Position numbers and translations under genes: made by a program. Below are positions 1 through 64,000 of a DNA stretch of 64,000 nucleotides, in pieces. The notes below the pieces were generated by a model, which did no database searches, had not been told where the DNA came from, and saw nothing but the letters and a program-made list of their open reading frames with translations. Numbering within the stretch: position 1 is the first letter of the stretch; each line of letters starts with the position of its first letter. Source of the stretch: Williamsia sp. 1138 (lineage in GTDB: Bacteria > Actinomycetota > Actinomycetes > Mycobacteriales > Mycobacteriaceae); contig NZ_MJEJ02000054.1 in assembly GCF_002095435.2 (NCBI RefSeq), positions 372,001-436,000 of the forward strand, given 5' to 3'.

Positions 1-33
1 TAATATCCGAGCCCACGACTGTGTCCTCGGCAG

Positions 34-11732
<11,699 letters not shown>

Positions 11733-11736
<4 letters not shown>

Positions 11737-13442
11737 CACCACGAGACACGACCACCGGCTGGTCGATCATCCGGCAGAGCCTGCTCGACCGGCGTGGACC
11801 ACTCACCGCCGGTTCGGTACTGCTGTGTCTGCATCAGATGTGCGAGGTCGCGGTTCCCATCCTGATCGGCGTCATCGTCGATCAGGCCGTCGACGGCGGC
11901 GACCTCGGAGCCCTGGCCTTGTGGATCGGTGTGCTCGCCGGTGTCTTCGTGGCACTGACGACCTGCTATCGGCTCGGTGCCCGCCTCGGAATGAACGCAG
12001 CACTGCGTCAGGCTCATCGACTGCGCATGGACGCGGTACGCCGGATACTCGGCCCCCGGCGGTTGCGGACCGACCTTCGCAGCGGCGAACTGCTGGCCGT
12101 GACCGGAACCGACGCCGATGAGACCGCCGCGCTGTTGCGTTATCTGCCACAGGCCCTGGGCGCCCTGGCCGCTCTCGCCGTCTGCGCGGTGGCCCTGCTG
12201 ATCATCGACGTGCCACTGGGTCTCACGGTGCTGTTCGGGGTGCCGCTGGTGCTCGGTCTTCTGCAGCTGAGCGCTCCCCTGCTGACCCGGCAGACCCTGG
12301 ACCAGCAGACGCGCATCGCCAGAGCGACCGGCGCTGCAACAGATTTGATCGCCGGACTGCGGCCACTTCGCGGTATCGGTGCCGAAGACGCGGCAGCGCA
12401 GCGGTACTCCGCCGCGAGCCGGCACGCATTGACGGCCATGCGCCGCACGTCCGCCGGGCAGGGCGCGTTCATGGGCGCTGCGATCGGGGTCAGTGCGATC
12501 CTGGCGGTGGCGGTCGCGACCGGAGCCGGGTGGTTCGCGCTCGAGGGCCGCATCAGCATCGGTGAGCTGATCACCGTGTTGGGGTTGGCCCAGTTCTTCC
12601 TGGAACCGCTCGCCATGCTCTCCCTCTTACCGGGCAAGGCCGCAACCGCGAGGGCCTCGGCGCAGCGTCTTGCCCTGATCACCGACGCCGAGTTCGCCAA
12701 ACCTGCCGGGGTCTCACGGCTCGGACCAGGTCCGCACGGCGTGGAATTCCGGAATGTCGAGTACGCATCGCTGCACGGACTCAGCATGATCGCCAAACCC
12801 GGTGACTGCCTTGGGGTGGTGGTGACAGACCAAATCGACGGCACGAGCATCATCGACCTGCTCGCCGGAAGCGCCACGCCGCACCGCGGCGACGTGTGGG
12901 TCTCTGACATCCCGGCGGCCGCGGCCGATCTGACCGAGCTTCCCCGCGCACTGCTGGTGCAGCCACACCTGACGGACCTGTTCAGCGGTTCCCTGCTGCA
13001 CAACGTCACCACGGGCGCGCCTGCCGCGGCGGCGTCGGACGCCGCTGCCGCACTCAGGGCCGTTGCGGCAGCCGACCTCATCGACTCCCACCCGGAGGGG
13101 ATCGACCGGATGATCTCCGACCGCGGGCAGTCCTTGTCCGGTGGTCAACGCCAACGGGTGGCACTGGCCCGTGCGCTGGCCTCCGACAGTTCGGTTCTCG
13201 TGCTGCATGATCCGACGACCTCCATCGACTCCGTCACCGAACGGACCGTGGCCGCCGAACTCTATCGACGACGTCACGAGGGCCGAAGCGACCACACCAC
13301 GATCGTCATCACGAGCAGTCCCGCGCTACTGGCGTCAGCAGATCGCGTGATCTTCGTCGACGGTGGCAGGGTGCGCGGCGAAGGTACCCATGCCGAGCTC
13401 GCCTCGGCCGACCTGCGCTACCGCGAGGCGGTGCTCCGTTGA
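11733..13442 (+). CDS. ABC exporter half-transporter with degenerate Walker A (siderophore operon)
   Basis: A 569-residue half-transporter with an N-terminal membrane domain (about residues 20-320) and a C-terminal nucleotide-binding domain. The ATG overlaps the NRPS stop (ATGA), so the two are translationally coupled. The P-loop region reads [11 protein letters not shown] and lacks the GxxGxGK[ST] lysine. The signature [15 protein letters not shown] is intact. The Walker B aspartate (LVLHDP) is followed by Pro where the catalytic Glu normally sits. It therefore probably cannot hydrolyse ATP in its own Walker site but supplies a good signature motif to a partner. The next gene has the reverse defects, so the two should form one heterodimeric exporter, most likely for the NRPS product. 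Substrate and direction are inferred from operon position. Confidence 0.88.
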
Positions 13443-15241
13443 CCCTCGCACATGACCCGACCAGGCACACGGCACTTCCGGTCGCAACGGGTGCCGCGAC
13501 TCGTCGCCGGCTCACCGTCGCACTGGCGCAACGCAGACCCGCTCTCGTCCGAATTGCCCTGGCCTCCTTGCTCGCCGGGATCGCTGCGGTCGCGCCGGCC
13601 CTCGTACTCGGGATCCTGGTCGACGAGGTGGCAGACGAGGGCCGGCTCTCGGTCCTGCTTCCGATCGCCGCGATCGCTGCCACCGCCGCCCTGGTGGGCG
13701 GACTGGCCACCGGGTTCTCGATGTACGTCATCGCGGCACTCGGGTCCGACCTGTTGGCGGACCTGCGGGAGTCGGTCATCCGGACCGCCTTACGGCTGCC
13801 CGCGGAGACCATGGAGGACGCCGGCCGGGGCGACCTGCTGTCCCGGGTCAGCAATGATGTTGCCGCGGTGAGCAAAGCGGTCTCGACCGTTCTGCCGACG
13901 GTCGTGGTCTCCGCGGTGCTCGCTGCCGTCAGCATCATCACCATGGCCGGTCTGGACTGGCGGCTCGGTCTCGCAGGGGCCATCGCGATCCCCCTGTACG
14001 GCCTCGCGCTGCACTGGTACCTGCCACGTTCGACACCCCGCTACAGAGCCGAACGACGAGCGGTCGCCGAACGATCCCAGGTACTCGTCGAGAGGATCGT
14101 CGGTGCACGTACCGTGCACGCCTACGGAATCGAAGAACGGGAGATCGCCCGGGTCGAAGCCGCGTCGGCAGCCGCACGCGACATCTCCATCTCGGCCTTC
14201 ACCCTGTTCACTCGATTGGTGGGGCGGGTCAATCGGGCGGAGTTCATCGGTCTCGCAGCAATTCTGGTGGTCGGTTTCATCCTCGTCGAGGACGGTGCTG
14301 TGACCGTGGGTGCGACCACCGCCGCAGCGCTGCTCTTCCACCGCCTGTTCAACCCGATAGGGATGATCCTCTACAGCTTTGCCGATCTCCAGTTGGCCGC
14401 GGCCGGCCTGACCAGACTCGTCGGCGTGGCCGACGCCGACACCACGAATGAGACCGATTACGCGTCGGCTCCCGCCGTGCCCGCCGACAGTGCGCTCGAG
14501 TTGCGCGATGTGCACTTCGGTTACGACGCGGGACATCCGGTGCTGCGTGGTGTCAGCCTGCGGATCGAACCGGGGACCTCGGTGGCACTCGTCGGGCCGA
14601 GCGGCGCAGGCAAGTCCACGCTCGCGGCCATCGCGGCCGGCACCTATCCCCCGACCTCGGGCTCCGCGACGATCGGCGGAGTCGACCTTCACGCCCTGCC
14701 CTATCGCACCGTGCGCCAACACGTCGTGGTGCTCAGCCAAGACGTGCATGTGTTCGCCGGCACGATCACCGAGGACTTGCAGTTGGCGAAACCGGCGGCC
14801 GGCGCCGACGACATCCGGGCGGCCCTCGCCGGCGTCGGCGCGCTCGAGTGGGCCCGAGATCTCCCGCACGGACTCGACACCATCGTCGGTGAGGGTGGCC
14901 ACCAACTCACCGACGCCCAGGCACAACAACTCGCGCTCGCCCGACTCGTGTTGATCGACCCACCTGTTGCGGTGCTGGACGAGGCCACCGCGGAGGCGGG
15001 GAGTCTGGGAGCCCGCGATCTTGATCGTTCGGCCATCGCCGCCACCGCGGGACGCACGACGCTGATCGTCGCCCACCGACTGAGCCAGGCGGTCACCTGC
15101 GACCGCGTGGTCGTCATGGACCGAGGAGTACTGGTCCAGCAGGGAACACCATCGGAACTACTCGCCACGCCGGGCCCCTTCGCCCAGTTGTGGACCGCTT
15201 GGAACATCCAAGGACAAGGAAAGGATGCGGATGATGAATGA
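13439..15241 (+). CDS. ABC exporter half-transporter with intact Walker A/B and degenerate signature (siderophore operon)
   Basis: A 600-residue half-transporter: membrane domain about residues 25-330, ATPase domain about 350-590. Walker A GPSGAGKST and Walker B AVLDEAT are intact, but the signature is LTDAQAQQLALARL instead of LSGGQ. The start is TTG, overlapping the preceding stop as TTGA, so it is coupled to the first half-transporter. Together the two proteins would make one complete composite ATP site (this Walker A/B plus the partner's LSGGQ) and one dead site, as known for asymmetric heterodimeric exporters. It probably secretes the NRPS product, though uptake of the loaded siderophore, as by mycobacterial IrtAB, cannot be excluded. 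Confidence 0.88.
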   Translation: MTLAHDPTRHTALPVATGAATRRRLTVALAQRRPALVRIALASLLAGIAAVAPALVLGILVDEVADEGRLSVLLPIAAIAATAALVGGLATGFSMYVIAALGSDLLADLRESVIRTALRLPAETMEDAGRGDLLSRVSNDVAAVSKAVSTVLPTVVVSAVLAAVSIITMAGLDWRLGLAGAIAIPLYGLALHWYLPRSTPRYRAERRAVAERSQVLVERIVGARTVHAYGIEEREIARVEAASAAARDISISAFTLFTRLVGRVNRAEFIGLAAILVVGFILVEDGAVTVGATTAAALLFHRLFNPIGMILYSFADLQLAAAGLTRLVGVADADTTNETDYASAPAVPADSALELRDVHFGYDAGHPVLRGVSLRIEPGTSVALVGPSGAGKSTLAAIAAGTYPPTSGSATIGGVDLHALPYRTVRQHVVVLSQDVHVFAGTITEDLQLAKPAAGADDIRAALAGVGALEWARDLPHGLDTIVGEGGHQLTDAQAQQLALARLVLIDPPVAVLDEATAEAGSLGARDLDRSAIAATAGRTTLIVAHRLSQAVTCDRVVVMDRGVLVQQGTPSELLATPGPFAQLWTAWNIQGQGKDADDE

Positions 15242-16541
15242 CCACAACACGGAGGTCGTCGACATCCTCGGCGTCGGGTTCGGCCCGTCGAATCTTGCCC
15301 TCGCGATAGCGCTGGAAGAGCTCAACGCCGAATTGCCGCCGGAGCAACAACTCACGTCGCGATTCGTCGAGACCAAAGAGCAGTTCGGTTGGCATCCGGG
15401 GATGCTGCTCCCTCGCACCACCATGCAGGTGTCGTTTCTCAAAGACCTCGCGACCCAACGCAATGTACGCAGCCGCTACACGTTCCTGAACTATCTGTCC
15501 GAGGTGAACCGGCTCACGGAATTCGTCAACTTCCAGACGTTCTTCCCGACGCGCCATGAGTTCCACGACTACCTCGAGTGGGCGGCCCGTGGCGTGAATG
15601 CCGCTGTCTCGTACGGCAGTCGGGTGGTCTCGATCGACAGCATGGGCGACACCTTTGCGGTCACAGTGGAGGGACGACATGCGGGTGTGGTGCACGCCCG
15701 CAACATCGTGGTCGCTGCAGGGCTGGCGGCGAAGATGCCGCACGGCGTGGCGGCATCGAAACGGGTCTTCCACAATCACCAACTGCTGTCACATCTGGCT
15801 GAGCTGCCAGACCCGACTCCGAAGAGTTTTCTCGTGATCGGCGCCGGTCAGAGCGCCGCCGAGGTCGTGGAGCACCTGCACACCCACCATCAGGACTCAC
15901 AGATCCACGCGGTCTTCGCCAAGTACGGATACAGTCCGGCCGACGACAGCCCCTACGCCAACCGAATTTTCGATCCCGGAGCCGTCGATGACTTCCATTC
16001 GGCCACACCGGAATTTCGGCAACAGCTCATGAGGTACCACCGGGGTACCAATTACTCGGCGGTCGACCTTCCGCTCATCGAGGAGCTGTACGCGCGCGAG
16101 TACGACGAACGGGTCCGCGGGCAGCGCCGTCTGTTCGTGCACGGCGCGTCGCAGGTCGTCGCAGTCGTCGAGAGCGTGGACGAGGTGATTGTGACCGTGC
16201 GCCACGAACCGTCCGGCCTGACCGAGGACATCGCCTGCGATGCCGTGGTGTGCGCGACCGGCTTCAACCCGATGAACCTGCGCGTCATACTCGGTGACCT
16301 CACCGACAGCATTGCGTTCGACGCCCAGGGCGCCCAGGTCGCCCGCGACTACCGACTGGTCGCGAAGACGCCGCTGCCCGGCGGCGTGTTCCTGCAGGGA
16401 GGAACCGAACACACGCACGGAATTTCCTCATCGCTGCTGTCCAACAGCGCTGTTCGGGCGGGTGAGATCGCGAAGTCGATCGCCCGCGATCGTTGGGATG
16501 TGCGCGCCCGTGCGTCGACGACTCCGCGAGCGGCGGTCTGA
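15225..16541 (+). CDS. L-ornithine N5-monooxygenase (hydroxamate siderophore biosynthesis)
   Basis: A 438-residue FAD/NADPH enzyme that would hydroxylate the side-chain nitrogen of ornithine (or lysine), the first step to a hydroxamate iron ligand. The FAD motif GVGFGPSNLALAIAL is near residue 17, the NADPH motif VIGAGQSAAEVVEHL near 205, and the family motif CATGFNP near 345. Length fits the SidA/PvdA/MbtG family. The gene overlaps the end of the second ABC gene. ATGs at 15225, 15231 and 15234 are all possible; the AAGGAAAGG just upstream is better spaced for 15231 or 15234. Position after the NRPS and exporter makes it the main evidence that the operon makes a siderophore. No formyl- or acetyltransferase is in view. 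Confidence 0.93.
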   Translation: MRMMNDHNTEVVDILGVGFGPSNLALAIALEELNAELPPEQQLTSRFVETKEQFGWHPGMLLPRTTMQVSFLKDLATQRNVRSRYTFLNYLSEVNRLTEFVNFQTFFPTRHEFHDYLEWAARGVNAAVSYGSRVVSIDSMGDTFAVTVEGRHAGVVHARNIVVAAGLAAKMPHGVAASKRVFHNHQLLSHLAELPDPTPKSFLVIGAGQSAAEVVEHLHTHHQDSQIHAVFAKYGYSPADDSPYANRIFDPGAVDDFHSATPEFRQQLMRYHRGTNYSAVDLPLIEELYAREYDERVRGQRRLFVHGASQVVAVVESVDEVIVTVRHEPSGLTEDIACDAVVCATGFNPMNLRVILGDLTDSIAFDAQGAQVARDYRLVAKTPLPGGVFLQGGTEHTHGISSSLLSNSAVRAGEIAKSIARDRWDVRARASTTPRAAV

Positions 16542-16559
16542 CAGCACTGAACAGCAACG

Positions 16560-17426
16560 TCACACTTCGGCCGGCTCTGTGTGCCGAATGAGTTCGCCGA
16601 TCACCACGGGCCACACCGGCCGCGGTGGTAGTTCGTGCCCGACCCCTTCCAGCGCAACGAATCTCGCGCCGGGTATCGCTCTGGCCAGCGCCCTGCCGTG
16701 TTCGAGGGGGAACAGCGGATCGGCGGTGCCATGCATGACCAACGTCGGGGCCGTGATCGCCGACATCTGCAGATCGGCCGGAGCCTGGTGATCCGGAAGC
16801 ACTGAATGGTTCTTGACACTGGACTCGATGTCCCTGGTACGCAGCACGATCCTGTGCACGAGTGCGCGCACGGCAGCGTCGTCGACAGGAAGCGTCCCGG
16901 CGTATGCACGGAGATCTGCCACCAGGTAGTTGGTCACCGCGTCCGCATCCCGCCAGTCCGGCTCCGCCGGTGGATTCGACAAGTGCCTGATGAGGGCGGC
17001 GCTCGGTGGGGGTAGTTCGTCGTCGACCGGACGGATTGCAGTGGTCGAGAACAAGGTCAGCGACCTGACCCGGGCGGGTTGGGTCGATGCCACGAGCTGC
17101 GCAAGGCCGCCGCCCATCGACATACCCACCAGATGCCCCTCTGCAACGCCGAGGACATCGAGCAAGCCGATGACGTCGTCGACCAGGTCGCGGGACGTAT
17201 AGGTCGGCGCGCCAGGCGGGTAGGCGACAGACCGGCCGGTGTCGCGAAGGTCATACCGGATGACCCGGCGTCCGGCTGCCGCCAGTTCGCCGCAGAACTC
17301 GACGTCCCAGTAGTCCATGGAGCATCCGGCTCCGCCGATGAGCAGCAGCGCCGGGTCTCCGCGATCGCCGAAGGACTCTGCACACAGATCAAAACCGCTG
17401 ACCGACAGCATCTTCTCGTTACCCAT
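16560..17426 (-). CDS. alpha/beta hydrolase
   Basis: A 288-residue alpha/beta-hydrolase-fold protein. Early strands contain LLIGGAGCSMDYWD (oxyanion region), the nucleophile elbow is GMSMGG near residue 115, the acid is probably the Asp of HGTADPLFP near 235, and the histidine that of GVGHELPP near 265. It resembles the haloperoxidase/esterase branch, but substrate cannot be told from sequence. It converges on the siderophore operon with only 18 nt between the stops and is probably a separate unit. The ATG at 17426 is the natural start. Confidence 0.85.
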   Translation of the reverse strand: MGNEKMLSVSGFDLCAESFGDRGDPALLLIGGAGCSMDYWDVEFCGELAAAGRRVIRYDLRDTGRSVAYPPGAPTYTSRDLVDDVIGLLDVLGVAEGHLVGMSMGGGLAQLVASTQPARVRSLTLFSTTAIRPVDDELPPPSAALIRHLSNPPAEPDWRDADAVTNYLVADLRAYAGTLPVDDAAVRALVHRIVLRTRDIESSVKNHSVLPDHQAPADLQMSAITAPTLVMHGTADPLFPLEHGRALARAIPGARFVALEGVGHELPPRPVWPVVIGELIRHTEPAEV

Positions 17427-17496
17427 GTCTCACACACCTTCGGCCACTGCGTGGCGCGACAACATCGATGTCGCCGCGACGCGGGGAGGTCTCAGC

Positions 17497-18096
17497 TCAG
17501 CCGGCCAACCTGCCCGCGATACCGACAACTCGCGTGGCCAGGTGCTCCAGTGCAGCGATGGTGCTGTCTTCCAGCGGGTTCTTGTTCTCTGCGCCCGAGA
17601 CGTGGCCGACTCCGTAGGGGTTGCCATCGACGAACTTCAGGCCGTCGGTGTAACCGGGCGCCACGATGATTCCACCCCAGTGCATCAGCGAGGTGTAGAG
17701 ATTGACCAATGTCGTCTCCTGGCCACCATGAGCAGTATTGCTGGAGGTGAATGCCGCGTAGACCTTGTCGGCCAATTTGCCCTGCGCCCACAGCCCACCG
17801 AGCGAATCGATGAAGGTCTGGAACTGCGCTGTGGTCGCGGCGAACCTGGTCGGTGATCCGAAGATGACCGCATCAGCCCAGACGATGTCATCGCCGGTGG
17901 CGGCGGGCAGATCTTTGGTGGCCTCGTAGTTGGCAGTCCAAGCAGGATTCTCGGCGAATTGCTCGGGCGAACGGGTCTCTGCGATGTGTCGCACCCTCAC
18001 CTCGGCGCCGGCCGCCTCACCGGCTTTCGCGACCTTCTCCGCCATGGCGGTGCCGTGTCCGGTGGCCGAGTAGTAGATGACTGCCAACTTGGTCAT
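17497..18096 (-). CDS. wrbA: NAD(P)H:quinone oxidoreductase, WrbA type
   Basis: A 199-residue flavodoxin-fold protein. The FMN phosphate loop is YYSATGHGTAMAEKV near the N-terminus, the second FMN segment is FGSPTRFAATTAQFQTFID, and the family segments AAFTSSNTAHGGQE and GNPYGVGHVSG are present. WrbA proteins are tetrameric FMN enzymes that reduce quinones by two electrons, limiting redox cycling. The ATG at 18096 was chosen because AGGAGG lies about nine bases upstream; the in-frame ATG at 18105 sits directly against that site. A GGGTAT box further upstream suggests stress-sigma control. Confidence 0.94.
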   Translation of the reverse strand: MTKLAVIYYSATGHGTAMAEKVAKAGEAAGAEVRVRHIAETRSPEQFAENPAWTANYEATKDLPAATGDDIVWADAVIFGSPTRFAATTAQFQTFIDSLGGLWAQGKLADKVYAAFTSSNTAHGGQETTLVNLYTSLMHWGGIIVAPGYTDGLKFVDGNPYGVGHVSGAENKNPLEDSTIAALEHLATRVVGIAGRLAG

Positions 18097-18157
18097 ACGC
18101 GACATCCTCCTGGTCTTGGGGGCCTGGCACCGGCTGACGCGCGGCACCGGATTCGGC

Positions 18158-18183
18158 ATACCCAGAAGGCAAGGGTTTGAGAC
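18158..18183 (-). promoter_or_regulatory. possible SigF/SigB-type promoter before wrbA
   Basis: On the minus strand GTCT, 16 bases, then GGGTAT lies about 60 bases before the wrbA start. This resembles the actinobacterial general-stress sigma consensus GTTT-N14-16-GGGTAT with one mismatch in the -35 element. Suggestive only. Confidence 0.4.
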
Positions 18184-18342
18184 ATCGGCCGGCGAGCGTT
18201 TTCCGGACGATCGATCTCGGCAGCGCGTAGTGGACGCCGGTCACGCAGATTGAGTAGGCGGCCGAGCGGGTAGCCGACGCACGAGGCCTTCGGCAGGCCG
18301 TCTCACACCCGTGCGCCGCGGCGCAGAAAGGAGCCCGAACAG

Positions 18343-18498
18343 ATGAGCACTCCGCAAGAGCCGATCCCGCATGCTGACGTCGCGGACGAGCTCGAACAGG
18401 CTCTGCCCGTCACCGACACCGAGGATGACGACGACTACCCGCACGCGTCCCAAGAGAGCGATTCACCGCTCATCGAATCTCCGAACGAACAGGGATAG
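18343..18498 (+). CDS. small acidic protein of unknown function (51 aa)
   Basis: An ATG with an upstream AAAGGAG opens a 51-residue frame ending in TAG. The product is strongly acidic, with a TEDDDD run in the middle, no cysteine and no membrane segment, and it looks intrinsically disordered. It stands between wrbA (divergent) and a flavoprotein gene. I recognise no family. The good ribosome site and amino acid bias support a real gene, but no function can be assigned. Confidence 0.55.
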   Translation: MSTPQEPIPHADVADELEQALPVTDTEDDDDYPHASQESDSPLIESPNEQG

Positions 18499-18598
18499 CA
18501 AACCCATGAGAGACGACGAAGCCGGCGCCGGCGAACCACCCGACTAGTCTCGAGAATCGAGGCGGGCATCGTCTACGTCGAGACCATGGGGTGGGTGA

Positions 18599-19702
18599 GT
18601 GACCGAGACCGTTGACTGTCTGGTGATCGGTGCCGGTGTGATCGGCTTGGCCGTTGCCAGAGCGCTCGCCCTCTCCGGCCGAGAGGTGGTCATCGTCGAC
18701 GCCGAGGACTCAATCGGAACGCAGACGAGTTCACGGAACTCGGAGGTGATCCATGCCGGAATCTACTATCCCACCGGGAGTATGAAAGCCCGCCTGTGCG
18801 TGCGCGGGCGCGAGATGCTCTACGAGTACTGTGCCGACCGCGGCATCGAGCACCGCAGACCCGGAAAGCTCATCGTTGCCACCGATCCGGAGCAGGTGCC
18901 GAAGCTCATCGCGATCAAGGCACTGGCCGCCGCGAACGGTGTGCTCGATCTGCGCCGGGTCGGCGCAGACGAACTCGCTGACCTCGAGCCGGAACTTGCT
19001 GCGCTGGAGGCACTTCTGTCACCTTCGACGGGAATCGTCGACAGCCACGGGCTGATGTCGGCTCTGCACCGCGACGCCGGCGATGCCGGGGCCACCACTG
19101 CCTTTCGTACGCGGGTGACATCCGGCCGAGTCGTCGACGGGCGACCTGAGATCGACCTCGACGGAACGCCGGTCCGGTGCGGCACCATGATCAACTGCGC
19201 GGGCCTCGGCGCGTGGGGGGTTGCGCAGGCGATCGACGGCTTTCCTATGGAACAGGTACCGAAACGCGCTCTCGCCAAGGGCAATTACTATTCACTCGCG
19301 CACGGGCGCGCACCGTTTTCGCATCTCGTCTACCCGGTACCCGCCGACGGTGGACTCGGCGTACACCTCACCCTCGACCTGGCGGGACAGGCCAGGTTCG
19401 GGCCAGATGTCGAGTGGGTCGACGATGTCGATTACACCGTCGACGCAGACAGAGCGAACGGGTTCTATGCCGAGATCAGGAAATACTGGCCACAGCTGCC
19501 CGATGATGCGCTGAGCCCGGCCTACTCGGGCATCCGACCCAAACTGGTCGGCCGGGGTGAACCGAATGCCGACTTCCTGATCCAGGGCCCATCCGAGCAC
19601 GGCATCGGCGGCCTGATCAATCTGTTCGGGTTCGAGTCTCCCGGACTCACTTCGTGTCTCGCGATCGCCGACATCGTCGCCGCCCTCGCCACGCGGAACT
19701 GA
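18599..19702 (+). CDS. FAD-dependent oxidoreductase, L-2-hydroxyglutarate oxidase (LhgO)-like
   Basis: A 367-residue flavoprotein of the DAO/GlpO superfamily. The N-terminal Rossmann motif is [17 protein letters not shown], followed by the ADP-ribose-binding acid in VVIVDAE. Segments typical of 2-hydroxyglutarate oxidases are [23 protein letters not shown] and GNYYSL, and the C-terminal [14 protein letters not shown] closes the FAD site. The expected reaction is oxidation of L-2-hydroxyglutarate to 2-oxoglutarate with electrons passed to quinone or oxygen. The start is GTG 18599; no ATG fits better. It appears monocistronic. Confidence 0.87.
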
Positions 19703-19716
19703 CCCACTGACGCGGA

Positions 19717-20241
19717 TCAGACCTCTTCGTCCGGATCGTCCGGGTTCTCGGGTTCGACAGGTGGAGGCTCTGCGGGGTCGCGCAGATTCGCGATGGCGGC
19801 GTCGATCTTGACCAGCGCTTCCGCTTTCTGCGCGTAGTACAGCTCACCCGGCAGGAGTTCCAGCCAGCGCACGGCCCAGCCGATCCTTCGGAACTCATCA
19901 TCGTCCCGATCGGGTGCGGCCGCGGCCGCGATCAACTCGTCGTCCAGCACGAACACCGCATCGTCCAGGCGTTCACGTGCGGCGCGCAATTCGTCGTCGT
20001 TGCGCAGGGACGGATTCTCGTAGACCAGACCCATCGCATAACGGATCCGGCGGTGGAGCAGGGCCTCCGGTTCCGGCGACTTCTTCCACTCCGCCGGCGC
20101 ACGACCCGGTTTACCCGGCACGAGATCGGTCGAGTTGGCGAACTTGCGGACCCGTTTGTTCGAGTCGTAGGCGAACCAGAGGAAGCCGAGCAAGGTGAGC
20201 ACCGCGAATGCCACCGCGGCAACGACGATCAACCAGGCCAC
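19717..20241 (-). CDS. single-pass membrane protein of unknown function
   Basis: About 174 residues with one N-terminal membrane helix (AWLIVVAAVAFAVLTLLGFL), then a charged, alpha-helical cytoplasmic part rich in Asp, Glu, Arg and Ala, and a Pro/Glu/Asp tail. GTG 20241 was chosen because GAGGAGG lies about eight bases upstream; the frame stays open to an ATG at 20280. The stop is 14 nt from the stop of the converging flavoprotein gene. I do not recognise a named domain. Confidence 0.7.
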   Translation of the reverse strand: MAWLIVVAAVAFAVLTLLGFLWFAYDSNKRVRKFANSTDLVPGKPGRAPAEWKKSPEPEALLHRRIRYAMGLVYENPSLRNDDELRAARERLDDAVFVLDDELIAAAAAPDRDDDEFRRIGWAVRWLELLPGELYYAQKAEALVKIDAAIANLRDPAEPPPVEPENPDDPDEEV

Positions 20242-20301
20242 ACCGATCACCTCCTCGTCCCGTACATCGGGGCCACACATACCGACACCCGCGAGGTTAG
20301 T

Positions 20302-20979
20302 TCACCCCAGACCCGGGTCCCGCGCCCAGCCCCGCTCGATGAAGAGCTCAGCGACCATGCCGGTGTTGACGTCTGCATGAGCCTGACGGAATCCCTGGCA
20401 TTGTTCGCTCAGCCGGCCGAACAGCGTTTCTTGCGACATCAGGGGCAGCACCTGCTCTCCCGGCGGCGCGATCACACCCCACCGGGACACATAGAGCTCG
20501 GCCGATTCTCGGCCAGGCAGGTCACACTCGACGGTGATGCGCCGGTAGTTGGGCTCTGTCACATCGATGGCCGCGAGTTGATCGCCCGAGAACATGGTGA
20601 CGATGAAGCTGTTGCGGGTGCCGGCAGAGGCGAACGGCGCAGCAGGGATGAACCCAGAGACGCTGCGGTGCGCACTGTGCCCGACGGATATCCCGGTAGC
20701 GACCCCGGCGAGGAACGGTACTGCCGAGTCCACGCCCACCGACTCGAGTTTCCGTAAGACGACCGCGGCGCAGGCGTTGGACCCGATCGCGAGCACCGCT
20801 GTGCGCCCGGCGAGATCGGCAAGCCCGTGTCGGCGCAGACCGGCGCTCAGATCGGCGTGGTCGACAGCGGTCCAGAACCTGCCGTGGTGCAGCGTTCCGA
20901 TGCCCGGCACCGGCCGACCCGGATATTCCTGCGGCCGAGCCGACAGGTCGTCATCGGTGGCCAAGACGTCATAACTCAT
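20302..20979 (-). CDS. conserved hypothetical protein (225 aa)
   Basis: A 225-residue soluble protein with typical actinobacterial codon bias and an ATG start. A segment AVLAIGSNACAAV faintly recalls the GSN loop of gamma-glutamylcyclotransferase-like folds, but the surrounding sequence does not let me claim that family. No signal peptide, membrane segment or metal motif is evident. It lies between the membrane protein gene at 19717 and the divergent TSUP permease. Confidence 0.65.
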   Translation of the reverse strand: MSYDVLATDDDLSARPQEYPGRPVPGIGTLHHGRFWTAVDHADLSAGLRRHGLADLAGRTAVLAIGSNACAAVVLRKLESVGVDSAVPFLAGVATGISVGHSAHRSVSGFIPAAPFASAGTRNSFIVTMFSGDQLAAIDVTEPNYRRITVECDLPGRESAELYVSRWGVIAPPGEQVLPLMSQETLFGRLSEQCQGFRQAHADVNTGMVAELFIERGWARDPGLG

Positions 20980-21044
20980 CGTTCACCAGTGAAGCCGAGT
21001 CGGGCGATTGGTGCGCCGCAAACCGCGCGTGGCACGGTATACCG

Positions 21045-21830
21045 ATGTCGATCTGGGAAGTGGTCGCGATCCTGTTCGCCGGGGTCGGAGCCGGGGCCAT
21101 CAACGCCGTCGTCGGTAGCGGCACTCTGATCACCTTCCCCACTCTCGTTGCTTTCGGATTTCCCCCGGTGACCGCCACCATGACCAATGCGGTCGGGCTG
21201 GTGGCGGGCGGCGTCTCCGGGACCTGGGGTTATCGGCGCGAGCTGGCCGGGCAGTGGCCGCGGCTCAAGTGGCAGATCCCGGCGTCGTTGGTGGGTGCGA
21301 TCGTCGGTAGCTGGCTTCTGCTGCACCTTCCGGAAAAGGCGTTCGAGACGATCGTTCCGGTGCTGCTCGTCCTGGCGCTGTTGCTCGTCGTATTGCAGAC
21401 GCGGATTCAGAGATGGACGGCGAAGCGGATGGTCGCGTCACCTGACGACCCCAACGACACCTTCCTCGGGCCGAAGCGGACCGGGCTGTTGACAGGCTCG
21501 ACGTTCCTGGTCGGTATCTACGGCGGCTACTTCACCGCCGCCCAGGGGATCCTCCTGATGGGGGCCATGGGGGTGATCGTCAACGACAAGATCCAGCGCC
21601 TGAACGCCGCGAAGAACCTGCTGTCCCTGCTCGTGAATGTCGTCGCCGCTCTGGCCTACACGATCGTCGCATTCGACCGGATCAATTGGGCGGCCGCAGG
21701 TCTCATCGCGCTCGGTTCCCTGCTCGGCGGCGTGATCGGCGCCAAGTACTGCCGCAAGCTCTCCCCCACCGCGCTACGCGCGGTGATCGTGATCGTCGGC
21801 ATCATCGGCTTGTGGCGCCTACTGGCTTGA
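21045..21830 (+). CDS. TSUP (TauE/SafE) family membrane permease
   Basis: A 261-residue polytopic membrane protein with about seven to eight hydrophobic helices. The N-terminal GAGAINAVVGSGTLITFP and the second-half repeat GSTFLVGIYGGYFTAAQGILLM match the two inverted-repeat halves of the TauE/SafE family, which move sulfite, sulfonates or other small organic anions. The substrate here is unknown. A 10-bp palindrome CGGTATACCG ends one base before the ATG and could be an operator. A strong hairpin follows the stop. Confidence 0.9.
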   Translation: MSIWEVVAILFAGVGAGAINAVVGSGTLITFPTLVAFGFPPVTATMTNAVGLVAGGVSGTWGYRRELAGQWPRLKWQIPASLVGAIVGSWLLLHLPEKAFETIVPVLLVLALLLVVLQTRIQRWTAKRMVASPDDPNDTFLGPKRTGLLTGSTFLVGIYGGYFTAAQGILLMGAMGVIVNDKIQRLNAAKNLLSLLVNVVAALAYTIVAFDRINWAAAGLIALGSLLGGVIGAKYCRKLSPTALRAVIVIVGIIGLWRLLA

Positions 21831-21839
21831 GAACAACCG

Positions 21840-21877
21840 AATCCGGCCCCACCATCTTTGAATGGTGAGGCCGGATT
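21840..21877 (+). terminator. rho-independent terminator after the TSUP permease
   Basis: AATCCGGCC and CACCAT pair with ATGGTG and GGCCGGATT around a CTTTGA loop, with one C/A mismatch, followed by TTTT. It begins 10 nt after the permease stop. Confidence 0.8.
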
Positions 21878-21878
21878 T

Positions 21879-21977
21879 TGTCGGAGGACGTGGCCGCGGT
21901 TGTTCTGGACTGCCGACGAGCGAGCGCAGCGATGCGAGGAGAAGGGAAGAACAACCGCCTGATGGCCACATCCGACA
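21879..21977. repeat. 99-bp imperfect inverted repeat between convergent genes
   Basis: The outer arms TGTCGGA/TCCGACA, then GTGGCC/GGCCAC, then GCGGTTGTTCT/AGAACAACCGC are arranged symmetrically about a purine-rich centre containing GCGAGCG-type motifs. It directly follows the terminator and lies between the convergent TSUP and actP genes. It could fold into a long cruciform or RNA hairpin; whether it recurs in the genome is unknown. Confidence 0.65.
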
Positions 21978-22001
21978 AAGCGAGCGGAGCGAGCAAATGG
22001 C

Positions 22002-23636
22002 TCAGTGATTTACCGCCTTCTCCACGCCCACTCCCGTCAGGCTGCGGACCTCCATCTCGGCCTGCTTGGCGGCGTTCTCCTTGCGGCGGCCACCGACGTA
22101 GGTGCCGATGATCGCAAGGATGAAGCCTGCCGGGATCGAGACGATGCCCGGGTTCGACATCGGGAAGAAGTCGAAGTTGGCGTCCGGGAACATCGACGTC
22201 GGCTTGCCCGACACCGCAGGCGAGATCACGATCAGACCGATGCAGGTGATCAGACCGCCGTAGATGCTGAACAGCGCGCCGGTGGTGTTGAACCGCTTCC
22301 AGAACAGCGAGAACAGCAGCGTCGGCAGGTTGGCGGAGGCGGCGACGGCGAAGGCCAGTGCCACCAGGAAGGCGATGTTCTGCCCCATGGCCGCGATACC
22401 CAGCACGATCGACACCACGCCGATGACCACGACGGTGATCCGGGAGACCCGCACCTGCTGCTCTTCGGTGGCGTTACCGCGCTTGATGACGCTGGCGTAG
22501 ATGTCGTGGGCGAACGATGCCGACGCGGTGATCGCCAGGCCTGCGACGACGGCGAGGATGGTCGCGAAGGCGACCGCCGATATCACTGCCAGGAAGATCG
22601 TCCCGCCGAGTTCGAAGGCCAGCAACGGTGCTGCCGAGTTCTCCTTGCCGGGTGCGGCGAGGATCTTGTCCGGGCCGACCGACTTCGCGGCGCCGTAGCC
22701 GAGAACCAGGGTGAACAGGTAGAACGCGCCGATGAGGGCGATGGCCCAGGTGACCGAGCGACGGGCTTCCTTGGCGGTGGGCACCGTGTAGAAGCGCATC
22801 AGGACGTGGGGCAGACCCGCGGTCCCCAGGACGAGAGCGATGCCGAGCGAGATGAAGTCGAGCTTCGACATGTCGCTGATGCCATATTTCGCACCCGGCG
22901 CGGCGATGTCACGACCCGCGACCGCCTCGCTCGCCGAACCACTGACCGTGGCCTGGGCATCGGCGATCAGCTGCGAGAAGTTGCCCTTCACCGCGAACAG
23001 CACCAGGACGAACATGATGCCGGCACCGGCGATGAGCAGGACGGCCTTGACCATCTGGACGTAGGTCGTACCCTTCATCCCGCCGATGAGCACGTAGGCG
23101 ATCATCAGGACGCCGACGACGGCGACCACGACACCCTGGCCGAACTTGCCGTCGATGTTGAGCAGCAGCGCGACAAGGCCTCCGGCACCGGCCATCTGGG
23201 CCAGCAGGTAGAACAGCGACACAGTCAGCGTCGACAGCGCGGCGGCCATGCGCACCGGACGTTCTTTGAGCCGGAAGCTCAGCACGTCGGCCATCGTGAA
23301 TCGACCTGTGTTGCGCAGCAATTCGGCGACCAGCAGCAGTGCCACCAGCCAGGCGACGAGGAAGCCGACCGAGTAGAGGAAGCCGTCGTAGCCGTACACG
23401 GCGATGGCGCCGGCGATACCGAGGAACGACGCTGCCGAGAGGTAGTCACCCGCGATGGCAAAGCCGTTCTGCGGGCCGGAGAACTGTCCGCCTCCGGTGT
23501 AGAAGTCCGAGGCCTTCTTGGTGGTCTTGCTGGCGCGGATCACGATCGTCATCGTGATGACGACGAAGGCGACGAAGATCGCGATGTTGAGGGCGGGGTT
23601 GCCTACCGAGGCGGCGTCCGCAGCGAGAGTGGTCAT
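22002..23636 (-). CDS. actP: cation/acetate symporter ActP-like (SSS family)
   Basis: A 544-residue sodium:solute symporter with about 13 membrane helices. Family hallmarks include FYTGGGQFSGPQNGFAIAGDYLSAASFLG in the first helices, QMAGAGGLVALLL, and a conserved GTAGLPHVLMRFYTV. ActP relatives import acetate, propionate or pyruvate with a cation. The ATG overlaps the stop of the DUF485 gene (ATGA), the usual pairing for this transporter. A candidate LytTR direct repeat lies before this two-gene operon, and a LytS/LytTR pair is encoded upstream. Confidence 0.93.
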   Translation of the reverse strand: MTTLAADAASVGNPALNIAIFVAFVVITMTIVIRASKTTKKASDFYTGGGQFSGPQNGFAIAGDYLSAASFLGIAGAIAVYGYDGFLYSVGFLVAWLVALLLVAELLRNTGRFTMADVLSFRLKERPVRMAAALSTLTVSLFYLLAQMAGAGGLVALLLNIDGKFGQGVVVAVVGVLMIAYVLIGGMKGTTYVQMVKAVLLIAGAGIMFVLVLFAVKGNFSQLIADAQATVSGSASEAVAGRDIAAPGAKYGISDMSKLDFISLGIALVLGTAGLPHVLMRFYTVPTAKEARRSVTWAIALIGAFYLFTLVLGYGAAKSVGPDKILAAPGKENSAAPLLAFELGGTIFLAVISAVAFATILAVVAGLAITASASFAHDIYASVIKRGNATEEQQVRVSRITVVVIGVVSIVLGIAAMGQNIAFLVALAFAVAASANLPTLLFSLFWKRFNTTGALFSIYGGLITCIGLIVISPAVSGKPTSMFPDANFDFFPMSNPGIVSIPAGFILAIIGTYVGGRRKENAAKQAEMEVRSLTGVGVEKAVNH

Positions 23637-23995
23637 TTGAGCGGGCCTTCCAGCTCGTCACGAATGGCGGCCGCGCGGGGATCGAGATCACGGTTGGCGA
23701 ATCGCACATAGACGGCGGTGATGATGAATGTCGACACGAATTGGCCGAGTCCGAAGATGATGCCGATGTTGATGTTGCCCCACACCTTGGTGGCCATGAA
23801 CTCGTGCGCATACGTCGCGACGAGGACATACAGCATGTACCAAGCAAGAAAGAAGGCCGTCAGGGGGAAGACGAAGACGCGGAGCCGACGGCGCAGATCC
23901 TGGAACTCCGGACTGGCCTGCATGTCGATGAACGCCTGCGCGTCCGGAGCTGGTCGCTCGGGCGACGCCTCCGGGCTCAGGTCTGATGTGGTCAC
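23633..23995 (-). CDS. DUF485 membrane protein, partner of ActP
   Basis: A 120-residue protein with two membrane helices (FPLTAAFFLAWYMLYVLVA in part, and IGIIFGLGQFVSTFIITAVY), preceded by SPEFQDLRRRLRVFVFP, the usual DUF485 opening. Members (YjcH type) are nearly always encoded just before acetate symporters and probably help assembly or regulation. It is the first gene of the operon and is coupled to actP by a 4-nt overlap. Confidence 0.9.
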   Translation of the reverse strand: MTTSDLSPEASPERPAPDAQAFIDMQASPEFQDLRRRLRVFVFPLTAFFLAWYMLYVLVATYAHEFMATKVWGNINIGIIFGLGQFVSTFIITAVYVRFANRDLDPRAAAIRDELEGPLK

Positions 23996-24083
23996 GGGAG
24001 ACTCCTGGTGTGAAGGGATGTAGAACTCGTTCGAACATTAGTGAGGTCTGGGTCACATCAGAATGGTGTGGTGGCGCTCACAC

Positions 24084-24118
24084 GGTGAGCTGTCGATCTA
24101 TGCGGTGAACGGTCGAAA
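24084..24118. promoter_or_regulatory. candidate LytTR direct-repeat binding site before the DUF485-actP operon
   Basis: Two copies of CGGTGAnCnGTCGA[TA] start 20 bases apart, about two helical turns, roughly 90-120 bases before the DUF485 start. LytTR regulators typically bind two direct repeats with such spacing, and one is encoded 2.2 kb upstream with a second symporter. The assignment is inference. Confidence 0.5.
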
Positions 24119-24136
24119 TTCTGCGACGAGCGGCAT

Positions 24137-25918
24137 TCACTCCGAGTGCGGTCGCTCTCCCGGATTCAGGTTCGCCTCGCGGTCCTTGCCCAGGCCGAGG
24201 CCTTCCGGGGCGTGAAGACGGGTCAGCAACCGGCCGACGTCGGACGGGATCTGTGCCCTCGTGAACTTGCTGACCACCAGCATTGTCGCGAATGCCAGCG
24301 GCACACTCACCGCCGCCGGATAGCCCGCGACGGCCGCCGGCCACCCGCCAAGGAGCCCTTCGGAGAAGCCGCCCGCCAACGTCGCCAGCGCCGCCCCGCC
24401 GGCGACAACGCCGCCAACGATCAGCCCCGCCGCGGCGCCCGCGGCCGTCAGTCCCCGCCACCAGATCCCGAGGACCAGCAGAGGGCACAGGGTGGATGCA
24501 GCAACGGCGAACACCAGGCCTACAGTGCGGGACAGATCGATGGAGGTGACCGCGATCGCCAGCAGCAGCGGCACGATGCCCGCGAGCAGCGACGCGATCC
24601 TGAAGTCGCGGACACGTCCACGCAGGACGTCGGTGCTCAGGACCCCGGCGACACTGACGAGCAGACCCGACGACGTGGCGAGGAAGGCGGCGATCGCACC
24701 GGCAGCCACCAGTGCTGCCAGCAACTGTCCACCGATACCGGACACCACGGTCCCCGGCAGGAGCAATACCGCGGCGTCGGACGCACCGGTGATCAATAGC
24801 TGTGGAACCCACAGCCGGGCAAAGGCCCCCAGCAAGGTGGGAAAGAGATAGAAGACAGCCAGCAGACCGACCACGGCCAGCGATGTCGCCCGCGCGGCCC
24901 GGCCGTCGGGGTTCGTATAGAACCGCACCAGCACGTGGGGCAGCCCCATGGTGCCGAGGAAGATCCCGATGATCAGCGAATACACCTGGTACATCGGATG
25001 GTCGCCGCCGAAACCCCATCCGGGCGCGGCCCATTCGTCGTGCGTGGCGGGTGCGCCCGCGACCACGGGCACCGTGGAGCCCGCGGCCAGCTCCAGCGAC
25101 GTCCCCCCGCTGATCTCGTGGTCGCCGGGGTCCAGGCGCACCGTCCCCCCGACCGCCACACCATCGATCTCTCCGATCGCGGTCACCACCAGGTCAGCCG
25201 AGACCCGCACGACCACGTCCGTGGTGACGTCGACCGTGGTCTGCTCGGTCACCGTCGGGGGTGCATCTGACCCCAATTTCTCATCGCCACCGTAGAAGTG
25301 GACCGCAAGCACCAGCGCGGGTACCGCGATCGCGGTCAATTTGAGCCAGTATTGGAAAGCCTGGACGAAGGTGATCGATCGCATGCCGCCGCCGATGACA
25401 TTCGCGATCACGATCACCCCGACCACCACGGCACCAACCCACGCAGGCACACCCAACAAGATGTTGAGCGTCAGGCCCGCGCCTTGTAGCTGGGGGACGA
25501 GATAGAGGATGCAGATCAGCACCACCACCCCGGTGGCCAGTTTCCGAAGTCGCTTGGAGCCCAACCTGAACTCCGCGAAGTCGGGAACGGTGTAGGCGCC
25601 GGATCGCCGGAGCGGTGCGGCGACGAACAACAACAGTCCGACGTAGCCGGCGGTGAAGCCGATCGGATACCAGAGGGCATCGGCGCCGTACTTCGCGATG
25701 AGTCCGGCGACTCCGAGAAATGATGCCGCCGAGAGATACTCGCCCGAAATCGCTGCGGCATTCCAGTTCGACCCCACGCTGCGTGACGCGACCAGGAAAT
25801 CAGAGGTGGTGCGCGCCAGCCGAACCCCGTAGGTTCCGATCGCGACCGTGGCGACCGCCGCGGCGATCAGCGCGATCAATGTCGGCAACGGCACCGACTG
25901 GCCGGATATCGTCTGCAT
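24137..25918 (-). CDS. SSS family sodium:solute (carboxylate) symporter with extracytoplasmic insert
   Basis: A 593-residue symporter related to ActP: SGEYLSAASFLGVAG in the first helices, the conserved GTMGLPHVLVRFYTN, and about 13 membrane helices. Between two central helices there is a soluble, Val/Thr/Asp-rich stretch of about 95 residues (from GGDEKLG to AAPGWGFGGDH) that the neighbouring ActP has only in much shorter form. ATG 25918 was chosen because it lies 13 nt after the small partner gene and begins the symporter N-terminus; the frame is open further upstream. It is the last gene of a lytS-lytR-partner-symporter operon. The substrate is probably a small carboxylate. Confidence 0.88.
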   Translation of the reverse strand: MQTISGQSVPLPTLIALIAAAVATVAIGTYGVRLARTTSDFLVASRSVGSNWNAAAISGEYLSAASFLGVAGLIAKYGADALWYPIGFTAGYVGLLLFVAAPLRRSGAYTVPDFAEFRLGSKRLRKLATGVVVLICILYLVPQLQGAGLTLNILLGVPAWVGAVVVGVIVIANVIGGGMRSITFVQAFQYWLKLTAIAVPALVLAVHFYGGDEKLGSDAPPTVTEQTTVDVTTDVVVRVSADLVVTAIGEIDGVAVGGTVRLDPGDHEISGGTSLELAAGSTVPVVAGAPATHDEWAAPGWGFGGDHPMYQVYSLIIGIFLGTMGLPHVLVRFYTNPDGRAARATSLAVVGLLAVFYLFPTLLGAFARLWVPQLLITGASDAAVLLLPGTVVSGIGGQLLAALVAAGAIAAFLATSSGLLVSVAGVLSTDVLRGRVRDFRIASLLAGIVPLLLAIAVTSIDLSRTVGLVFAVAASTLCPLLVLGIWWRGLTAAGAAAGLIVGGVVAGGAALATLAGGFSEGLLGGWPAAVAGYPAAVSVPLAFATMLVVSKFTRAQIPSDVGRLLTRLHAPEGLGLGKDREANLNPGERPHSE

Positions 25919-25931
25919 CTTCAGGGCGGCG

Positions 25932-26309
25932 TCAGTCGTCGACCAGGTCGGCGAACTCGTGTTCATTGCGGTCCGCCAGCCGGTTGTAGAGCCAGCACAC
26001 GGCCAGCAACATCGGGTAGACCCCCACACCGAGCACCAGCCACGGAAGTCTGACACCGAACACAGTCACGTCCGAGAGCTCGGGGAAGATGGCCGCCAGC
26101 AAGGGAATCGCTCCCAGCACCAGTAGCGTCAGGCCACCCAGCCGCAAGGCCAGTCCGAGCTGAGCTCGCATCAGACCGCGGATCAGGGCATCCCCGACCT
26201 CCGTGTGCTCTTGCACCTCAACCCGCGAGCGGACTTTCCGAGCCCCGCGCCGCTTGGCCAGCACCACACGCTCGCGGGGTCGCGGGGCGCCGCCGGCCGG
26301 GGAGGTCAA
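25932..26309 (-). CDS. small two-helix membrane protein, DUF485-like symporter partner
   Basis: A 125-residue protein with a basic N-terminal region and two hydrophobic helices (LTLLVLGAIPLLAAIFPEL and WLVLGVGVYPMLLAVCWLY), ending in an acidic tail. TTG 26309 was chosen because it overlaps the response-regulator stop as TTGA; no ATG fits. Its place directly before a symporter mirrors the DUF485-actP pair, so an accessory role is likely. The sequence match to DUF485 is only topological. Confidence 0.72.
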   Translation of the reverse strand: MTSPAGGAPRPRERVVLAKRRGARKVRSRVEVQEHTEVGDALIRGLMRAQLGLALRLGGLTLLVLGAIPLLAAIFPELSDVTVFGVRLPWLVLGVGVYPMLLAVCWLYNRLADRNEHEFADLVDD

Positions 26310-27118
26310 CGACCCTGCTTCGAGCTTCGGACCAGACGGTCTTTGAGTTCGCGCGTATGCCGCCGACTGACCGGGAGTTCGACGGGTGCCCCGTCCTGGC
26401 CGGGACCGAGGCAGACAACGGTCCCGGATCCGACGGTGCGGATCCCGGTGACCAGTCGCAACAACACCAGGTAGGAGCGGTGGACGCGGAGGAATCCCGC
26501 TTTTTCCCAACGGTTTTCGAGAGTCGAGATGGGTATGCGGACAAGGTGGGATCCGGCCTCGGTGTGCAGTCTGGAGTAGTCGCCGTCCGCTTCGACCCAC
26601 AACACCGCCGAGCGCTGGACGAGAGTGGTGGCACCACCCATCTCGACGGCGATCACTTCATCGGAATCGGCCTCCGCCGTCGGACCTGGCGGGGTGGCCG
26701 ACACGTCACGCTGCTCACGGAGTTCGACCACCCTTCGTACTGATTCAGAGAGCCGTTGTGCTCGAAGTGGTTTGAGAAGATAGTCGACGGCTCCGAGGTC
26801 GAACGCCCGCACCGCGCGATCGTCGCGCGCGGTCACGAACACCACCGCGGGTGGGTTCGCGAACGCAGCCAGAACCCCGGCCAGTTCAAGACCGTCGAGG
26901 CCGGGCATGTTGATGTCGAGGAACACCGCGTCGATCGTGTCGGGCCGATCCTTGATCACACGCAGTGCCGTCGTCGCGTCCGCAGCAGTCACCACCTCAC
27001 CGACAGCCTCTTCTCTCCCGAGGAGATAGGCCAACTCGTCGAGAGCGGGTGCCTCATCGTCGACAGCCAGCACCGTCAGCGGTCCGTGCCGGTTCGGCGG
27101 CGATGAGTTCTGCGTCAC
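26306..27118 (-). CDS. LytTR-family response regulator
   Basis: About 270 residues: a receiver domain (acid pair in VDDEA, phospho-acceptor Asp in VFLDINMPG, Lys in YLLKPLRAQRL) and a C-terminal LytTR DNA-binding domain (EADGDYSRLHTEAG, FLRVHRSYLV, VSRRHTRELKDRL). Regulators of this class in enterobacteria (BtsR, YpdB) control pyruvate or carboxylate transporters. GTG 27118 is the likely start; the frame also opens at an ATG at 27163 that would overlap the kinase gene. It probably controls the adjacent symporters. Confidence 0.93.
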   Translation of the reverse strand: MTQNSSPPNRHGPLTVLAVDDEAPALDELAYLLGREEAVGEVVTAADATTALRVIKDRPDTIDAVFLDINMPGLDGLELAGVLAAFANPPAVVFVTARDDRAVRAFDLGAVDYLLKPLRAQRLSESVRRVVELREQRDVSATPPGPTAEADSDEVIAVEMGGATTLVQRSAVLWVEADGDYSRLHTEAGSHLVRIPISTLENRWEKAGFLRVHRSYLVLLRLVTGIRTVGSGTVVCLGPGQDGAPVELPVSRRHTRELKDRLVRSSKQGR

Positions 27119-27149
27119 AACGCATCCATAGTGCCATGCCGGGGGCGGC

Positions 27150-28355
27150 TCACACCGCGACACCGGGCCGGAACTTCGGCACCCGCATGCTGACCTTGGT
27201 GCCGGACCCGGGCGCCGTCTCCACCACCAACCCGTAGTCGTTCCCGAACGCCGCGCGCAGCCGGTCGTCGACGTTGGCCAGTCCCACGTGAGCGCTCTCG
27301 CTGGCGCTGTGCCCGGTGGCGCCGGAGATGATGGCGTCGAGATCGCCGGACCGCAGCAGGTCGGGGTCCATCCCGATACCGTCGTCTTCGACGCTGATCA
27401 CGCAATCGGTACCCTCGTCCGCGGCCACGATGGTCACGGTTCCACCATCGGGCTTGCTTGAAATACCGTGTCTCACCGCGTTTTCGACCAGAGGCTGCAA
27501 GGCCAGGAACGGCAACACCACGTTGAGCACCTCGGGCGCCACCTGGAGCCGGACCTCGAGCGAGCCGCCGAACCGGGCGCGTTCGAGCGTCAGGTAGCGA
27601 TCGATGTTGCGCAATTCGTCGGCGAGCACCGTGTACTCGCCTGCCGCGCGGAACGAGTACCGGGTGAAGTCGGCGAACTCGAGGATCAGTTCACGGGCTT
27701 GTTCGGGGTCGGTTCGCACGAACGACGCGACGGTTCCGAGTGCGTTGTAGATGAAATGCGGACTGATCTGCGCACGGAGGGCACGGACCTCGGCGCGATC
27801 GAGTCGGGCTCGGGATGCGTCCAGTTCGGCGAGCTCGATCTGATTGCTCGCATACCGCGCGACCTCGGCGATCGCCGACAGCATCCCTGGCCCCGGTTGG
27901 GTGCGGGTGACGACCCCCATCACCCCCACAGATCCGGACTCACCCGGCAGGAGCGGTTGCACGACCAGCGCCCGCACGCCGGGTTCGTCGAGTTCGTCGG
28001 CCTTGATCAGTATCCGCCTGCCCTCCTCGGACGCGCGGACCGCTGCGTCGGCGAAGTGCCTACTCAGGCGCTCGTGGGGACCCGTCCATGCGAGGACGAC
28101 GCCGTTCGCGTCGGCAAGGCCGAGTGCATCGGCGGCGGTGAGCCCTCGCAGGTGGGGGGCGGCCTCGGCCGCGGAGTCCGCGTCCAGTCCACGCCGTAGC
28201 GGCCGGGCGGCCATCGAGGCGGTGTGCAGCGTCGCGTGGACCGCCCGTTCAGCGGGCGTCGTCAGGGTCGGCCGAGTGCGAACCCGCAGGGCCAGAACTG
28301 CCACCACCACGAGCAGGACCGCGAGCAGAGCAACGGTGAGCGCGAGCCCGGACAT
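27150..28355 (-). CDS. LytS-like sensor histidine kinase
   Basis: A 401-residue kinase with one N-terminal membrane helix (LALTVALLAVLLVVVAVLAL), a GAF-like sensory region (about residues 40-190), then the His_kinase dimerization segment ALRAQISPHFIYNALGTVA with the phospho-accepting His, and a HATPase with PLVENAVRHG and EDDGIGMDPD. It lacks the multi-helix 5TM domain of LytS/BtsS, so ligand sensing would be by the GAF-like part. It is the first gene of a four-gene operon with its regulator and a symporter, suggesting that it senses a transported carboxylate. Confidence 0.92.
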   Translation of the reverse strand: MSGLALTVALLAVLLVVVAVLALRVRTRPTLTTPAERAVHATLHTASMAARPLRRGLDADSAAEAAPHLRGLTAADALGLADANGVVLAWTGPHERLSRHFADAAVRASEEGRRILIKADELDEPGVRALVVQPLLPGESGSVGVMGVVTRTQPGPGMLSAIAEVARYASNQIELAELDASRARLDRAEVRALRAQISPHFIYNALGTVASFVRTDPEQARELILEFADFTRYSFRAAGEYTVLADELRNIDRYLTLERARFGGSLEVRLQVAPEVLNVVLPFLALQPLVENAVRHGISSKPDGGTVTIVAADEGTDCVISVEDDGIGMDPDLLRSGDLDAIISGATGHSASESAHVGLANVDDRLRAAFGNDYGLVVETAPGSGTKVSMRVPKFRPGVAV

Positions 28356-28391
28356 CAGTGGCCGCTCACGTCAACGTCAGGCGGTGGTGGA

Positions 28392-28688
28392 TCAGTGGTC
28401 GGCGACCGCGTATGCCGCACCGGCGGCCGCGGTGGTCACCGCGAACACTGCGGGCCAGGCGCCGATCTTCTTGGCCAGCGGATGCGAAGCGCCGAATGCG
28501 ACGAGGTAGCCGCCGAGGAGCGAACCTGCGACGACCGGTCCCTTGGCCTTGAACCATTCGGTTGTGCACCAGGCGCCCGCGGCGGCGAGTACGACCCCAC
28601 CGAGTTCGCGTCGGCCGCTGTATCTGGCGGCGGCGAATCCGCCGATCAGTCCGGCGGCGACAACGGGGGCGGTGAAGGATTCGGTCAC
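28392..28688 (-). CDS. small hydrophobic membrane protein, unknown function
   Basis: A 98-residue protein with three to four short Ala/Gly-rich hydrophobic segments and few charges; the ATG is at 28688. It lies 36 nt before the kinase gene on the same strand, so it could belong to the same transcript. I recognise no family. Confidence 0.65.
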   Translation of the reverse strand: MTESFTAPVVAAGLIGGFAAARYSGRRELGGVVLAAAGAWCTTEWFKAKGPVVAGSLLGGYLVAFGASHPLAKKIGAWPAVFAVTTAAAGAAYAVADH

Positions 28689-28714
28689 ACGCCGACTCTA
28701 CCGCCGAAGGTTCG

Positions 28715-29302
28715 TCAGGCGGGGGCGCTCCAGTGCGGATCGCGGCCGGACAATCCGAGCAGCTTCTCGAGTTCGGTGGCGTCGGCCGACGTCTCCACCC
28801 GCGGGCCAAAGGTCTTGCCCGGACCTTGGTAGTCGTCGGTCAGCATGTTCGGCGCGAACTCCACGGACACCGCGGCCGCCTCAGGGGCCGGGTCCCACGG
28901 CTGACCGGTTGCCACCGCCAGATCCCAGCCGTGAACGATGTACTCCCACAGGATCATCGACATCGCCATCTGACCGGGCATCGGACTCTCACCGAGGTAC
29001 AGCAGTCGCTGGTCGGCGCCGGATCGCACCGCGGTGTCTAGGCGATCCGCCGCAGAACGGATCGCTGCGGCGGCGTCTGCCGCCGCGGGTGGCACCTGGG
29101 CGCCTGCGGCCTCGGCACGTCCTTCGGGATCAGCGAATCCGGAGGCGAACGTGGTCAACCAGCCGGCGATGTGGTTACGCAGCTGGGCGACATCGAGTTC
29201 GGTGCACGGGGTCGGGGCGCTCTCGTGCCCGTCGGAGTTCCGGACCACGACCGCGAGATCGGCCAGTACCGGTCGGAGCAGGTCAACAGTTGTGGTTGTC
29301 AT
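28715..29302 (-). CDS. TIGR03086-type metal-binding protein (mycothiol-isomerase/DinB-like)
   Basis: A 195-residue helical protein. The opening LLRPVLADLAVVVR, then TPCTELDVAQLRNHIAGWL with the conserved His, and the central EYIVHGWDLAVATGQPW match the maleylpyruvate-isomerase-like/TIGR03086 branch of the DinB superfamily. Members bind a divalent metal through three histidines and are thought to use mycothiol, which fits an actinomycete. ATG 29302 (MTTTTVDLL) was taken rather than the upstream 29323. Confidence 0.85.
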   Translation of the reverse strand: MTTTTVDLLRPVLADLAVVVRNSDGHESAPTPCTELDVAQLRNHIAGWLTTFASGFADPEGRAEAAGAQVPPAAADAAAAIRSAADRLDTAVRSGADQRLLYLGESPMPGQMAMSMILWEYIVHGWDLAVATGQPWDPAPEAAAVSVEFAPNMLTDDYQGPGKTFGPRVETSADATELEKLLGLSGRDPHWSAPA

Positions 29303-29392
29303 GGACTGAGTGTGGCAAGACATCGACGCCGCGGCTTGAAGAAATGCGACGAGCTGCCCCGTCCGCAGCCGATTGTTCCGCCACGATCTGCG

Positions 29393-30250
29393 TCAGGTGC
29401 GGTCGCTCAAGACCTGGGTCCCGATGACTCCGAGCAGATCGAGTCGCTCTCTCGCCTCGGTACCGGGCTGCGGGAAGTAGACGAGCAGATGCTGGTCCTC
29501 TTTCTGGGTGACCAGGGTTTCGCAGAGCAATTCGATCTCGCCGACCTCAGGGTGGATGAACCGCTTGAGTGCACTGGTCCTGGCGGCCACATGGTGTTCC
29601 GACCACAGTTCGACGAACTCGTCGCTCGTCGACTGGAGAGCGCCGACAAGTTCTGCCACCACGATGTCGTCGCCGCGTTTTGCCGCTATCGCCCGCAGGT
29701 CGCTCACGTGCTTGCGACTCATTCGAGCCCAGTCCTCGGAATTGAACCGGGTCCGGGTCTCGGGATCGCTGAACCAGCGCCAGGTGTGAAAACGGTCGAG
29801 TCCGGTGACCGTCGATTGATCGCCGACCAGCAGCACGTTCATCCGGTTCTGCGCGAGCGTTTCGCCGAGATCGGAGACCACGCAGGCCGGGATGTCGTCG
29901 AGTTTGTCGAGCAGATGCAGCAGTCCGGGCCCGACGTGGGAGTCGCCGCCGATGCGCGGTGGCGGTGCGTGACCGCTCAGCAGATACAAATGATCACGTT
30001 CGTCGTCGGTGAGGCGCAGCGCGCGGGCCATCGAAGCGACGATCTGCGTCGAGGGATGTGGACCCCGGGACTGTTCGAGTCGGGTGTAGTAGTCGGTGGA
30101 CATGCCCGCCAGCGACGCGACCTCGTCACGCCGCAGGCCGGGTGTGCGCCGGCGGACGCCTTCAGGCAGTCCCACGTCACGGGGAATCAGTGCCGCCCGA
30201 CGACGACGTAGGAAGTCGGCCAGTTCGGCGCGGTCCATTCGGGTGCTCAC
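29393..30250 (-). CDS. XRE-family regulator with MmyB-type ligand-binding domain
   Basis: About 285 residues: an N-terminal helix-turn-helix (FLRRRRAALIP, TPGLRRDEVASLAGMSTDYY, RLEQSRGPHPS) and a C-terminal MmyB-like domain (DIPACVVSDLGETLAQN, then WRWFSDPETR, and LLVYFPQPGTEA). Such proteins often control a divergent oxidoreductase, and here an aldo/keto reductase is divergent 101 nt away. GTG 30250 or ATG 30238 could be the start; neither has a strong ribosome site. Confidence 0.88.
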   Translation of the reverse strand: MSTRMDRAELADFLRRRRAALIPRDVGLPEGVRRRTPGLRRDEVASLAGMSTDYYTRLEQSRGPHPSTQIVASMARALRLTDDERDHLYLLSGHAPPPRIGGDSHVGPGLLHLLDKLDDIPACVVSDLGETLAQNRMNVLLVGDQSTVTGLDRFHTWRWFSDPETRTRFNSEDWARMSRKHVSDLRAIAAKRGDDIVVAELVGALQSTSDEFVELWSEHHVAARTSALKRFIHPEVGEIELLCETLVTQKEDQHLLVYFPQPGTEARERLDLLGVIGTQVLSDRT

Positions 30251-30351
30251 CCCGTCTACTGTGCACCGTTCGCTGTCCGCCATCCAGGGACCGGCGATCC
30301 CCCGATGACCGGTCTCTGCCGGCGGCTCGACATTAACTGCAGGCTCGGTGC

Positions 30352-31353
30352 ATGAGCATTCAACAGGTAGCACTCGGAAAAACAGGTCCCTCGGTCTCTC
30401 GTGTCGGATTGGGCGCGATGGGCATGTCCGGTTCGTACGGAGCGGCCGACGACAAAGAGTCGATCGCAACCATCCACGCCGCCATCGATGCGGGAGTCAC
30501 CCTCATCGACACCGGCGACTTCTACGGCATGGGTCACAACGAGCTCCTCATCGGGCGAGCGCTTCGTGACCGCAACCGCGACGACGTACAACTGAGCGTC
30601 AAGTTCGGCGGGATGATCGCCCCCGGTGGCAACTGGGTGGGTTTCGACACCCGGCCGGCTGCGGTGAAGAACTTCCTCAACTACACGCTGACCAGGCTCG
30701 GCGTCGACCACATCGACATCTATCGACCAGGACGCCTCGACCCCACCGTTCCGATCGAGGACACCGTCGGGGCCATTGCCGAGCTGGTCGACGCCGGATA
30801 TGTTCGCCACATCGGACTCTCGGAGGTCGGTGGCGACACCATTCGCCGAGCCGCTTCGGTACACCCGATCGCCGACCTGCAGATCGAGTACTCGCTCATC
30901 TCGCGAGGCATAGAGGACGAGATCCTCTCTGTCACCCGTGAACTCGGCATCGGCATCACCGCGTACGGCGTTCTCTCCCGCGGACTCCTGAGCAACTCCA
31001 TCACCCCGGACACCCAGCTCGAGCCGACCGACTTCCGTTCGCACAGTCCGCGGTTCCAGGGTGAGAACTTGACCAGGAACCTGACCCTGGTGGAGGCGCT
31101 GGCCCACATCGCGGCCCAGCGCGAGGTCACCGTCGCGCAGTTGGCGATCGCATGGGTGCTGGCCCAAAGCGACGACATCGTGCCGCTGATCGGAACCCGC
31201 CGGATCGCGCGACTGGAGGAATCACTTGGCAGCGTGAACATCCGGCTCTCCCAGGACGAGTTGGCAACCATCGAAGCTGCGGTGCCAGTAGGGGCGGCTG
31301 CCGGTTCCCGGTATCCGGAAGAACACATGGCCGCGCTGGACAGCGAGCGCTGA
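30352..31353 (+). CDS. aldo/keto reductase
   Basis: A 333-residue NADPH-dependent oxidoreductase with TIM-barrel fold. The catalytic Asp and Tyr lie in LIDTGDFYGMGHNE, the Lys in SVKFGG, and the cofactor-binding C-terminal part is PLIGTRRIARLEESLG. The strand where a catalytic His is usual reads DIYRPGRLDP, the form common in the YhdN/pyridoxal-reductase-like branch. It is divergent from the XRE/MmyB gene, its probable regulator. Confidence 0.92.
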   Translation: MSIQQVALGKTGPSVSRVGLGAMGMSGSYGAADDKESIATIHAAIDAGVTLIDTGDFYGMGHNELLIGRALRDRNRDDVQLSVKFGGMIAPGGNWVGFDTRPAAVKNFLNYTLTRLGVDHIDIYRPGRLDPTVPIEDTVGAIAELVDAGYVRHIGLSEVGGDTIRRAASVHPIADLQIEYSLISRGIEDEILSVTRELGIGITAYGVLSRGLLSNSITPDTQLEPTDFRSHSPRFQGENLTRNLTLVEALAHIAAQREVTVAQLAIAWVLAQSDDIVPLIGTRRIARLEESLGSVNIRLSQDELATIEAAVPVGAAAGSRYPEEHMAALDSER

Positions 31354-31414
31354 GCCCGGCAGATCACGCACCTCGATCGCACCCAGCAGGGCACGATGGG
31401 CTTCGTCGCCAACC

Positions 31415-31723
31415 GTGAGGAGCCCCGCCCTCCAGGAAATGTTCGAGAAGACCGTGATCACGTACGGCGACGGCACACCGAAGACCAAGCACGTGACGAC
31501 GAACATGCTCATCGAGTTCGACGAGGGATCCGGCTCTGCAACAGCCCGTTCGTATTTCACGGTTCTTCAGGCGCTGCCGGACCTGCCCCTGCAGACCATC
31601 GCCGCCGGACGCTACGCAGACCGGTTCGATGTCGTGGATGGGCGCTGGAGATGCGCCGACCGACAGGTCACCATCGACCTTCTCGGCGACGTCAGTCGGC
31701 ACCTACGCCACACTCCGCGATGA
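31415..31723 (+). pseudogene. N-terminally truncated NTF2/SnoaL-like protein
   Basis: The frame reads VITYGDGTPKTKHVTTNMLI, then ATARSYFTVLQ and RYADRFDVVDGRWRCADRQV, which is the second half of a SnoaL-like (NTF2 fold) protein of about 140 residues. The first helix and the catalytic-cavity residues expected in the missing 40-50 residues are absent; instead only 61 nt separate this frame from the aldo/keto reductase stop. GTG 31415 could still start a 102-residue product, so it may be a remnant or an expressed fragment. Confidence 0.6.
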
Positions 31724-31850
31724 TCGGCCGCCGACTGCACGTCGTGCGATCACCGGACGTCCCTACGTTTTCGGTCCCGCCGCGACCGGCCCAGTCCTAG
31801 TCTCGTTTCCGACGGCCGACCGATGCGGCCCGGAACGACAGGGATGGATC

Positions 31851-32477
31851 ATGCGACGAGCAGTGGCGGCAATCTTCTGTGCGGCGGCGCTGAGCACGAC
31901 GGCGTTGGCCGGGTGCTCCGACGACGGGGCCGGCTCGTCGAACGAAAGCCGGTCCACGACGACTTCGTCGGCGCAGGCTCCGATTTCGACGACCGACGCC
32001 GTGTCGACCACCACCCCATCGACCACATCGGCCACGACACTGCGTGACGACTGCGCCGGCCTCACCAGCGATGAGGTGAGCTCGTCATTTGGCCGGGGCT
32101 TCGAACTGCACACCGAGTCCAGCGGCGGGGTGAGCACCATCGACGACTTCAACTACAAGACCGTCGGGTGCAGTTTCGAGTCCACCGACGGTGAGGTGGA
32201 AGTCGACCTGAACCTGTCGTTCGCAGAACAGTTCGACGACGGCACAGTCCACTGCGTCGAACCGTCCGACCATCTGCACCCGGTCATCCCGGTCGACGGT
32301 CTGGGAGAGTCGGCCTGGTGGCAAGCCAAGGACTTCGAGAACTCCACCGATGCCGAGGGACAGCTGACGATCTGTGTCGACGAGGCCCTGATCGCCATCG
32401 AGATCGAGGGGCCCACGACCATGCAGGGTCCGATGCAGCAGCAGGCCATCGAGATCGCGCGGTTGGTCGTCACCTGA
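31851..32477 (+). CDS. secreted lipoprotein, DUF3558-like
   Basis: A 208-residue lipoprotein. The signal peptide MRRAVAAIFCAAALSTTALA ends at the lipobox LAGC, so Cys21 should be lipidated. A Ser/Thr-rich linker (about residues 25-65) precedes a folded domain with a cysteine pair (DDCAGLT, KTVGCSF) and an ICVDEALIAIEIEG strand typical of actinobacterial DUF3558 lipoproteins. Function unknown; it sits on the outer face of the membrane. Confidence 0.82.
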   Translation: MRRAVAAIFCAAALSTTALAGCSDDGAGSSNESRSTTTSSAQAPISTTDAVSTTTPSTTSATTLRDDCAGLTSDEVSSSFGRGFELHTESSGGVSTIDDFNYKTVGCSFESTDGEVEVDLNLSFAEQFDDGTVHCVEPSDHLHPVIPVDGLGESAWWQAKDFENSTDAEGQLTICVDEALIAIEIEGPTTMQGPMQQQAIEIARLVVT

Positions 32478-32578
32478 ACATATGAACTTGCGGCACAGGT
32501 GAAACCTTTCGGTCGCGACGTCCGAGAATCAAGCAGAAGGCCGTACCACTGGGTGGGTCTGAAACTGTGAGGTCTCGC

Positions 32579-34186
32579 ATGAGCTACCCGTACGGCACGT
32601 ACCCGACGCAGCCGATCAACCCATCCCCGAAGAGCAACCGGACCATCGTCCTCGTCCTCGCCGTGGTCGCCGCCTTGTTGCTGAGCGTGCTGGGAGTCGC
32701 TTCGGTGGTGATGTTCACCGGTTCCGGCAAGACCCAGGCGACGCCGGCACCCGAACTGGTCCTCGAATCGGCGAGCAGCGTCAGCAACGCCCCGTTCTCA
32801 CCCACGGTGGCGCTGACGAACCGGCCACTGGATCAGGGTGTACGCAATGTCGTCGCCAGGGGCAGCGCCACGCCGCTGGGGCAGGTCGTCGATGGCACCG
32901 CACCCGGGTTGTACGCGAGCTCGAACGAACCCCCTTGTGACACCGCGGCTCTGGCGAATCATCTACTGAGCAATCCCGCGACGGCCAGGGTGTGGGCGGG
33001 TGTCTTCGGGATCACCGTCGACCAGATCCCCTACTACCTGGACACCCTCACACCCGTCGTGCTCGGCAACGACACCCGCGTCACCAACCACACCTACTCT
33101 TCGCGTGGCGCCAACCCTTATCAGTCGGTGCTGCAGGCCGGCACCCCCGTGCTCATCGACGCCTACGGCGTTCCACGAGTGCAGTGTTCGTGCGGCAATC
33201 CGCTCGCGCCACCGGCAAGCACCCCGCTGGCGGGTTACCGAACCGTGAACGCCCCCTGGCCCGGATACGCCACCCGCGAGGTGGTGTACGTGGACTACCA
33301 CAACCACCACACCACCGTCATCAACAACACCACCACCGTGGTGGCCGGCCCGGAAACTGTTGCCCCGCCGCAATTGACGCTCATCGACCTCAACACTCTT
33401 GTGCCGTTCCTGCGTACCGCGGGCGGCATCCTCGACACCACCGGGCTCCCGCCGATGGTGGGTACGCTCCCCACACCGGCGCAGATGAACGTGCCGTTCA
33501 CCACCGACGACCCCGTGCTGCAGGAAGCCAACGGCGTGCAAGCAGACGGTCAGCCGGCCGAGAACGTCCTGCGCCAGGCACAGGAGTCCACCGGCACGAC
33601 GGAATCGTCGGCGACCGACACCGCGGCGGGACCGCTGGGGTCGTCCTCGCAGTCATCTCCCGGGGCGACAGCCGAATCTCCTGCGGTGGCGCCGCCCGCT
33701 CCGGACGCCTCCGCCTCGGCTGCCGCACCGGCACCCGCAGCACCCGAAGCTCCGGTCGGTGCGACCCCTGCCGCGCCCGCACCGCCGTCACCCACCCAAT
33801 TCGTGGGCAGTGGCGATGTGATCTCGAGCCTGTCGTTCAGCGACGCCGGTGCCGTAACAACCTGCACGGCAGACGACCCCGGCACTTCTCCCGTGGACTT
33901 GAGTTGCACGGACGGACTGACCCGAACGGTGTTGTCGTCGAACCTGCAGTCCTCGGCGGTCGCCTCTGCGACGGACTCGGCAGGTGTCTGGACGGTGTCA
34001 TTGATCGGGGCGAGCGGACCGCAGTCGGTCGCCGTGACCTCTGCGACGTGGACGACAACGCCGACCACCACGGTGGCACCGCCGGCGACGCAAACACCCA
34101 CCGCGGAACCCGAGCCCGCGGTCACCGAAGAGCCCACGGCGACCGAAACCACCACCACAACCACATCGTCTCCCGCCGCGGGGTGA
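32579..34186 (+). CDS. membrane-anchored extracytoplasmic protein with DUF6777 domain
   Basis: About 535 residues: a short cytoplasmic N-terminus, one membrane helix (IVLVLAVVAALLLSVLGVAS), then a DUF6777-type domain recognised from GLYASSNEPPCDTAALANHL, RVWAGVFGI, LTPVVLGNDTRVTNH and QAGTPVLIDAYGVPRVQCSC. A long Ala/Pro/Ser/Thr low-complexity region (about 350-440) and a small C-terminal domain with a cysteine pair follow, ending in a Thr/Glu/Pro tail. The role of DUF6777 is unknown. The start may be ATG 32579 or GTG 32567. Confidence 0.83.
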   Translation: MSYPYGTYPTQPINPSPKSNRTIVLVLAVVAALLLSVLGVASVVMFTGSGKTQATPAPELVLESASSVSNAPFSPTVALTNRPLDQGVRNVVARGSATPLGQVVDGTAPGLYASSNEPPCDTAALANHLLSNPATARVWAGVFGITVDQIPYYLDTLTPVVLGNDTRVTNHTYSSRGANPYQSVLQAGTPVLIDAYGVPRVQCSCGNPLAPPASTPLAGYRTVNAPWPGYATREVVYVDYHNHHTTVINNTTTVVAGPETVAPPQLTLIDLNTLVPFLRTAGGILDTTGLPPMVGTLPTPAQMNVPFTTDDPVLQEANGVQADGQPAENVLRQAQESTGTTESSATDTAAGPLGSSSQSSPGATAESPAVAPPAPDASASAAAPAPAAPEAPVGATPAAPAPPSPTQFVGSGDVISSLSFSDAGAVTTCTADDPGTSPVDLSCTDGLTRTVLSSNLQSSAVASATDSAGVWTVSLIGASGPQSVAVTSATWTTTPTTTVAPPATQTPTAEPEPAVTEEPTATETTTTTTSSPAAG

Positions 34187-34193
34187 CGAGACG

Positions 34194-34667
34194 TCAGCGG
34201 TTGCGTCGCCAGATCTCCGCCGACAACGCCGTCGCGAACGCACACCATCCGGCATAGGGCGCCAGCGCCGCCGCGGCAGGCGGCGACGCCGGGGCCGCTC
34301 TACGGACCAGGTCCGCACCACTGACGGTGAGTGCGGCGGCGGTGATCGCGGCAGCTCCGGTGCGGTGCGCTCGAAAGAACACCCACGTCCATGCGCCGTT
34401 GAGAACGAGATTGACGGCGAGAGCGCGCTCGAATGCCGCTGCGTCGATGTGCCGCATCTCGTCGTTCAAGGTGTCGATCGTGACGGCCGAGCTGATCGCG
34501 ATGTCGGTGTAGAGCAACGTCCACACGATGGGGAACGCGACTGCGGGTGGCTGGAAAGGCGGTTTCGACAACCGCCGGTACCAGCGCGAGTCCGCATCCT
34601 GCGAGGCAAGAGCGCCGACAACCGCCGCGGTGGCCGTTCCAAGTCCGGTTTTGATGATCGACCGCAT
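34194..34667 (-). CDS. tspO: TspO/MBR family protein
   Basis: A 157-residue membrane protein with five helices. The family signature WYRRLSKPPFQPPAVAFPIVW lies near residue 28, followed by TLLY, and NLVLNGAWTWVFF marks helix III-IV. TspO proteins bind porphyrins and regulate tetrapyrrole or stress responses. It converges with the DUF6777 gene, the stops being seven bases apart. Confidence 0.9.
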   Translation of the reverse strand: MRSIIKTGLGTATAAVVGALASQDADSRWYRRLSKPPFQPPAVAFPIVWTLLYTDIAISSAVTIDTLNDEMRHIDAAAFERALAVNLVLNGAWTWVFFRAHRTGAAAITAAALTVSGADLVRRAAPASPPAAAALAPYAGWCAFATALSAEIWRRNR

Positions 34668-34838
34668 CGGGTCTCCTGTCGTCGAGTCGCGCGTCGAACC
34701 TCCCCTACGGCCTCAAACTACGCCGCCTGCCGTTCGCCTGACTGACATTCGTGGGTAGGACAGCGGGCCCTGTCGGTTAACGCGGGGAGTCGAGCTGCGA
34801 TAGGTAAGTACCGGTTCGTAGACATTCAGGAGATAGGA

Positions 34839-35345
34839 ATGCAGATGCGATTCCCACGACAGTTCAGCGCAGTTGCCGCGAGCCTCCTGGCGGCGTGCGC
34901 CTTCACCATGGCCGGCGCAGCCTCCGCGTCAGGCGCACCCGTCGGTCCGACCCTCACCGCGGCGCCGGTGTCGGTATTCCAGATACCCGCGATCGGCGTG
35001 AAAGTCAGCGGGCTGGTGATACCCGGCCCGCATCTGGCGTCGGTGAACGCCTCGTCCGCGGCGCCGGGCCGGACGACCTTCTCCGCGCCTGCCAGGCCCG
35101 AGACGTGCGCGACCACGGCCGGGGGTTCGCTGGTCCGGATCAATTACGTCAATGTTCGCACCGGCGACCGCGGCGTCAGCGTCGTGAAACCGTGCCCGTT
35201 CTTCCTCGATTCGGCACCGACACATCAGACCGTGCGAACCGGTTCCGGCCCTGTTGTGTTCACCGTGTCGATCACCGGTTCGTGGGCCTACCCGAATGCG
35301 GGTCAGCCGTCGCTCCCCGGTGGCGGCGGGTTCGTCGCACCCTGA
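34839..35345 (+). CDS. secreted protein of unknown function
   Basis: A 168-residue protein with a signal peptide (RFPRQFSAVAASLLAACAFT, cleavage probably after ASASGA). The mature part is rich in Val, Thr, Pro and Gly, looks beta-stranded, and has two cysteines (PETCATTAG, VVKPCPF) that could form a disulfide. The C-terminus is a Gly/Pro tail. An AGGAG site precedes the ATG. No family recognised. Confidence 0.75.
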   Translation: MQMRFPRQFSAVAASLLAACAFTMAGAASASGAPVGPTLTAAPVSVFQIPAIGVKVSGLVIPGPHLASVNASSAAPGRTTFSAPARPETCATTAGGSLVRINYVNVRTGDRGVSVVKPCPFFLDSAPTHQTVRTGSGPVVFTVSITGSWAYPNAGQPSLPGGGGFVAP

Positions 35346-35365
35346 CCCCACGCTGCGCAGCCTGT

Positions 35366-36007
35366 CTACTCGGCCGGCTGCCGCACCAGCGCGTTGAGAA
35401 CTGCGGTGATCACGGCGATGAGGTCGTCGATCGGCGGCCGCGGGTCGCTGCTGCTCCATGTGTGCACCAGTTCGGTGAGAGCGCCGAGGAAGGCAGCCGT
35501 GGCCAACGCGTATCCACCCGGCGGCGTGAAACCCCCGTCCGAGCGTTCGGCGATCGTCGCTGCGATGAACTCCGCCCACAACGCTCGGCGGTTGGCGCGG
35601 TGAGTCTCAACCCGGGAACTGACACCGATCATCTCGACGAAGACGATCCGGGCCCGGCGCGGATCATCACCCACCGAGCGGACCAGCGCTGCCATCGCGG
35701 CAGCGGTCAGCAGCGACTTCTCGGCGTCGGCGTCCTCCCGTTCGAGAGCTGTGACCACCGCCGCCTGTGAATCGTCTTGGATCACGTCGTAAAGACCGAG
35801 CAGGAGATCTTCCCGACTACGGAACTCCGCGTAGAACTGGCTGCGCGCCAGACCTGCCTCCGCGCAGATGTCGGCGACGGAACTGCCCGCGTAGCCCTTG
35901 CCACTGAAGACCGTCAGCCCCGCTTCGATGAACTTGGCCCGACGCTCTGCGCGTCGCACCGCCATCGACTGGCCGCCGTAGATGCGGGTGTCTGTGAACG
36001 TCCCCAT
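35366..36007 (-). CDS. TetR-family transcriptional regulator
   Basis: A 213-residue regulator. The N-terminal helix-turn-helix reads RRAKFIEAGLTVFSGKGYAG, SSVADICAEAGLARSQFYAEF, RSREDLLLGLYD. The C-terminal ligand domain is all-helical. The YGGQSMAVRRAERR extension is usual for a subgroup, so ATG 36007 was kept, although ATG 35965 is possible. The neighbours do not reveal its target; it converges with the secreted-protein gene. Confidence 0.9.
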   Translation of the reverse strand: MGTFTDTRIYGGQSMAVRRAERRAKFIEAGLTVFSGKGYAGSSVADICAEAGLARSQFYAEFRSREDLLLGLYDVIQDDSQAAVVTALEREDADAEKSLLTAAAMAALVRSVGDDPRRARIVFVEMIGVSSRVETHRANRRALWAEFIAATIAERSDGGFTPPGGYALATAAFLGALTELVHTWSSSDPRPPIDDLIAVITAVLNALVRQPAE

Positions 36008-36087
36008 AGGGCTCAGGATAAGTCAACCTATGCTGGCGCAGAGGCGAGATCACCGATCTGAGTCAACTGCCGAAATACGCGGTCGGC

Positions 36088-36321
36088 TCACCGTGTCGGG
36101 GAATTGCGCTCCAGCTCTCGCCGGCGACGCGGGCGGTCCGAGAACACAAAGATGGCGATCGTTCCGACCACCGTGACAATCGCGGTGAAACCGGCGGCCT
36201 GCGCGTCGTAGACGACGAGCATGACTGCGGACATGATCGCACCGACAGCAAATACGCTTCCCCAACTCCCATGCGTCATCCAGTACATGAATCCACCTTT
36301 CTCTTCGTTGTCGCTCGTCAC
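36088..36321 (-). CDS. small two-helix membrane protein, last gene of the lanthipeptide operon
   Basis: A 77-residue protein with two hydrophobic helices (SVFAVGAIMSAVMLVVYDA and FTAIVTVVGTIAIFVF) and an Arg-rich C-terminus. The ATG overlaps the stop of the LLM reductase gene (ATGA), so it should be co-translated with the lanthipeptide biosynthetic genes. Small membrane proteins at the end of lantibiotic operons often give producer immunity (LanI/LanH types). I see no sequence match to a known immunity family, so that role is a guess from position. Confidence 0.75.
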   Translation of the reverse strand: MTSDNEEKGGFMYWMTHGSWGSVFAVGAIMSAVMLVVYDAQAAGFTAIVTVVGTIAIFVFSDRPRRRRELERNSPTR

Positions 36322-37286
36322 TTCAGTACCCCACCCTCCAACAAGGCCACCGCGCGGTCAACGCTGCCCGTGCGACGGATGATGCCGAACGGATTGAGGA
36401 ACACCTCGTCTGCCCCTGCTGCTGCATAGGCAGCCACACCCTCCGCCAGGTCCCGGCCCGCGACCAAGACCAGGTTCGCCTCGACCAGACTCTCGCCGGT
36501 GCGGTGCGGTGAATCCGGGTCCCAGGTGATCCCGGATTCGACGAACATCTTTCGGTAGTGGTCGCGCGAGCCGTGCAGTGCGCACGCCTTGAATGCACCC
36601 GTCGCCCACTCCTTGGAATCAGCGATGATGGGGACGCACACCGCAGTTCGTGGCGCGGGACGGCCTGCGTCGTCCGCGGCGGCCGCAGCCTTGTCCACCA
36701 ACTGGGCGAGCCGATACGGCGGGGTCATCCACGGAATCAGCGCGTCTGCCGACGCCCCCGCCACGGTGGCCAGCTTCGGCGACAACGCCCCGAGTCCGAT
36801 CTCGACCGAATCCGTGGCGACGTCCGTCAAACGCACTACGGGATCGTGATAGTACTCCGGCCGCTCGAGCTGCTCACCGGGCTCGCGTCCCAGCACCGCC
36901 CGGACTGCACCGATGAATTCGGTGGCCGCGCGAGTCGGACTCGCGTACGGGTCTCCGTGTAGGGCGCCGACCATCAGCGGCTCCGAGACCCCCAATCCGT
37001 ATGTGATCCGCTGGTCGGTCATCCGAGCCAAAGTGCTTATGGCGAGGGCAGTTTCGAAAGGTGTCCGGACAGGTATCAGCCCGACGCCGAGACCGAACGG
37101 GATGTCGTAGCCGGCACCGAGCAACCAGTGCATCGCCGCGACCGGATCGACCATGAGCGATTGGCCGAACCACAGTCGATGAAAGGGACCGTGCCGAACC
37201 GCATCTGCCATCGACATCACAGAAGCCATGTTGTCGACCGACATCGGGTAGACCACCGACAGATCGGGTGTCATCTTCTCCTTCAT
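36318..37286 (-). CDS. LLM-class F420-dependent oxidoreductase, probable LanJ-C-type dehydroamino-acid reductase
   Basis: A 322-residue luciferase-like monooxygenase fold protein. Visible family segments are GPFHRLWFGQSLMVDPVAAM, LGVGLIPVRTPFETALAIST, and GLGVSEPLMVGALHG. F420 use is inferred from family resemblance. The ATG overlaps the stop of the lanM gene at 37286 (ATGA), so the enzyme is coupled to a lanthipeptide synthetase. In the class V lanthipeptide lexapeptide an F420H2-dependent LLM enzyme (LanJ-C) reduces dehydro residues to D-amino acids; the same job is the best inference here. An unrelated role in tailoring or in neighbouring metabolism is possible but less likely given the overlap. 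Confidence 0.85.
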   Translation of the reverse strand: MKEKMTPDLSVVYPMSVDNMASVMSMADAVRHGPFHRLWFGQSLMVDPVAAMHWLLGAGYDIPFGLGVGLIPVRTPFETALAISTLARMTDQRITYGLGVSEPLMVGALHGDPYASPTRAATEFIGAVRAVLGREPGEQLERPEYYHDPVVRLTDVATDSVEIGLGALSPKLATVAGASADALIPWMTPPYRLAQLVDKAAAAADDAGRPAPRTAVCVPIIADSKEWATGAFKACALHGSRDHYRKMFVESGITWDPDSPHRTGESLVEANLVLVAGRDLAEGVAAYAAAGADEVFLNPFGIIRRTGSVDRAVALLEGGVLK

Positions 37287-40090
37287 CAGCGAACTCCGTT
37301 CAGCGCCACAGGGATGAGTTGATCGTTGTCGCCCGCGGCCGCGCGGCCGAGCAGCACGTCGGTGTCGCCGATGCCTGCCCACCCGAGCATGTAGCCGAGC
37401 GTCGACGTCTTACCAGCTGTTCCGGTGGAGTAGCCGTGTGCGACAGCGTGGGAGTAGAGCCGGTCGCGGTAGTCGACAGCCCGAGCCAACAGCTCGTCCT
37501 CGAGCAGCCAGGGTTGCAGGGCAAGCAATGACTGAATGACTCCCGAACCACCATGACACACACTGAGATCTGCAGGATTCGTAGTCTTGATCGTCGTCAT
37601 GTGATCGAGCAGGCCTGACATGCGCCCCGTAGGGAGTGCATCGATCCGACCTGCGCGGGTCAACACCTCACCGGCTACGAGCGCAACCCCCGCCGACCCC
37701 GCGCACCAGGCTTTGCTGCCCTTGAATTCCCCACCCTCAGAGTGAGAGTCGGTGTCGAGCGCAGCAATGATCCAGTCCGCGACCTCGCCGAGCAATCGAT
37801 CGTCTCCGGTGGAGTCTGCCGCACGCGCCGCAGCCCAGGCGGTCCCGAGTCGGCCGTGGGCAAGATCGAACCACGCCCTGTCGGAATGTCCTTCTGCTGC
37901 CCACAGTCGACGCGGAGCCTCTGCAACCAGGTCCGCTGCCCGACCCCGCAGCACACGGCGGTCCGTGTGCTGTGCGGACAGCATCAGCAACACGCCGGCG
38001 ACTCCCCCTGCCACGTCAGTTTCTGCTGTCCCGGCCTCGAAGCGATCCCAGATGGTGGTGAGCAACTCATCGAACATGTTGTCCATCAGAGGAACCGCGC
38101 CGAACAGAGCTCCGGCCTCACCCGAGAACACCGATTCCGGACTGTCGCGAAGGACGTTTCGATACTCCTCGGCCAGTCTTTGATGACCCCGCGCCGCCGC
38201 TTCCGCAAACGACGATGCCGCGAGACCAGCACCTGCCGCCCGATCGAGGAACACCGGGATTCCACCGCCGTCGTGGAAGGCGACCAGGGTCCCAGGGGCC
38301 AGCGTCGGCGACGACGGTCCGCCACCGCCATACACCCAGCCCACCTGCGGCCCATCCGGATCCTCATGGCGATGCGCCAACTCCGAGACGATCTCGGCAA
38401 CAGCCTCCCCCGCCTGAGGCGTCGGACCCGCACGGAGCGTCGATGCGAAGACTCCGGACTTCCACAGAGGAGATGCCACACCCTCGCCGACCAGCTCGTT
38501 GAGACTCTCCTCGAGGACGAACTCGTGCACCAGCCCTGAGGTCTCACGCAATGCGGTGATCGAGTCGCGGGTGATGCTCCTCGGAGATCTGTCGAACACC
38601 TCCGGCCCGACCACCGACCGGGTTCCGAGACGTCGCGAACCGGCGTCGACACTGAAGTATGGGACATCCCTGTTGTGCATGTCCGCCGACTCTGTGGATG
38701 TTATGAACTCCTGCCCGGCGTCGTTGTACGACGACGGGGCCTTGAGGAGGCCCAGTAACCTGCCATACTCGTCCGGTGAACTCAGATAATCCGGATGCGT
38801 TGCAGCATCGATGAACTGAGCGTAGACGGTGGTCGCCCGGACCAGGTAGCGCACCGGTAGTTCGGGAAACAGATCGAAGACCCCGTCGATGTCGATGCGG
38901 CCGGACCGGATGGCCTCGAAGCAGGCGAGGTAGCCACTCCTGATGGTCTCGAAATGGTCCAGCGGATCCACGACCGCTGTACCGATCCGGACGAGGTTGT
39001 CGGAGTGGTTGTAGGTGAAGGTCTTACGAAACACTGAGACCGCGTCGGTGTCCCGGTCCGACATCTGGAACGACTTACGCTCCGACACCTGCTCGCGAGG
39101 TACCCCGATACCGGCGAGGATCACGTCGAACGGCCCGTTCGGGATCTGGATCGGCAGTAGCATCGTCGTGGTCGGTGCCTGCTTCATCCGGTTGACCAAC
39201 AGGTGCGCGAGACTGTCATCGAGCACCCCGTTGTCGGGCCGCAGCGCGGTCTCCACGTCGACAAAGCAGGGATACTCGCCGCACGCGACCACGTTCTCGT
39301 GATGCATGTCGCTGGTGCCGATGGCACCGAGCACCATTGTCGTCACACCGAAGCGGTAGAAGTAGCGCTCAGCCTCCTCCGTGGTCACCGAGCGATCCGC
39401 TTGGATGAACTCCTGCCAGCCGTGCTCACCTCGGTCGAGAACTCTGGGGACACATCGATCCAGCGATACGCCCACCACCTCGGATACCCGCTCGAACAAA
39501 GTCCGCACGAACCTGTCGATCGCGAGGGGGCGGGGTTTGTAGACGATCTTCACGCCCGATTCCTGTGTGACGATGAAGACTTGGCGTCCGCCGTTGTGCG
39601 AATCCGATCCGGTCGCGACGATGGTGCTGATCAGGTCATCACCGCGGATCCAGCCTTCATCTCGAAGGACCGCCAGGTCGGCTGCGTAGTGGTCGATCAG
39701 TTCTTCGACAGACCGGACGAAGTTGCGTTGCACCACCTCGAGGTTCTTGGCCAGCACCGGGTGCCGGGTCAAAATGTCGGCGCGAACAGATTCACTTGTC
39801 AACAGGGCGGAATACCGGTCCAGAGCGGTGGTCGATTCCGCATCAGATGGCAGGCCCCACCGCTGGCGATGCTCGTGGAAGTCACTGATGAGCACTCGGA
39901 AGCTCTCCATCTCGACCTTCCGGGCAAGTGCGGACTCAAGCTGTTCCCGTACTCCACCGCGCGAATCGTCGGCGATCACCGGCGATGCCGCCAAGGCGTT
40001 CAACGCGTCGGTGGCCGATTGCATCACAGGGCGATAGAAGGGTGAAAAAAGTTGGTTTGCAAACGGATTGGCTGACACTGTTGCAGTCAT
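37286..40090 (-). CDS. lanM: class II lanthipeptide synthetase LanM (second copy)
   Basis: A 934-residue bifunctional enzyme that dehydrates Ser/Thr and cyclises Cys onto them. The N-terminal DUF4135 dehydratase has GSDSHNGGRQVFIV, GVKIVYKPRPL and the catalytic stretch GTSDMHHENVVACG with FVDVETAL. The C-terminal LanC-like cyclase keeps all zinc ligands: WCAGSAG near residue 822 and SVCHGGSG near 867, plus AHGRLG. Both halves therefore look active. It lies 69 nt after lanT and is coupled to the LLM reductase downstream. Overall it is clearly different from the other LanM, so the two may serve different precursors, as in two-component lantibiotics. Confidence 0.96.
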   Translation of the reverse strand: MTATVSANPFANQLFSPFYRPVMQSATDALNALAASPVIADDSRGGVREQLESALARKVEMESFRVLISDFHEHRQRWGLPSDAESTTALDRYSALLTSESVRADILTRHPVLAKNLEVVQRNFVRSVEELIDHYAADLAVLRDEGWIRGDDLISTIVATGSDSHNGGRQVFIVTQESGVKIVYKPRPLAIDRFVRTLFERVSEVVGVSLDRCVPRVLDRGEHGWQEFIQADRSVTTEEAERYFYRFGVTTMVLGAIGTSDMHHENVVACGEYPCFVDVETALRPDNGVLDDSLAHLLVNRMKQAPTTTMLLPIQIPNGPFDVILAGIGVPREQVSERKSFQMSDRDTDAVSVFRKTFTYNHSDNLVRIGTAVVDPLDHFETIRSGYLACFEAIRSGRIDIDGVFDLFPELPVRYLVRATTVYAQFIDAATHPDYLSSPDEYGRLLGLLKAPSSYNDAGQEFITSTESADMHNRDVPYFSVDAGSRRLGTRSVVGPEVFDRSPRSITRDSITALRETSGLVHEFVLEESLNELVGEGVASPLWKSGVFASTLRAGPTPQAGEAVAEIVSELAHRHEDPDGPQVGWVYGGGGPSSPTLAPGTLVAFHDGGGIPVFLDRAAGAGLAASSFAEAAARGHQRLAEEYRNVLRDSPESVFSGEAGALFGAVPLMDNMFDELLTTIWDRFEAGTAETDVAGGVAGVLLMLSAQHTDRRVLRGRAADLVAEAPRRLWAAEGHSDRAWFDLAHGRLGTAWAAARAADSTGDDRLLGEVADWIIAALDTDSHSEGGEFKGSKAWCAGSAGVALVAGEVLTRAGRIDALPTGRMSGLLDHMTTIKTTNPADLSVCHGGSGVIQSLLALQPWLLEDELLARAVDYRDRLYSHAVAHGYSTGTAGKTSTLGYMLGWAGIGDTDVLLGRAAAGDNDQLIPVALNGVR

Positions 40091-40159
40091 GATGTCCTCT
40101 CAAAAAGTACCGGACAGGTTGATCAGGCGAACGTAAAGCCTGTTTCGAGCAGACAGCCG

Positions 40160-42346
40160 TCAGGCAGTCACGGGTTCGAGCCGGCCATAGAGCTCGCTGT
40201 AATGCCCCCCACTGCCGATGAGTTCGTCGTGGTCGCCACACTCGACCACTCGGCCGCCGTCGAGCACGTAGATGACATCGGAAGTCCGCACGGTCGAGAG
40301 ACGGTGGGCGATGATGATCTGGGTGCAGCCCAGATTCTCCAGGATCTCGGTCACGCGCCGCTCGTTCAATGAATCCAACGCTGCCGTGGCCTCGTCCAGG
40401 ACCAAGATCGCCGGCCGCTTCAGAAGCGTGCGGGCGAGCGCCAGCCGCTGTCGTTGACCGCCGGAGAAGTTGGCACCCATCTCCGAGATCACTGTGTTGT
40501 ACCCCATCGGGAGTGCATCGACGAAGTCGATGATGCCGAGGCTCCTGGCGAATGCGATGACCTCGTCGTCGTCCATCGTCGCTCCTGCTTTGAGGTTGTC
40601 CACCACGGTGCGGTTGTGCAGGTGCACTTCTTGGGAGACGTATCCGATCTCGCTGCGGAGTGCGTCGGTTGCGTAGTCCCGACTGTCCCGCCCCCCGAAT
40701 CGGATTGTGCCGCCGGTGGGTTGGTAGAGACCGCAGATGATTCGCCCCAGGGTGCTCTTGCCCGAACCAGACGCCCCAACCAGCGAGACCTTGGCTCCGG
40801 CTGGGATGTCGAGATCCACGCCGTCCAGCACGTTCGCGGAATGCTTGTCGAAGCGGAACTGGACGGAGTCGACATGAACGGACGCCGCGGCGAGTGAGTC
40901 GAGATCACCGCCTGCGGACTCGGGCTCAGCGGAGGTGATGTCGTGGATGCGCGACATGTACCGCGATGCCTCGACGAACTCGTTGTACGCGGCGAAGATC
41001 GAGCTGGCGACGGCGAACAGCATTCCCGACACCGCCTGGATGGCCACCGCCGCACCGAGCGAGATCGTGCCGGTGGACACCATGTGCAGACCGATCAGCA
41101 GCATGGCAAGCGGGCCTGCCAGCTGAATGGTCGAGACCAGACCCGAGATCCACCCCTGCTGCAAGCGCATGCGCCGCTTCATCGCGGTCAGCGACCGGGC
41201 GTACTCGTCGTTCCAGCGATTCAGGAACTGCGCGCTGTAGCCGCCCATCTTGATGGTCTCGATGGTCACCGTCGCATCGAGCTGGATTGCCTGGCTCTTG
41301 CTCATCTGACTGATCTCGGAATCGAGCGCTTCATTCACCTGCCTGCGCGTGGCCATGAGCACGACAATGGTCAGGCTGTAGATACCCAAGGCGACGAGAC
41401 CGATCTCCCACGAGACCCAGAACATGTAGCCGAGTACGCAGAGCGCAGTTCCGATGTCCAGTGCGCCCTGGACGAACCGGGCCGAGAGCAGGTCGCGTAT
41501 CGAGTTGACGCTGTTGAGACGAAAGAGCAGTTCACCGGGCGATCGCGTGGAGAAGTACTTGTACGGCAAACTCAGCAGCCGGCTGAAGGTGCCGAACATG
41601 AGGTGACTGCCGATGAGTGTCACAGCATGTGCCAGCACATGAGTACGAATCACCTGCAGCGCATAGAATCCGACGGCCGCTGCGGCAACCAGGGCCAACA
41701 GTGTCGACAGCCGCGAAGAATCCGGAGAGCTCGTAAAGCTGTTCACCGCCCACTGCGTGATGAACGGAAGACCAAGTGTGGCTGCGTAACCGCAGATGGC
41801 CAGGATGGCGGTGAATCCGAGCTGGCGCGCAGCAGCGCGCGTCAGCAACGGGATGTTGCGCCATTCGTGCAGCACAGGCATCCGTTTACGTTCGAAGTCC
41901 GCTCCCGGCGTGGCGTCGATGGCGACACCGCTGAACGATTTCTCGAGTTCGTCGAGCGTCACCTTGCGACGCCCGGCCGCTGGATCCACGATGACCGCGT
42001 GACGTTTGCCGACCGATTCGAGCACCACGAAGTGGTAGTTCTCCCAGTAGAGGATGACCGGGTTGAGAAACGCCTTCAGGCCTCTGGCTGCGCGTACCCG
42101 GTAGATGGCGACATCCATGTTGCGGGATCGGAGCAGATCTCCGATCCGTTTCGCGCTGAGACCATCTCGTCCCGCCTCGAACTCCTTGCGTAGTTCTGCC
42201 AATTCTTCGTCGCGGCCGTAATAGGACAGGAGTGCAATGGAACTGGCGAGTCCGCATTCGGTCTGGGACAGCTGCATGACCGTCGGTACCCGACGGAGCG
42301 CAGGCTCATGGTGCGCTCGGGGCCGCCGTGTGATGCCGATGTTCAT
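40160..42346 (-). CDS. lanT: LanT: peptidase-containing ABC transporter for lanthipeptides
   Basis: A 728-residue AMS-type exporter. The N-terminal C39 peptidase has the catalytic Cys31 in SQTECGLAS, His105 in ENYHFVV and Asp121 in VDPAAGRR. Six membrane helices follow (about 165-440), then an ATPase with Walker A GASGSGKST, signature FSGGQRQRLALART and Walker B LVLDEATAAL, all intact. It should cut leaders after a double-Gly-type site (GG, GA, AG) and export the cores. The ATG overlaps the stop of the upstream lanM (ATGA). It is the only transporter in the cluster, so it probably processes all four precursors. Confidence 0.96.
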   Translation of the reverse strand: MNIGITRRPRAHHEPALRRVPTVMQLSQTECGLASSIALLSYYGRDEELAELRKEFEAGRDGLSAKRIGDLLRSRNMDVAIYRVRAARGLKAFLNPVILYWENYHFVVLESVGKRHAVIVDPAAGRRKVTLDELEKSFSGVAIDATPGADFERKRMPVLHEWRNIPLLTRAAARQLGFTAILAICGYAATLGLPFITQWAVNSFTSSPDSSRLSTLLALVAAAAVGFYALQVIRTHVLAHAVTLIGSHLMFGTFSRLLSLPYKYFSTRSPGELLFRLNSVNSIRDLLSARFVQGALDIGTALCVLGYMFWVSWEIGLVALGIYSLTIVVLMATRRQVNEALDSEISQMSKSQAIQLDATVTIETIKMGGYSAQFLNRWNDEYARSLTAMKRRMRLQQGWISGLVSTIQLAGPLAMLLIGLHMVSTGTISLGAAVAIQAVSGMLFAVASSIFAAYNEFVEASRYMSRIHDITSAEPESAGGDLDSLAAASVHVDSVQFRFDKHSANVLDGVDLDIPAGAKVSLVGASGSGKSTLGRIICGLYQPTGGTIRFGGRDSRDYATDALRSEIGYVSQEVHLHNRTVVDNLKAGATMDDDEVIAFARSLGIIDFVDALPMGYNTVISEMGANFSGGQRQRLALARTLLKRPAILVLDEATAALDSLNERRVTEILENLGCTQIIIAHRLSTVRTSDVIYVLDGGRVVECGDHDELIGSGGHYSELYGRLEPVTA

Positions 42347-45324
42347 GCTGCACCACCGATCTTCAGAGTGAGTGGCGAATAGGGCAGATCGGGTTCGAGC
42401 CTTCTGGCCAGGTGATAGGCCACGCCCGCGGTGCCGACCATCAGGCTCGCCGTGTTCGCGTGTCGACTGTGCCGGTCGTGGGACTTTGCCCCGACGACCT
42501 GCGCAGTGAGCAGTTCCGCAACCTCGCGCGTTTGGGCTTCCGAACCCACCCGCTGCACGACTTCCCAGTTACCCAGATCGCCGTGACAGAGAGTCAGATT
42601 GCGCGAGAATCCGTGCTGTTGCAGGGTATCGATGGCGCGAGCGGTGAACTCGGTCGCCCGGTTGCCGACCGCAGCCTCCGAGGCGGCGAACTCGTTGAGC
42701 GCGAGCGCCATACCCGACACTCCGTGGCACCAACCGGTGGAGTGGTGCGGTTCATCGAAGCTGGTGCGCCAGTTGCCCTGCTCCGGCGAGAAGAATTGCG
42801 GGAGCTCATCGAACAGGTCCCGCGCGAGAGGTTGCGCATCGCCGCCGCCGAATCCGTCGGACGCGAGAGCAGTGAGGTGAAACACCAGACCCGCGATGCC
42901 ATGGGCGAAGCCGGACTGGCGCAGGACCTGATCGCGCTCGTCGCGCGGAACCTGCATCGCCACCCGGATCTCGTCGACCGCGTCGCGGGCCACGCCGTCC
43001 ACCATCGCGAACGATTGGCGGTGGTCGCCCGCGACTGCACGCAGCGCCGACGCAATCCCGATGCGTCCTCTGATCACGTCGATGGCGCCGAGCGAGGCGC
43101 CGGCTGAAGCCCTGGCGACCACCTCCGGTATCGACGCCCTGGCGGCGGTGATCCAATCCGCCCGGCCTGCCACCTCACCTGCTGCGGCAAGCGCAAACAG
43201 GCATCCCGACAGTCCTGTGTACGCGCCCGCCCCGATGGCCGAGAGCGACCGGTCTTCGTAGCTCTGATCGGTGAGGATCCCGGCCATGGGATCGAATACC
43301 CTTGCCGCGGCGGTATGAAAGCGTTTCTGGTCGAGCACTGTCCCGAGGGTGGCCAGCGCCAGCGCAGGACCCATCCGACCGCTGTAGAGGTCGTATCCGA
43401 GGACACCCGGTGGCCAGGCACGCCGGGTTTGCATCGACGCCAGCGGGCTGAGCCAGGTCGTCGGCAGATGCCCGAACAGGTCAGAGAGCATGGACTCGGT
43501 GAACTGATCGCCGAGGCGCCGGGCCAAATCTGGCAGACCCTCGTCGCGTCGCAGGGTGGGCACCGAAGCGGGCGAGTCTGCTTCCAGGTGGTTGTCCGGA
43601 AAGCGGGCCGTGAAGGCCGCGTAGATGAGGTCGATCTGTTGCGCGAGGTCCGAGTCACCGAGACCGCGGATCTTGTCGACAACCGTCCCGAGTGGCGACG
43701 CTGGAACGGTCGCCCCTGCTGGATTGCCCTCAGCGTCCCGCACCTCGGTACCGGTCGCGTCGACCAGCAGGTACGGTACGTCCCGACTGACCATCTGCGT
43801 GACCTCGGTGGCTGTCAGCTCCGGAGCGCAGTACCGGTTGGCGATCACCAGACGCTTGAGCAACAGCGCAGACAGCTCGGGCGACGCGAGAGCCTCCGGC
43901 GACGTTGTCGTCCGAAGCAATTGGGCGTAGGTCGCGGTGGGATTGTGAACGTACCGGACCTTGGCACGATTGAATGTCCGGATGACGACGGCTTCGAACT
44001 CGGCCGCCTCAGCCGAAATCGCCTCGTAGGCACGTCTGAAGCCGGCAGCCATCGCGTCGGCGAGTTGCAGCACATCGGCGCGGCTGTGGCCACGTACGGT
44101 ACTCGCACGCAGCCCCTCCTTGTCAGGACGGGAAAGGACGACAGCCATGTCGTCACGGAAAGGGTTTGTGAAGGTCAGCGCTGAAAAGGGCGAGCGCCCT
44201 TCTTCGTCGGCGCCGAGAAATCCCAGGTCGATCTGGTCGTAAACGCCCGATGCATCTTCCCGAACGAGGACCAGCGGCAGCAGACCTACACCGTAGATAG
44301 AGGTCCTGAGGATCTCGTGGGCGTTTCGCGGGACCTCGGGGATGCCGCCGCTCCGGTTACGGGGAGGATGCATCAGCGTCTCGAGGTCCACCGGAACCGG
44401 TCCACGATGATCGGCGATCACGTTCTCGTGGTGCATGTCCCGGGCGTTGAGGAGGTAGAGCACACAGGCCAGTTGGCCTGAGGCGTCCAGGAAGGCGTTC
44501 CGGTCGCTGTCGTGGACATCGACGGCGGTGATGAACTCGACGAATCCGTAGCCGTCGCAGCGGACGACCTCGGCAGCAGGCAGGACGATGCCACGCTCGG
44601 CGCACCAGTCGACCAGTTCGGCATAGCCGGCCTCACAGTCGACCGGGCGCGGCTTGTACACCACTTTCATCCCGCCGTCGAAAGTGATGACCGCGACGCT
44701 TCGGCCCCCGGCATGGGTGTCACCGCGACCGAGGTCGACCGCGGTGATCTCGGCATCGGCAGGTATCGACAGCCGGCCCTCGAGGTCAGCCCTGTGGCGG
44801 TGCACGCGGTTCAGCATCTCGACCAAGGCACGGCGTCGGGTGGTCACATGGCTTCGGTGAATACGTTCGAGCATCGGATGGTCTCGATGGAGCTCCTCGA
44901 GCACGGAGTTGCCGAAGTCGCTGACGTACGACTGGTACCGCTCTTCTGGCGTCTCGCCGTTGAGACCGTTCGCCGCCGAGACCGTCGACAGGTGACGGAC
45001 GAGCACCCGCACGTACACCTCATATAGCGCGGCCTCGAGCGACGAAGCCCATTCTTCGATGAGCTGTTGGCGAGGGCTGTGACCGTGGGCGGCCAGTGCC
45101 TCTTCTGTCTCCGCGCGTTCGGGCTCGACCAACACACGGACGATGGATTGAAATGGACGCGATTCGTGCTGGGGGGCAGGCGAACCCAGCACCGGCGGGA
45201 AGGAATGGAATGTGTCGTGCGATAGCGCCGCGTCCAGTCGGTCGTCGAATTGCGCGAGCGGCTCCAGCAGTTCTCGGGTCTCTTCGGCGGTGAGTTCGGG
45301 ATACACCTGCAGATCCGCGGTCAT
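42343..45324 (-). CDS. lanM: class II lanthipeptide synthetase LanM (first copy)
   Basis: A 993-residue LanM. The dehydratase half shows GRGDTHAGGRSVAVI, MKVVYKPRPVD and the catalytic NARDMHHENVIADH with VDLETLMHP. The cyclase half keeps WCHGVSGMAL and LTLCHGDLG as zinc-binding segments near residues 880 and 930. ATG 45324 was chosen for the GAAGGAG seven bases upstream. It directly follows the four precursor genes and overlaps lanT by 4 nt. Which of the four peptides it modifies cannot be read from sequence. Confidence 0.96.
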   Translation of the reverse strand: MTADLQVYPELTAEETRELLEPLAQFDDRLDAALSHDTFHSFPPVLGSPAPQHESRPFQSIVRVLVEPERAETEEALAAHGHSPRQQLIEEWASSLEAALYEVYVRVLVRHLSTVSAANGLNGETPEERYQSYVSDFGNSVLEELHRDHPMLERIHRSHVTTRRRALVEMLNRVHRHRADLEGRLSIPADAEITAVDLGRGDTHAGGRSVAVITFDGGMKVVYKPRPVDCEAGYAELVDWCAERGIVLPAAEVVRCDGYGFVEFITAVDVHDSDRNAFLDASGQLACVLYLLNARDMHHENVIADHRGPVPVDLETLMHPPRNRSGGIPEVPRNAHEILRTSIYGVGLLPLVLVREDASGVYDQIDLGFLGADEEGRSPFSALTFTNPFRDDMAVVLSRPDKEGLRASTVRGHSRADVLQLADAMAAGFRRAYEAISAEAAEFEAVVIRTFNRAKVRYVHNPTATYAQLLRTTTSPEALASPELSALLLKRLVIANRYCAPELTATEVTQMVSRDVPYLLVDATGTEVRDAEGNPAGATVPASPLGTVVDKIRGLGDSDLAQQIDLIYAAFTARFPDNHLEADSPASVPTLRRDEGLPDLARRLGDQFTESMLSDLFGHLPTTWLSPLASMQTRRAWPPGVLGYDLYSGRMGPALALATLGTVLDQKRFHTAAARVFDPMAGILTDQSYEDRSLSAIGAGAYTGLSGCLFALAAAGEVAGRADWITAARASIPEVVARASAGASLGAIDVIRGRIGIASALRAVAGDHRQSFAMVDGVARDAVDEIRVAMQVPRDERDQVLRQSGFAHGIAGLVFHLTALASDGFGGGDAQPLARDLFDELPQFFSPEQGNWRTSFDEPHHSTGWCHGVSGMALALNEFAASEAAVGNRATEFTARAIDTLQQHGFSRNLTLCHGDLGNWEVVQRVGSEAQTREVAELLTAQVVGAKSHDRHSRHANTASLMVGTAGVAYHLARRLEPDLPYSPLTLKIGGAA

Positions 45325-45418
45325 GGGTGACTCCTTCGTGGACGGGATTCGAGTGGTGAGGCGCGGGCCGGAGCCAGATGACACGTCGGGCACCGGCCCG
45401 CGCCGACGCAACCGAGGG

Positions 45419-45571
45419 TCAGGCCTTGGTCACGATGATCGAGACGGGAATGATGGTTGTTCCCGGCAGGCTGGTGACGGTGAGAGTTCCACCGTAGGTA
45501 TCGGAATCCCGGTCGTCGGCCAGGGCGATCAGTTCTGCTTCGTCTACTCTTTCGATATTGCTGTAGGGCAT
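45419..45571 (-). CDS. lanA: lanthipeptide-type precursor 4, cysteine-free core (50 aa)
   Basis: A 50-residue peptide with AAGGAG before the ATG. The leader (YSNIERVDEAELIALADD) closely follows those of precursors 2 and 3 and ends in GG, a site for the C39 peptidase of LanT. The predicted core is 22 residues, starts TLTVTSLPGTTII and ends SIIVTKA. It has eight Ser/Thr but no Cys, so no (methyl)lanthionine can form within it. Dehydration by LanM followed by reduction by the LLM enzyme would give a linear peptide with D-Ala/D-Abu residues (inference). Confidence 0.82.
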   Translation of the reverse strand: MPYSNIERVDEAELIALADDRDSDTYGGTLTVTSLPGTTIIPVSIIVTKA

Positions 45572-45605
45572 TATCGAGCTCCTTACTGGTGATTGACTCT
45601 TGTCG

Positions 45606-45749
45606 TCAGGCCGCGGTGACGATCGATATCAAGATGGTCTCGACCAAACTGGTCATGCTGATCGTGCCGGCATGGGCGTCGGACTCCTGCTCATCCGCCA
45701 GAGCGATGAGATCGGCTTCCTGCGCTTTCTCGATGTTGTTGCGAATCAT
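45606..45749 (-). CDS. lanA: lanthipeptide-type precursor 3, cysteine-free core (47 aa)
   Basis: A 47-residue peptide with AAGGAGA before the ATG. The leader NNIEKAQEADLIALADEQ is a clear relative of that of precursor 4 and ends DAHAG, a possible LanT cleavage site. The core of about 19 residues begins TISMTSLVETI and ends SIVTAA; it has seven Ser/Thr and no Cys. It resembles the hydrophobic N-terminal half of a beta-type lantibiotic without the ring-bearing C-terminus. Confidence 0.8.
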   Translation of the reverse strand: MIRNNIEKAQEADLIALADEQESDAHAGTISMTSLVETILISIVTAA

Positions 45750-45764
45750 GTTCTTCTCCTTGTG

Positions 45765-45932
45765 CTAGCCGCAGCCACCGTCGACGCCGGTGCACTTGAA
45801 CGTGGGGCACAGCGCGACGGACAGTGCAGATGCGAGGCTGATGGTCGTCGGATGAGTGCCACCCGCCGCTTCGGTCTCGTTCAGTGCGATCAATTCGGAC
45901 TCGTCGTACCGCCCGGCCTTGTCTACTGCCAT
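45765..45932 (-). CDS. lanA: two-component lantibiotic beta-peptide precursor (precursor 2, 55 aa)
   Basis: A 55-residue peptide with GGAGAGG before the ATG. The leader contains DESELIALNETEAAGG and ends in a double glycine. The 30-residue core begins THPTTISLASAL and contains SVALCPTFKCTGV, nearly matching the CPTTKCT segment of haloduracin beta and lacticin 3147 A2. It ends GGCG, giving three Cys in the core. This pattern identifies a beta component, which normally acts together with an alpha peptide to form pores. Confidence 0.9.
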   Translation of the reverse strand: MAVDKAGRYDESELIALNETEAAGGTHPTTISLASALSVALCPTFKCTGVDGGCG

Positions 45933-45965
45933 GTTTCACACCTCTCCGTGATGTTCGAACGCCAC

Positions 45966-46130
45966 TTACTGGCAGTTGTTCTGGGATTCTTTGGTCAACG
46001 TGCACCAACCACCGTCGTTTCCGAGGAAGTCGGACAGGGTGAATGTGTTCGTGGTGCACGCGCCGTAAGCGACGCCATCGAAATGTTGCTCATCGATTTC
46101 TTCGGCGAGCGAGATGCTCTTGTCGATCAT
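45966..46130 (-). CDS. lanA: two-component lantibiotic alpha-peptide precursor, lacticin 3147 A1-like (precursor 1, 54 aa)
   Basis: A 54-residue peptide with GAAGGGAAA before the ATG. A 24-residue acidic leader ends VAYGA, a Gly-Ala LanT site. The 30-residue core starts CTTNTFTLSDFLGN and continues GGWCTLTKES, ending NNCQ. It aligns without gaps to mature lacticin 3147 A1 (CSTNTFSLSDYWGN, AWCTLTHEC), also 30 residues. The lipid-II-binding motif CTLTxEC has Ser (codon TCC) in place of its second Cys, so the core has three Cys rather than four. It is the first gene of the operon. Confidence 0.93.
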   Translation of the reverse strand: MIDKSISLAEEIDEQHFDGVAYGACTTNTFTLSDFLGNDGGWCTLTKESQNNCQ

Positions 46131-46215
46131 TCGATTTCCCTTCATTTCTATCGGTACCGGCACCGAGGCATTCGGCCACCGGGTGCTACGCCGCTGTGTC
46201 CGGGACCAGACTGTT

Positions 46216-46267
46216 CGCCGGTCGGGTGGACCACATGGACGCAGATCAATTTGATCGCCGACCGGCG
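46216..46267. promoter_or_regulatory. nested inverted repeats in the divergent lanA / nSTAND-WD40 promoter region
   Basis: Perfect 10-base arms CGCCGGTCGG and CCGACCGGCG are 32 bases apart. Between them, at 46244-46256, lies a second perfect palindrome GATCAA-T-TTGATC. The region is the only non-coding space (271 nt) between the first precursor gene and the divergent gene, so it should hold both promoters and an operator. The binding factor is unknown. Confidence 0.6.
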
Positions 46268-46401
46268 ACAGCCACAGCGGAGGACGGGGGAAAGTGCAGT
46301 TCAGCGGCAACTTCTGATGTTTCCGCTTTGGACGCCTCCGGTTAGGTTCCGGATGATCGCAATAGTCCGGTAGCTTGTGAACCGGGGTAACGAACTGGTT
46401 G

Positions 46402-49400
46402 ATGAGTCGGTTGGGGGACCGTTTGCGAGCACGTCGCGAAGTCATCAATACGTGGTTGGTCGAGCTGTTCGCTGCCGCCGGGGATCCGATCCTGGTAGCC
46501 GTCGCGAGGCGCGCCAGGTCGTACGGGGCCCGCGGCGGAACGCAACGTCTGAGCGATTGGCGGCGTGGCGTGTCTTCGCCCCGGCAATTCGACGACCTCC
46601 GGCCATATCTGCTGGCCCTCTTCGACATCGCCGATAAACGCGGGGCAGATCCGGAGTCCTATCGCCGCCAGCTCGACGACTGGGAAATGCTGTGGACCTC
46701 ACATTCCATAGCCGCACCGGAGTCGGATTCTCAGGAATGCCCTTACCGGGGTTTGCTTCCCTTCAGGGCCGAGGATGCCGACGTGTTCTTCGGCCGGGAG
46801 GAATTGACCAAACGTCTCTATCGGCAGATCACGCCCGGGGCCGGGATCACGATGGTGCTCGGTGCCGCGGGCGTCGGGAAGACCTCCCTGCTGAACGCTG
46901 GGATCGGCCCTCTCGCCACCGGAGCAGGTCTGTACCTGCGCAGGCGAAAAGTGTCCTGCACGATGACCTCGATGCGGCCGGGCTCCGACCCGGTCGGGGA
47001 GTTGCTGACCGGCCTCGGAGTGGCAGATGAGATCGGGCCCGATGGCGCGTCGGCGACGGAGATCATTGCCGCGCTCGAGCAACGCGAGAGCCCAGTCGTC
47101 CTCATCGTCGTCGACCAATGCGAAGACCTGTACACCGAGGTGAACCCGCAGGATCGCGCTGAGTACCTGTCGATCCTCCACAGCTTGGGAAGCTGGTCAG
47201 GGGCGGCCGTTGTCACTGTCCTGCGCGCCGACTTCTATGGGCGGGCGCTCGGGGATCAACCCTTCGCCGAAGCGCTCGAGCATCGATCGATCGTGGTGAA
47301 GCCGGTCGCGCCCGAGGGCTTCCCTCAGATCATCGAGAAGCCGGCGAAGGTACGGGGCGTGGCGGTCGCCACGGGCCTCTCGGATCTGATCATCAAAGAT
47401 CTCACCGCCGAGACCGGGAACGTCGCGCCACTGGCCATGCTGCAGCTGCTGATGCGCGAGACCTGGGAAGCGCGGGAGTCCTCATCGCTGACGATCGCCG
47501 CCTACCAGCGCACGGGCGGGATCGCGGGCATCGTCTCCACCGTTGCCGAAGGGGCATTTGTGAGGCTGACTCCCGACGAGCAGGAAGTCGCCCGGCATGT
47601 GTTCTTGCAACTGGTGCACCTCACTCCGGACGGGTCGGTCGTGGCGATTCGGACGCCCGTCGAATCGCTCGAGACCTTCGACCGCCATGACGTCCGCGCC
47701 ACCGACGTCGCCGATCACTTCCTCGATCAGCGACTACTCGTCCTGTCCAACGATCAGATCGAGTTGTCGCACCGCTCACTCCTCGATTCGTGGCCACGGC
47801 TCCGTGATTGGGTCTGCGCCGAGCGCGAGTGGGCTCCCATCCGCCGGTACGTCGAAGTCGACGCCGAGCAGTGGGAGGCGAGTGGGCGGGACCCCCGCTT
47901 GCTCTACCGTGACGCACAGCTCGATTCGACGAAGCAGTGGCTCGATCACCAGGGCACCCCGGGACCCGGCATCAATGAGTTTCTCGAGACGTCGCGCCGT
48001 CGCGCGAAGCGGAGTCACCGCCGACGCCGCATCGCCCAGGTCTCGGTCACCCTGCTCGCGACCATCGCCCTGGTCGCCGGCTTGCTGGCGACGATGAAGA
48101 GCAACGATGCTGCGCGGGCGCTGGACCTTGCCAATCGCGACGCAACCCTGGCCGAGATCGATCGCTCCGCCATGACCGACCCGACGGCCTCCGCACGTCT
48201 CGCCTCGGAGGCACTGTCCAAGTATCCGTTTGATCAGTCGATCGTCGCGCGGGTGCTGGCGACCCAGGCCGATGGCCTCTACCAACGTTTCCCGGATCCG
48301 GCAGGGGCTGCCTGGAGCGTAGCCGGCAACGGTGACGTACTTGCCTTCGCCGGAGCCGACGGCTCGATCGAGCTGTGGCGCAACACCTCCCCGCCGACCC
48401 AGCTCGCAGTGGTTCCCGACGCACATGCGGGTTACACCACGACGACAGCATTCGATCCGCGGGGAAGGGGTATGGCCAGCACCGGGGCCGATGGCTCGGT
48501 CCGATTGTGGCGATTCGACGATCAGGGCGGGATCGAAGGCTCCGCCACAGTGGAGACGCGGAGATCGCAGGCCACCTTCACCGTCGCTTATTCGCCCACG
48601 CAACCGTTGCTGGCAACGACAGACGGGGCGGGCATGATGACCTTGTGGGATGTTGCTGACGACACTGCGCCGCTGGAACTGTCGTTGTCGCCCACCGGGG
48701 GATCGCCCGCACGCACGATTGCCTGGCATCCCACTCGTCCCCTGATCCTGACCGGAAATGACGACCACACGATGACCTTGTGGGATGTCACCGACCCCCG
48801 AAGACCGCGAGCGCAGCAGACAATCGCCGACACCTCCGGCGTCCACTCCGTCGCATTCGCTCCCGACGGAACTCTCGCAACGTCGGCCGATGATTCCGGA
48901 GAGACCCAACTCTGGTCGATCGATGGCGCATCGTTGACACCCATCGGCACTCCACTGAAAGGGCCAACTGCGGCCGTCTGGTCCACCGCATTCAATTCGA
49001 ATGGTTCCGAGCTCGCCGTGTCCAGCCTCGACGGCAGCATTCACGTCTGGAACGTCTCCCGTCCGGAAAACCCGCTGTTGACGGGAGTGCCGCTGCGGGC
49101 GCAGGGAACGCCGATCTACGCCTCCCGGTTCCTCGATGACAACAGCCTCGTGAGTGCCACCGACAGCGGACCGCTCCGATGGCAATTACCCGACGGGCTG
49201 GTGCCGGGCGCGGCCGGCCAGGGTCAGCAGCCCAGCTGCGCAGTCGAGATCAGTCTCTGCGTCGCGACGTTCGACGACGGCGTGACGGTTCTTGCCGATA
49301 CATTCGACCCCCGACGCCCCATGGTCACGACACTGCTACCCGAGCAGCGCTTCTCGTCGACCGCACTCAGCGGTGACGGTCGACTGATCGCCACGATCGC

Positions 49401-50121
49401 GGGGCGCTCACTCGCTCTATGGGATCTCACCGATCGACAATCGCCTCGACAGATCGGGCCAACCCGCCTCTTGGACAACCGCTTTCGGAACCATCTTGCC
49501 TTCAATCCGTCAGGAACGCTGCTGGCCACCACCACCACGGACAACGCGATCGGGACGTGGGCGGTCACCGACCAAGGACTGGTGGCACGGTCAGACGCTG
49601 CGTTGGCCGGGCATTGGATCAACGCGCTGGCGTTCGATCCGACCGGCGACACCATCGCGATCGGCGGGGTCGACGGCGCCATCGCGCAGTGGCACGTATC
49701 CGCAGATGGCCGCCTCACCCGCACTGCTGAACAGGTAGGTGACGGGGACGTGTCTGCTCTGACTTATTCAGCGGACGGAACGGCACTCGTGGTCGGTCAT
49801 TCGGATGGGAGCCTGCGCTGGTGGAGGGACGGGGATCCGACTCCTGGAGATCCGGCCGAGTCAGGTGTCGGACCAGTTCTGTCGATCGCTCGGGTTGGCG
49901 GATCAGTGGCCATCAGCGGCGGCAGTGGTGTCATCCAGCTCATCGAGACCGAAGGCGATCTCGCGGTCACCGACGCGGTGATAGGACCCAGCCAGCGGGG
50001 TCGGACCCGTCTTGTGGCGATCGACGACCGCAATCTGTTCGTGGTCGGCGGTTCCGGTTACGCACAGGTGGTCACAACCGATCCAGGAATCGTCACCAAC
50101 CGGATCAGATCACTGACGTGA
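46402..50121 (+). CDS. membrane-anchored nSTAND NTPase with WD40 repeats
   Basis: About 1239 residues. An N-terminal helical, HTH-like region (about 1-100, with RLSDWRRGVSSPRQFDDLRP) leads to an nSTAND1-type NTPase: YRGLLPFRAEDADVFFGREE, Walker A GAAGVGKTS near residue 154, Walker B VVLIVVDQCEDL near 233. One membrane helix follows (VSVTLLATIALVAGLLATMK, about 546), then WD40-like repeats to the end (WDVADDTAPL, LWDVTDPRRP, HVWNVSRPEN). Such proteins are signal-transducing switches. It is divergent from the lanthipeptide operon and shares its promoter region, so it may sense or regulate the lantibiotic; this is inference. TTG 46399 immediately before the ATG could also start it. Confidence 0.9.
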   Translation: MSRLGDRLRARREVINTWLVELFAAAGDPILVAVARRARSYGARGGTQRLSDWRRGVSSPRQFDDLRPYLLALFDIADKRGADPESYRRQLDDWEMLWTSHSIAAPESDSQECPYRGLLPFRAEDADVFFGREELTKRLYRQITPGAGITMVLGAAGVGKTSLLNAGIGPLATGAGLYLRRRKVSCTMTSMRPGSDPVGELLTGLGVADEIGPDGASATEIIAALEQRESPVVLIVVDQCEDLYTEVNPQDRAEYLSILHSLGSWSGAAVVTVLRADFYGRALGDQPFAEALEHRSIVVKPVAPEGFPQIIEKPAKVRGVAVATGLSDLIIKDLTAETGNVAPLAMLQLLMRETWEARESSSLTIAAYQRTGGIAGIVSTVAEGAFVRLTPDEQEVARHVFLQLVHLTPDGSVVAIRTPVESLETFDRHDVRATDVADHFLDQRLLVLSNDQIELSHRSLLDSWPRLRDWVCAEREWAPIRRYVEVDAEQWEASGRDPRLLYRDAQLDSTKQWLDHQGTPGPGINEFLETSRRRAKRSHRRRRIAQVSVTLLATIALVAGLLATMKSNDAARALDLANRDATLAEIDRSAMTDPTASARLASEALSKYPFDQSIVARVLATQADGLYQRFPDPAGAAWSVAGNGDVLAFAGADGSIELWRNTSPPTQLAVVPDAHAGYTTTTAFDPRGRGMASTGADGSVRLWRFDDQGGIEGSATVETRRSQATFTVAYSPTQPLLATTDGAGMMTLWDVADDTAPLELSLSPTGGSPARTIAWHPTRPLILTGNDDHTMTLWDVTDPRRPRAQQTIADTSGVHSVAFAPDGTLATSADDSGETQLWSIDGASLTPIGTPLKGPTAAVWSTAFNSNGSELAVSSLDGSIHVWNVSRPENPLLTGVPLRAQGTPIYASRFLDDNSLVSATDSGPLRWQLPDGLVPGAAGQGQQPSCAVEISLCVATFDDGVTVLADTFDPRRPMVTTLLPEQRFSSTALSGDGRLIATIAGRSLALWDLTDRQSPRQIGPTRLLDNRFRNHLAFNPSGTLLATTTTDNAIGTWAVTDQGLVARSDAALAGHWINALAFDPTGDTIAIGGVDGAIAQWHVSADGRLTRTAEQVGDGDVSALTYSADGTALVVGHSDGSLRWWRDGDPTPGDPAESGVGPVLSIARVGGSVAISGGSGVIQLIETEGDLAVTDAVIGPSQRGRTRLVAIDDRNLFVVGGSGYAQVVTTDPGIVTNRIRSLT

Positions 50122-50143
50122 CCCGGCGCGCCGGCTCGAGCAT

Positions 50144-50413
50144 TCAGCGCTGAGTTCCTTCGGAAGGAACGGCTTGGGCGGAACCGGCCACGGGAACGCC
50201 GATCGCCTGACCTGAGACCGCCATCGCTGCCGTGTGGACCTCGATGGTCCCGTCGGCGCGCTGGCAGATCGTGGTCACGGATCCATCAGGATTGACCAGT
50301 TCGATGAACTTGTCGTTGCTGATGGGACGGTTGTTCGGAACCCGCACGTGCACCTGATTGTCGGCGGCACACTGCCGCATGTTGCCCTGTGACGCCTTCA
50401 CGCTGGTAGCCAT
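50144..50413 (-). CDS. small protein of unknown function (89 aa)
   Basis: ATG 50413 follows a purine-rich GGAGAAGGGG stretch, though the frame is open to 50467. The product has two cysteines (MRQCAAD, TTICQRA), a beta-rich centre (HVRVPNNRP, IELVNPDGSV, GTIEVHT) and an Ala/Gly/Val tail. No signal peptide. It converges on the nSTAND/WD40 gene (stops 23 nt apart) and shows no family I know. Confidence 0.5.
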   Translation of the reverse strand: MATSVKASQGNMRQCAADNQVHVRVPNNRPISNDKFIELVNPDGSVTTICQRADGTIEVHTAAMAVSGQAIGVPVAGSAQAVPSEGTQR

Positions 50414-50510
50414 CCTCGCCGCCCCTTCTCCGGTTGCATCTGACTGGAGTTCGTCGCAGAACGCCATCCGGATGGGACCAGTTGCGTGCCGAGGTACGCG
50501 GGCCGTGCCC

Positions 50511-51376
50511 TCAGACGAGTGGGCGACCCAAGCGGCAGCGCAGCCGGACGTCCCACAAGAGCAGGCGAAAACCCAGTTGCGACAGCCACAGCGGCTTTTT
50601 ACGCTCCTGCGCGACGAGGCCGGCGGCGTAACCGTCGAACCACTCCTGGTCTTCCTCTGTCCACGAGACCCTCATCGCCTCCCGGAATGGTTGCGGAAGA
50701 TAGCCGATGGTTCGGCGGTACTTCACCGGTCCGTATCGACGTTTGATGGCCGGGTGGGCATAGTCGAAGTTCGCGATGCCGAGGAGAAACTCGCGCACCT
50801 CATCACTGATCGAGATCAGCTGCGACTGCTCATCCCAGTAGCGACCGAACGCGTCCCGATCCCGGGGCCAACTCTCGGCGGGCATCTGCAGGTGGTGCCG
50901 CAGACCTTGCCCTGCTGATAAAAGGTCTCACGCCTCTGCCCCGTCAGTGGCCCATGGACACGTTCGTAGATGTCTTCCCATCCGGCATACAGGCAGGCAG
51001 CGACCCAGAGTTGCAGGTCGACGTCCATCGCGTCGTACGTGACCGGGCTGTCGCTGTCGGACCGCACCTGGACGTGCTGACGATTGACCGCCTGTCGAAA
51101 GCGCCTGCGGTCGTCCGCGTTGCCGAACACGGCCACCGCGAGATAGGACGCTGTCGTCCGGGCGCGCTTCACGGGGTGCTTGTCGAGGCGGCCGTTCTCG
51201 ACCTTGCTCCGGGCCACGCCGTACCCGACCGCCGGGTTGGCCAATTGCATGATCACATTCGCCGTGCTCATCGAACGACCCATGGACAGCAGCGACGTCG
51301 CGAAGAAGCTGCTGTCGATCTCATCCATCTCAGCCCGCGACATACGCCGAGTGTCCTCGTCCATTCCATCCCCCAT
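50511..51376 (-). pseudogene. MpaB/DUF2236-family oxygenase, interrupted by a frameshift
   Basis: The N-terminal part (frame from 51376) contains MQLANPAVGYGVARSK, DVDLQLWVAACLYAGWEDIYE and FYQQGKVCGTT, then runs off into nonsense. The C-terminal part continues in another frame from about 50890 with LQMPAESWPRDRDAFGRYWD. A single missing base near 50891, where GGCACCACC would need one more C before TGCAG, rejoins the two into one normal-length protein of about 288 residues. This is either a real inactivating deletion or a sequencing error at a C-run. MpaB relatives are haem-binding oxygenases. A palindrome adjoins the start. Confidence 0.75.
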
Positions 51377-51377
51377 C

Positions 51378-51395
51378 TGAATACATGTGTATTCA
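51378..51395. promoter_or_regulatory. TetR-type palindromic operator at the start of the MpaB-like gene
   Basis: TGAATACA-TG-TGTATTCA, perfect 8-base arms, ends one base before the ATG at 51376. Its form and position fit a repressor operator; the regulator is not identified in the window. Confidence 0.6.
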
Positions 51396-51521
51396 GAATA
51401 GCAACAAGCCCCCGTCGTGGCGACGTCGAAGCGGAGTTCGACCATTCGGCAAGTCGGGATATGGACCCCGCGGGTGCGGCACAATTGACCAGACAACGCG
51501 GGGCCGGTGAAGGAGTGGTAA

Positions 51522-52301
51522 GTGGTCGACTGGGATGGCGATCGATACTCCGACGTCAGCGCCTTGCAGCGCATGGTGGCCGAGGTTTCCGTTCGTGGCC
51601 TCGAACTGGCCGGCGATGAACGCCTCCTCGACGTCGGTTGCGGTGACGGATTCATCACCATGCAGCTGGCGGAGCGTTTGCCGGCCGGGTCTGTGGTGGG
51701 GGTCGACGCGTCCCGTCGCATGATCGACAAAGCCCTGACCAGGGTGCCTGCCGAACAACTCCGAGTCCAGTTCCACGTCGACGACGCCCTGGCGCTCCCG
51801 TTCGACCATGACTTCGACATCGCGGTGTCCTTCAACGCGCTGCACTGGGTGCGCGATCAGACGGCTGCTCTACGACAGATCGCCCGCAGTCTCGACAACG
51901 GCGGGCGGGCAGTGGTCCAGATGGTCTGCGCCACCGAGCAGCGCAGTATCGAAGACGTCGCCACGGACGTGGCGACGAGTCCGCGCTGGCAAGAGCATTT
52001 CTCGGACTACGAACCGCCGTACTTCCACGTCGAACCCGACCGTTTCCGGGAGTTCGCGGCGGCTGCCGGATTCAGCGTCTCCGCGCTGGAGATCCAGAAT
52101 CTGCAGTGGCAGTTCGACTCGACCGACGACTTCTCGCAGTGGTTCGCAGTAGGCGCCACCGACTGGACCAACCGTCTCCCGGGAACCGACGTCGGATCAT
52201 TCGTCGACGACGTCATCGAGCGCTACCAGGAGCAGGTCGGCGAACCGGCCCTGTTCCGGTTCAGCCAGATGCGCGCATCGCTGGCCCTCGCCGATCGCTG
52301 A
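51522..52301 (+). CDS. class I SAM-dependent methyltransferase, trans-aconitate-methyltransferase-like
   Basis: A 259-residue methyltransferase. Motif I is LLDVGCGDGFITMQLAE near residue 35, the acidic residue of motif II is in VVGVDASRRMI, and FNALHWVRDQTAAL matches the Tam/BioC branch. The C-terminal half resembles trans-aconitate methyltransferase (WFAVGATDW). Substrate unproven. GTG 51522 has AAGGAG ten bases upstream. It is divergent from the MpaB-like gene. Confidence 0.87.
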   Translation: MVDWDGDRYSDVSALQRMVAEVSVRGLELAGDERLLDVGCGDGFITMQLAERLPAGSVVGVDASRRMIDKALTRVPAEQLRVQFHVDDALALPFDHDFDIAVSFNALHWVRDQTAALRQIARSLDNGGRAVVQMVCATEQRSIEDVATDVATSPRWQEHFSDYEPPYFHVEPDRFREFAAAAGFSVSALEIQNLQWQFDSTDDFSQWFAVGATDWTNRLPGTDVGSFVDDVIERYQEQVGEPALFRFSQMRASLALADR

Positions 52302-52418
52302 GACGCAGCCTCACTACTCTGTACGTGGCACACGGAGTACCGGGTGACCCACCTTGCTGCAATGCGCGACTGTCGGAACATCGACCGGATCAGCCGCGCC
52401 GAAGGAACCGAGTGACCC

Positions 52419-53900
52419 GTGAGCGATGAACGACCCGTGCTGGTGCCGGGCGACACCTGTTGGCAGATCGCCGAGGCCGACCGCCTGTCCGTGATCGTCG
52501 ACGCCGCCGACTACTTCCGGCACGCCAAGGCCGCGATGCTGCAGGCACGCCGCAGAATCGTCCTGATCGGCTGGGATTTCGACACCAGGATCAAGCTAGA
52601 GCCGGCCGAAAAGACCCTGGACGGACCCAACCGGCTCGGTAACTTCCTGAAGTGGCTGCCGGAGCAGAACCCGGATCTCGAGATCCATCTGCTCAAGTGG
52701 AGCCTCGGTGCGTTCGCCGCGGTCACCCGCGGCATGGCGCCGATCTTCGTGGAGAACTGGCTGACCGACCGCAAACTTCATTTCGAGATCGACACCGCCC
52801 ATCCTGTCGGCGCTGCGCACCATCAGAAGATCCTGGTCATCGACGATCAGATCGCCTTCTGCGGCGGCATCGACATGACCGTCGACCGGTGGGACACGTC
52901 CGACCACAACGACCGAAACGGTTACCGCACGAAGCCCAACGGCAGGTCCTACGGACCGTGGCACGATGCCACCACTGCGGTCGATGGCGCGGCCGCACGA
53001 GCGGTGGGCGAGATGGCCCGCGATCGGTGGAAGGCGGCCACCGGGCAGGTGCTCGAGCCGATCACCGACGACCTGGCAGACCACTGGCCGCGAGAGCTCG
53101 AGCCGACGATGCGGTCTGTCGATGTGGCCATCGCCCGGACACTACCCACAATCCCCGGGCGCGAAGAAGTTCGAGAAGTCGAAGCGCTGTACCTCGCGGC
53201 CATCGCCGGCGCGAAGAAGTACCTCTACATCGAAAGCCAGTATCTCGCATCGAGAACACTTGCCGAAGCCATCGCCGCGAGGCTGCGAGAACCACAGGGA
53301 CCCGAAATCGTCCTGGTCCTCCCACGGCATGCCGACGGCTGGCTCGAGCAAGCGACGATGGACGGTGCGCGCCACACCCTGCTGAAGATGCTGTGGCGAG
53401 CCGACACCGAAAACCGCTTCAGCGCATACCATCCCGTCACGAAGAGCGGCGAACCCATCTACGTCCACGCGAAGATCCTGGTCATGGACGACGAGTTGTT
53501 GCGCGTGGGTTCGTCGAATCTCAACAACCGGTCACTCGGCTTCGACAGTGAATGCGATCTCGCTGTCGAGGTACGACCCGAAACGGTGAACGGCGACGAC
53601 CAACGAACCGCGATCAGAGGCGTACGCAACCGGCTGCTCGGCGAGCACCTGGACATCGATCCGGACCAGTTCCAGCGCACCCTCGACGAGACGTCCTCGC
53701 TGATCGCCGCGGTCGAATTGCATTCCGGTGAAGGAAAGACGCTCGTCGAGTTCGACCACGACGTCATCGACGGCGAGGACAGCCCGCTGGCCGAGAACGA
53801 GTTCATGGACCCCGAGACCGCCCGGACCACCATTCTGCAGCGGACCTACCGAGTGATCATCAACCGACGGTCGGCACGCCGGCAGGTCGCCCACATCTGA
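52419..53900 (+). CDS. phospholipase D family protein with two HKD motifs
   Basis: A 493-residue protein with both catalytic motifs intact: HHQKILVIDDQIAFCGGID near residue 130 and VHAKILVMDDELLRVGSSN near 350. It lacks a signal peptide and the helical N-terminus of cardiolipin synthases; the pattern (WDFDTRI near 50, IESQYLASRTLAEAI) fits cytoplasmic PLD-type phosphodiesterases acting on phospholipids. Start GTG 52419 with GAAGGAA upstream. It converges on the NrtR-like gene. Confidence 0.9.
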   Translation: MSDERPVLVPGDTCWQIAEADRLSVIVDAADYFRHAKAAMLQARRRIVLIGWDFDTRIKLEPAEKTLDGPNRLGNFLKWLPEQNPDLEIHLLKWSLGAFAAVTRGMAPIFVENWLTDRKLHFEIDTAHPVGAAHHQKILVIDDQIAFCGGIDMTVDRWDTSDHNDRNGYRTKPNGRSYGPWHDATTAVDGAAARAVGEMARDRWKAATGQVLEPITDDLADHWPRELEPTMRSVDVAIARTLPTIPGREEVREVEALYLAAIAGAKKYLYIESQYLASRTLAEAIAARLREPQGPEIVLVLPRHADGWLEQATMDGARHTLLKMLWRADTENRFSAYHPVTKSGEPIYVHAKILVMDDELLRVGSSNLNNRSLGFDSECDLAVEVRPETVNGDDQRTAIRGVRNRLLGEHLDIDPDQFQRTLDETSSLIAAVELHSGEGKTLVEFDHDVIDGEDSPLAENEFMDPETARTTILQRTYRVIINRRSARRQVAHI

Positions 53901-53913
53901 GAGGTCCCGGTCG

Positions 53914-54567
53914 TCAGGCCTCCCACCTCCACAGTTTGGGGGGTCGTCCACCGGTGCCGGGCGCGGTGCCCGCTTGCGCCAGGCCATCCAGGTGCGCGAG
54001 GTCTCTGTTGAGATTTGCCCGATGCGGCGGCTTACCACCCAATTGTTCGGTGATCGCGACCGCATCGGTCGCGGTGAACTCGGCCCCGGTGAGATTGCGG
54101 GTGAATTCGATATCGCGCCACAGTCTTTCGGCGAGAATGGCGCGAGCGTCGTCGACCATCTCGTTGTGGTCGAACACCAACGTGGGCGCCGCGTCGATGG
54201 GTACCCATACAGCCGGCTGATGGGGCAGCACAGTGTGGTCGGGCAACGCTGCCCACATCGCGATCGACAGCGACGGACCCCGCGGGTCACGGGACGGTTC
54301 GTCGAACGTACGCAGCTGTCCGAGTGCCGGCGGCGGCGCGGTGATCCCGAGTTTGACCAGCGCCCGGCCCGCGGCATCCCGGAGTCGCTCACCGCTGTGC
54401 ACCACGACTCCGGGGAGCGCCTGCTTGCCGCGGAAGGGAGCGATCTCCCGACGATGCGTCCCGATCAGCACCCGCCGAGCGGCGCGATCGTAGGTCAGTG
54501 CCACCACGTCGACGCAGACGATGCTCAGGAAACTACTGTCGGGCCCCGAGAGCCGGTCTTTGGACAA
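53914..54567 (-). CDS. NrtR-like regulator: catalytically degenerate Nudix domain plus winged helix
   Basis: A 217-residue protein. The N-terminal Nudix fold is recognisable (LIGTHRREIAPFRGKQALPG), but the Nudix box reads VVVHSGERLRDAAGRALVKLG, lacking the catalytic Glu pair, so it should bind rather than cleave a nucleotide such as ADP-ribose. The C-terminal part (TGAEFTATDAVAITEQLGG, NLNRDLAHLDGL, PPKLWRW) looks like the NrtR winged-helix domain. It is the last gene of a four-gene operon, overlapping the PurA-like gene by 35 nt, and probably represses it through the palindrome at 57838. Confidence 0.8.
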   Translation of the reverse strand: MSKDRLSGPDSSFLSIVCVDVVALTYDRAARRVLIGTHRREIAPFRGKQALPGVVVHSGERLRDAAGRALVKLGITAPPPALGQLRTFDEPSRDPRGPSLSIAMWAALPDHTVLPHQPAVWVPIDAAPTLVFDHNEMVDDARAILAERLWRDIEFTRNLTGAEFTATDAVAITEQLGGKPPHRANLNRDLAHLDGLAQAGTAPGTGGRPPKLWRWEA

Positions 54568-55927
54568 TGATGCTCCTGTCGGTACGAGTCGGGCCTGCCG
54601 CGGTGAGGACCACGGGAGCCCCGGTTGCTCCTGCGATCAAGTCGGTGACTTCATCGACACCTTCCGGTAGTGGACGGTAGTCGGGCCGGGCCTCGCAGGC
54701 GAGGGCGGTCAGGTGTTCCAGTGCTGCAGTGTCTTCTGCATGCGACGGCGCCAGCGGCTCCCGGTCACCGTTCCAGGTTTCGGCCACCATGAGGTCGGCG
54801 ATTCCGAGCACGTCCAGGTGCGAGACCGCCACTCCGTCGATCTGACCGGTGATCGCAGCGGCGTAGCGCAGGGCGGGAAGGTCGAGATGACCGGTCCGCC
54901 AGGCTCCCTGGTAGCGCCCCTCGCGGTTGTGGACGTCAGGCAACTGGAGGTTCGCATCCTCGGTCGGCATCGGCCCAGCGCCGTGGCGGGTGGCGTAGCA
55001 GCGGGTCAGTCCCAGCACGTAAGGGTCGTGACCGGTCCGCGAGATCCATTCGATGAGATCGGCGGGTACGATCGTCGACCAGGTCGTGTACGGGTGGAAG
55101 CCATTCCATTCATCCAGTAGGACCCCCTGACTTCCCTCGAACAGGACGGTCCCCGTGGCCATCGCGGCTGCGATCTCGCTGTCGACGTCGTCGGTGATGC
55201 GGATCTGCTCGGCGATGCTGCAGAGTGCGTCGGCGATGGTCTCGATCGACTCGTGCGGTGCACCCTCACCGGCGGAGGCCAACAGTGGGGCCGCATACCT
55301 CGCCAGCGCGTCGAGTGCCCGGATCGTGGCATCGCGGTCTCGCAGGGTGGCCAGCGTCGGGGCCGGCCCCGCGGGAGCATCGACGAGCACCGGGAAGTTG
55401 CCGATCATCGAACCGGCACGGGCCTGCTCTGTGACGGCGAGCGCATACGCCGCGGTCTCGCCGATACCTTCACCCGTCGAACCGTGACGTGCGTTGCCGC
55501 GCAATATCTCTCGCGCTCGGTTCATCGCGACATGAATGGGTGTCGTCACCAAGGCGCGGGCGTCGGCCGTGATCAAACCGAGTGGGTCGCCGATTCCGAG
55601 CGCTTCGAGTTCGCCTGCCTCGGCAACGAGGCTGAGCGGGTTCACCATCATCGGGGCCTGCAGAATCGTCCGGACGTCGAGCAGCGACGCCGAGCCGAAC
55701 TGCCGAAATGTGTGGTGGCGCGGGCCGTGACACACGTTGTGCGCGGCCTGGGACCCACCTGACCAGCGCACCACCGCGGCGGTGTCGGGGATCTGAGACG
55801 CCAGGTAATCCACCGTCGCACCCTTGGACTCGTCGCCGTAGCCGAGTCCGACGACGATGATCGGTGCGCCGGCGGCCCGGCCGGGAAGCACGCCTTCCCG
55901 GCCGGTACCGCTCATTCCTGCGTCCAT
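54533..55927 (-). CDS. diverged adenylosuccinate synthetase paralogue (PurA-like)
   Basis: A 464-residue protein aligned by eye with PurA throughout. The P-loop is GYGDESKG (PurA WGDEGKGK), the IMP loop GGSQAAHNV keeps the catalytic His, STGEGIG and FEGSQGVLLDEWNG match, as do TRHGAGPMPTED and WRTGHLD. The guanine-binding TKLD of PurA is SHLD here. The conserved C-terminal GP-T-RSII is present. The catalytic Asp (GDE) is kept, so a ligase reaction is plausible, but nucleotide choice and acceptor may differ. It is not in a purine operon: it overlaps the vWA gene (ATGA) and the NrtR-like gene. Confidence 0.85.
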   Translation of the reverse strand: MDAGMSGTGREGVLPGRAAGAPIIVVGLGYGDESKGATVDYLASQIPDTAAVVRWSGGSQAAHNVCHGPRHHTFRQFGSASLLDVRTILQAPMMVNPLSLVAEAGELEALGIGDPLGLITADARALVTTPIHVAMNRAREILRGNARHGSTGEGIGETAAYALAVTEQARAGSMIGNFPVLVDAPAGPAPTLATLRDRDATIRALDALARYAAPLLASAGEGAPHESIETIADALCSIAEQIRITDDVDSEIAAAMATGTVLFEGSQGVLLDEWNGFHPYTTWSTIVPADLIEWISRTGHDPYVLGLTRCYATRHGAGPMPTEDANLQLPDVHNREGRYQGAWRTGHLDLPALRYAAAITGQIDGVAVSHLDVLGIADLMVAETWNGDREPLAPSHAEDTAALEHLTALACEARPDYRPLPEGVDEVTDLIAGATGAPVVLTAAGPTRTDRSIIVQRPALGARQ

Positions 55928-56886
55928 CACAGGTCCGCCGGGAGTCTGCCACCGCCGGCGACAACGGCTGTGCTGGTGCGCATCCGCGCAAGTGCGGTGC
56001 CGACAGCCGGGGCCGTGGTCGCCCCTGCTCTCTGCAAATCCGCCAAACCCTCGTCGAGCGAGATCGCGTCCTCGACGATGCCGATGGTCAAGGCGAGCAG
56101 ATCGGCAACACCGTCCGGGTCGTCGAGCTTGAGAAACCGCTCGCCGACAAGTGCCCGCCAGTGAGCTTCCACCTCTGGATCGTTGTAGTAGCTCGTCAGG
56201 TTCGGCAGGACGTAGTAGACATTCCACCTCTCCTGCAGGCGGCGGTACACCTGCTCCACGTCGACGTTCTCAGTGAGATCGTCGCCGACGAAGCGGCGCA
56301 CCGACTCCGCGAACAAGACCTGCTTGTTCATCTCGTCCCCGATGATGAAGACGTATCCCTTCTTGCCGCGCTTGTCCCAGGCGTCGGTCTGGGCGCGGGT
56401 GTTCAGGAAGTATGCGGCGAGCGCGTAACCCTCACGCTTGTCACCCCCACCGCCGCCCTCGAGGTAGATGTCACGCAGTTGTTCATCGATCCTGTTGTCG
56501 GATTCGAACTGCCCCATTTGCAATGGCACAGAATCGAATTGATCGTCGCCGATCGCGCCGACCATGATCTGCGGGTCTTGGACGTATCCGCCTCTGGTGA
56601 GCAGTCCGAGCAGATCAGCAAGGCGCCGTTGCACCGTAATCGGTACGCGTCCCATCGACCCGGTCACGTCGAACAGCACGACGATAGGGGTCGAGTTCGG
56701 GTGCTGGTCAGAATCTCGCGCCTCCCGGGTACGCGCCCCGAAGACATCCAGTGCGGGAGCGGCTTTACGTTTGTTACGCGGAACATTTCGCATCGTCGCC
56801 GAGTAGCCGAAGTCGTCGACGCCGGCACTCCGGCGTGATGCTGCAGCCGCCTGGTAGGCGCTGGTGTCCCAATATCCTCCACCCAT
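55927..56886 (-). CDS. von Willebrand factor A domain protein
   Basis: A 319-residue cytoplasmic vWA protein. The MIDAS motif is VLFDVTGSMG (DxTxS) near residue 72, with the later metal-site Asp in AIGDDQFDS and the FIIGDEMNK strand. A Gly-rich loop EGGGGGDKREGYALAA lies between. vWA proteins act as metal-dependent adhesion or scaffolding partners. AAGGAG precedes the ATG. It lies 19 nt after the J-domain gene and is coupled to the PurA-like gene. Confidence 0.88.
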   Translation of the reverse strand: MGGGYWDTSAYQAAAASRRSAGVDDFGYSATMRNVPRNKRKAAPALDVFGARTREARDSDQHPNSTPIVVLFDVTGSMGRVPITVQRRLADLLGLLTRGGYVQDPQIMVGAIGDDQFDSVPLQMGQFESDNRIDEQLRDIYLEGGGGGDKREGYALAAYFLNTRAQTDAWDKRGKKGYVFIIGDEMNKQVLFAESVRRFVGDDLTENVDVEQVYRRLQERWNVYYVLPNLTSYYNDPEVEAHWRALVGERFLKLDDPDGVADLLALTIGIVEDAISLDEGLADLQRAGATTAPAVGTALARMRTSTAVVAGGGRLPADL

Positions 56887-56905
56887 GGTGTCACTCCTTC
56901 ATCAT

Positions 56906-57832
56906 TCAGCGCGTCCCGGTGGACGTCGCCGTGGTCTGGTCGGTGAGCGCGAAACGCCGGAAGCGGCGTTCCCCGTACAGCCGTTGCAAGAGCAGGTCGT
57001 ATTCGTGTAGTCGCCTCGACGGTGAGAGTCGCTCCGATGCCCTCGCGAACGAGACCTGTTGGGCTGCAGATGCACCCAGCATGATCTCGAAGAGGTCGGC
57101 AACCGCGACGCCGTCGAGGTGGCCGCCACGCCGTGCCGGCCCCCATCCGGTCAGCATCACCCCGTGCTGGTCGGGATGAATCAGTACCGTGTCGAGCGTC
57201 AGGGCACCGTGGGTCCGGTTGGCCGCTGCCAGAGTCATCAGGATGCGGCGGGCCATCCACGCCCAGTCACGTCCGTCGAGGCCTGCGGGGTAGGCAGCGT
57301 GCACCTCGCGCAGGGATCGCATGCCTGCCGGTAACCGGTAGGCAGTCCACTGATGGCCGTCGGTGATCGCCGCCTCGAGGACCTCGGGCACGAACGCGTC
57401 CATCCGTTGTGCCGCAAGTGCGTCGTGCAAGAACCCGAGAGGCTGTGCACCGCCCCCGACCTGCCGCGCGATTTCGACTCGCACCTGCTGGTCATCGGTG
57501 CAATGGACGACAGTTCCCGGTGTCGTCCATAGACGCTCCTTCAACGCGTAGCTGTTCCGAGGGCCGACAACATGTGGGCCTTGAACGTCCGGATCCACTG
57601 TCATCCACGTGTCGTAGAGCCGATTCAGCTCGGCGGCCGCTCGTGCTGCGAGCGCACGGTCGAGGCCTGCGGCGGCCGCGCGATCCGGATGTACAGCGGC
57701 GATCAGTGCGCGGTGAAGCCGTCGACCCGCGCGCTTACCTGCCGGCGTCGAGGAATCAAGTCCGAAGACATCAGATGCGCTGCGCGCCTGTGCGATCAGT
57801 TCCACCACTTCGATCGGTTGCCATGTGTTCAT
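56906..57832 (-). CDS. J-domain protein fused to a kinase-like (pseudokinase) domain
   Basis: A 308-residue protein. Residues about 15-75 form a J-domain with an intact HPD (ALIAAVHPDRAAAAG, AAELNRLYDTW), which would stimulate an Hsp70. The remainder resembles a protein kinase C-lobe, THGALTLDTVLIHPDQHGVML, but HRD and DFG are replaced by HGA and TGW, so phosphotransfer is unlikely. ATG 57832 was chosen over the upstream 57868. It opens the four-gene cassette with the vWA, PurA-like and NrtR-like genes. Confidence 0.82.
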   Translation of the reverse strand: MNTWQPIEVVELIAQARSASDVFGLDSSTPAGKRAGRRLHRALIAAVHPDRAAAAGLDRALAARAAAELNRLYDTWMTVDPDVQGPHVVGPRNSYALKERLWTTPGTVVHCTDDQQVRVEIARQVGGGAQPLGFLHDALAAQRMDAFVPEVLEAAITDGHQWTAYRLPAGMRSLREVHAAYPAGLDGRDWAWMARRILMTLAAANRTHGALTLDTVLIHPDQHGVMLTGWGPARRGGHLDGVAVADLFEIMLGASAAQQVSFARASERLSPSRRLHEYDLLLQRLYGERRFRRFALTDQTTATSTGTR

Positions 57833-57837
57833 GACTT

Positions 57838-57854
57838 TTACTCTAAGTGAGTAA
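57838..57854. promoter_or_regulatory. candidate operator before the J-domain/vWA/PurA-like/NrtR-like operon
   Basis: TTACTC-TAAGT-GAGTAA, six-base perfect arms, begins six bases upstream of the first start codon. The operon's own NrtR-like regulator is the natural candidate to bind it (inference). Confidence 0.5.
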
Positions 57855-57888
57855 TTAGGATCTGGCAAGTGTTCTCTGCAGACGAAGA

Positions 57889-57922
57889 ACGCCCGCCGAT
57901 CGCGTAGGCGATCAGCGGGCGT
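57889..57922 (-). terminator. rho-independent terminator after the DxDxDG-repeat gene
   Basis: ACGCCCGC and GATCGC pair with GCGATC and GCGGGCGT around a GTAG tetraloop, with one unpaired position. It starts 16 nt after the stop of the minus-strand gene and is followed by a T-rich stretch on that strand. Confidence 0.7.
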
Positions 57923-57938
57923 CAGGGGCAGAGATGGC

Positions 57939-58154
57939 TCAGGCGGCGACGGTGTCGAAGTAGCCGTCGTAGTCGGTGTCGTATTCGGTGACGTCGCTCC
58001 AGCCGTCGTAGTCGACGTCGGTCATGACGGTGTCGGTCCAGCCATCGAAGTTGGTGTCGTACTCTTCGACGTCGGCCCAGCCGTCGCCGTTGGTGTCGGT
58101 CAGGACGGTGTCGATGTAGCCATCGGCGTTGGTGTCGTAGTTTTCGACGCTCAT
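57939..58154 (-). CDS. 71-aa protein of five 13-residue calcium-loop repeats (DxDxDG type)
   Basis: Five copies of D-x-[ND]-x-D-G-[YW]-x-D start at residues 7, 20, 33, 46 and 59, an exact 13-residue period. The linkers alternate TVxT and VxEY, so the real unit is 26 residues. Such loops bind calcium in dockerins, EF-hands and thrombospondin type 3 repeats. There is no signal peptide and only one residue outside the pattern class at each end region. AAAGGAAA precedes the ATG. The protein is highly acidic. No larger domain is attached, so its role (calcium buffer, aggregation factor, stress protein) is unknown. Confidence 0.85.
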   Translation of the reverse strand: MSVENYDTNADGYIDTVLTDTNGDGWADVEEYDTNFDGWTDTVMTDVDYDGWSDVTEYDTDYDGYFDTVAA

Positions 58155-58254
58155 GATGTTTCCTTTGCTCGGTGGTGGTCGTTCTCGGTTGTTGTAGGTA
58201 AGAGCGCCCGCCAGAGCAGAAAGTTCCCGGGCGACCACAACAATGTTTTCAGGG

Positions 58255-59337
58255 TCAGCGCTGACGGTCGCGAAACCGGTACATGGCCCGCTGGTCCCTG
58301 GCGATCGCCTTGTCACGACGCTTGCGTTCCTTGGTCGCTCGCAGGTCTGAACGCGCAGCCTCCCAATCGCTTTCCCGCTTCAATTTGCGATAGCGCTCAA
58401 GCCGATCGGCAGCAAGGCGCCCGGCGGCGACTGCATCAGCAACCGCGCAACCCGGTTCCGTCCGGTGAGTGCAATCGCGGAAACTGCATTGCCCCGCGTG
58501 GTGGTCGATATCGCTGAAGACGTTCTCGAGCGCAGCACCGACATCCGCGACACCCAGCGCCCTCAGCCCGGGGGTGTCGATGAGAACCCCGCCTCCGGGC
58601 ATCGGACGCAGCTCTCGATGCACGGTCGTATGCCGCCCTTTTCCGTCGACGGAACGTACCGGCCCGGTGGCGAGGGTGTCCGCACCGAGCAAGGCGTTTG
58701 CGAGCGTGGACTTACCGGCACCGGACGGTCCGATCAATACGGCCGTGCCATCGAGTGTCGATGTCAGGGCATCGAGCCCCTCCGTCGTGGTCGCGCTCGT
58801 GACGACCACATCAACTCCCACCGCTGCAGCGGAGACCTCGGAGGAGAATGCCTGCACATCGTCACTCAGGTCAGCTTTGGTGACTGCGACAACAGGCTTG
58901 GCCCCGCTATCCCAGGCGGCGGCGAGCAATCGTTCGACCCGCGCGTTCTTGAGCGGTATCGATGCCGAGATGGTGATCACGACGATGTCGACGTTGGCCG
59001 CCAACACCTGTTGTCGAGACGTGCGGTCCGCGGTGGAACGGACCAGGGCACTGCTGCGGGGTAGCACCGAGACCACGCGCAGGGACGAAACCGTCTCGAC
59101 CACCGCCCAGTCACCGGTGCACACCGCCGACATGGGATCGGAGCCGGTGACGGACCGGGTACTCGCCCGAATGGTGCCGGTCGGGGTCGCGACGTCGCAA
59201 TTACCTCGGTAGACGCAGACAACGCGGCCTGGAACCAGATGTGCCCCGGTCAAAGGCGCGAACAGGTGCGCCACCCGGTCATTCCAACCGTGGGCGATCA
59301 GGTGAGGAGAAGCAGATTCTTTCGAAGATGAAGACAT
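58255..59337 (-). CDS. rsgA: ribosome small subunit-dependent GTPase A
   Basis: A 360-residue circularly permuted GTPase that helps mature the 30S subunit. An N-terminal OB-fold region (about 30-115) leads to the G motifs in permuted order: G4 VTKADLSDD, G1 GPSGAGKSTLANALLG, G3 DTPGLRALG. The C-terminal zinc finger is CSFRDCTHRTEPGC. AAGAAGG precedes the ATG. A short frame overlaps the start region. Confidence 0.94.
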   Translation of the reverse strand: MSSSSKESASPHLIAHGWNDRVAHLFAPLTGAHLVPGRVVCVYRGNCDVATPTGTIRASTRSVTGSDPMSAVCTGDWAVVETVSSLRVVSVLPRSSALVRSTADRTSRQQVLAANVDIVVITISASIPLKNARVERLLAAAWDSGAKPVVAVTKADLSDDVQAFSSEVSAAAVGVDVVVTSATTTEGLDALTSTLDGTAVLIGPSGAGKSTLANALLGADTLATGPVRSVDGKGRHTTVHRELRPMPGGGVLIDTPGLRALGVADVGAALENVFSDIDHHAGQCSFRDCTHRTEPGCAVADAVAAGRLAADRLERYRKLKRESDWEAARSDLRATKERKRRDKAIARDQRAMYRFRDRQR

Positions 59338-59417
59338 GGTGAGACCTTCTTGAGCTGACTGAACAGTGGACGCGGATGAAGACGCAGGGCCTCCGTGGCG
59401 GCAGTCATCGCGGTCAT
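59298..59417 (-). CDS. possible 39-aa leader ORF overlapping the rsgA start
   Basis: ATG 59417 follows AAGGAA by about nine bases and opens a 39-codon frame that ends 40 nt inside rsgA in another frame. It is moderately basic (ALRLHPRPLFSQLKKVS). Its translation could open or block the rsgA start. Chance occurrence cannot be excluded. Confidence 0.35.
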   Translation of the reverse strand: MTAMTAATEALRLHPRPLFSQLKKVSPCLHLRKNLLLLT

Positions 59418-59688
59418 GTATTCATTCCTTGCTCTGGTCGGTCTCTGGTGCGAAGCGCCACGCTAACAGTCGTGGCGGCGGCAGCGCGAGGGATTAATCG
59501 CGGTGTCCCCGCGACCGCAATGACGGGCGCGACGTCGATACGGACCTAGCGCCGGGTTGCCGATCGTTTAACCCCACCTGCGGTGGGTATTCACTCTCGC
59601 GACAGCCCGGCAAGGCTGCATCAAGGACGCCGCGTCCGACGTAGCTCTATTGACGGACGCGCTCGATCCGCAATCGAAGGGACATCAT
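59418..59688. other. non-coding region upstream of rsgA and the small membrane protein
   Basis: Together with the leader ORF this makes the 351-nt gap between rsgA and the next gene. Apart from the SigF-type promoter at 59566-59590 I see no gene, repeat or hairpin with a U-tract here. It should hold the divergent rsgA promoter. Confidence 0.6.
59566..59590 (+). promoter_or_regulatory. SigF/SigB-type stress promoter
   Basis: GTTT, exactly 15 bases, then GGGTAT. This is a perfect match to the actinobacterial general-stress sigma consensus GTTT-N14-16-GGGTAT. It lies about 100 nt before the ATG of the small membrane protein. Confidence 0.7.
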
Positions 59689-60012
59689 ATGCCGGGAGAC
59701 GCTACTGAACGAGGTCGCAGAATCATCCGCCTGCGAGCCAAGGGATGGGTGGGCTTCCTCAGCGGTCTTGCGACCTTTGCAGGAGTCGCGCTCGCGCTCT
59801 TCTTCTGGGCAGGAGGATCTGCGCTGGGTGCGGTGATCGGGGTGGTGGTCGCCGTGGTCTTCGCGTCCATCACCGTCGCGGTCATCGTCTCGAACAGGCA
59901 CGAAGCCGACGATCCCGACCTGGACAACCGGATGGCACGGTTGCGCCGGGCCCGCTATCGCAGCGCGTATCCCCGCCCGGAGTCCGCACGGGGTCAAGAC
60001 GGCGGTTCGTAG
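59689..60012 (+). CDS. small two-helix membrane protein, probably stress-induced
   Basis: A 107-residue protein: a basic N-terminus (RGRRIIRLRAKGW), two hydrophobic helices (VGFLSGLATFAGVALALFFW and LGAVIGVVVAVVFASITVAV) and a charged C-terminus. GAAGGG is eight bases before ATG 59689; the frame is open to TTG 59650. A perfect SigF-type promoter upstream suggests general-stress control. No family recognised. Confidence 0.7.
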   Translation: MPGDATERGRRIIRLRAKGWVGFLSGLATFAGVALALFFWAGGSALGAVIGVVVAVVFASITVAVIVSNRHEADDPDLDNRMARLRRARYRSAYPRPESARGQDGGS

Positions 60013-60992
60013 CACTGAACGATCGCGACTGCACGGGTGTGCAGAGTGTTCCTGAGCGGCTGCGGGGCGAGGGCCTCCACGTGTGGGCCGAGTTGCCACA
60101 GCGCCCATTCGGCGTGCCATGCATCCTGGTACGTCACTGTCAGCCGAAGCCAGCCATCGGGATCGGTGCCCTCGGTCAGTACGGCCAGGGAAGCGTTCGA
60201 CAACTCCTCACGCTGTTCGGGGTCTACTCTGACCAGCACCGTGTATTGCTCGCCGCCCGTTCGGAACTGAGCACTTCGCTCACGCCAGATCTGCGGTAGA
60301 TCCACGTGCTCCGAGCGCTCCGCGGGGCCGGACATGACTTCGGCCGCCAGCACGCGCGACAGTCGGTAGGTGCGGTCCGCTCCGGCTCGGGTGGCGAGTA
60401 GGTACGCACTGCCGCGGGCTGCGACCAGACCGATCGGGTCCACCGTCCGCCATCGTGGCTCCTGCCCCGCGGCCGCGTAGTGAATCCGCAGTTTGCGCCC
60501 GGCCAAGACCGCTCGTCGGACCTCGATCATCGCTGGGCCGGCCACCTCCTCGGTGAGCGATCGGCGTGAGAGCAGGTCGGCTTCCGCATCGATGAGAAGT
60601 CGTTGTACCCCGTCGCCCGCGGTGGCGCGGTGACTCTCCGGTAGCGCGTCGACGACCTTACGCAGCGCGGACGCCAGCGCAGATCCGAGCCCGAATGCCT
60701 TCTCTCCGCCCCCCGATCCCGCCGCCAACAGGGCCAGGGTTTCCTCGTGATTGAGGCCCGTGAGTTCAGTCCGGAACCCGGGCAACAAGGTGAAGCCACC
60801 GCGGCGGCCGCGCTCGGCGTACACCGGGACGCCGGCCACGGACAACGCCTCGATATCGCGCAGAACCGTTCGGGTCGAGACCTCCAACTCCCTGGCCAGC
60901 TCAGACGCTGACATCTGGCCGCCCTGCCGTAGGAGCAGCACCAGGGAGACCAGCCGATCAGCGCGCACTCCAGGAACGGTATCGAAATACAT
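59994..60992 (-). CDS. WYL-domain transcriptional regulator (YafY/DeoR type)
   Basis: A 332-residue regulator: an N-terminal winged helix (ADRLVSLVLLLRQGG, SASELARELEVSTRTVLRDI) followed by a WYL ligand-binding domain (KLRIHYAAAGQEPRWRTVDP, RGSAYLLATRAGADRTYRLSR in part) and a C-terminal WCX region (VTYQDAWHAEWALWQLG). It is divergent from a RidA gene 70 nt away and probably regulates it. ATG 60992 begins the family-typical N-terminus. Confidence 0.92.
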   Translation of the reverse strand: MYFDTVPGVRADRLVSLVLLLRQGGQMSASELARELEVSTRTVLRDIEALSVAGVPVYAERGRRGGFTLLPGFRTELTGLNHEETLALLAAGSGGGEKAFGLGSALASALRKVVDALPESHRATAGDGVQRLLIDAEADLLSRRSLTEEVAGPAMIEVRRAVLAGRKLRIHYAAAGQEPRWRTVDPIGLVAARGSAYLLATRAGADRTYRLSRVLAAEVMSGPAERSEHVDLPQIWRERSAQFRTGGEQYTVLVRVDPEQREELSNASLAVLTEGTDPDGWLRLTVTYQDAWHAEWALWQLGPHVEALAPQPLRNTLHTRAVAIVQCYEPPS

Positions 60993-61062
60993 GACAGAGG
61001 GTGTCGTGTATTGCTGAGAAGCTCCTGTCAGGTAGTCAACGAAGCAATTGGATGGAGTCGAA

Positions 61063-61464
61063 ATGACAGTGCAGCGGACAGCGGTCAACCCTGTGGCGTG
61101 GTCGGTGGAGATGGGTTTCAACCAGGGCGAACTCGTGTCCGGACACAGCCGAACCCTCTACTGCTCTGGGCAGACCGCGATGAACAGCGACGGCTCGCCT
61201 GCGCACCCTGATGACATGGGCGGCCAGTTGAGGCTGAGTGTGCAAAACCTCGTCGCCGTGCTCGGCGAAGCGAGTATGTCTCTGTCAAACCTGGTGCGGC
61301 TCAACGTCTACACCACCGACGTTGACCTACTGTTCCAACACTACGGCGAGCTGGCGTCGCGACTGGGCGCCGCCGGCGTGGCGCCGACCACGACGATGCT
61401 CGGCGTGACGCGGTTGGCCATTCCTGGTCAGCTGGTCGAACTCGAGGGAACTGCCGTCGCGTAG
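61063..61464 (+). CDS. RidA/YjgF-family enamine/imine deaminase
   Basis: A 133-residue protein. Family segments are TLYCSGQTAMNSDG, QLRLSVQNLVAVLGEA, LVRLNVYTTDVD and PTTTMLGVTRLAIPGQLVELEGTAVA, the last holding the usual VE-E active-site end; the Arg of the classic R105 position appears replaced in TTTMLGVTRL. GGAG is seven bases before ATG 61063. Members remove reactive enamines or imines. It is divergent from the WYL regulator. Confidence 0.87.
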   Translation: MTVQRTAVNPVAWSVEMGFNQGELVSGHSRTLYCSGQTAMNSDGSPAHPDDMGGQLRLSVQNLVAVLGEASMSLSNLVRLNVYTTDVDLLFQHYGELASRLGAAGVAPTTTMLGVTRLAIPGQLVELEGTAVA

Positions 61465-61667
61465 GACGCGGCGCCGTGCGCCACCTCCTGGTACGGACCG
61501 CGGTGCTCCGTCCTCATGAGCAGGCGTGGGCGGACGGACTCCCCCGTCGTCGTCCATGTCGCCGCCCGCAGCATCTCGAAGGTGGTTCTCGCGGCAGCCT
61601 CGTTGCAGCCGAACTCGACGACGCCCCCATCCGGATAACCGACTGCCCAGTCGTCCTTTCCCCCCAT
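61428..61667 (-). CDS. small conserved-looking hypothetical protein (79 aa)
   Basis: ATG 61667 (after GAGGGGG) opens a 79-residue frame beginning GGKDDWAVGYPDGGVVEFGC. The pattern W-x-V-x-YPDG-x-VVEFG followed by a helix and LMRTEHRGPYQEV resembles small actinobacterial and phage-borne proteins of unknown function. Its 3' end overlaps the RidA gene by 37 nt, so this call is tentative. Confidence 0.5.
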   Translation of the reverse strand: MGGKDDWAVGYPDGGVVEFGCNEAAARTTFEMLRAATWTTTGESVRPRLLMRTEHRGPYQEVAHGAASYATAVPSSSTS

Positions 61668-61774
61668 AAACGCATCCCCCCTCGTCATCGCCAGATCAAG
61701 AAATGACGGTTTCGACTCTTGCGTCCCCTGGTGTCGAGTGTGGTAGTCAGTAAACCGTCCGTCAACGATCTCGC

Positions 61775-61808
61775 GATACCATTATCAGTGGTATCACTCA
61801 AAGTGATA
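61775..61808. promoter_or_regulatory. two overlapping inverted repeats before the XRE/MmyB gene
   Basis: GATACCA-N7-TGGTATC (61775-61795) overlaps TATCACT-CAA-AGTGATA (61792-61808), both with perfect seven-base arms, ending 13 bases before GTG 61822. This layout suggests autoregulation by the XRE protein. Confidence 0.6.
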
Positions 61809-61821
61809 GGTGAGGCAGTCT

Positions 61822-62559
61822 GTGGATCACGAGAATCCAGCCCTCCCACAACTGGGAACCTTTGTCGCCCAACGCCGGCGGACGCGTTCCCTGACACAGT
61901 CTGACCTCGCGCGCGTCACCGGCTACAGCAACACCTACGTCTCACACATCGAACAAGGGCAACAGAAACGTCCATCCAAAGATGTGTTGGATCAGTTGTC
62001 CCAGGCATTGCAACTGAACCCGACGGACGCCCGACACCTCTACAGACTTGCCGGGCTCTCACCGGCAGCGCCCACGGCCCCGTCAGGCGGCATCACCCGA
62101 GACGACATCGACTATGTCGACATGCTCTCACCGCACCTGGCAGCGATACTCGACTCGAAATGGAATGTACTGCATGCCAATACCGACTACTACCGGATCT
62201 ACCGCGGGCTCGAAACTGTGGGAAACGTCCTCTACTGGTTCTTTCTCGCGCCCGACTCCCGCCGGATCATGCTCGAGTGGGAAGCAGAGGCACGGCTGAC
62301 CATCGGCTGGTTGCGCCACCTCATGGTCATGCACCCCGGCGAATACGACGAGGTGCTGACGAAGTGTTCCGTGAGCACACAGTTCCGCGCCTACTGGAGC
62401 GACCAGCAGGTCTTCGAGGGCCGCCAGACATCACAGATGCTGGTCCGAGACCTCGACCATGACGTCGACCTGACCTTGACCGCTCAGGTGTGGCCCGACC
62501 CCACCCGGCTGAATCTCCAGCTGTACCTCGGCATCACCGGGAAAGCAGCTCCGCAATAG
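61822..62559 (+). CDS. XRE-family regulator with MmyB-type ligand-binding domain
   Basis: About 245 residues: helix-turn-helix FVAQRRRTRSLTQSDLARVT, YSNTYVSHIEQGQQKRPSKD, and a C-terminal MmyB-like domain (HLAAILDSKWNVLHANTDY, NVLYWFFLAPDSRRIM, WEAEARLTIGWLR). GTG 61822 or GTG 61810 may start it. Nested palindromes lie upstream. The 3' end overlaps the converging hydrolase gene by 26 nt. Confidence 0.88.
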   Translation: MDHENPALPQLGTFVAQRRRTRSLTQSDLARVTGYSNTYVSHIEQGQQKRPSKDVLDQLSQALQLNPTDARHLYRLAGLSPAAPTAPSGGITRDDIDYVDMLSPHLAAILDSKWNVLHANTDYYRIYRGLETVGNVLYWFFLAPDSRRIMLEWEAEARLTIGWLRHLMVMHPGEYDEVLTKCSVSTQFRAYWSDQQVFEGRQTSQMLVRDLDHDVDLTLTAQVWPDPTRLNLQLYLGITGKAAPQ

Positions 62560-63310
62560 CGGCATTCGCTTCGGCAGGATGCGTCAGGCTCGCCGCATGA
62601 GGGGCTCCATCGATGATCGTCAATGTCGATTCGCCAGAGATGTCAGCATGCAGGCGCTCAGCTTCAGACACCGGGATTGCCTGGTCCGCCGACCCGTGAA
62701 TGATGGCGGCGGGGCACGTGATGTCCCCGAGGCGAGCGGTGATGTCGTCGCGGTTCAGGATGCAGTCGGCGGCATACCGGATCAGCTCGGGGTCGCGTCG
62801 TCGCCACCGCCCGACCCACTCCTCGACAAGCCCGGGCTCCCCCACGATCTGCTGCGCCAAGGGCAGAGCCAGTTCGTCGGTCGGACCGTGGGCAAGCCAC
62901 TGTTCGAACAGCGCGCCGTAACCCGCCTTCTCCTCCGCCGAAGCAGCCACCGCCTGAGTGTCGATCAGACCGAGCCGATCCACTCGCGACGGCTGCGCGA
63001 GCGCCATCCGCAGGGCGATATACCCGCCCTGCGACATCCCGACCACGGTCGCAGCCTCGATCCCCAGCGCATCCATCAAGTCGAACCCGTCTGCAGCCTG
63101 ATCCCAGTACGTGAACGGAGCCCGATCCGCAGGCGACTGTCCGTGCCCTCGTAGGTCCCAGCTGATCACCCTGCGGGTGTCGCGGAACGCTTTCATTTGC
63201 GGTGCGAACATTGTTGCGTCCATGAAGAATCCGTGTGCGAAGAGGACAGCGGGTCCGCTTCCCTCATCGAGGTAGTGGATCGACCGACCCGACGCGTCTA
63301 TTGAAGGCAT
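62534..63310 (-). CDS. alpha/beta hydrolase
   Basis: A 258-residue alpha/beta-hydrolase. The oxyanion segment is FAHGFFMDATMF, the nucleophile elbow GMSQGG near residue 93, the acid probably the Asp of HGSADQAIPVSEA, and the His that of DGAPHAASL. WDLRGHGQSP is typical. The start may be ATG 63310 (MPSIDASG) or ATG 63322. It lies 64 nt downstream of the TetR gene on the same strand, which may regulate it. Substrate unknown. Confidence 0.87.
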   Translation of the reverse strand: MPSIDASGRSIHYLDEGSGPAVLFAHGFFMDATMFAPQMKAFRDTRRVISWDLRGHGQSPADRAPFTYWDQAADGFDLMDALGIEAATVVGMSQGGYIALRMALAQPSRVDRLGLIDTQAVAASAEEKAGYGALFEQWLAHGPTDELALPLAQQIVGEPGLVEEWVGRWRRRDPELIRYAADCILNRDDITARLGDITCPAAIIHGSADQAIPVSEAERLHADISGESTLTIIDGAPHAASLTHPAEANAAIAELLSR

Positions 63311-63374
63311 AGCAGCAAACATACGAGACCCTCGCGGCGAGCCGCACGTACGGCCACACCTCGGCGCGTAGCGA

Positions 63375-64000
63375 TCATTCCTCGGCCAGCCGTAACATCG
63401 GGACCAAGAATTGCCTGGCAACCATCGTGAGCTGCTCGGCGTCGTCGACATCTACGACCTGACTGCGGGCGGTCAGAAATGATGCGGAGATACGTACCAT
63501 CACATCCGCGACCAGGTCCGTGTCGAGGTCTTCGGGTACCTTCCCGGCCTCTTGTTCACGGCGGAGCTGCCCTGCGACGAATTGACTGACGGCGCCGAGC
63601 ATTCGGCCGTCGTCGGCGATCATCGACCCTGCAAGAAGCGTGGGTTCGGCGGCCATGAGTCCTCCGATGAGAGGGTTCTCCCGAAAGGCTCGGAGCGAAC
63701 TGACAAAGCCCACCACCACGCGGTCCGCAGCCGTATGGGCGTGCCTGATGTCAATAAGAAATTGATCGAAGTATCGCCGGAACTCCCGCACGATGACCTG
63801 TTCCACCAGAGCGTCCTTCGTGGCGAACCGGCGGTAGACCGTGACGCGTGACAGCTCTGCACGGCGGGCGACATCTTCCATCGAAGAACGCTGAATTCCC
63901 ATGCGGCAGAACTGCTCATACGCTGCGTCGAGTAGTCGCATCTTCGTCCGATCAAAGCCCTCGTCACGAGCTCGGGCGTCGCTGTAGGCGCGCTGAAGCA
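63375..64000 (-). CDS. TetR-family regulator, 5' end may lie beyond the window
   Basis: At least 188 residues from ATG 63941: helix-turn-helix RLLDAAYEQFCRMGIQRSSM, EDVARRAELSRVTVYRRF, ATKDALVEQV, then a helical ligand domain. The frame stays open from 63941 to the window edge (ending DARARDEGFDRTK before that Met), and family proteins usually carry 10-20 residues there, so the real start is probably further upstream. It likely controls the hydrolase gene just downstream. Confidence 0.88.
   Translation of the reverse strand, partial: LQRAYSDARARDEGFDRTKMRLLDAAYEQFCRMGIQRSSMEDVARRAELSRVTVYRRFATKDALVEQVIVREFRRYFDQFLIDIRHAHTAADRVVVGFVSSLRAFRENPLIGGLMAAEPTLLAGSMIADDGRMLGAVSQFVAGQLRREQEAGKVPEDLDTDLVADVMVRISASFLTARSQVVDVDDAEQLTMVARQFLVPMLRLAEE

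Follow-up and report, generated by a model that had tools for sequence, protein, structure and literature searches.

Birimositide (brt) of Streptomyces rimosus is described as combining an alpha peptide like that of lacticin 3147, a beta peptide, and a luciferase-like LanJC; its masses fit the conversion of one Ser to D-Ala per peptide, and a luciferase-like gene lies in the cluster (PMC7268733). Lacticin 3147 and rodencin have alpha and beta peptides with D-Ala, rodencin beta also carrying D-Abu (PMC11519912), and bicereucin of Bacillus cereus is a two-component lantibiotic whose D-amino acids are set by a LanJ (PMC11519912, PMC10373908). Cys-free precursors have been described as well. A cluster of Nostoc punctiforme encodes a Cys-free, Ser/Thr-rich prepeptide, a dehydratase, and the dehydroalanine reductase NpnJA, and linear D-amino-acid peptides have been proposed as its products (PMC5808125). 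Cys is absent from some cyanotins and, in LanM/LanKC clusters, from the LanM precursors (PMC7268733); prochlorosins without Cys, and class II/III clusters with an additional peptide that has none, are on record (PMC11251773). Here we analyze an operon of Williamsia sp. 1138 in which two Cys-free peptides, X and Y, stand beside an alpha and a beta precursor.

The operon and its cassette

In the window (the whole stretch of DNA analyzed, 64,000 nucleotides), a compact operon on the minus strand has the gene order alpha, beta, X, Y, lanM1, lanT, lanM2, and a luciferase-like LanJC candidate. The alpha precursor LanA1 (45966..46130, with an alternative in-frame start at 46145; core CTTNTFTLSDFLGNDGGWCTLTKESQNNCQ) matches NF000539 with 39.6 bits (cutoff, 29) and PF14867 with 27.2 bits (cutoff, 27), and the beta precursor LanA2 (45765..45932; core THPTTISLASALSVALCPTFKCTGVDGGCG) matches NF038161 (LchA2/BrtA2) with 49.6 bits (cutoff, 26). 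Two class II lanthipeptide synthetases follow, LanM1 (42343..45324; TIGR03897, 514.8 bits; cutoff, 304), which starts at an ATG with an AAGGAG site, and LanM2 (37286..40090; TIGR03897, 365.8 bits, same cutoff), which retains WCAG and CHG motifs that we take to be zinc ligands. Between them lies LanT (40160..42346), an ABC exporter with a C39 leader peptidase (PF03412, PF00664, PF00005). With alpha and beta above their family cutoffs, two LanM proteins, and a C39-LanT, the operon is by homology that of a birimositide-type class II two-component lantibiotic.

The LanJC candidate (36318..37286) is a luciferase-like (F420-type) oxidoreductase that matches PF00296 with 86.3 bits; every match of F420-family profiles to it fell under the profile's own cutoff, and a PDB sequence search gave no match at an E value of 1e-5. 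Two proteins of F420 biosynthesis, CofD and CofG, are encoded in the genome with scores above their cutoffs; for CofH, the top match scored 296 bits against a cutoff of 374 and lacks CxxxCxxC, so that an F420 cofactor is likely, not proven. The operon ends with a small hydrophobic open reading frame (ORF) of 77 amino acids (36088..36321, minus strand), 98.7% identical in Williamsia limnetica and without a Pfam match at an E value of 0.01; it could, as a guess, encode an immunity protein. Far from the operon, positions 34-16541 hold, by eye, a very large NRPS-like ORF (3,900 amino acids) followed by two ABC-exporter-like ORFs and a lysine/ornithine monooxygenase look-alike, perhaps a siderophore cluster.

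The operon belongs to a cassette of 14,163 bp (36057..50219), which also contains a divergent gene for an nSTAND1 NTPase with WD40 repeats (46399..50121, plus strand; PF20703, 303 bits; PF00400, 117.3 bits). The cassette is missing from G005 and G007, where positions 36056 and 50220 lie side by side with ~105 bp between them; these are the genus members most like the source genome at a nearby gene (94 and 95% identity, respectively), at which W. limnetica (G002) has 86% identity. Within the genus, 2 of 9 genomes carry the cassette, one of them the source. W. limnetica shares 97.5% identity with the window over 34188-50487 and 80 to 88% beyond, indicating that the cassette was probably exchanged recently.

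Precursor genes X and Y

The two frames reported for 45419-45749 in the preliminary description are present on the minus strand with exact coordinates. Peptide X (45749-45606; 47 amino acids) has the core TISMTSLVETILISIVTAA after the AG/GG cleavage site, with 7 Ser/Thr and 0 Cys; peptide Y (45571-45419; 50 amino acids) has the core TLTVTSLPGTTIIPVSIIVTKA, with 8 Ser/Thr and 0 Cys. The counts of seven and eight given earlier are correct, the GG/AG sites and the LanA-like character are borne out by the sequences, and the statement that no lanthionine can form agrees with the absence from both cores of the Cys needed for (methyl)lanthionine. The leader features said to be shared with beta are close, not identical: EA[DE]LIALAD is common to X and Y, but beta reads ESELIALNE, leaving E-[AS]-[DE]-L-I-A-L as the plan common to all three.

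An AAGGAG site lies just 5' of the ATG in both genes. X and Y share ~50% identity, and their copies in W. limnetica match the opposite peptide of the window with 49% identity over 43 amino acids (tblastn E values, 5e-12 and 9e-12). Against the beta family NF038161, Y scores 24.1 bits (E = 3.5e-5), just below the 26-bit cutoff, and X scores 14.6 bits (E = 0.034), also below it. Chance ORFs are ruled out by the homology and the ribosome sites, and X and Y are, judging from their sequences, paralogues of beta.

Comparison of X with Y gives a pS of 0.665 against a pN of 0.266, and a dN of 0.33 against a dS of 1.63 (dN/dS, ~0.20); the Fisher test, on rounded counts, yields a P value of 6e-5 for the whole peptides and 0.038 for the cores. 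Between the window and W. limnetica, X and Y together differ by 5 substitutions, 4 synonymous and 1 nonsynonymous, with a binomial chance of 0.016 for so few replacements; the sole replacement gives W. limnetica X its single Cys, in the leader and outside the core. Since the carriers are two genomes with ~98% identity over the operon, the case for conservation comes mainly from X against Y, and since dS approaches saturation and few differences could be counted, we regard the evidence for selection as good, not overwhelming. It is hardly credible that these frames go untranslated, given their homology, ribosome sites, and codon-level constraint. Overall, X and Y are very probably real, selected precursor genes.

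Six of the 7 core Ser/Thr of X stand opposite Ser/Thr of Y (hypergeometric P = 0.0017, a value flattered by the pairwise alignment). One alternative is that X and Y leave through LanT unmodified or barely modified, as signal peptides or plain hydrophobic parts of a bacteriocin, with LanM inactive on them. GG/AG sites and a C39 exporter would suffice for such export, and the hydrophobicity of both cores is very high (GRAVY, 1.62 and 1.21); the beta-type leaders and the retention of Ser/Thr positions, needless in an unmodified peptide, make this alternative unlikely.

Relatives and the loss of cysteine

Profile NF038161 matched at least 13 of 394 genomes of the class at E values of ≤0.01 (source included; 6 over the cutoff) and at least 13 of 392 genomes in the genus to which G546 belongs (G546 included; all over the cutoff), with the best 16 candidates scored per genome in both searches. 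A search of the order with an X/Y/beta alignment matched at least 1 of 397 genomes, the source genome itself, among the best 17 candidates scored per genome, so that absence there is soft. The operon comparison covered 18 loci in 17 genomes: W. limnetica, where the operon recurs, G546, G478, G702, G716 (two loci), and 12 genomes from the genus of G546. Eight class matches lay outside this comparison, 7 of them below the NF038161 cutoff and 1, in G743, in a frame with a stop.

Among the 16 non-Williamsia genomes, alpha-beta-lanM1-lanT-lanM2 and the luciferase-like (LLM) gene form one row in 7, and 4 have a split order with the LLM gene still 3' of lanM2; the LLM gene thus follows lanM2 in 11 of 16. 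The other 5 are more distant, with an LLM match elsewhere in 2 and none within the fetched stretch in 3. The gap between beta and lanM1 measures ~90 to 210 bp in the 7 syntenic relatives against 440 bp in Williamsia, where it is filled by X and Y; by eye, no precursor-like frame (among short frames of at least ~20 amino acids) was seen in this gap in those relatives. Beta is doubled with its Cys kept in 2 of the 7 (L057 and L112), and in these loci the second, Cys-containing beta occupies the slot between beta and lanM1 that holds X and Y here.

A profile scan of 54 loci produced 24 matches at E values of ≤1e-4, of which 6 belong to W. limnetica and 18 to other genomes. The W. limnetica matches are beta, Y, and X, each found twice in two overlapping stretches of the same genome, and because beta, X, and Y went into the profile along with relatives, these match by construction. 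Seventeen of the 18 others are beta-type peptides with 3 to 4 Cys in their last 30 residues, and the remaining one (L071) is a different lantibiotic-like peptide with 6 Cys; the Cys-containing beta of G716 was missed because frames over 250 amino acids had been dropped. X and Y were the only Cys-free matches.

Some other matches are recorded as leads. A crude scan for Cys-free frames near LanM genes (42 loci) was unreliable, yielding spurious frames, and missed Y in both W. limnetica stretches, where the LanM1 frame overlaps its place. Near a LanM match in another actinobacterium (L095), long-leader precursor-like frames at 122-448, 527-823, and 14782-15090, without a Pfam match, include two whose tails are rich in Ser/Thr and free of Cys and a third with two Cys; they may form a further mixed set. 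In L090 (3284-3886), two short hydrophobic peptides with AG-type leaders and 0 and 1 Cys adjoin a LanM match, by eye. A plasmid search had no match for the beta protein or Y. One Streptomyces record showed an alpha-like DNA match, and a viral-contig match to the alignment, located in L141 and by eye in the final part of a phage-type protein, was taken as chance.

Since the nearest homologues of X and Y in the scan, the beta-type peptides, all have Cys, Cys was probably lost, and by parsimony its loss would predate the split of X and Y. In a multiple alignment, the last ten residues of Y, IPVSIIVTKA, stand gap-free opposite CPTTKCTNDC of L057 beta: Pro is retained, a Thr has become Ser, and the three Cys have become Ile, Ile, and Ala. 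X is three residues shorter than Y at this tail. When Y is aligned pairwise with the beta of the window, which has a longer end, its tail falls off the Cys positions, and for this reason a residue-by-residue replacement of Cys is suggestive only. Descent of Y by frameshift from a peptide with a Cys-bearing tail was rejected: by eye, the shifted frame beyond the stop has CPTC at a distance from GG far greater than in beta.

The preliminary description had stated that homologues elsewhere with Cys lost here by mutation would refute its reading of X and Y. All beta homologues found in the scan do have Cys, which goes against that reading in part; the X-Y pair subsequently evolved under purifying selection. 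X and Y could also be decaying copies of beta that no longer have a function, as might be suggested by the tandem beta copies elsewhere and by the Cys present in all 17 beta-type peptides that the scan found in other genomes. Their frames, however, are intact in two species and preceded by strong ribosome sites, and the dN/dS of ~0.20 between X and Y points to purifying selection, which makes decay quite unlikely.

The two other precursors are changed as well. TxTxEC has been described as a lipid II motif (PMC7268733, PMC9431498), and the Williamsia alpha reads TLTKES, with Ser replacing its Cys. A Cys follows the Glu (TxTxEC or TxSxEC) in 17 of 17 aligned alpha relatives, which are tblastn matches from 16 other genomes (those of L115-L118 being nearly identical to one another). 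Two further frames, one in L060 and one in L061/L081, have leaders resembling that of alpha and different ends that still contain Cys; they stand outside this count. The alpha gene is identical in W. limnetica, making a sequencing slip unlikely; the peptide retains three Cys and is probably one ring short. The beta has an odd end, CPTFKCTGVDGGCG, instead of CPTTKCTxxC, with CTGVDGGC in place of CTxxC. The label of a canonical pair, given to these two precursors earlier, does not hold, because the lipid II motif of alpha is missing its Cys.

Possible products and comparison with known systems

We consider it about 60% probable that X and Y are precursors born of beta duplication that would be dehydrated by LanM2, partly reduced, and exported as linear beta-like partners of alpha. 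On this account, the beta gene was duplicated to give X and Y, Cys disappeared before the two diverged, and the copies were kept. LanM2 would recognize the beta-type leader (EA[DE]LIALAD) and dehydrate core Ser and Thr to Dha and Dhb; as the cores have no thiol, no ring is possible. The LanJC candidate may then convert Dha, perhaps also Dhb, to D-Ala (D-Abu), and the C39 domain of LanT would cleave after GG or AG and export X and Y. The N-terminal Thr might be converted through Dhb to 2-oxobutyryl, as drawn for birimositide. The predicted products are linear hydrophobic peptides of 19 and 22 residues, serving as extra beta-like membrane partners of alpha. The calculated neutral monoisotopic masses of the cores, 1962.10 (X) and 2224.33 (Y), would drop to 1836.02 and 2080.25 with 7 and 8 dehydrations, and each reduced Dha would add 2.016, giving 1842.07 and 2084.28 with every Ser reduced. 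Modification of X and Y by a LanM is fairly probable, whereas it is a tentative suggestion, with the odds somewhat against it, that they act with alpha in place of beta. D-amino acids had been proposed for such peptides before, and the putative LanJ-type enzyme (PF00296, LanJC type) would make this idea concrete.

X and Y might instead work inside the producer, binding alpha, LanM, or the target as decoys or for immunity, rather than as secreted weapons. Beta-like peptides could compete with beta, and no known lantibiotic immunity gene was recognized among nine scanned proteins; a C39-type cleavage site is nevertheless retained, as is a core rich in Ser/Thr, and we find this role very improbable. 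To return to secreted, beta-like partners of alpha, it is conceivable, although somewhat unlikely, that the operon encodes a four-peptide system leaving lanthionine chemistry, in which two ring-free, Dhb/D-Ala-rich betas join an alpha no longer able to form the ring that docks to lipid II. Such a set would not depend on classical lipid II binding when attacking membranes or some other target. By combining a ringed beta with two ring-free betas and a changed alpha, the operon offers a natural experiment on whether two-component lantibiotics need their rings, and the pair of LanM2 and the LanJC candidate could serve for making linear D-amino-acid peptides.

The kind of peptide is already known, as Cys-free LanM or dehydratase substrates have been published for Nostoc, cyanotins, prochlorosins, and LanM/LanKC clusters. 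The earlier claim of novelty was therefore too strong (PMC5808125, PMC7268733, PMC11251773). Surveys that demand Cys in the core pass over genes like X and Y: one required at least one Cys (PMC11251773), and another put Cys-free LanM precursors aside (PMC7268733). What appears new is the presence of Cys-free beta paralogues inside a two-component operon, beside an alpha from whose lipid II motif the Cys is missing; no such case was seen among the titles and abstracts listed in literature searches, which does not prove its absence from print.

Cyanotins, prochlorosins, and LanM/LanKC precursors resemble X and Y in being LanM associated and Cys free, but the excerpts cited do not present them as paralogues of the beta peptide in a two-component lantibiotic. 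X and Y share with the Nostoc peptide a Cys-free, Ser/Thr-rich core encoded beside a dehydratase and, by homology, a LanJ candidate; the Nostoc cluster, however, has NpnJA, and its excerpt mentions no Cys-containing pair, whereas here two Cys-free peptides accompany alpha, beta, and a LanJC candidate. Lacticin 3147 and rodencin differ in having LanJA, with no Cys-free paralogue mentioned in their excerpt. Bicereucin reportedly has lanthionine in only one of its peptides. The bicereucin system, as excerpted, differs from that of Williamsia in its LanJB, its single LanM, and its Bacillus host. The Williamsia operon is like the excerpted birimositide cluster in its alpha, beta, and luciferase-like LanJC candidate, and unlike it in adding two Cys-free beta paralogues, an alpha without the TxTxEC Cys, and a beta ending in CPTFKCTGVDGGCG.
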